From Clostridiales bacterium (GTDB lineage: Bacteria; Bacillota; Clostridia; Tissierellales; Sedimentibacteraceae), in NCBI GenBank assembly GCA_003483345.1, contig DMWH01000147.1:1-29082 (forward strand): a stretch of 29,082 nucleotides of DNA. Direction: 5' to 3'. Below are positions 1-29,082 of the stretch, in pieces (positions within the stretch are counted from its first letter, which is position 1; every line of letters begins with the position of its first letter). Below the pieces are notes generated by a model, which saw nothing but the letters and a program-made list of their open reading frames with translations, did no database searches and had not been told where the DNA came from. A program made the translations under genes and the position numbers.

Positions 1-2660
1 CGATTGGTACTTTTGCCGGTGTCTCCTTCATCTTTGTAAAATCCGACTGCATAATGGGATCTCATATTTATGCCCTTATTTTTTTTATTTAAGGCACGGT
101 CTTTAAATTTATTGAAAGTATCAACATTATAGCTTGATGTGTGCATCTTCATAGAAACCATCATTTCCGAATGAACAAGTTGTGATTTATAAGGAGAATC
201 ACTGTAGCCGTTTGATTCAGCAATCATATGAACAAATTCATCAAGCACCGACTGAAGGTTCCCATCTTTGCAATAATCAAGCACATTTTTCCAATAAGCA
301 TCGGTGTTCTTTTTGCTATAGCATAGGTCTACAGCTGCAATAGACTCTTGTCTGTTAAACATATTTATTATTAATTTTGAAATTTGTGTGGCATAAAGAC
401 TGTCTTGTCCGTTAGACCTGTAAGCACAAACAGCCGGAGAGGCAATTGCCATATTAACCAGTACATCTGTTAAATCCCTGGGCATCTTTCCTAAATGTAT
501 GTTTTTTAGCCTGTCATTGTATTCTCTTAACTTCATAAGGTGCGCTAAAAATCCTTTCTGTCCCCTATCCTTTTCTTCTTCGTCAGCATCGCCTGAAACC
601 AGGTCTGCACCATAATGAAACCATGTTGTAATATAACCTTGGCTGTCAAACAAGAAGGGAGCAAGGTAGTACCACCTTTCATCTTCCCTGTTTCCAAAAC
701 CTTGGTATCTTTCGAATTTTCTCAATAAATCATTAATTTTTCCGGCTAAATCCTTCTCAATATCATTTAAAGATTTGCCTTGATTCATACATTCTATGGG
801 ATTATATAAATTGGCAAGTGTTTTTGAAGGATACAATAAGCAAAACATGCTCATTGATTGGGGTATATTATTATCAAGATTAAATCTCAGCCTGGCTGTA
901 GGATACCTCTTATTATTAGGGGCAAAATAAGAGGTGTTTATTTTTAATTTCTTTTGCTCGACTATCTTCCCCACTGTTTTTCTTTCCGCCTCGTAAGATA
1001 TGAGGGTTGCAATCATTCTGGGCACCATTTCCCATGCGGAAAATACCAATATCTTTGAAAAGTTTTCGGCATTTTTAAAGGGACCGAGGGGTTTATAATA
1101 GGGAAGCGAAGGGGGTATCCAAAGAAGCATCTCGGCTTTATTTTCAAAAGCAGCCTCTTTAAGCCTTTCAAGACGGCCGTTGGCGGAACTGATTTCTCTA
1201 TAATTTCTGATTGCTCCTTCATTAATCCATAAATTATTACTTCGAGCAATTTTCAGTTTATCACGCTTATTTTTAAAGTACCTCTCTATTTGTCTCTTCA
1301 TTTTGTAATCCTTCATAAAGGACAATATATATGGAGATGATTTTACATAATCTACCGGTACATAGTTATTTGCTCCGATATTATTAAGAAGCTTGTCCGC
1401 TTCCACATATGACATAATATCTTTTTCGGTAACCGAAATAGGCAGCTTAGAGCTTTCATCGTTTATGAAGTCGCCCTTATCTATGGCAGCAATCCTTTCA
1501 GTCCTGCAGACCCCGTTGTACATGGCATTTTCAGCTTTTTTCTTCGCCTCAATTACAGAAATATAGTCAAGGTCAATTTCCCTTAATTGGACAGATAAGT
1601 TGCTCCATATTTCCTTAAATTCTTTTTGGCCTTTTTCGTCATCTATTAAAAAGTTCATTACCTGCATGAATTCTGAATAATGCTCATCAATTTGGTTTTC
1701 ATTTATTTCTTCCAAAGTTGAATATAATTTATAAGGGGTTGCAGATAAAAGCAAAACCCTTGTACCGTTTCCTTTTAAGAATTTCTTGACTAATATGCCT
1801 GTTTCACTTAAATCATCTGCAGATATTAAAAACTTAAAACGCTGAAACTCATCCATAATAACCAAATCAGGATTTAAAAACTCAACACTGATTTGTGCAA
1901 ACATCATTCTTAACTTATATATGAAGTTACGGGTGCCTGTTATCTTGTTTCCCCCATTTTTTCTGACCCTATTGCATAATGTCACCATTTCATCAAAAAT
2001 ATCTTTATCTTTAATGTATGATTCAACTAATTCAGTTACTTCCCTTATATAAGTTCCTGATGTTTTTTCGCAGCATAAGGCAACTCTGTTTTCATATACA
2101 GGTTTTGCCCATTTCCAACCAACAAAAGCACTGTCAATCAAGATAACTTCAAGCTCATTTAAATACTTCCTGAATATATCAATTCGTCTTAAGACAGCAA
2201 AAATTAATGCCCGCTCTTCCATACTGCCGGTGCCTCCGGTCATTGCAAATGAAGTAATGGGAGTAAGAGGTATAATCTGTACATATCTTGCCTTTATCTC
2301 ATCATCGCATTCCTGCTCGAATATTTTTAAATGCTGCATTGATAAACGGGTGTCTGAAACCCCATCTACAGTTATGTCTTCGCTAATCTTTAATTTGTTT
2401 ATATTTTGATTGGCAATGCTAAGGTTTGAGCAAATGTACGCCACCTTAAACAAGTCATCGCCGCCTTGGTGGTTAAGACTTGCGGTTTTTGCAATTATTC
2501 CTTTTGCAACCAAGGTTTTCCCAAGACCTACTTCATCTGCCACCAGCACCTTGTTTTGACCGCCCTTGTATAGTTCTATTACTCTGTCAACCGTTGCTCT
2601 TTGAAAGTCCTTCAACCCTTCCATTATTCTTTCTTCGGCTTTTGCTAAATCAATTTTCAT
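1..2660 (-). CDS. SF2 (SNF2/DEAD-like) helicase, C-terminus cut by window edge
   Basis: A large superfamily 2 helicase with about 886 codons visible; the frame stays open to position 1, so the 3' end is missing. Visible motifs are a Walker A (VADEVGLGKT) near residues 41-50, motif II as DEFQRF near 263, motif III (LLLSATPYKL) near 298, and the start of the second RecA domain (KILVFSAWE) near 530. The conserved block with motifs V and VI would lie beyond the window. The ATG overlaps the stop of the upstream PLD gene (ATGA), so the two are translationally coupled. It is the third gene of a DUF6361-PLD-helicase operon, which I infer to be anti-phage. The helicase would translocate on or remodel nucleic acid while the PLD protein supplies nuclease activity. 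The helicase assignment is secure from motifs; the defence role is inferred from partners. Confidence 0.9.
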   Translation of the reverse strand, partial: MKIDLAKAEERIMEGLKDFQRATVDRVIELYKGGQNKVLVADEVGLGKTLVAKGIIAKTASLNHQGGDDLFKVAYICSNLSIANQNINKLKISEDITVDGVSDTRLSMQHLKIFEQECDDEIKARYVQIIPLTPITSFAMTGGTGSMEERALIFAVLRRIDIFRKYLNELEVILIDSAFVGWKWAKPVYENRVALCCEKTSGTYIREVTELVESYIKDKDIFDEMVTLCNRVRKNGGNKITGTRNFIYKLRMMFAQISVEFLNPDLVIMDEFQRFKFLISADDLSETGILVKKFLKGNGTRVLLLSATPYKLYSTLEEINENQIDEHYSEFMQVMNFLIDDEKGQKEFKEIWSNLSVQLREIDLDYISVIEAKKKAENAMYNGVCRTERIAAIDKGDFINDESSKLPISVTEKDIMSYVEADKLLNNIGANNYVPVDYVKSSPYILSFMKDYKMKRQIERYFKNKRDKLKIARSNNLWINEGAIRNYREISSANGRLERLKEAAFENKAEMLLWIPPSLPYYKPLGPFKNAENFSKILVFSAWEMVPRMIATLISYEAERKTVGKIVEQKKLKINTSYFAPNNKRYPTARLRFNLDNNIPQSMSMFCLLYPSKTLANLYNPIECMNQGKSLNDIEKDLAGKINDLLRKFERYQGFGNREDERWYYLAPFLFDSQGYITTWFHYGADLVSGDADEEEKDRGQKGFLAHLMKLREYNDRLKNIHLGKMPRDLTDVLVNMAIASPAVCAYRSNGQDSLYATQISKLIINMFNRQESIAAVDLCYSKKNTDAYWKNVLDYCKDGNLQSVLDEFVHMIAESNGYSDSPYKSQLVHSEMMVSMKMHTSSYNVDTFNKFKDRALNKKNKGINMRSHYAVGFYKDEGDTGKSTN

Positions 2661-4432
2661 TTTTTTGCCACCACCCTTTCAAAGGCTTGGTATAATTCCT
2701 TAAATCCATCCGGAATTATATTATCTTCTGTTATGAGGTCCAATATTTTTTTAATATCGCTAAACTTTTGAGGTGAGCGGGCTGCCGCCCTAAGCATTTT
2801 CTCGTACAAGGCCGGGATAATCTCTCCGTTGCCAAATAAGAAACCATATTTCATATTGTTTTTGTTTTCCAAAAGAGATAATAAATAATCATCACCTAAA
2901 ACAAAAGAAATATATTGAATAAATCCGTTCTTATCTTTAATAATATCGTTAACTATGGAACTCTCTCTGTTTTCGGGCATGTTTTCTGTTTTTATTTTTA
3001 TAAGCCTCTGAACACTTTCTTCACCACTTATAGCTTTAATAATATAAAACTCGGAAAGTTGAAGCATCTTTAAATTTTCAAAGACAAGATGGTTTGATAA
3101 GGCCTCTTCTTTATCTGAGAGTAAGGGCTTAATAAATACATTGTCATTTTCTATCGGTCCTTCAAATTGAATATCAATAGAATAAACATCTCCTCCCCCG
3201 CTTATACAAGCATGAGACTTCAGCCTGCAGATATTTTTAATAATTTTTTCCAAATTATCTGCAGCAGTAAGCTCCGGTTCTTCATCATCTCTTATTTCTG
3301 CTTTTTCAAAGGGATTGTCCTTATCGCTGTCGCCGAATAAATCCTTCCTTAGCAAATCAACATTCAGGTATCTCCTTTTCCCATATAATTTAAACAAAAA
3401 TTCAACATTTCCGTAACAAGCATTATTGGACGCATTCAAGGAGCCGATAAAGAGCTCGCTGTTTGAATATTTTGTTTTCAAATACAGCTTAGCATGAATA
3501 TCCTGCTTTTGCTTTAATAAATCTTCTTCCTGCTCTCCTTCGCTTAAGGCCTCTTCCCCATCAACAATAATATCCTTCATGACATAAGTTTCAAAATTTG
3601 TAACCGATGAAGGTTTTAATTTCGCTATTTCGGATTTTCTCGTAATAAGTGTATTATTGTGATATGGATTTGATAATGCTATATCATTGAGCTTTTTAAT
3701 AATGCCATTACTTAAAAACGGAGAAATAATAAATAGCTCATTATAATTATTAAAAAGACCCGTTTCTTCAATGCTGTAATTTTCAATACCGACAGGATGG
3801 AAACTAAAATCCGTAAACTCTTTTTCCTTAAGCTCGAAATTTACATTCAATATTTCCTCTGCTAAAGTTAATAACTCTTTTCTCTTATTTCTATCGATGG
3901 AATCCCTTTTTGCAAGTTTAGTCAATGATTGCAGAAAATCATGCAACGGTTTTGTTTTGCCGTTTTCCTTATCATATTTGCCCTCAATTTCCACAGCCAC
4001 ATCCCAGCTTCTGTCAAAGGTTAAATTTCTGCTGAGCACCAGGCATCTATACAAGGCTTCCCCCTCTTCATTTTCATATTTGACGATCCAAAATTTTGGA
4101 TGAAATGATTTCTTGTTTTTCATTACAACTTCAACAACCATTTTCTCTAAAAGTATGTGCAGAGCATTAGAATTAGACGGTACTTTTATTTGTCCCCCTT
4201 CACAAAATACTAATATCTTTTCAGCTGTTCTTTGCAAGGCTTCAAGCAAATATATGGGGTTGTCCTTCAATTCATTATCAATACTCTCAGAAAGACCCAA
4301 TGCAAGGCATACTCCTATCAAAGCATCAAGGTCAAGAGAATAAGTTGTCCCAACTGCAAAGGTAGTTTCATAACCAAAGGGAGGCGTGAGCATTTCGCTG
4401 TAATCAAGTCTGTCGCTTGCCGGCTTAAGCAT
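2657..4432 (-). CDS. Phospholipase D-like (two HxK motifs) putative nuclease
   Basis: A protein of about 591 residues with two PLD-type half-sites. The first is HPKFW near 111-115 followed by SRNLTFDRSWD near 134; the second is HAKLY near 313-317 followed by GSLNASNNA near 330. Paired HxK...(G)SxN motifs form the active site of PLD-superfamily phosphodiesterases, several of which are DNases in restriction or defence systems. I chose the ATG at 4432, which overlaps the DUF6361 stop by 8 bases and has AGGTGA five bases upstream. The GTG three codons earlier is itself part of that ribosome site. Its own stop overlaps the helicase start. About 240 C-terminal residues show nothing I recognise. It is the likely effector nuclease of the three-gene operon, but the substrate is unknown. 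Confidence 0.85.
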   Translation of the reverse strand: MLKPASDRLDYSEMLTPPFGYETTFAVGTTYSLDLDALIGVCLALGLSESIDNELKDNPIYLLEALQRTAEKILVFCEGGQIKVPSNSNALHILLEKMVVEVVMKNKKSFHPKFWIVKYENEEGEALYRCLVLSRNLTFDRSWDVAVEIEGKYDKENGKTKPLHDFLQSLTKLAKRDSIDRNKRKELLTLAEEILNVNFELKEKEFTDFSFHPVGIENYSIEETGLFNNYNELFIISPFLSNGIIKKLNDIALSNPYHNNTLITRKSEIAKLKPSSVTNFETYVMKDIIVDGEEALSEGEQEEDLLKQKQDIHAKLYLKTKYSNSELFIGSLNASNNACYGNVEFLFKLYGKRRYLNVDLLRKDLFGDSDKDNPFEKAEIRDDEEPELTAADNLEKIIKNICRLKSHACISGGGDVYSIDIQFEGPIENDNVFIKPLLSDKEEALSNHLVFENLKMLQLSEFYIIKAISGEESVQRLIKIKTENMPENRESSIVNDIIKDKNGFIQYISFVLGDDYLLSLLENKNNMKYGFLFGNGEIIPALYEKMLRAAARSPQKFSDIKKILDLITEDNIIPDGFKELYQAFERVVAKK

Positions 4433-5621
4433 CTTTATCACCTAACCCTTCATAAATGTCTCTTATTATATTTTGAGCATTTCTCAACCTGTACTCAAGC
4501 TTTCCTATACCTGTCCAACCCTTATATTCAAATTCATTATTGCGTAACTTCGAACGTTTTTCCCCCTTAATGCTTACTTCTCGCCTAATAACCGCTTCAT
4601 CAAGCCTGTCAATATCATCCTCAAGCATGGCTTCCTTGCAATCTTTAAGGAATCTTTTGAGCTTAATATTATTTATACTGAGCCTGCTAAATATATCATC
4701 AAGGTCTATATCCGCATATTTCTTCATTTGAGAATGCCACCATTCCCATTCAGCACTTAAAGCATCATCTTCTCCTTTGGATAACATAACATTATATCTT
4801 AAATGTGCCCCGTATATGAAATCAGCAAACTTTTTCGCCGGAATATAGTCTTTTTTTATACTATCCGGCAATATGTTTATCATTCCTTCTATCTCATCAA
4901 AACTATTAAACAATAAAAAATCAGTATAATTATTTTTCAAAACATATCCCAATAATGAATCAGAACATGTTAATAATATCTGATTTTTCAAAAACTCAGC
5001 TTCTATATAAGTAAGCCTGATAGATAAATCTTCTTTCCACTTATCCGAATAATCAGGCAGCTTCCAAAAACCGTTGAATTCACCTGATACAGCATCTGTA
5101 TCATCTCCATCAGTTTCATCATCCTTAGACTTTAGGCTGACTTGGTCTTTAAGCTTTTGCTGCTTGTCCTTAAATAAACAAGAAAGCTTTGCATAGTTAT
5201 TTAAAGACATCTTGCCGCCTGTAAAGATGCCATATGTCCTGATACCGTTCCAGTAAATATCTGACGGCTTTCGCTTTAATTTTTTACCTGATCGCTCACC
5301 GATAACACCATACTCTCCGCTCTTCTTAAGTACATCAATTAAATTTAATTCCTCTTCATAGAGACTCTTTATCAACCTGTCAGCATTCATGCCTCTTTTT
5401 CGTTCCAAATCATTTAATATGTATGGCACCAGCAAAAAATATTTAGCCCTGGTCTGTATGGTAGAAGTACCCGGAAAAAATATATTCGCAAACCCGTCAC
5501 GAATTACTCCAATACCTAATTCATCAACTGCTTCAGGTTCTGAAAGCAGATTTATAACCCTGATTACTTTGTTTCTTTGTTCTTTGGAAAAATCAATCCA
5601 ACCAAGTTGTAGTACGTTCAT
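4425..5621 (-). CDS. DUF6361 family protein
   Basis: A 398-residue protein whose start (LGWIDFSKEQRNKV, then FANIFFPGTSTIQTRAKYFL) matches what I know as DUF6361, a family of unknown biochemical function that I recall occurring with PLD-like and helicase genes. There is no signal peptide, membrane segment or nucleotide-binding motif. It looks mostly helical, with an acidic linker near residues 165-175 (KDDETDGDDTD) and a basic stretch near 345-355. The ATG is preceded by AGGAGA about seven bases upstream. It is the first gene of the tightly overlapping operon with PLD and helicase genes, so a recognition or scaffold subunit of that complex is a reasonable inference. No enzymatic role can be read from the sequence. 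Confidence 0.8.
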   Translation of the reverse strand: MNVLQLGWIDFSKEQRNKVIRVINLLSEPEAVDELGIGVIRDGFANIFFPGTSTIQTRAKYFLLVPYILNDLERKRGMNADRLIKSLYEEELNLIDVLKKSGEYGVIGERSGKKLKRKPSDIYWNGIRTYGIFTGGKMSLNNYAKLSCLFKDKQQKLKDQVSLKSKDDETDGDDTDAVSGEFNGFWKLPDYSDKWKEDLSIRLTYIEAEFLKNQILLTCSDSLLGYVLKNNYTDFLLFNSFDEIEGMINILPDSIKKDYIPAKKFADFIYGAHLRYNVMLSKGEDDALSAEWEWWHSQMKKYADIDLDDIFSRLSINNIKLKRFLKDCKEAMLEDDIDRLDEAVIRREVSIKGEKRSKLRNNEFEYKGWTGIGKLEYRLRNAQNIIRDIYEGLGDKDA

Positions 5622-5681
5622 AATGTCTCCTATTTATATAACTATTATTTTGTCCTATTCATTAATTCTGTTTAATTTATA

Positions 5682-6041
5682 TCAGCTTGAAGGTTTTTTC
5701 TCCCACTCATTTTCCTTGAATCCAACTAAAACAACATCCTCTCCTACAAGTATAGGTCTTTTAACAAGCATGCCATCTGTTGATAATAGCTTTATTTGTT
5801 CTTCATCAGACATATGTGCTAATTTTTCTTTCAGATTTAAATCTTTATATATTTTCCCGCTTGTATTGAAGAAACTCTTTAATAGATAACCGCTTCTTTC
5901 GAACCATTCTTTCAGTTCATCTTCATTAGGATTCTCTTCCTTTATAGGTCTTTCTACAAAATCAATATTATTTTCCGTTAACCAATCCTTGACCTTTTTG
6001 CAGGTGCTTCATCTTGAATAACAAATAAATGTATATTTCAT
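5682..6041 (-). CDS. ArsC/Spx-family thioredoxin-fold protein, probable selenoprotein (in-frame UGA = Sec)
   Basis: A 119-codon gene interrupted only by TGA at codon 11 (6009-6011). Reading that TGA as selenocysteine gives FICYSR-U-STCKK, which aligns the UGA with the first, catalytic cysteine of the CxxC site in the ArsC/Spx/YffB family. The rest is collinear with the family: a KRP segment preceding a strand near residue 98, a mid-region FFNTSGKIYKDLNL, and the usual length of about 115-120. A strong AGGAGG sits six bases before the ATG, and no in-frame ATG, GTG or TTG follows soon after the TGA, so a restart is unlikely. Cys-to-Sec exchange at a redox site is the classic selenoprotein signature. 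The alternative is a TGC/TGT-to-TGA nonsense mutation, but nothing else in the gene is damaged. Probable role: thiol reductase, arsenate reductase-like. It is not obviously part of the defence genes around it. Confidence 0.75.
6009..6011 (-). other. Candidate selenocysteine codon (UGA)
   Basis: In-frame TGA at codon 11 of the ArsC-like gene, replacing the nucleophilic cysteine of a CxxC motif (UxxC). Bacterial SECIS elements lie just downstream of the UGA. Here I see only short hairpin options: ACCU pairing with AGGU around loop GCAAAA, or CCUG pairing with C(A)AGG around a loop containing GGU. Neither is strong by eye, so the RNA structure is unproven. Confidence 0.6.
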
Positions 6042-6060
6042 TTTGTCCTCCTAAGTTTCA

Positions 6061-6210
6061 TTATTTTAAATTAAATCTTTTATTATTTTCCTTCATAAGC
6101 TGTTTTTCCGTCTTATTATGAGCTAATAAACTAACTAAATAATCTTGAGAATCATCTAAGTTGTCATATTCCTTTAATATTCTACATACAGAATAACTCC
6201 TGTCTCTAAC
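6061..6210 (-). pseudogene. Short open fragment, possible gene remnant
   Basis: Between the YjbQ stop and the ArsC-like gene there is a 49-codon open frame with protein-like composition ([13 protein letters not shown], then [18 protein letters not shown]) ending at TAA in 6061-6063. It has no ATG, GTG or TTG until near its end and an in-frame TAG just upstream at 6211-6213. It could be the tail of a gene lost by rearrangement, or chance. I do not recognise the family. Confidence 0.25.
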
Positions 6211-6595
6211 CTATAACCTTAGTATAAAACCTTCTGTTCCTTGGGCCATCAAATTCACAGAAGTAAATTCCCTGCCAGGTCCCTAACTTCAGCATTCCAT
6301 CTTCAATTATTATCGAACAAGATGACCCCATAACCGTTGACTTGATGTGGGCATGTGAATTCCCTTCCATGTGTCGGTGGCTCCTATCCTTTGGAAGCAC
6401 TTTTTGAAGAGTAGTTAATATATCATAGACAACATCAGGGTCAGCATTTTCATTAATTGTTATGCCAGCTGTTGTATGTGGTACAAAAACAATAACAACT
6501 CCATCTTTGACTTTGCTGTTTCTTACATCTTCTCGAATAATATCTGTAATATTTATCATTTCATCTTGCTTGCTTGTTTTTATTATGTGTTCCAT
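6206..6595 (-). CDS. YjbQ / UPF0047 family protein (secondary thiamine-phosphate synthase-type)
   Basis: A 129-residue protein covering the whole UPF0047/YjbQ family length. Diagnostic stretches are [18 protein letters not shown] (residues 38-55), [14 protein letters not shown] (73-86) with its histidine-rich metal/phosphate pocket, and the C-terminal [18 protein letters not shown]. Some members show weak thiamine-phosphate synthase activity, but the physiological role is unclear and the fold is a small trimeric beta barrel-like enzyme. The ATG has AGGAGTG about seven bases upstream. It follows the HNH gene by 39 bases and could be co-transcribed with it. No thiamine genes are nearby, so a link to thiamine is not supported by context. 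Confidence 0.9.
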
Positions 6596-6634
6596 AATAA
6601 CACTCCTAATGTCAATATTCCTATATAATAATAT

Positions 6635-7567
6635 TTACCCTAAATAAACATTATTATTGTGCCAATACAAAAACTCTTTTGCCGGGATATCATTTTTATT
6701 TTCCGGTATATTTAATAGTTTTTTGCCATGAAAATCATAATAAATCTTTCCATTGCCATAATCCTCATTCAGCCTTTTACTTACTTCTACTTTATACTCA
6801 TCATTAACCGTAATGTATCCCTTATCAAATAGCTTATGAATATCAGTTCGTAATAGCAGACCATTGTCTGCTGAATTAGGTCCATTGTTTGAAAATGATT
6901 TTATATGTGCTGCATCAAGAACAGGCAAAGTCTTTTCTCCTGTAACTGAGCATTTCCTATTATATGCATCTGTTACTAATACTCTAAAAGCACCTTGTCC
7001 TAATCTTGGCTTTACAATTTGTTCTTTTCCATAACGTTCAAAACTATCTTGTTCATAGGATTTATTGGCTGAAATCAGCGTTTGATTTTTCAACTTTTCA
7101 TTAACCTGCTGAAGTAACCTTTTGCCAACAAAGGTATCAGTAGAATATGTTTTCCCTGTTTGTATACCTCTTTTCCAATCAGCCGGCACGGATATCCAAT
7201 CTTTTTCATTAAAGAAAAATGGTTCAGTTAAAATTATACAACCTATATTATGATTGTTATCAACAATTAATTTTTTGCTCTTATATTTAATTACTCTTTC
7301 ATTTAATTCTTGAAGGGTTTTAGCTCCATTTTTAATACCAAAAGCATCCCATGCCAAATATGTCGGCAGAATTGAGTATTTGACAAAAAATCCTCCTCCA
7401 ACAATATAGTTGTTCGGACTATGTAATTTAAATAGAAATAGTTCATTAGTTTCTAGTGCCCTAAAATTAATATTACCGCTAGGTTTCCAAAAATTAACCT
7501 CATCGCAGTTTTCATTCCTAAGTATTGAATACCAATCATAGTCAGTGATTCCAACATACATCTTCAT
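6635..7567 (-). CDS. HNH endonuclease with PUA/EVE-like N-terminal region
   Basis: A 310-residue protein. The C-terminal third has an HNH nuclease core (CSVTGEKTLPVLDAAHIKS near 206-225, then NGLLLRTDIHKLFDKGY near 235-250) of the HNH_2 type that cuts DNA with one metal ion. The N-terminal part (YVGITDYDWY, LFLFKLHSPNNYIVGGGFF, YLAWDAFG) resembles PUA-superfamily readers such as EVE or ASCH domains, which can bind modified bases. This suggests a modification-dependent restriction enzyme, though that is inference. I chose the ATG at 7567: AAAGGTGA lies five bases upstream, and the GTG three codons earlier is part of that ribosome site. A second ATG lies two codons further in. Confidence 0.85.
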   Translation of the reverse strand: MKMYVGITDYDWYSILRNENCDEVNFWKPSGNINFRALETNELFLFKLHSPNNYIVGGGFFVKYSILPTYLAWDAFGIKNGAKTLQELNERVIKYKSKKLIVDNNHNIGCIILTEPFFFNEKDWISVPADWKRGIQTGKTYSTDTFVGKRLLQQVNEKLKNQTLISANKSYEQDSFERYGKEQIVKPRLGQGAFRVLVTDAYNRKCSVTGEKTLPVLDAAHIKSFSNNGPNSADNGLLLRTDIHKLFDKGYITVNDEYKVEVSKRLNEDYGNGKIYYDFHGKKLLNIPENKNDIPAKEFLYWHNNNVYLG

Positions 7568-7623
7568 TTTATTCACCTTTATAATTATATTTTCTACTGT
7601 CTGTTGTCTTTAAATTTGCATCT

Positions 7624-7635
7624 GTATTATAATAC
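7624..7635 (-). promoter_or_regulatory. Perfect 12-base palindrome containing a -10-like TATAAT, upstream of the HNH gene
   Basis: GTATTATAATAC is its own reverse complement and contains TATAAT in the minus-strand sense, about 57 bases before the HNH start. A good -35 at 17 bases is lacking (GAATAA). It may be a promoter with an overlapping operator, or simply AT-rich palindromy. It lies in the 159-base gap between the SF1 helicase and HNH genes. Confidence 0.35.
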
Positions 7636-7726
7636 TGTATAATATCAATTATTCGCCATGTTTTTCCAACTTTTACTTTTCAATTTGAAATATATCCTAC
7701 TTTATAGTGAATGTAGAATTGTAGTT

Positions 7727-10432
7727 TCAAATACTATACATAGTCTTTAACAAAGCTACATCTTTTGTAATATTTTTTAACTCAAAACTATTTAAAACTT
7801 TTTTTTCAGTTTCAGGAGTCCAATATATTTTCAAATCTTCCTTTGCTCTTGTAATGGCTGTATAGAAAATGTTATGAGTAATACGTTCTTCGACTTCGTT
7901 TGTAATGACAATTTTGACAGAGTTATATTCTAATCCTTGTGCTTTATGTATAGATATTGCATAGGAAATTTGGAAAGGAACGATAGTATCTAATGAATCA
8001 TCATCCTCATCTGTGCTTTTATATTTATTAACCCAAAAGCTAATAATCGAATTGCCATTTTTAGAATTACCTACAAGATCAAAATCATAGTTCTTGGCTT
8101 GCAGCTCATTAATTGCAATATCCAACTCTATATCAAATCTAATTATTTTATCCTGTTTTTCAATATCTATAATTTTCCCTTTCATATTGTTATATATAAG
8201 AGGAGCAAACCTTTCTGATTCATTGAATAAAATTGGATCATTAATTTTATAAATGTTTATTCCCCATTCTACCGCATTCTGTTTATTATTACCTTGTAAA
8301 AAACGATTGATATTATTTATTCCATAAAGTCCATCATAATTGAGGCAAAGAATTATTTCATTATCTTTTGAATAATCAAAAATTGAATCATCCAAATGAA
8401 CAGTATAATTGTTTTTTACCATTGGTTCCAAAATAGCATCATCTAATTTACGAACTCTATCCCAAACTGAAAGCAATTCTTTGTTTGTGCTTCTATAAGG
8501 TTTCGTTAGCTCAAACACAGATTTTCCCGGTACAAATGAACGCGCAATGCTAAACCAATTCCCAAATAAAATAGATTCTATCTGAAATATATCACCCACC
8601 AAAACTAATAGCGTAAACTTAGCCTTTTCAAGGACTTTTCTCATATCCTTATTACTAACAGTACTACATTCGTCAATTATTAATAAATCACATTCAGTAT
8701 GTCCATTATATTTAGTAAGAAATTTTTTTATAGTATTAAATTCGCAATTAGCAGCTGTAACTTTTCTTCTAAGGTTATTCACCGCTGGATGTGTATTAGC
8801 TAAATATATTTTATTCTCATTATTAAAAAAGTTTGAAATATGGTCAATTAATGTTGATTTTCCAGTACCAGCTGAACCATAAATAAGTGCAACACGAGAT
8901 TTGCCAAACATTTGTTTTAATGCTTCAATCTTTTCTTGACTATCTATTTTATGGGCTGTGGTTTGTAACCATGATATAACTGAATTAGTATAACCTCCTA
9001 TTCCTGAGGTTGATAATTCTTTTAGTTTTTTTATGATCTCAGCACTGTCTTCAACATATCCTTGCATATATATATGACCATTAAACTCTTTTAAATATCG
9101 TTCTGTGTGCTTATAATATACATGCGAATTATATTTATTAATAAGCTCATCAATATTGTCAAATCCAACAATATCACTCTTGGGTGTAAATAATTTACTA
9201 TTAATTTCAGCATTATTTTTAATAACCTTTGCTAAAAACTCATGCTCTCTTTCTTTAGAATCAATACATTCAAATAAATCAAAATTCCTTGGATTATGCC
9301 GAATAAGTGACGTTGCAAAAGGCATTTTATCAAAAGGCATACACCCATACTTTAAATATAGATTTGAAAGCTTTTCACAAGGTTCATTATTACGCTGTAA
9401 TTTTATAATTTTATTATTTAACTTGTGTAATAAGTATTTAATTATATTACTGCCAGATGCGTTGCTTCTTACTAAATTCTTACATTTATCAAGTATCATA
9501 AAAAAATGAGAAGCAGTCGTTTCTTGTAGAATCTTGTTTTTTGCCCATGCATAATAACGTTCCGATGAATTTACTAAATCAACTATACTCATTCTAGTTT
9601 CAGTTAAGAACCGCATAATACCCCGATATTCAACGCTACTAGTATTTATCTTGGAATGACTTCCAAAAATATCCGCAAAGTTGTTAAGTTCACAAGGTCT
9701 AATTGATACCTCCCAGCGATCAATAATTTGAATAGGCATTTTCTTACCTAAAATATTGATATAATCATTTCGTACAGAAAGTCTAACGGCATAATTATCA
9801 AAAATCTCTAAATTAGTAAAGGCAATCACTCTATCGAATTTACTTGTTTTATCGCTAGCTACGGTATAAGTAACTTCATAATAGATTTTATGCTCTATAA
9901 AGAACGGTTTGATTTTTTTAATATAATATCTGTCATCATATGTACTTTTATAGGAGTTGGGTCTTATAGTGTTTATCCTAATTGCTATTTTTTCATAATA
10001 CTCTATAAGATTAGAGTCAAGATTTAGCGGAAATTCATCAATGTTTTCAAGAATATCAATATTATATGTATCTTTAAGGAAAATTTTTATTTTAAGCAAA
10101 TATTCATAATATTTAAGCATTAATCTTTCTGAACCACCTTCGTCGATTGTGTAGTGAGAAACAGATTTTTGCAACATTGCATGGAATTTGCTTAGAAAAC
10201 GTAATCTACCTTGGGTTTTAATAAATTCCAAAGCTTCCTTCTTCTTATTATAGTTATTAGGATCAATGTCCACTCCTTTTGCATATACTTTTTCGGCAAT
10301 ATATTCAACTAAGTTACGAAGTTGTGCCAAAATATTTTGAGATAAAAGACCTCTTTCTGAATCATCAAACTTGTCAATATTTTTGCATATAATCTTACTG
10401 GTATCTAATATTGCTTTGTCTATTTTTAACAT
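7727..10432 (-). CDS. SF1 (RecD/UvrD-type) DNA helicase with large uncharacterised N-terminal region
   Basis: A 901-residue protein. The C-terminal half is a superfamily 1 helicase: Walker A YGSAGTGKST near 516-525, motif II LLIIDECST near 583, motif III LVGDIFQIE near 610, motif V SIHKAQGLEYNSVKI near 830 and motif VI FYTAITRAKEDLKIYW near 860. The order and the C-terminal UvrD_C_2-like block fit RecD-like 5'-3' helicases. The first 500 residues are not recognisable. A helical start with QLRNLVEYIAEK recalls HEPN domains but lacks the expected histidine. The ATG has AGGAGT seven bases upstream. It lies downstream of the PIN nuclease gene, separated by 152 bases holding two inverted repeats. 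It is probably a defence helicase partnered with the PIN or HNH nuclease, but that is inference. Confidence 0.85.
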   Translation of the reverse strand: MLKIDKAILDTSKIICKNIDKFDDSERGLLSQNILAQLRNLVEYIAEKVYAKGVDIDPNNYNKKKEALEFIKTQGRLRFLSKFHAMLQKSVSHYTIDEGGSERLMLKYYEYLLKIKIFLKDTYNIDILENIDEFPLNLDSNLIEYYEKIAIRINTIRPNSYKSTYDDRYYIKKIKPFFIEHKIYYEVTYTVASDKTSKFDRVIAFTNLEIFDNYAVRLSVRNDYINILGKKMPIQIIDRWEVSIRPCELNNFADIFGSHSKINTSSVEYRGIMRFLTETRMSIVDLVNSSERYYAWAKNKILQETTASHFFMILDKCKNLVRSNASGSNIIKYLLHKLNNKIIKLQRNNEPCEKLSNLYLKYGCMPFDKMPFATSLIRHNPRNFDLFECIDSKEREHEFLAKVIKNNAEINSKLFTPKSDIVGFDNIDELINKYNSHVYYKHTERYLKEFNGHIYMQGYVEDSAEIIKKLKELSTSGIGGYTNSVISWLQTTAHKIDSQEKIEALKQMFGKSRVALIYGSAGTGKSTLIDHISNFFNNENKIYLANTHPAVNNLRRKVTAANCEFNTIKKFLTKYNGHTECDLLIIDECSTVSNKDMRKVLEKAKFTLLVLVGDIFQIESILFGNWFSIARSFVPGKSVFELTKPYRSTNKELLSVWDRVRKLDDAILEPMVKNNYTVHLDDSIFDYSKDNEIILCLNYDGLYGINNINRFLQGNNKQNAVEWGINIYKINDPILFNESERFAPLIYNNMKGKIIDIEKQDKIIRFDIELDIAINELQAKNYDFDLVGNSKNGNSIISFWVNKYKSTDEDDDSLDTIVPFQISYAISIHKAQGLEYNSVKIVITNEVEERITHNIFYTAITRAKEDLKIYWTPETEKKVLNSFELKNITKDVALLKTMYSI

Positions 10433-10485
10433 AGGTAATACTCCTAAAATTTATTTTTTGTTAAAATCATATATTTCAACCTTTG

Positions 10486-10514
10486 TTTTAAGAGATTTTA
10501 TATATCCCTTAAAA
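10486..10514 (-). repeat. Inverted repeat upstream of the SF1 helicase gene
   Basis: TTTTAAGGGAT and ATCTCTTAAAA flank a 7-base AT loop: an 11-base-pair stem with one G-U pair in the minus-strand RNA. No U-tract follows it, so it does not look like an intrinsic terminator. An operator or leader structure for the helicase gene 54 bases downstream is possible. Confidence 0.4.
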
Positions 10515-10521
10515 TATTCAG

Positions 10522-10539
10522 TTTTTTGCTAACAAAAAA
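10522..10539 (-). terminator. Short T/A-rich hairpin after the PIN gene, possible weak terminator
   Basis: TTTTTTG and CAAAAAA flank a 4-base loop about 45 bases past the PIN stop. The stem is almost all A-T and has no separate U-run after it, so terminator function is doubtful. It is listed because, with the adjacent inverted repeat, it marks a break between the PIN and SF1 helicase genes. Confidence 0.25.
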
Positions 10540-10584
10540 TAATACTTATTATACCTATCTCGATCTCAAAATCCTATAGTATCT

Positions 10585-11652
10585 CTAAAATGGTATTTCG
10601 TCATCTTCGTCAACTTGTAATGTTTCTGCGACAAAGTTATTGTTTAATATATCACAAACCGTGTTAATAAACGGTTCCATATATTCAGGATATTTAGTTT
10701 TTATTTCTTCATATAACTCATACGCAGATTCTACAGACTCCATTAGTATAGGATTGATATCTTCAATTTCCCCATTAAAGGTAAATATAGAAGATGCGCT
10801 TACCTGTTTATCGAAAATATGGTTTTCTAAATATTCTTTCAATAAGTCAAAAATAACCTTTACATATTCGGGTTCAAATTTAGCATTAGTTGTAAAGGTT
10901 CTTTCCCAATGTTCTTCTCCCCAATAATTTTCAACGTAAACCCCACATATTGAATTAATTGTTTCATCTATCCTATCACGCATAGAATAGATATCAATAT
11001 TCGATAAATTCCTTACAGACTCCTTTTCTCCAGCTAAAATAATATGTTCTGTTTCTCCAAGTAAAATTTTATAGTAATTATTATCTTTAATTTCAATAGT
11101 ATTTCCTGTTATATCAAAAAACTCCTTCTTTAATTTATCGGTGTATTTTAAGAATCCTTTATCATTTGTGAGGAAAATTACATTGATATCTTTGCTTGAA
11201 TTATTGAAAAACTTCATTATAGAAAGCCAAATGAGTGTATCCTTGAATCCCTTGTCACTAGCATTTTCACTATCAGAGAATGGAGGAACTTTTTCATACA
11301 CACGTTCTAAAACTTCTTGCAATATATTTTCGCTTGAGTTTAATGATATAATTCTATCATCAAATAGATTCTGATAGCTTTCAAAAGTTCGTTTTTTCTC
11401 ATTATCAATTATTTTATCAAAATCATACCTTAATGTAATATTAGCATAAGATGAGTATTCTTTTATAAATGCTTCTATTTTTTCATGTTTCGACTTAAAT
11501 TCCATATATTTTTGTGAAATTCTTTCGTTTATTGAAACTTCCGTTATATATAAATCATAATTTTCAGATAGTTTTTCATGTATGCCAAGAAGATCTGTCT
11601 TATGGTCAATAATAAAGTTTGTATCGAATACGATTGTCGTTTTTCCAGACAT
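10585..11652 (-). CDS. PIN-domain (DUF4935-type) ribonuclease-like protein
   Basis: A 355-residue protein. The start TTIVFDTNFIID carries the first acidic residue of a PIN (FEN/5'-nuclease-like) site; ITEVSINE near 35-42 and SDKGFKDTLIWLS near 130-142 supply further acids, and FLTNDKGFL closes the fold near 165. PIN domains are metal-dependent RNases, and DUF4935 proteins are often found in defence islands. The C-terminal half is acidic with no recognised domain. I chose the ATG at 11652 because GGGGAG sits eight bases upstream; the GTG three codons earlier is only part of that ribosome region. The gene starts 47 bases after the PLD/SNF2 helicase stop, so it may be the last gene of that operon and act as an RNA-cleaving effector. 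Confidence 0.8.
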   Translation of the reverse strand: MSGKTTIVFDTNFIIDHKTDLLGIHEKLSENYDLYITEVSINERISQKYMEFKSKHEKIEAFIKEYSSYANITLRYDFDKIIDNEKKRTFESYQNLFDDRIISLNSSENILQEVLERVYEKVPPFSDSENASDKGFKDTLIWLSIMKFFNNSSKDINVIFLTNDKGFLKYTDKLKKEFFDITGNTIEIKDNNYYKILLGETEHIILAGEKESVRNLSNIDIYSMRDRIDETINSICGVYVENYWGEEHWERTFTTNAKFEPEYVKVIFDLLKEYLENHIFDKQVSASSIFTFNGEIEDINPILMESVESAYELYEEIKTKYPEYMEPFINTVCDILNNNFVAETLQVDEDDEIPF

Positions 11653-11699
11653 AATTATCACTCCCCTTTATCGATATTTTAAAAGATATACCTCTTTTT

Positions 11700-14414
11700 T
11701 TACCATCCCTTTTCCAAATATCTTCTTTTCTCTTTATTGTCAAGAACCTTTGAGCAGCTTTCCCAATCTATATGTGCTACACCCCTATTATATCTATTTT
11801 CAAATGGATGCTTTTCAGGAACTTCATCAATTAATTGCAGAGCTTTTTCTTCTTCACCTAAAGCAATATTAATCCAAACATCTTCTAAAACATCAGGAAT
11901 TTGTCCGAAAATATCCGATATATTTTCAAGCCTTTTAGACAGTCTGCTGTGGACTTTATCCTCTATTGAATCCTTATACCTCATGTTATAAATATAGATA
12001 CTGTCATATTGTTGTCCAATTCTTTGGATCCTACCCTTTCTTTGCTCTAACTTTGTTGGGTTCCATGGTAAGTCTATATTAATTAAAGAGCCTAATGTTT
12101 GTAAGTTTAGCCCTTCGCTTGCAGCATCTGTCCCAACTAATATTCTTATTTCCCTTGTTCTAACCATTTCTTTGATAGTATCCTTATCCTTATTAATAAA
12201 CTTTCCATCTATAAAGATTCCTGACCTGTTTCCTCCTGCATAAAGCCCTATTGTTTCTTCATTAAATTCTTTAGTTAAATTATCTGCAATCCACCTTGCA
12301 GTATCATAATATTGGGAAAAAATAATAGTACCTCTTTCAATCCATTTTTCACGTTTTAGTAATTCTACTGTTTTTTCATATTTAGGATCTACTGCATCTG
12401 TTGATTCTAATGCTCTTACATATTTTCTTAATAAAGTGGTTTCTTCTTCCGTCAAATTCTTTATCTCGGATGATTCATCCGTATCCTTGTCATATTTATA
12501 GTCTTCAAAATCTTCGTCTACAATTGCTTCGTCAATATAAGTATTCCATTCATTCAACATTTTTGTACCTGTATTTTTGCCAGCTTCTATGGAACTTCCT
12601 ATTCTCCTCAGTAATAAAGTTTTTAAAAATCCTGCACCCTTATTTCTCCTACCAAGCAATTTGCAAAATTCTTCTGCATAATTATAGGCTTCCTTCAAGT
12701 AAGTACTTAACACCAAAGAATCTTCCTCGTTTTCACCAAATAATTCTACTTTAATCTTTTGTAAATATGGTTCATTAGTGTCAGGATTAATTGTTTCCTC
12801 TAAATATTTTCTTTCTCTTCTAATAACATGCCTGATATACGGATTATGATTTTCATAAAAGCCTCTTGATATTAAATTACCGACCCTCTGTTGTTCTGAT
12901 TGAGTTAATTCCGGAAATGATTTTTGATATACAAATTCATTATCTTTCATATTTGACTTTAACCGCATGGAAGCGAAAAACGGATTTTCATTTTTGGGTG
13001 GGAAAGGGTTTCTAATCCATTCCCAATTTTCTTTATCAAAAAACTCCATGGATTCCTTACCCATAATCAAGTTAAGCCCTTTGGAAATCATGTTTCTTTT
13101 TCTCCAATAGGAAGCCGGGCTTCCAAGTACGCTATCATTTTTCTGTGATAAGATATTCATTAAATCCCAAAGCTCAATAGCATGCAATTGTATAGGAGTA
13201 GCTGTAGCCAAAAGCATGCTTTTAGTTTTTAGAGAAATTTCTAATAAAAACTCATATAAATGATTAGTGTCAGGACTATGATGTTCTTTACCTTCTCCTA
13301 TATTCCTTCGTCTGGCTCTGTGACATTCATCAACTATAATACATTCATACTCTAATTCTAATAGCCTTGATACTAAAGGAGACTTGGCTACAATAAGACC
13401 CTGAGAAATAATTCCTACCTTTCTCGGGCATTGCTTTATACTCTTACCTATGTGCTCCATACCATTCTCATCAACCCAAGATTTACCGTTCCATACAGCC
13501 GAGGGCATATCTAAAAGCTCGTTCATCTCTTCTTGCCATTGCGTTGTCAGTGTTTTCGGAACTATAATAAGAATAGGTTTATCTCCATATAAGGTCATAA
13601 GTTCAGCAGATACGGCTAATTGTATAGTCTTACCTAAACCAACCTGGTCTGCCAATATATATCTTGCCCCATAGGACATTTTATGGTCATTAAATGCTTT
13701 ATCGATAAAATATTTTTGATGTTCCCATAGACCAAATTGCTGCCTATATACAGGAGATTCAATCACAATCGGCGAAGCTCCGGTGTCGCTTTTCTTCCAG
13801 TCTTCAACCCTATCGATAGTTTTCCTTTCTGATATTCTTTTGATATCATCAATTATGAAATCGGATAAAGGTATTGCCGAACTATCATTCCAAAGAGCAT
13901 CAAATTCCTCCTGCACCCAATCAACAGCTTCTTTGGAATCGTCTTCCCAGACTAATTCATAGTTTAAATTCCAAGCTGAAAGCGACTCATTGGTGCTTCC
14001 TAAAAATGATGTTTTTTTACCATTACTTAATGTTATAACTCCAGCTTTACCGTGAATTAAACCAAATTTGTCACTTGGAAGTACTCGAACCTCCATTTTT
14101 TTCGACGATAGTAGGTCATATAGTTTTTTAAACCTAATAGACGAATTTTTAAGATCTTCCGGTTTAAAATCGCACCACTCTTTCCTCAAACTGTTTGCAG
14201 CAGATTTTGCAGTCGCTATATCCCTTGAATCTAAATCAGAATTACAAATAATCCTTACTTTCCCTTCCATAGACTCAATTTCTTCACCGGCAACTTCTAA
14301 TATAGATGAACTGAAATATCCTGCTATCCTATCATAAGATTTAGCATTCTTGAGTTTTTTATTAAGAAGAGAGTCAGACAAAGACTCTCTCCGAGATGAA
14401 TATCTGTTTATCAA
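11700..14414 (-). CDS. PLD nuclease-SNF2 helicase fusion, anti-phage type
   Basis: A 904-residue fusion. Residues 1-180 form a PLD-like domain with one half-site (LIHGKAGVI at 119-127, then FLGSTNES at 137-144), suggesting that a dimer builds the nuclease centre. Residues 225-850 form a SNF2-family translocase: Walker A LADQVGLGKT (254-263), DECHR (362-366), ATATP (403-407), GTDAASEGLNLQ near 761 and QRKGRIQRIGQ near 788. The start is TTG: GGGGGA overlaps the DUF1156 stop and lies six bases before it, and there is no nearby ATG. It is the last gene of the DUF499-DUF3780-DUF1156 operon and most likely the restricting component of a helicase-methylase-ATPase system; the role is known for the family only from defence-island association. 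Confidence 0.88.
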   Translation of the reverse strand: MINRYSSRRESLSDSLLNKKLKNAKSYDRIAGYFSSSILEVAGEEIESMEGKVRIICNSDLDSRDIATAKSAANSLRKEWCDFKPEDLKNSSIRFKKLYDLLSSKKMEVRVLPSDKFGLIHGKAGVITLSNGKKTSFLGSTNESLSAWNLNYELVWEDDSKEAVDWVQEEFDALWNDSSAIPLSDFIIDDIKRISERKTIDRVEDWKKSDTGASPIVIESPVYRQQFGLWEHQKYFIDKAFNDHKMSYGARYILADQVGLGKTIQLAVSAELMTLYGDKPILIIVPKTLTTQWQEEMNELLDMPSAVWNGKSWVDENGMEHIGKSIKQCPRKVGIISQGLIVAKSPLVSRLLELEYECIIVDECHRARRRNIGEGKEHHSPDTNHLYEFLLEISLKTKSMLLATATPIQLHAIELWDLMNILSQKNDSVLGSPASYWRKRNMISKGLNLIMGKESMEFFDKENWEWIRNPFPPKNENPFFASMRLKSNMKDNEFVYQKSFPELTQSEQQRVGNLISRGFYENHNPYIRHVIRRERKYLEETINPDTNEPYLQKIKVELFGENEEDSLVLSTYLKEAYNYAEEFCKLLGRRNKGAGFLKTLLLRRIGSSIEAGKNTGTKMLNEWNTYIDEAIVDEDFEDYKYDKDTDESSEIKNLTEEETTLLRKYVRALESTDAVDPKYEKTVELLKREKWIERGTIIFSQYYDTARWIADNLTKEFNEETIGLYAGGNRSGIFIDGKFINKDKDTIKEMVRTREIRILVGTDAASEGLNLQTLGSLINIDLPWNPTKLEQRKGRIQRIGQQYDSIYIYNMRYKDSIEDKVHSRLSKRLENISDIFGQIPDVLEDVWINIALGEEEKALQLIDEVPEKHPFENRYNRGVAHIDWESCSKVLDNKEKRRYLEKGW

Positions 14415-14425
14415 AAAAATTCCCC

Positions 14426-17344
14426 CTATACACCATCATTTCTCAAAGCTTCTCTCAATACTTTTGCAAAGTATCCCGTTTGTTTCCAATGCTCCATATG
14501 GCCTATACTCTCTACTCTTGATATAAAGTTTAATAATTCAATCATTATGTTTTTCTTTTTCCAGTATTCATTGTTTTCTTGATATATTGATTTTAGATAT
14601 GCTACTCCGGCAGAAGATTTGTTTTCATTTATGCAATCATTTATAGCTACTAAAAGATGTCTTGCTAAAGTACTTCCAAAACCATCTCCACCAATATGTC
14701 TCCGTTTAAATTCATCCGCTGTTTTAAATCGAGTTTTATTAGCGGTTGTAGAATAAAACATATCTGTATAGTCCGTTACACCGAATCCTCTTGCCAGCTC
14801 CTGATAATCCCCTATTTTATAGATATTATCCATTTCTAATTCCAAGCCTCTGATGAAAAATCTTTCTTCCTTTGAAAGTTCTCTCCAAATAAAAGTATCA
14901 AAGCCTTCAGGTATCAGATAATTATATGCGATATCCTGTGCTTTTGAAATTAGCTCTACTATAGGATTAATTTCTGCACTGTCCCTTCCCTGAGCTAACC
15001 AATATGGAATGTAAATACCTGCTATTTCCTTATAAGAAGTAATGGCTTTTAAGGCTGCTGCATAAGAAGCCAATATGAAATCAGCATCATTAAAGTCCGG
15101 GTCATCTTTGTCGTTTATATCTTTCATTGAATCTATTGTGTTCTTAACTTCATAGGTTATTTCATCGTATAAGTCATCTTTATAAATTTTTTCTTGGCTA
15201 GTTTGTTTTTTAAGGGTTAGCAATACTGTTCCCGAGACGTAATTGCCTGATTTCAGCCCTCCATTGGTTGTTTCTGTAGAAATTGTCCAAGCTGATACCA
15301 CTCTTAAACCTGATGACCACAATATCATTGCAAGTTCTGCCCATACTTTTACATCTTGATGGGTAAACATAACTACCTGAACACCATTATCAGGCATGTG
15401 TTTATTTAAATTGTTGTATATTTCTATCATGCTGTTATTAAAACTTTCCCCGGTACCCTTTACAGCCAAAACCCTTTTGGAATCCGTATACCATTCCGGA
15501 AATGCCCTTTTTAACAGAGTTTTGTTCCATGCTAAAAAGAACTCTGTAAGCTCATGATAATTAACGGCGTCAGCATAAGGCGGGTCAGTTATCCATAAGT
15601 CGCATGTTTCAGTATTATTTCTAGCATCTTTTGTTTCTATTATGTTTTCAATATCCAAATAACAGGAATTAATATTCATTAACCAGCTATTTATATACAT
15701 GTTAGTGGCTCTTGCACCATAATTGTATAATGTATTTAATGCTTGAGTAGTAAACGTATTTTGAGTTTTTTCAGTCCCACTTCCCGCATTCCATATACAT
15801 AATTTTGAATTCCAATCACAGCATTTATTTAATCCCAATATTCCTATAGCTTTCTCCATCTGTCCGTCTGCCAATTGACTGCTTATTTTAGCAAATAGTC
15901 CATTTATAAGTAATTGTCTGGGATTAAATAATTGATGCCAAAACTGCCAGCCTCTTGTTCTAATTGGTTCTGACGTTTTATCTCCCTCTTCAATTTTAGC
16001 TAATGGTATATACCCTTTATCCTGCCAATGTTTAAATCTTTCTTTTAATAGTTTAATTACCTTTTCTTCTCTTTGTAGATCTTCCTTTGTCGGTGCGGTA
16101 TAGTATCTTTTGGTCTTTTTATTCCCTTTTTCATCTGTGTATTCTTTTACATATCTTATACAATAAAGTCTTTCTTGAAATACGTCAGTGTCTCTCGGTA
16201 TAAATTCATCTTTTTCCCAAAATCTGAGACCACTTATAGTTTCACCATTTTCACCCTGTCTGTCACCTCTTATTGAAGTTATAGGTGTTTGCAATTCACA
16301 ATGGGGACAATACATATAATTGTCTCTTACGGTAATGCTTTTATCGGATTCCTTAAACTTTTCTTTATTTGCACCTTGTACTATATCTATATTAAATCCA
16401 TCAGTACCATTATCTATAAGAATGGCAACTGTCTTAGTTCCTTTCCCTATTACCCATGACGGTGCCAAAGGAACCTTGTATCCGCATTCCGGACATGTTG
16501 TTTCCATACAATATAAATATGAGTCTGCCCGATGTCCCTCCTCATTATGCTCGATACCCCACTCGGTAATAAGTTTGTCAACTTCATCATAAACATCTTT
16601 TTGAAACTCTCTTAATTTCTCTATTTCTTCGTCATCAGCACCGGCTATGTTTAATGCGGCCCAAGTTAATATTGAAGCCACTGGATTTAAATCTGAAGCA
16701 AAAACATCCGCTCCCAGCCTTGCAGCTTCAAAGGGAATACTTCCTCCTCCCGAAAACACATCTCCTATCTTAGGTCTGTGTCCGAATCTTTTTATACCTA
16801 ACTCTTCAATTAAGGATTGGAAAGAATCAGCATGGGTTTCCAAATGAGCATTTATTTCACACCAAACATTTTCAGGTAAGTTTTCTATATGCTCCGGTCT
16901 GTTGCAATACTTTAATTTGTCATCATATGATAAACCATTGAATACATGTATTTGAATTTTTTCTTTCTCTTCCTTTGTAAGTCCTCTTTTATATACGGGC
17001 ATACCTCCATCATTTAATTCCATGTATTCTTTTATATAGTCTTCATCAGCTAATTCATATAATTCTTTTTGAGTTAAGTTTTTAAACTTTCTTAAAATCA
17101 AGCCATCCTCATCCATGGTCATGAGTTTTAAAAAAATTTCCCTGTCCTTTTCTAAATTATCCGATACAGGCAATAAAATACCAAGGATTGCAGCCCTTAC
17201 CAATACCAGTGGTTTTCGTCCCCACCATTTTCCTAATCCGGTTAATGTTTGTCCTAAGTTTGACATTCTTTCCTTGTAGCTTTCCTTAGACACTTTGGAT
17301 ACCGGAAACTGCACTTCTATAAAAGATCTGCTGAAATCTAACAA
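14426..17344 (-). CDS. DUF1156 DNA methyltransferase (N6-adenine type), anti-phage associated
   Basis: A 972-residue protein opening with the DUF1156 signature (SFIEVQFPVSKVSKESYKER, then TLTGLGKWWGRKPL). A SAM-binding motif I (GDVFSGGGSIPFEAARLG) lies near 190-208 with the acidic FASDLNP strand after it, and the catalytic motif IV DPPYADAVNYHE is near 585. DPPY indicates amino-methylation, probably N6-adenine. Two CPxC pairs (CPEC near 283, CPHC near 346) look like an inserted zinc ribbon. The start is TTG with GGAAGGTG upstream, 15 bases after the DUF3780 stop. It lies in an operon with a DUF499 ATPase and a PLD/SNF2 helicase, so it presumably marks self DNA or modifies target DNA. The target sequence cannot be read from the gene. 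Confidence 0.9.
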   Translation of the reverse strand: MLDFSRSFIEVQFPVSKVSKESYKERMSNLGQTLTGLGKWWGRKPLVLVRAAILGILLPVSDNLEKDREIFLKLMTMDEDGLILRKFKNLTQKELYELADEDYIKEYMELNDGGMPVYKRGLTKEEKEKIQIHVFNGLSYDDKLKYCNRPEHIENLPENVWCEINAHLETHADSFQSLIEELGIKRFGHRPKIGDVFSGGGSIPFEAARLGADVFASDLNPVASILTWAALNIAGADDEEIEKLREFQKDVYDEVDKLITEWGIEHNEEGHRADSYLYCMETTCPECGYKVPLAPSWVIGKGTKTVAILIDNGTDGFNIDIVQGANKEKFKESDKSITVRDNYMYCPHCELQTPITSIRGDRQGENGETISGLRFWEKDEFIPRDTDVFQERLYCIRYVKEYTDEKGNKKTKRYYTAPTKEDLQREEKVIKLLKERFKHWQDKGYIPLAKIEEGDKTSEPIRTRGWQFWHQLFNPRQLLINGLFAKISSQLADGQMEKAIGILGLNKCCDWNSKLCIWNAGSGTEKTQNTFTTQALNTLYNYGARATNMYINSWLMNINSCYLDIENIIETKDARNNTETCDLWITDPPYADAVNYHELTEFFLAWNKTLLKRAFPEWYTDSKRVLAVKGTGESFNNSMIEIYNNLNKHMPDNGVQVVMFTHQDVKVWAELAMILWSSGLRVVSAWTISTETTNGGLKSGNYVSGTVLLTLKKQTSQEKIYKDDLYDEITYEVKNTIDSMKDINDKDDPDFNDADFILASYAAALKAITSYKEIAGIYIPYWLAQGRDSAEINPIVELISKAQDIAYNYLIPEGFDTFIWRELSKEERFFIRGLELEMDNIYKIGDYQELARGFGVTDYTDMFYSTTANKTRFKTADEFKRRHIGGDGFGSTLARHLLVAINDCINENKSSAGVAYLKSIYQENNEYWKKKNIMIELLNFISRVESIGHMEHWKQTGYFAKVLREALRNDGV

Positions 17345-17359
17345 TTTTTCACCTTCCTG

Positions 17360-17902
17360 TTATAAGTCAAATATTCGCATTTGATTTGTTTTTTTATCAT
17401 CTATCGGGTTTTCTGTTATTGCATACCTTATAGCTTTGCGCCAACCCCTTTTATCGTCGGCATGGCCTGTGGTTGCATTGGTCATAGTAAACAGCCACCA
17501 TCGTTCTTCTCTGCTGAACCCTAACCAATTTCTTATAGCTGTTGGGATTAATGTAGGGTCCGAATCTTCAATTGCCCAAAGGAGCAATATCATCTCTTTG
17601 CCTAACAATCTGTCTACAGGAGTATCTCCTGTTTTAAATTTTCCTACGGTTATATTATTGTTTTTAAGTGTTTTATTCAATTCATTTTCAACTGCATCTT
17701 TTACTAAATCCCATTTATGTCTATCTAATTCTACTTTAATGTTTTCATATTCTAATTCTGTTTTTTGAGGCTCATTTTCATCCCATTGAAACCTCTCATA
17801 CACCAATACTTTCTGCTCCTTGCTTCTTGCTATTCTCACTAAAAAGTGATGTTTTGTTTCCTCCGGTATATACCCAAATCCAAGACCCTGGATTCTTGCC
17901 AT
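17360..17902 (-). CDS. DUF3780 domain protein, anti-phage associated
   Basis: A 180-residue protein matching DUF3780 along its length: the start RIQGLGFGYIPEETKHHFLV and the tryptophan-rich C-terminal part (LLLWAIEDSDPTLIPTAIRNW, then FSREERWWLFTMTNATTG). The function is unknown; it always seems to travel with DUF499 and DUF1156 genes, so it is probably a structural subunit or adaptor of that complex. The ATG is preceded by AGGAGGG, which overlaps the DUF499 stop (TAG), giving tight translational coupling across an 11-base gap. There is no signal peptide or membrane segment, so it should be cytoplasmic. Confidence 0.85.
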   Translation of the reverse strand: MARIQGLGFGYIPEETKHHFLVRIARSKEQKVLVYERFQWDENEPQKTELEYENIKVELDRHKWDLVKDAVENELNKTLKNNNITVGKFKTGDTPVDRLLGKEMILLLWAIEDSDPTLIPTAIRNWLGFSREERWWLFTMTNATTGHADDKRGWRKAIRYAITENPIDDKKTNQMRIFDL

Positions 17903-17913
17903 AGTAAACCCTC

Positions 17914-20900
17914 CTACTGTCTGATTTTCCCTTTGTAGTCTTCAACTCTTTCCTTTTTGTCGGAAACCCATTGTTCAAAATACCTGCCTGCATTAAATAT
18001 TATTTTATTTATAGTTAAATTGACTTCAAACTCCTTACCGTCAAAGAAATTTTTCAATATTTTGTTTAATTCATCTAAAACTATTTTTGGATTGTCTATT
18101 CTTATACCGTCACCCATTGTAAGCTCTATAAATTCGTTTGCATGCGGATTATTGTTGCTTGATACACCTAGAATAACACCTGAGATAGAGGCTTTAAATT
18201 TTTCTAATTCTTCTAAGCCCTTAAATGTAGCTGAGGTATTATTGTACATTATGGGTTCAATTATTACTAATTCTTTATCTCTGTCTATTTCGAATTTTCT
18301 TTCTTTTACTTCAATTTGTATCGTTTCTGAATAAATCCCCAACTTCTCGTTTACAGCTATTGCTTGGATAAACTTTGTACCAGCCGGTATTATGAAGTCT
18401 CCTTCATAGACTCCACCGCTTTCTTTAGGATTGGAGCCATTTGTCGTGTACAGAATTTTTACGTTGTCTGCCGTTGCTTTTAGCTCCATAAATTGTTTCC
18501 CATCCTTGTCATAAGGCTTATATTTAACTTTTACATTACGTGTCCACTCTATAGGTTTTCCGGTCGGACTATTACCCTTGCTGTCTACACATAAAAATGA
18601 TAACTTCAGCTCCTTTGTCTTAAAATTATGTATATCTTTTATTTTCAATGAGGATTTAGTAGCCTCTTGTCCTATTTCATAATAAATTTCATCACCGTAT
18701 TGAGGTATTATTTTAAGGGTTACCTCGCCTGTATTTTCATCTTCATAAATTTCCCGAACTGTCAGGGATGTTTCCGGTGCAGGAGGTTCTTTATCTATAT
18801 ATCCTCCTGTTTCTGCCCATTCACCTCTTCTTAACATATCGGCTTTTAAATCTTCCAAAGCATTAGGGTGGTGCCAGGACCAAGACATAGTCGTTGCTGC
18901 TCTTTCTTTTATTGCATTCCAGTTCATTTGTCTCTGAGTAAAAATCCTATCCTCGAATTTATCTCGAAATTCTTTAGAATTTATATCCGTATCAAATTTC
19001 ATTTTATCTATTAAGAGCTTCTTTATTTGTTCTTCTAAATTATAGTTATTCTCTTCGAATTCCATAGTTATATCATCACTTACAAGACCGCTTCTTTTAG
19101 GGTAATAAAGCGTTACAAATGATTCTCTTAAACTGCTGATAAATTCTAAGTTTATTTTTTCATACAGATCCAGTGCCTGCTTATATTGAGGGTCTGTTTC
19201 CGGTAACTTTTCTTCAAATTTCAAATTATTGATGATACTTTTTATTGCAGAGTGTTCCTTTCCCTTAATTACAAGATTATCCATGGAGTTTCTTTGCCCT
19301 GTCAGGAACATTACTCTGTTTTTATAACTGATATCATCAAAAAATTTCCTCAAATCTCGACTAAGTCCGGACAGGTCTTTATTAGGCTCCGTTAATACAA
19401 GTGTTATCTTATCCCTACTTAAATCAATTTCATCTATTGAAGGAAACACTTCAACGTTTTGATAACAATCACCTTGCTCAGGCTTAAACTTTTCTTCCAG
19501 TATTTTTTTTACCGCTTGCTTGCCGAAATCATATGAATATGTATTTACCAAGTCTATTAATTCAGCATTAACATTTTTTATATCTTTAAAATATAATCTG
19601 TTTGCTTTGTCCTTATATAAGTACCAGGCTTTAGTACTGTAATCTTCTAATCCTTGTTTAAGGCCTGTAATATCCCTGCCCGGCTCTACCATATAGCCGA
19701 ATATTTCTTGAACGGATAAGCCTATTATTGCATTTGATACATTTCCTAAAGAAGAAACTAATATTAATTTGCTTATTTCTTGGATATCTTTTGTTCCTCT
19801 TTCGCTATCCAAAATTTCCGCAACGGAATTTCCCCCGTCGGCTATATCATGTGAAATGGCATTTATTATACTGTCTTTTATGCCTTTAACAGTCGTTACC
19901 ATTTCAGCATTATTTAAATTTATGTCATATGCATTTAGCAAGTATTTATTTTTAGCTTCTATCTTTCCGGAGTATAAATCCTTTACCATTAATCTTGTAA
20001 GTCTTATATACCCTCTTGTTTGCTGAAATCCGGGATTTTCCTTAAATCTTGCGAATAGGTCTCTTACAGACGGATGGAAAGGATAGGAAGCTAGTATCCC
20101 CTTTGCTATAGCTTCGGCAGTATAGTTGGTATATCCCATTTGTCGGCCTTCATTAATAGATTTCCTGTATCCTTCTATTATTTTTTGAACGTCTTCTTGA
20201 TTCCCTACTTTTTCAAAAAGTCTGGTTCTTAAAATATTGTATAAGTCGTCAGTATTTGCTCCTACAGGTTCAATATTAATTGCAGATCTGCCAATTTCAT
20301 TTTCTAATTCTTTAAATGATCTACGAAGTAATTGAGAACCTTCTTCATAAGTAGCTTGCAAATCAGATACCACTATACATACATTATGTAGTTCAGCTTT
20401 ATTTACAGCATTAAATAGATTAGCTAAGGCGGCTGTTGTTATATCAGCCAAAGTTCCCGTTCCTACAGGAATTGTCGTTGCATTTTGTAAATATGGCGGC
20501 AATTCATCTAATAGTATAAGTGTAGGTGTATCATTTTGCAAAAGGTTAATCCATGCTGTTTGTCCCGGAGCCATCAGCGGAGAATAATAATCATTAAAAT
20601 ATTCCTTTTTACCTAATTGTTCGGCTATTTCACCCCAGATTCCAAATTTTAAATAAGTTTCCCTGCCGGTATAGGCTACAACATTAATTTCATCAGTAAT
20701 ATTAGCATACTTACCATTTAAAACAGAAGTTCGTATATTTTTATTTTTCGCTAAAACACCTAATGCCAACATGTTATGGGTTTTACCTCCACCCATTGCC
20801 TGTGTCAGTTTAATAATCCCGCTGGCAGCTTTCCCTTCAAATCTTTTAAATGCGGTATCAAACAATAACTCCATACCATCTGTTATGTAGGTTTCCTCAA

Positions 20901-21018
20901 AAAAACTTTCCCCATTGATGGAGCCATCTAATAGATTTGATAGGTCAAGGGTATCATCTCTCTTTGATTCATCGAATACGCTTTCTCTCGGTTTACAAAC
21001 CTCATATAATGTTTTCAA
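17914..21018 (-). CDS. DUF499 ATPase, anti-phage associated
   Basis: A 1034-residue ATPase. Walker A MGGGKTHNM lies near 75-83 and Walker B LILLDELPPYL near 165-175, and the DUF499 hallmark QAMGGGKTH is intact. The region after residue 750 differs from the ATPase core, and residues of about 845-905 (KATADNVKILYTTNGSNPKE, then GDFIIPAGTKFIQAIA) resemble the chitobiase/hexosaminidase C-terminal beta-sandwich, an Ig-like binding module. The start is TTG at 21018: GGAGG stands seven bases upstream and no closer ATG exists. It is the first gene of the four-gene operon with its own extended -10 promoter. It is probably the energy-using sensor or loader of the methylase/helicase system. Confidence 0.88.
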   Translation of the reverse strand: MKTLYEVCKPRESVFDESKRDDTLDLSNLLDGSINGESFFEETYITDGMELLFDTAFKRFEGKAASGIIKLTQAMGGGKTHNMLALGVLAKNKNIRTSVLNGKYANITDEINVVAYTGRETYLKFGIWGEIAEQLGKKEYFNDYYSPLMAPGQTAWINLLQNDTPTLILLDELPPYLQNATTIPVGTGTLADITTAALANLFNAVNKAELHNVCIVVSDLQATYEEGSQLLRRSFKELENEIGRSAINIEPVGANTDDLYNILRTRLFEKVGNQEDVQKIIEGYRKSINEGRQMGYTNYTAEAIAKGILASYPFHPSVRDLFARFKENPGFQQTRGYIRLTRLMVKDLYSGKIEAKNKYLLNAYDINLNNAEMVTTVKGIKDSIINAISHDIADGGNSVAEILDSERGTKDIQEISKLILVSSLGNVSNAIIGLSVQEIFGYMVEPGRDITGLKQGLEDYSTKAWYLYKDKANRLYFKDIKNVNAELIDLVNTYSYDFGKQAVKKILEEKFKPEQGDCYQNVEVFPSIDEIDLSRDKITLVLTEPNKDLSGLSRDLRKFFDDISYKNRVMFLTGQRNSMDNLVIKGKEHSAIKSIINNLKFEEKLPETDPQYKQALDLYEKINLEFISSLRESFVTLYYPKRSGLVSDDITMEFEENNYNLEEQIKKLLIDKMKFDTDINSKEFRDKFEDRIFTQRQMNWNAIKERAATTMSWSWHHPNALEDLKADMLRRGEWAETGGYIDKEPPAPETSLTVREIYEDENTGEVTLKIIPQYGDEIYYEIGQEATKSSLKIKDIHNFKTKELKLSFLCVDSKGNSPTGKPIEWTRNVKVKYKPYDKDGKQFMELKATADNVKILYTTNGSNPKESGGVYEGDFIIPAGTKFIQAIAVNEKLGIYSETIQIEVKERKFEIDRDKELVIIEPIMYNNTSATFKGLEELEKFKASISGVILGVSSNNNPHANEFIELTMGDGIRIDNPKIVLDELNKILKNFFDGKEFEVNLTINKIIFNAGRYFEQWVSDKKERVEDYKGKIRQ

Positions 21019-21024
21019 AATTAA

Positions 21025-21030
21025 GCCTCC
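21025..21030 (-). promoter_or_regulatory. Ribosome binding site deciding the DUF499 TTG start
   Basis: GGAGGC in the minus-strand sense lies about seven bases before the TTG at 21016-21018, the only start codon at correct distance. This supports TTG initiation. Confidence 0.7.
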
Positions 21031-21130
21031 AATATTATAATTTTTAAATTGTATTTTTTACTTTATATATTTTTTAAACCGACTTGCTTGCTAATTACAT
21101 AAGGTATAATTGTACTTTTTAATACAACAT

Positions 21131-21139
21131 ATTATAGCA
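21131..21139 (-). promoter_or_regulatory. Extended -10 promoter of the DUF499 operon
   Basis: TGCTATAAT is a perfect TATAAT with the TGn extension, about 115 bases before the DUF499 start. The -35 position (17 bases up) is only TATTAT, as is usual for extended -10 promoters. It sits in a 276-base AT-rich gap, the longest in the window, in which I see no other gene and no clear terminator. Confidence 0.6.
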
Positions 21140-21294
21140 TAAAAATCAATAAAATAATAGTTTATGATTAAGCTTTGTCGTTGTCTTTCTTATTAGTTTG
21201 TCTTACCCCAAATCACTATATATTTTTATTCTTGGTTTAAATTTTCTCTTCAAAAACTATGCTCTGTGTCAGCTTTTTCAATGAGGATTTTTAC

Positions 21295-21945
21295 TTAATT
21301 AAATATATGCATTCTTGTCTTAATAAGATTTCTTAAACCGGTTATTCCGTTGAAATCATTGTTTATAAGTATATCTTTAAGCAGTCTTGGCCTTTCTAAA
21401 GTGTTTATCTCATCCCAAATAGAAAGTCGCACTAAAGGTACCTTGTGAACGAGTATACTAACATCTTTTAAAAAATCATAAAACGCTCTCTGTTTCCAAC
21501 GTGCCGATCCATTCTCGTCCATTATTTTAGGCATAGATGAATGGCCAAACTGCTTTTCACTACTTGAATTTGTCCAGTTTCCACCAAAGCCGCCGGCTTT
21601 AATACAATTAGCTTCATATTTAATGCAATATTCTCTATAAAGCTTTAAAGGAAATTTAGGTAATTGCTCATATATTGGTGAATCTAATGTAATCAGCCTA
21701 TATCTGTTAAAATGTCTCTGTTCATCCAGTTCAACTGTTAGTCCGCTAAATTTCATATCCCAATCGCCAAATCTTAAAGGTACAACATCTTGTATACCGC
21801 CTAATGCTTTATAGATTTGTAAAGCATGTTCGTAGAAACCAGCTTTCTCTAAATCCTCTAGTGTTAGTTTCGGATTTTTCTTATCAATACGCATGTTACC
21901 TAAATCAACTAACATTTGCTCTAAGTTGTTTTGCATACTTCCCAT
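21295..21945 (-). CDS. Hypothetical protein, possible PD-(D/E)XK / Vsr-like nuclease
   Basis: A protein of 216 residues that I do not recognise with certainty. Near residues 62-80 it reads WDMKFSGLTVELDEQRHFNRY, with an acidic residue on one strand and ELDEQRHF on the next. That spacing is like the D...E-x-D...QHF core of DUF559/Vsr-type nucleases, and basic residues follow. A later block WKQRAFYDFLKDVSILVH could be the supporting helix. It may be the family called DUF7255 (from memory, unchecked). I chose the ATG at 21945 because GGGGGATG lies five bases upstream; the ATG at 21960 has no ribosome site. It lies 80 bases after the S8 protease gene and upstream of the DUF499 operon promoter, so it is likely co-transcribed with the ATPase-protease pair. 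Confidence 0.7.
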   Translation of the reverse strand: MGSMQNNLEQMLVDLGNMRIDKKNPKLTLEDLEKAGFYEHALQIYKALGGIQDVVPLRFGDWDMKFSGLTVELDEQRHFNRYRLITLDSPIYEQLPKFPLKLYREYCIKYEANCIKAGGFGGNWTNSSSEKQFGHSSMPKIMDENGSARWKQRAFYDFLKDVSILVHKVPLVRLSIWDEINTLERPRLLKDILINNDFNGITGLRNLIKTRMHIFN

Positions 21946-22025
21946 AAGTACATCCCCCATTTTATATTTACTAAAATACCTGTACTATGTTAACCATCCG
22001 GGCAAGCTCTTTCTATACCTGTCTT

Positions 22026-24515
22026 TTACAATGCCTCAATAGTTGTCTTAACCAATGTTTTACTTTCTATTTTAGTTTTAATGGCAGTATATAAATCTAT
22101 ATCCACTTCAGTAGTTTCTATGGTTACAATTAGCGAGTACCTTATTTTTGAATTATGTTTTTTCAAATTAGTTCTTGTTTTCCACCATCCTGTAACAGGG
22201 TATACCATAATTAAATTACTTTGACTTAATTCACTGGCTGTTCCTTCCCATATATCCTTATGTATTGAGCCAATGTTTCTGTTGTTAATACCAATTACCC
22301 ATCTATCGCTATCGTTTGGTACTTCATTTTTATCATCTTCATTTTCTCTCATTGCTTTACTAATCCTTTTTAGGAAATTGTCTTTGTCTTCCCCGGGATT
22401 ATTAACATCAAACAACAAACCGCAGGAGGGATATCTGTATTTGTCTTTCCATCCGATTTCTCCCGGTCCAGGTTCTATATAATAAGATAAGGTAACTATC
22501 ATTTTAACTTTTGTCTCACCTAATCCAAGCAGTATATCGCTTGGCCAAGGTAGTTCATGTATATGCATTTCATTCATAGTAAAATTTGAAGCCCTTGGTT
22601 TTTTAGCGAAAGGATTTAGCTCATCTTCAATTATCATATTAACACTATTATTAGCACTCCATATTGCTCTATCTAAATCAGGTACACCATAACCGCATAT
22701 TCTTAATAAATTTCTATAATCTTTCCTCGTAGGTTTTGCTTTGTTTCTTAGTATTTTATGCTTCATTTCAGAAGTCCAGTCTGCAGAATGAACCATCAAA
22801 GCTCTTACTGTTTCAGGCCATAAGTCAGGATACTTATGCTGTATGTTTGCTGCAATCCATGAAGCTTGAGCTGTAGCTGAGCTTGTTGCCCATATTGTAG
22901 TTAAAGGTTTGTCTAATAAGAATTTATGATTTGTAGTTAGTAGTTGTAGGTCTTCCGCTTCACTATAGCCTTCTGTTTGGTGAAATGCTACATTGCCGCC
23001 TTCTAAAACTATCTCCGGTTTAATTGGCCATTTTTTATCCCACATCATTGATGTTGATGTAAAAGGTGAAACCGCTCCCCTTTCTGCTAATGGAGTGAAT
23101 TCTTCATATGATGGTTCTTCTATTAAAACTTTATCTGTATATGCACCAACTGTAATTGCATTCCATGCTTGTCCGGGATCTTCAACTGAATGATTTATTA
23201 TTGCAGTCATATAATCTTTGGCAGCGGAAATCTCATCAATATTAGTGTTTCCTGCCGAAATAAGCATCAATCTTCGCTCACCATCTGATACTCCTGATAA
23301 TATTGAATCTATTGCACCTGACCAAGATGAAGGTCTCCCATCCTTTTCAATATTTGTTTTTCCTGTTATAGCCATGCAGATAGACCTGTTTACATCAGGA
23401 TTCTCTATTTCAGCTAAGCTTATAGCTCTTGCGGTAATATAACCATATAGTTCCTCTTTATTATCATTTGGTTTATTCATTATTTTTACTGATTCTAAAA
23501 AATGATTGATTTCTATAATATCTTTACTTTCGAAAACTTCTTCTAAATTGAAAAATACGGCTATTCCTGCCATTTTTGTTCCATGACCATTAATATCATC
23601 TACTCCCATATAAGTTTCAACCGCGTGTTTATCTTTATCATTCACAACCTTTTCTAACAATGGATGTCCATTATTTATTCCTGTGTCCAATATACAAATT
23701 GACGTGTTGGATTGATTAGAAGTATCTATCCGTTCAGATAGTTCCCCAATCCATTTTTTTTGTTCATAATTATCTAAATCATAAAAAAAGCTGACAGGAG
23801 TGGACATTTTTCTTATTTCTGCAATCCGAGAACTGAAAATAATAATTTTAGATAAATCCTCAAAATCTGCTCTTACACCTAATACTATTCTCTCCGGGAA
23901 AAATATTTTTTGATCTTTGAATGGAATTTGCTCAATTTTACATAATTCAAAAAATTCATCTATTATTATATTATAATCTTCATTGGGTTCTACACGAAGC
24001 CATACTTCACACCATATAGGAGTTTTATATGGTATTGATTCTTTGTCTCCAATCCATAAGGCTTCAACAAATGCTAAATTGATGCTTTCAATTGTCGATA
24101 CTACCTTTTCTCCTTCAGTTTCAATATATTTGTTAATCTTCTTTAAGAAAAAATCCCTTTTTTTATTAGGGATATATACTGTTGCACTGATAACTTCATT
24201 ATTGTCTTTTTTTATATTTAATAAACGTACATGCTGTCTTATATCTTCAAGACTCTTTGTTAATAAATCATATCCCTGTTTGCCTTTAATTTCTAAATAA
24301 ACTCCATCTCTTACGGGAGCAGAAACAGCAACCCTTTCTTTAATCAACTCATTGGCCAATTGCCATGCTGACAAAAATTGCTTTTCTAAAAATTCACCAT
24401 GTTTTTCCCTGTTTCTGGCGGGATAATTACCTTCCTTATCACCACCACCAATTGGTGTATACTTTTCCGTTTCACCCTTTTCATCAATTTTAATATTGTC
24501 TAATGTTCTACCCAT
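22026..24515 (-). CDS. S8 subtilisin-like serine protease, IetS-like
   Basis: An 829-residue S8 peptidase with no signal peptide, so it acts in the cytoplasm. The triad is visible: Asp in CILDTGINNGHP (near 275), His in INGHGTKMAGIA (near 310) and Ser in WATSSATAQASW (near 543), where the usual GTSxA is ATSSA. The oxyanion Asn is in LISAGNTN (near 418). About 250 residues precede the catalytic domain and about 250 follow it, of unknown fold. It begins seven bases after the AAA+ gene, and its ribosome site (AAGGAGG) lies inside the last codons of that gene. An AAA+ ATPase with an S8 protease is the IetAS arrangement, known as a plasmid incompatibility and anti-phage system. The protease probably cleaves a host or phage protein when the ATPase signals. 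Confidence 0.9.
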   Translation of the reverse strand: MGRTLDNIKIDEKGETEKYTPIGGGDKEGNYPARNREKHGEFLEKQFLSAWQLANELIKERVAVSAPVRDGVYLEIKGKQGYDLLTKSLEDIRQHVRLLNIKKDNNEVISATVYIPNKKRDFFLKKINKYIETEGEKVVSTIESINLAFVEALWIGDKESIPYKTPIWCEVWLRVEPNEDYNIIIDEFFELCKIEQIPFKDQKIFFPERIVLGVRADFEDLSKIIIFSSRIAEIRKMSTPVSFFYDLDNYEQKKWIGELSERIDTSNQSNTSICILDTGINNGHPLLEKVVNDKDKHAVETYMGVDDINGHGTKMAGIAVFFNLEEVFESKDIIEINHFLESVKIMNKPNDNKEELYGYITARAISLAEIENPDVNRSICMAITGKTNIEKDGRPSSWSGAIDSILSGVSDGERRLMLISAGNTNIDEISAAKDYMTAIINHSVEDPGQAWNAITVGAYTDKVLIEEPSYEEFTPLAERGAVSPFTSTSMMWDKKWPIKPEIVLEGGNVAFHQTEGYSEAEDLQLLTTNHKFLLDKPLTTIWATSSATAQASWIAANIQHKYPDLWPETVRALMVHSADWTSEMKHKILRNKAKPTRKDYRNLLRICGYGVPDLDRAIWSANNSVNMIIEDELNPFAKKPRASNFTMNEMHIHELPWPSDILLGLGETKVKMIVTLSYYIEPGPGEIGWKDKYRYPSCGLLFDVNNPGEDKDNFLKRISKAMRENEDDKNEVPNDSDRWVIGINNRNIGSIHKDIWEGTASELSQSNLIMVYPVTGWWKTRTNLKKHNSKIRYSLIVTIETTEVDIDLYTAIKTKIESKTLVKTTIEAL

Positions 24516-24522
24516 ATGGCTA

Positions 24523-25485
24523 TTATGCCTCCTTATACAAATAAAGTTCCTTTCTGTCTTGTATAAATGTCATAATAATTTCTTCTGTTATTTCTTTGTC
24601 TTCTAAAATAGAATTTTTTATAGAATCTTCGCAGACCTTCACTATGTCAGAATGATTCAAACCAATTGAAGCATTGAAAACTTCTTCCGTAAAAACATTG
24701 TCCGGTGCAAGCCCTTTTAATTTCATATTGTATAAATTAATAATTTGTTCTATATCAGGCAGTTTATACTCAAATACATCATCAAATCTTCTAAATAATG
24801 CCTTATCTAATATATCTGGGTTGTTTGTTGCCGCAATGATGATACTGTGAGAATCATCATTTTCAAGGTATTGTAAAAATGAATTTAAAATTCTTCGCAT
24901 TTCCCCAACATCATTGTCTAAACTTCTATCTGAACCTATCGCATCAAATTCATCAAATAAATATACGGCATTAACTTCATTAATAAAATCAAATACTTGA
25001 CGCAGTTTCACACTTGTTTCACCCATATATTTAGTAATTAGCTTATCTAACTGTATAACATACAATGTCAACCCTAATTCATTTGCTATAACAGATGCGG
25101 TCATGGTTTTTCCCGTTCCCGGTTCTCCTGTTACTAAGAATTTACTCCTGTTTTTCAATCCATTTTTTCTTAAAAGCTCTTTTTTTTGATATTCCTTAAT
25201 AATTCTTTTTATTTTTTCGCTTATTGATTCTGTAACTACCAAATCTCTTAGTTCAAAATCACTTATTTTTTCTTCCAACATTTCGTTTCGATTATTTAAT
25301 TTTACTATTTTACTTTTTGTTGAATATTTAGGGTTCTGCACAATATCTCTGATATCTCTTGCACTGGAAGTATGACCTAATTTTGCTTCATGAGCAGCTA
25401 TTTGCAATGCAATAGTTTTAAACTTTTCATTGTCATTTTCAAAATGCGATCTCATTAATGATTTTATTTGCTCTATTGTAGCCAT
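24523..25485 (-). CDS. AAA+ ATPase, IetA-like
   Basis: A 320-residue AAA+ ATPase: Walker A TGEPGTGKTMTA near 117-128, Walker B YLFDEFDAIGSD near 172-183, sensor 1 IIAATNNPD near 218 and arginine finger LFRRFDDVFEY near 229-239. The fold is of the FtsH/spastin-like classic clade, preceded by about 85 residues with a helical ATPase-proximal start (SLMRSHFENDNEKFKTIALQ) typical of ATPases paired with S8 proteases. The ATG has GAGGGTGA upstream. A candidate promoter lies about 50 bases upstream, so this gene probably heads the unit ATPase-protease-216-residue protein. The ATPase would sense the trigger and control the protease; the trigger is unknown. Confidence 0.9.
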   Translation of the reverse strand: MATIEQIKSLMRSHFENDNEKFKTIALQIAAHEAKLGHTSSARDIRDIVQNPKYSTKSKIVKLNNRNEMLEEKISDFELRDLVVTESISEKIKRIIKEYQKKELLRKNGLKNRSKFLVTGEPGTGKTMTASVIANELGLTLYVIQLDKLITKYMGETSVKLRQVFDFINEVNAVYLFDEFDAIGSDRSLDNDVGEMRRILNSFLQYLENDDSHSIIIAATNNPDILDKALFRRFDDVFEYKLPDIEQIINLYNMKLKGLAPDNVFTEEVFNASIGLNHSDIVKVCEDSIKNSILEDKEITEEIIMTFIQDRKELYLYKEA

Positions 25486-25531
25486 ATCATCACCCTCTCT
25501 TTTTTATATAAAGAATATCATATATTTATTT

Positions 25532-25561
25532 ATTATGCACTTAATTTTTTTGTATTATCAA
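25532..25561 (-). promoter_or_regulatory. Candidate promoter of the ATPase-protease unit
   Basis: TTGATA (25556-25561) and CATAAT (25532-25537) are separated by 18 bases, in the 89-base gap before the AAA+ gene. They match the sigma-A consensus at four and five of six positions. Confidence 0.45.
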
Positions 25562-25574
25562 ATTAAAGGTTGAA

Positions 25575-26423
25575 CTACTTTTGCATCAACTTCACATTAT
25601 TGATTTTATTCTCTTCAACTAAAATTGTTTCGTAAGAATTGTTACCTATTATTACTTTATATCTACCAGCTGGTATGTTTGTAAAATAAAACTCGTTCTC
25701 CTTATCTCCAACTATAGTTGTTTCATATTTTATTTCATTTTCATCTGTTAAAGTTAAATTCTCTCCAAACATACTCTTATTACTTGTTATTTTTCCTTTT
25801 ATTACATTTGTAGCAGTCTTAAAATAAATTAATATTTCTTCACTATATAAATCGCCATTTTCCATAACTATCATATCTTTTGGTATGTATAGGCTATAAT
25901 AAGTATTTAACTCTAATTCTTTATTTGGAATTATTAAAAAATTGTTTTTCTTTGTTAATCCAGGTTGAGATTTTACACTTATTCTATTTCCTTTACAATC
26001 TATTAAAATGATACTGTCTTTATCTTTTATCTTATTAGTATTACTATCAAATACTATATCTATAAAACCCCATCTTAAATAATTTCCATCTTTTAAGGGC
26101 TCCGGATTCAGGTAAATTATATTATATTTACCATCTGTAGTTTTCATATTATAACTATCGTTACTATATAAATTAACTCTTTTGTTTTCGCCATCCCAAT
26201 CAACATCCATACCATTCATTTCAGCAACAGCTCTTATTGGTACATAGGTTGTTCCATTATATAGGAAATTATCAACCAATACTTGTTCTTTGTTCACATA
26301 TAAATCAATGTTGTTAACTAGCACATCTATTTTCTTTAAAATAGAATTCGCAAATACAGGATTAAAGTTAAATAAAAATAATACAACGATTATAAAGAAA
26401 ATTAAAAGCCTTTTAGTTTTCAT
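25575..26423 (-). CDS. Secreted stalk-domain (copper amine oxidase N-terminal-like) protein
   Basis: A 282-residue exported protein. Residues 1-25 are a signal peptide (KTKRLLIFFIIVVLFLF, with likely cleavage after VFA). Residues of about 35-88 form the small stalk domain common in Clostridia (DNFLYNGTTYVPIRAVAEMN, then VDWDGENKRVNLYS). Residues of about 100-205 look like an Ig-like SbsA-type domain ending in YFKTAT. Residues of about 210-280 resemble a carboxypeptidase-regulatory-like sandwich (EFYFTNIPAGRYKVIIG). It is extracellular or cell-surface, a binding or structural protein rather than an enzyme; despite the domain name it has no oxidase residues. The ATG has AGGAGG upstream. It probably does not belong to the defence genes. 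Confidence 0.88.
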   Translation of the reverse strand: MKTKRLLIFFIIVVLFLFNFNPVFANSILKKIDVLVNNIDLYVNKEQVLVDNFLYNGTTYVPIRAVAEMNGMDVDWDGENKRVNLYSNDSYNMKTTDGKYNIIYLNPEPLKDGNYLRWGFIDIVFDSNTNKIKDKDSIILIDCKGNRISVKSQPGLTKKNNFLIIPNKELELNTYYSLYIPKDMIVMENGDLYSEEILIYFKTATNVIKGKITSNKSMFGENLTLTDENEIKYETTIVGDKENEFYFTNIPAGRYKVIIGNNSYETILVEENKINNVKLMQK

Positions 26424-26466
26424 CTTTATTTCCTCCTATCTTTTTACAACTGAAGTACTCACCTTC

Positions 26467-26490
26467 GGCATTCATGCAAATTTGAATGCC
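26467..26490 (-). repeat. Perfect 7-bp inverted repeat in the stalk-protein leader
   Basis: GGCATTC and GAATGCC flank a 10-base loop in the 106-base region upstream of the stalk gene. No U-tract follows, so it is not a clear terminator. It may be an operator or leader hairpin, about 45 bases before the start codon. Confidence 0.4.
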
Positions 26491-26529
26491 TCCAAGTAAT
26501 TTCAATACAAATATGACTTAACTCTAATT

Positions 26530-26910
26530 TTAGGTATCTATCCTGAAAAAGGCTAATAGCTTATCCCAATTTCCTGGGTATCCATTGCTACCGTTCCATG
26601 TAATAATTTGATTGTTTTCACGTTTTACCGCCAATGTCCACTGCGTCCCATCACAAATGAATGGATCAACATACTCATAATTCCAATACTCAACATGAAG
26701 TGCATCAAAATTATCTAATAACAACATAGTCTCTTCCTCAGAAAATCGTTTTTCAACAGAAGATGAATCATAGCCCTTGGTTGTTGTTAAAGTTGCAGTG
26801 TTGTTTTTGATATTTAAATAATAAGTATCGTATCCACCGAAATACCCACCAATATTAAAGTAAATTTCAGTAATAGGTGTTATATTGCTGTCATCAATAT
26901 TTTTAATCTT
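26530..26910 (-). pseudogene. Downstream half of a broken gene, no start codon
   Basis: 126 codons are open from just after a TAA (26911-26913) but hold no ATG, GTG or TTG before residue 62. The first part (TEIYFNIGGYFGGYDTYYLN) and the second (VEYWNYEYVDPFICDGTQWT, then WNGSNGYPGNWDKLLAFF) are collinear with a small bacterial family that I know only as hypothetical. Only the 65-residue stretch from the ATG at 26727 would be made from a normal start. The frame becomes continuous with the upstream DUF6508 frame if one A is restored in the A-tract at 26900-26904, so this looks like a frameshifted fusion or a degraded second gene. Confidence 0.6.
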
Positions 26911-27224
26911 TTAAGCCACTTGATAATGCTTCCGTCATCGAGGAAATTTAGAAAAGCCATTTTAGAAATTGTATCAGCTTGAATAGTACCCATTATTAAT
27001 GCAAGTATGCATTTATCATCTAATAATTCTATATTAGCTTTTCTCATTGAATTCCTGTTCCAATTAATATTATTATAATTTAATATGGAAACATACTCTG
27101 AAAGCTGATATTTAGGATGATTATCAGAAAACTCATAAAACTCTCTAATAAATGAATTCACAAGTTCTTCATAAGTTTCTTATGGCATATAAATTGTGGC
27201 TTTAGAAGTTTCATCATCATCATC
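26880..27224 (-). pseudogene. DUF6508-type gene with in-frame stop and frameshift
   Basis: The open part (GTG at 27161) reads FIREFYEFSDNHP, KCILALIMGTIQAD and GSIIKWLKRLK, the pattern of DUF6508, a small family of unknown function. Its N-terminal segment continues upstream in the same frame (ETSKATIYMP) but is cut by TAA at 27180-27182, where related proteins have an aromatic residue after MP. At the other end the frame slips after KRLK at an A-tract (26900-26904), losing the usual ending. Two lesions suggest a decayed gene rather than a working one. A sequencing error in the A-tract cannot explain the stop. Confidence 0.6.
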
Positions 27225-27283
27225 TCCCTAATATATCCACTGTCCGCATAACAGCACATTTTCTAGTTTCCCAATATATTTTG

Positions 27284-28141
27284 TCAGTATTTTAAACTTG
27301 CTGGCTTCGCTTTCATTTCCTGTAAATTCCGCCACTCGTCATAAATCGAACGAAGCTCTGCATCCAAATAAGTTAGAGACTTTTCTTTTATGTCATCAGG
27401 TACGCCATAATATGCTTCTGCAATGGAACCTGTAATTGCTGCTAATGTATCACTGTCGCCGCCTACTGAAATCGCTGTTCTGATGGCATCTTCAAATGAA
27501 GTGGATTCCAAGAAAGCAACAATTGCTTGTGGAACTGTTCCCTGACAGGTTTCATTGAATTTATATGTATCTCTTATTTCATCAATTGTGAAATTTAAAT
27601 TATAATAATTTTCATTTATCTTCTGTCGAATTTCTTCCTTAGTAGCTCCGTGCCTTGCCATATAGATTGAAACTACAGTAGCTTCTGCGCCTTTGATACC
27701 TTCTTTGTGATTATGTGTTGTAGACGTTACTGTTTTAGACAATTTACGTGCTTTATGTTCTGTTTTAGCAATAAATCCTACAGGACTTATACGCATTGCA
27801 GCTCCATTCCCAAAGCTGTTATACGGCTTGGGATTATCGCTGAAAACCCAACGTCTAAACATTCCGCCATAACCGCAATATGGGTATCTACGCCCAATTT
27901 CCTGCATGTATTTAATTGTCATACTTTCAAGCAATTTATTATATTCATAATTATTTCCGCATTCGTTTAAGAAAGGCTTAATTCTTTTCTCTGTTTCCAT
28001 AATAGCTTTAGCTACAGCTATGGTCATTATGCTGTCGTCTGTTACATTGCATTTATCGGTGAAAAGTTCAAATTCCTTGTTCCTGTGATTATTAAATTCA
28101 AACCGAGAACCTACAATATCGCCTATAATCGCTCCTATCAA
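27284..28141 (-). CDS. ADP-ribosylglycohydrolase family protein
   Basis: A 285-residue DraG/ARH-type hydrolase: GAIIGDIVGSRFEF at the start, the metal-binding TDDS at 34-37, GNGAAMRISPVGF near 118-130 and the second metal site VGGDSDTLAAITGSIAEAYYG near 227-247, all intact. The family removes ADP-ribose from proteins, nucleic acids or small molecules with two magnesium ions. The start is TTG with GAAGGTG six bases upstream. No ADP-ribosyltransferase gene is visible nearby, so the substrate is unknown. It may reverse a phage or toxin modification, but it may also be plain housekeeping. Confidence 0.92.
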   Translation of the reverse strand: MIGAIIGDIVGSRFEFNNHRNKEFELFTDKCNVTDDSIMTIAVAKAIMETEKRIKPFLNECGNNYEYNKLLESMTIKYMQEIGRRYPYCGYGGMFRRWVFSDNPKPYNSFGNGAAMRISPVGFIAKTEHKARKLSKTVTSTTHNHKEGIKGAEATVVSIYMARHGATKEEIRQKINENYYNLNFTIDEIRDTYKFNETCQGTVPQAIVAFLESTSFEDAIRTAISVGGDSDTLAAITGSIAEAYYGVPDDIKEKSLTYLDAELRSIYDEWRNLQEMKAKPASLKY

Positions 28142-28160
28142 CTAATACACCTTCTTTCTC

Positions 28161-28178
28161 TATACTATTAACAGTATA
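28161..28178 (-). repeat. 6-bp inverted repeat upstream of the ADP-ribosylglycohydrolase gene
   Basis: TATACT and AGTATA flank a 6-base loop, 20 bases before the TTG start. This could be an operator or a promoter -10 palindrome; it is short and AT-rich. Confidence 0.25.
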
Positions 28179-28198
28179 AAGTGAAATTTCTAGGTAAG

Positions 28199-28215
28199 GT
28201 CGCTTAAATTGCGAC
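28199..28215 (-). terminator. GTCGC/GCGAC hairpin after the DUF2779 gene
   Basis: A 5-bp GC-containing stem with loop AATTTAA sits nine bases past the DUF2779 stop. No U-run follows, so termination would be weak if it occurs at all. Confidence 0.3.
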
Positions 28216-28223
28216 ATTTGATG

Positions 28224-29082
28224 TTAACAAATCATATCCTTCCATCCTTCATAAATCATAACCATAGCAAATGTATCCAATTCACAGTATTTTAGAAGAG
28301 CCTTTTTAATTTCATTACGCTCATAATCCGACATTTCGGTAAACTGAAGCATTGCATAGGCGGTCATGGCTGCGCCGCCATCTCTTAATTGGTCATTATT
28401 CAATAATATAAAATCCTTGTCTGATACATCCTCAAACATTTTAGGCAGAAGCTTATATGGGTCTATAACCTTATTGTTTTCATATTTAATCCACGTCCAA
28501 TTATTGTAGTTTAAGCTTGGAATTTCTTTCGTTCCGTAAATAGGCTTGGAATACTTGTCCCGTAAAAAGGCGGAGCTGTTTAAAATGGCAGGAAGCACTG
28601 TCTTAATTGAATTAGAGCCTTTCATTGCCAGGTCATAATAGTATCTTTTAACAAGCTCGCACATGTCAACCATATTGCGAGGACCTTCCCACTTTTCAAA
28701 ACTCCCGTTCACCGATTTTGTGATGCTTTTTATAAATTCGCACAATTCTTCCCTGTCGGGAATATCATTTTTATCTTCTTTTAATTGCCTGTAAATAGTG
28801 TTTAAATATGTATTCTCGTGGGCTGCATATCTAAAAATTGTCCCAGTATCCTTATCTAATTCAGTCTTTAGTTTTCTTATAAATTCATAATTCGGAAATA
28901 CTCCCGGCTCTGTGTTTAAATATTGACCCCGATGCTCAATATCTCCGTTTTCGTGAACAATGTGATGCGAAAACTGAAAAGCAATTCCTTCATAGGGTCT
29001 TCTTCCCTTATTAAACGGAATGGCTGCCATTGAAGTTTCAAAATCAATGAAGTGAAGCGGATAAGTCCATGAATCCATTTCC
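28224..29082 (-). CDS. DUF2779 protein, C-terminal RNase-T-like exonuclease part (5' end outside window)
   Basis: About 286 codons, open to the window edge, so the true start lies outside; the ATG at 29078 is probably internal. The visible part is the DUF2779 domain: HFIDFETSMAAIP at the start (first acidic pair of a DEDD exonuclease), RYAAHENTYL near 103, NMVDMCELVKRYYYDLA near 155-171 and LKYCELDTFAMVMIYEGW near the end. DEDD-fold proteins digest DNA or RNA from the 3' end. Whole family members are 500 residues or more and often begin with a Cas4/RecB-like domain. It may be a repair or defence nuclease. It is read as part of the flanking region of the island. Confidence 0.85.
   Translation of the reverse strand, partial: EMDSWTYPLHFIDFETSMAAIPFNKGRRPYEGIAFQFSHHIVHENGDIEHRGQYLNTEPGVFPNYEFIRKLKTELDKDTGTIFRYAAHENTYLNTIYRQLKEDKNDIPDREELCEFIKSITKSVNGSFEKWEGPRNMVDMCELVKRYYYDLAMKGSNSIKTVLPAILNSSAFLRDKYSKPIYGTKEIPSLNYNNWTWIKYENNKVIDPYKLLPKMFEDVSDKDFILLNNDQLRDGGAAMTAYAMLQFTEMSDYERNEIKKALLKYCELDTFAMVMIYEGWKDMIC

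What the first reader, a model, noticed from the sequence alone, without database searches (positions are those of the whole stretch)
5682..6041. ArsC/Spx-family gene with UGA exactly at the catalytic cysteine: probable selenoprotein
An otherwise intact 119-codon frame has one stop, TGA at codon 11, in the position of the first Cys of the CxxC site (reads SR-U-STCKK). It has a strong ribosome site, no second start after the TGA, and full family length. Standard gene callers would split or drop it. It also implies a Sec-decoding host.
Basis: partly seen in the sequence, partly recalled or inferred. Interest (0 to 1): 0.8.

Follow-up and report, generated by a model that had tools for sequence, protein, structure and literature searches.

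The report
Selenocysteine-containing ArsC-like redox protein
This is a small thioredoxin-fold gene whose catalytic cysteine codon has become UGA and is very probably read as selenocysteine; the kind is already known from other bacteria, but here it belongs to a group of relatives in which the site appears to have switched between selenocysteine and cysteine several times.

Summary
Codon 11 of 119 is TGA, at the first position of the CxxC site. Of 120 listed homologues, 74 have Cys there and 46 have W, the way table-4 gene calls write TGA. In 112 parsed DNA loci the codon is TGC 50, TGT 44, TGA 18, TGG 0. The host has selA, selB, tRNA-Sec and selD; its GrdA, GrdB and SelD genes also carry in-frame TGA. 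A hairpin with the published bacterial SECIS geometry and at least -2 kcal/mol lies 18-21 nt after the UGA in 18 of 19 UGA genes, 4 of 17 same-order Cys genes and 3 of 77 other Cys genes. The exception is the window's own copy: geometry kept, but three of six pairs are G-U and it is not stable. That copy lies among defence genes; its paralogue L001 keeps a stable hairpin. UxxC ArsC-like selenoproteins were predicted before (PMC2398784, PMC9312934). New here: a group that fails NCBI's selenoprotein models in the proteins tested, and repeated Sec/Cys switching.

The parts
5682..6041 (-). ArsC-like (TIGR01617) gene, 119 codons plus TGA stop, with in-frame TGA at codon 11
   Evidence: full-length homologues
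6009..6011 (-). in-frame UGA, predicted Sec codon, first position of UxxC
   Evidence: Cys or W/TGA only at this column in what was listed or parsed
6000..6002 (-). TGC codon 14, second Cys position of UxxC (resolving role inferred)
   Evidence: C14 invariant in the 15-protein alignment A1
6047..6052 (-). AGGAGG ribosome-binding site, 5 nt before the ATG
   Evidence: sequence
5980..5994 (-). SECIS-position hairpin GGTCAA-GGA-TTGGTT: six pairs, three of them G-U, apical loop GGA 20 nt after the UGA
   Evidence: same place as in the 18 other UGA genes; predicted unstable in this copy (stem +2.7 kcal/mol)
5682..5684 (-). TGA used as the true stop

Best explanation
The gene encodes a selenoprotein of the ArsC/TIGR01617 family. 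The in-frame UGA is read as Sec by SelB, tRNA-Sec and a hairpin just downstream, giving a thioredoxin-fold protein with a U-S-T-C active site. Inferred: Sec11 attacks an oxidised substrate and Cys14 resolves the intermediate, as in YffB/ArsC-type thiol oxidoreductases, rather than the protein binding RNA polymerase like Spx. The window copy looks like a second copy placed among defence genes; its weak hairpin suggests lower Sec insertion than in the paralogue L001. Shown here: conserved frame, Cys/UGA exchange, Sec genes in the host, a hairpin shared by the UGA genes, few amino-acid changes after the UGA. Not shown: Sec in the protein, substrate, activity.
For: Cys or W/TGA, nothing else, at the site in 120 listed homologues and 112 parsed loci. 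selA, selB, tRNA-Sec and TGA-bearing selD in the genome; GrdA and GrdB also with in-frame TGA. In the 120-genome set SelB is over cut-off in 13 of 14 genomes with the UGA gene against 19 of 32 with the Cys gene. Hairpin of SECIS geometry at spacing 18-21 and -2 kcal/mol or better: 18 of 19 UGA, 4 of 17 same-order Cys, 3 of 77 other Cys genes. dN/dS 0.05-0.12 after the UGA in the 7 of 9 pairs with a usable ratio. TIGR01617 103 bits, cut-off 75. Leu53 stands where Spx has Gly52 (alignment; role of Gly52 from passages of PMC2801614).
Against: The window copy's hairpin is predicted unstable. No pair of the family hairpin shows changes on both sides, and shuffles score as high. The tree-corrected test of hairpin against UGA has 6 pairs, about 3 informative, p 0.25. 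Without an energy limit a hairpin with G early in its loop is also seen in 7 of 17 and 40 of 77 Cys genes, and with a looser place but MFE <= -3.5 in 10 of the 77. The published model asks MFE <= -7.5 kcal/mol (PMC13188914, passage); in my constrained fold of up to 22 nt on each side 7 of 19 UGA genes reach it and the window copy (-0.8) does not. No Rfam match reaches its threshold.
Confidence: 0.86

Rival explanations
1. The family is a selenoprotein, but the window copy is a decaying duplicate: its SECIS has lost stability and the UGA now mostly stops translation.
For: Only 1 of 19 UGA genes fails the hairpin test, and it is this one. It bears Val at position 17, where Ala is nearly invariant in the 15-protein alignment, and that codon is part of the stem. 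A second UGA copy with a stable hairpin exists (L001), with one neighbour gene shared with G005 and G015 and another with G015.
Against: Pair geometry and the GGA loop are kept; the rest of the frame is intact, with dN/dS 0.05 against L001, though dS there is near saturation. GrdA of the same genome has a similarly weak predicted hairpin (+0.5).
Confidence: 0.12
2. UGA means Trp in this organism (code 4-like).
For: Database gene calls print W at this place in 46 of 120 listed homologues.
Against: Of 112 parsed loci 94 have a Cys codon there, 18 TGA and none TGG; of 17 window genes checked 4, this one included, end in TGA, and 16 of the 17 use TGG inside; the host has tRNA-Sec, selA and selB.
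Confidence: 0.01
3. Sequencing or assembly error turned a Cys codon into TGA.
For: The genome is a fragmented assembly of 300 contigs.
Against: The same TGA in 18 of 249 genomes searched, one of a single contig and one of two; the database entry that equals the window's protein, P0002, stands for 6 contigs.
Confidence: 0.01

Closest known systems
Arsenate reductase 2, cd03032, UxxC (Global Ocean Sampling selenoproteome, PMC2398784)
   Same: ArsC-type protein with Sec at the first position of UxxC; 42 in its table (passage seen)
   Different: Marine samples; I had no sequences of it to compare, so kinship of the subfamilies is not tested
NF041106 ArsC family (seleno)protein, UxxC (listed as arsenate reductase-like in PMC9312934 and PMC13188914, passages)
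   Same: ArsC family, Sec at the first position of UxxC
   Different: This protein scores 24 bits against a cut-off of 85, so it lies outside that model
Arsenate reductase 1, UxxS (PMC1088965, PMC2398784, passages)
   Same: Sec replaces the first catalytic Cys of an ArsC-family protein
   Different: UxxS, not UxxC; the arsenate reductase model TIGR00014 gives 29 bits against 106
Spx / MgsR regulators
   Same: TIGR01617, named after them, is over its cut-off; CxxC at the same place
   Different: Spx models far under cut-off (58 against 123); Gly52 of Spx is Leu53 here
PDB 3gkx, putative ArsC family related protein
   Same: Closest solved structure by sequence, E 1.4e-38 over residues 1-115
   Different: CxxC instead of UxxC

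Membership tests
Bacterial selenoprotein | in-frame UGA aligned with a conserved Cys of homologues | tested here: met
Bacterial selenoprotein | host with SelA, SelB, SelC, SelD | tested here: met
Bacterial selenoprotein | bSECIS: upper stem of at least 4 bp, loop 3-9 nt with G in the first two, 16-37 nt after UGA, MFE <= -7.5 kcal/mol | tested here: inconclusive
   geometry met in 19 of 19 UGA genes; stem at -2 kcal/mol or better in 18 of 19, not in the window copy; -7.5 reached by 7 of 19 in a constrained wider fold (model from PMC13188914, passage)
Bacterial selenoprotein | Sec present in the protein | not testable with these tools
   needs mass spectrometry or 75Se
TIGR01617 arsC_related | score over the curated cut-off | tested here: met
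   103.2 bits against 75.05
TIGR00014 arsenate reductase (glutaredoxin) | score over the curated cut-off | tested here: not met
   29.3 against 106.05
NF041106 ArsC_rel_Se_1 | score over the curated cut-off | tested here: not met
   24.2 against 85; P0028 and P0060, two other W-type members, score 23.3 and 23.0, and P0005 and P0013 have no hit to it at E <= 1e-4
Spx regulator | score over the Spx models | tested here: not met
   57.8 against 123, 53.8 against 159, 41.8 against 152
Spx regulator | Gly52, RNA polymerase alpha-CTD contact | tested here: not met
   Leu53 at that place in the alignment; need for Gly52 from passages of PMC2801614

The most novel reading that the evidence does not exclude
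In this order (probably Tissierellales) the ArsC-like protein is an unlisted selenoprotein subfamily that keeps switching between Sec and Cys. Several switches are Sec-to-Cys losses that left a relic SECIS behind, and the window's extra copy is caught part-way through SECIS decay. [quoted passage not shown]
Probability: 0.4. Interest if true: 0.55.

Novelty: new member of a known kind. Interest (0 to 1): 0.42.

Why it matters
Ordinary gene calling stops at the UGA, and the NCBIfam selenoprotein models did not reach cut-off on any of the six W/UGA-type proteins tried (two of the six are the window gene itself). The close Sec/Cys sister pairs in the tree (L124/L029, L020/L018 and, less surely, L014/L013) are a natural test of what Sec buys in one protein and how a SECIS decays after a switch.

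Tried and rejected
Rfam scan of 5900-6060: four hits, all far below gathering score. Covariation count: 97.9% of cells paired, no double-sided changes, shuffles equal, so covariation gives no support beyond pairing itself. Tree-corrected pairs: about 3 the same way, 0 opposite, 3 without difference, median p 0.25. Longer folds of the window copy give other structures: an ACCU/AGGU hairpin of -3.8 kcal/mol whose loop starts only 7 nt after the UGA, outside the published 16-37 range, and mixed folds. Single-gene fold z-scores against synonymous resampling are mostly modest (mean -1.5 for UGA genes, near 0 for Cys genes). Shared neighbours as a hint of function: within the 1.5 kb or less held on each side, no neighbour recurs in more than 3 of 36 loci, leaving aside overlapping frames. 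Paper searches: searches listed no paper; some searches listed the selenoproteome papers cited plus four unrelated to this gene by title; one search listed two Dehalobacter papers that I did not open. That is not proof that nothing on this gene is in print.

Dropped rows: of 118 loci tested, 6 did not parse (L010, L035, L037, L038, L069, L079); L010 and L035 were put back, the other four stayed out; L049 was dropped as the same gene as L030. That gives 19 UGA, 17 same-order Cys and 77 other Cys genes. One search shows that the 77 hold two copies of same-order genes (L065 = L031, L054 = L123) and one inner copy (L097 = L112), so 74 are distinct; none of these copies is among the 3 with the hairpin. 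The tree used every fourth of the 77 (20). One search was a failed first parse (wrong pattern). The lists for the Fisher test were typed from the tables; p is 0.035, or 0.009 if the SelB fragments of G093 and G019 count as present; neither is corrected for kinship.

Full report
What is there. On the minus strand, 6041-5682 encodes MKYTFICYSR-U-STCKKVKDWL... of 119 residues with one internal TGA at codon 11 (6011-6009) and a TGA stop. AGGAGG stands 5 nt before the ATG, and no start codon follows the TGA in frame until codon 77. The protein matches Pfam ArsC (63 bits, cut-off 24) and NCBIfam TIGR01617 (103 bits, cut-off 75).

Homologues. The search scored 8000 candidates, 7995 passed, and the best 120 are listed. 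Of these 120, 74 have Cys and 46 have W at the site, none another residue. P0002, listed without a source as the tool does for the window's own protein, equals the window gene with W at both this TGA and the stop TGA and runs on past the stop, so it is a gene call with TGA read as Trp. That the other 45 W also stand for TGA is inferred. In DNA the case is direct: of 112 parsed loci 50 have TGC, 44 TGT, 18 TGA and none TGG. In the order, 118 of 249 genomes have the gene at E <= 1e-25, and 18 of them (19 genes) carry a single TGA, in all 19 at this codon.

Host. The genome (2.26 Mb, 300 contigs, 82% complete) has selA and selB side by side, with tRNA-Sec 0.8 kb further on after one other frame, and selD with its own in-frame TGA. 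GrdA has a TGA inside its frame, and GrdB reads TST-U-GTCTRC; both are established selenoproteins (a 1995 grdAB paper cited in PMC9312934, seen, and recall). The nearest named SelA proteins are from Sedimentibacter or 'Tissierellia bacterium', while the best hit (97%) is unnamed; so genus Sedimentibacter and order Tissierellales are inferences. In the 120-genome set SelB is over its cut-off in 13 of 14 genomes with the UGA gene (the 14th, G093, has a fragment) and in 19 of 32 with the Cys gene. Two same-genus genomes without SelB over cut-off, G016 and G020, have Cys codons.

Hairpin. A 2026 review gives the bacterial SECIS model: loop 3-9 nt with G in the first two places, upper stem 4-16 bp, 16-37 nt from the UGA, MFE <= -7.5 kcal/mol (PMC13188914, passage read). 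Tested for geometry with a stem of -2 kcal/mol or better at spacing 18-21, it is found in 18 of 19 UGA genes, 4 of 17 Cys genes of the order and 3 of 77 other Cys genes (74 of the 77 are distinct). L022 reaches it with a different stem. A plain fold of bases 15-39 agrees: UGA against same-order Cys genes p = 0.0002, not corrected for kinship. Against this: the published MFE limit is reached by 7 of 19 UGA genes in my constrained wider fold; there is no double-sided covariation; the kinship-corrected test is too small to decide (p 0.25); and without an energy limit 7 of 17 and 40 of 77 Cys genes also fold some hairpin with G early in the loop.

The window copy. It is the one exception. It has the six-pair geometry and a GGA loop 20 nt after the UGA, but three pairs are G-U and the stem alone is +2.7 kcal/mol. 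GrdA of the same genome is also weak (+0.5), while SelD (-9.7) and GrdB (-5.6) are strong, so weakness does not exclude decoding. The paralogue L001 (77 of 107 residues identical after the UGA) has a stable hairpin and shares one neighbour gene with G005 and G015 and another with G015, so it looks like the vertical copy. The window copy lies between ZacA/ZacB and other defence genes, so it looks like an added copy.

Evolution. On a 56-protein tree built without the Sec column, Sec/Cys needs at least 9 changes, 6 of them forced by well supported branches. The four same-order Cys genes that keep the hairpin (L013, L018, L019, L029) sit next to or near UGA genes: L029 with L124 and L018 with L020 are well supported pairs, L013 with L014 is weak, L019 is only near. 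[quoted passage not shown] Direction is not settled here, as the tree is unrooted.

Function. Spx and arsenate reductase models fail their cut-offs, and Spx's Gly52 is Leu here. The likeliest work is a selenol/thiol oxidoreductase with Sec11 attacking and Cys14 resolving. This is inference from the family; no substrate is known.

Novelty. ArsC-type UxxC selenoproteins are in print: 'Arsenate reductase 2, cd03032, UxxC, 42' (PMC2398784), 'Arsenate reductase-like protein, UxxC' (PMC9312934, PMC13188914), and two ArsC-like selenoproteins in 2006 (PMC1794560). I read passages of these papers, not whole texts. So this is a new member of a known kind, in a group that NF041106 does not cover (24 bits against 85).

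Noticed in passing
window 2657-5621: ZacA (4425-5621) and ZacB (2657-4441) defence genes lie directly 3' of the UGA gene (PADLOC).
   Followed up: partly
window 7727-21018: Further defence-type genes: PDC-S53 helicase (1327 bits), PLD helicase, DUF1156 methyltransferase, DUF3780, DUF499.
   Followed up: partly
window 22026-25485: Subtilase (S8) next to an AAA ATPase gene; possibly also a defence module, but only Pfam was run.
   Followed up: no
L001 1492-1812, minus strand, with the codons before the TGA up to 1845: Second ArsC-like gene of the same genome, also with TGA at the catalytic Cys, with a stable SECIS-like hairpin.
   Followed up: yes
L013, L018, L019, L029: Cys versions that keep the SECIS-like hairpin and sit next to or near UGA genes in the tree: possible relics of Sec-to-Cys change.
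   Followed up: partly
L006 6510-10736, L007, L126, L127: selA-selB, then a frame that looks by eye like a response regulator, then tRNA-Sec; selD, GrdB and GrdA with in-frame TGA.
   Followed up: partly
P0002-P0121: Database proteins called with TGA as Trp show W for UGA; W exchanging with Cys at one column may be a cheap marker for missed selenoproteins.
   Followed up: no
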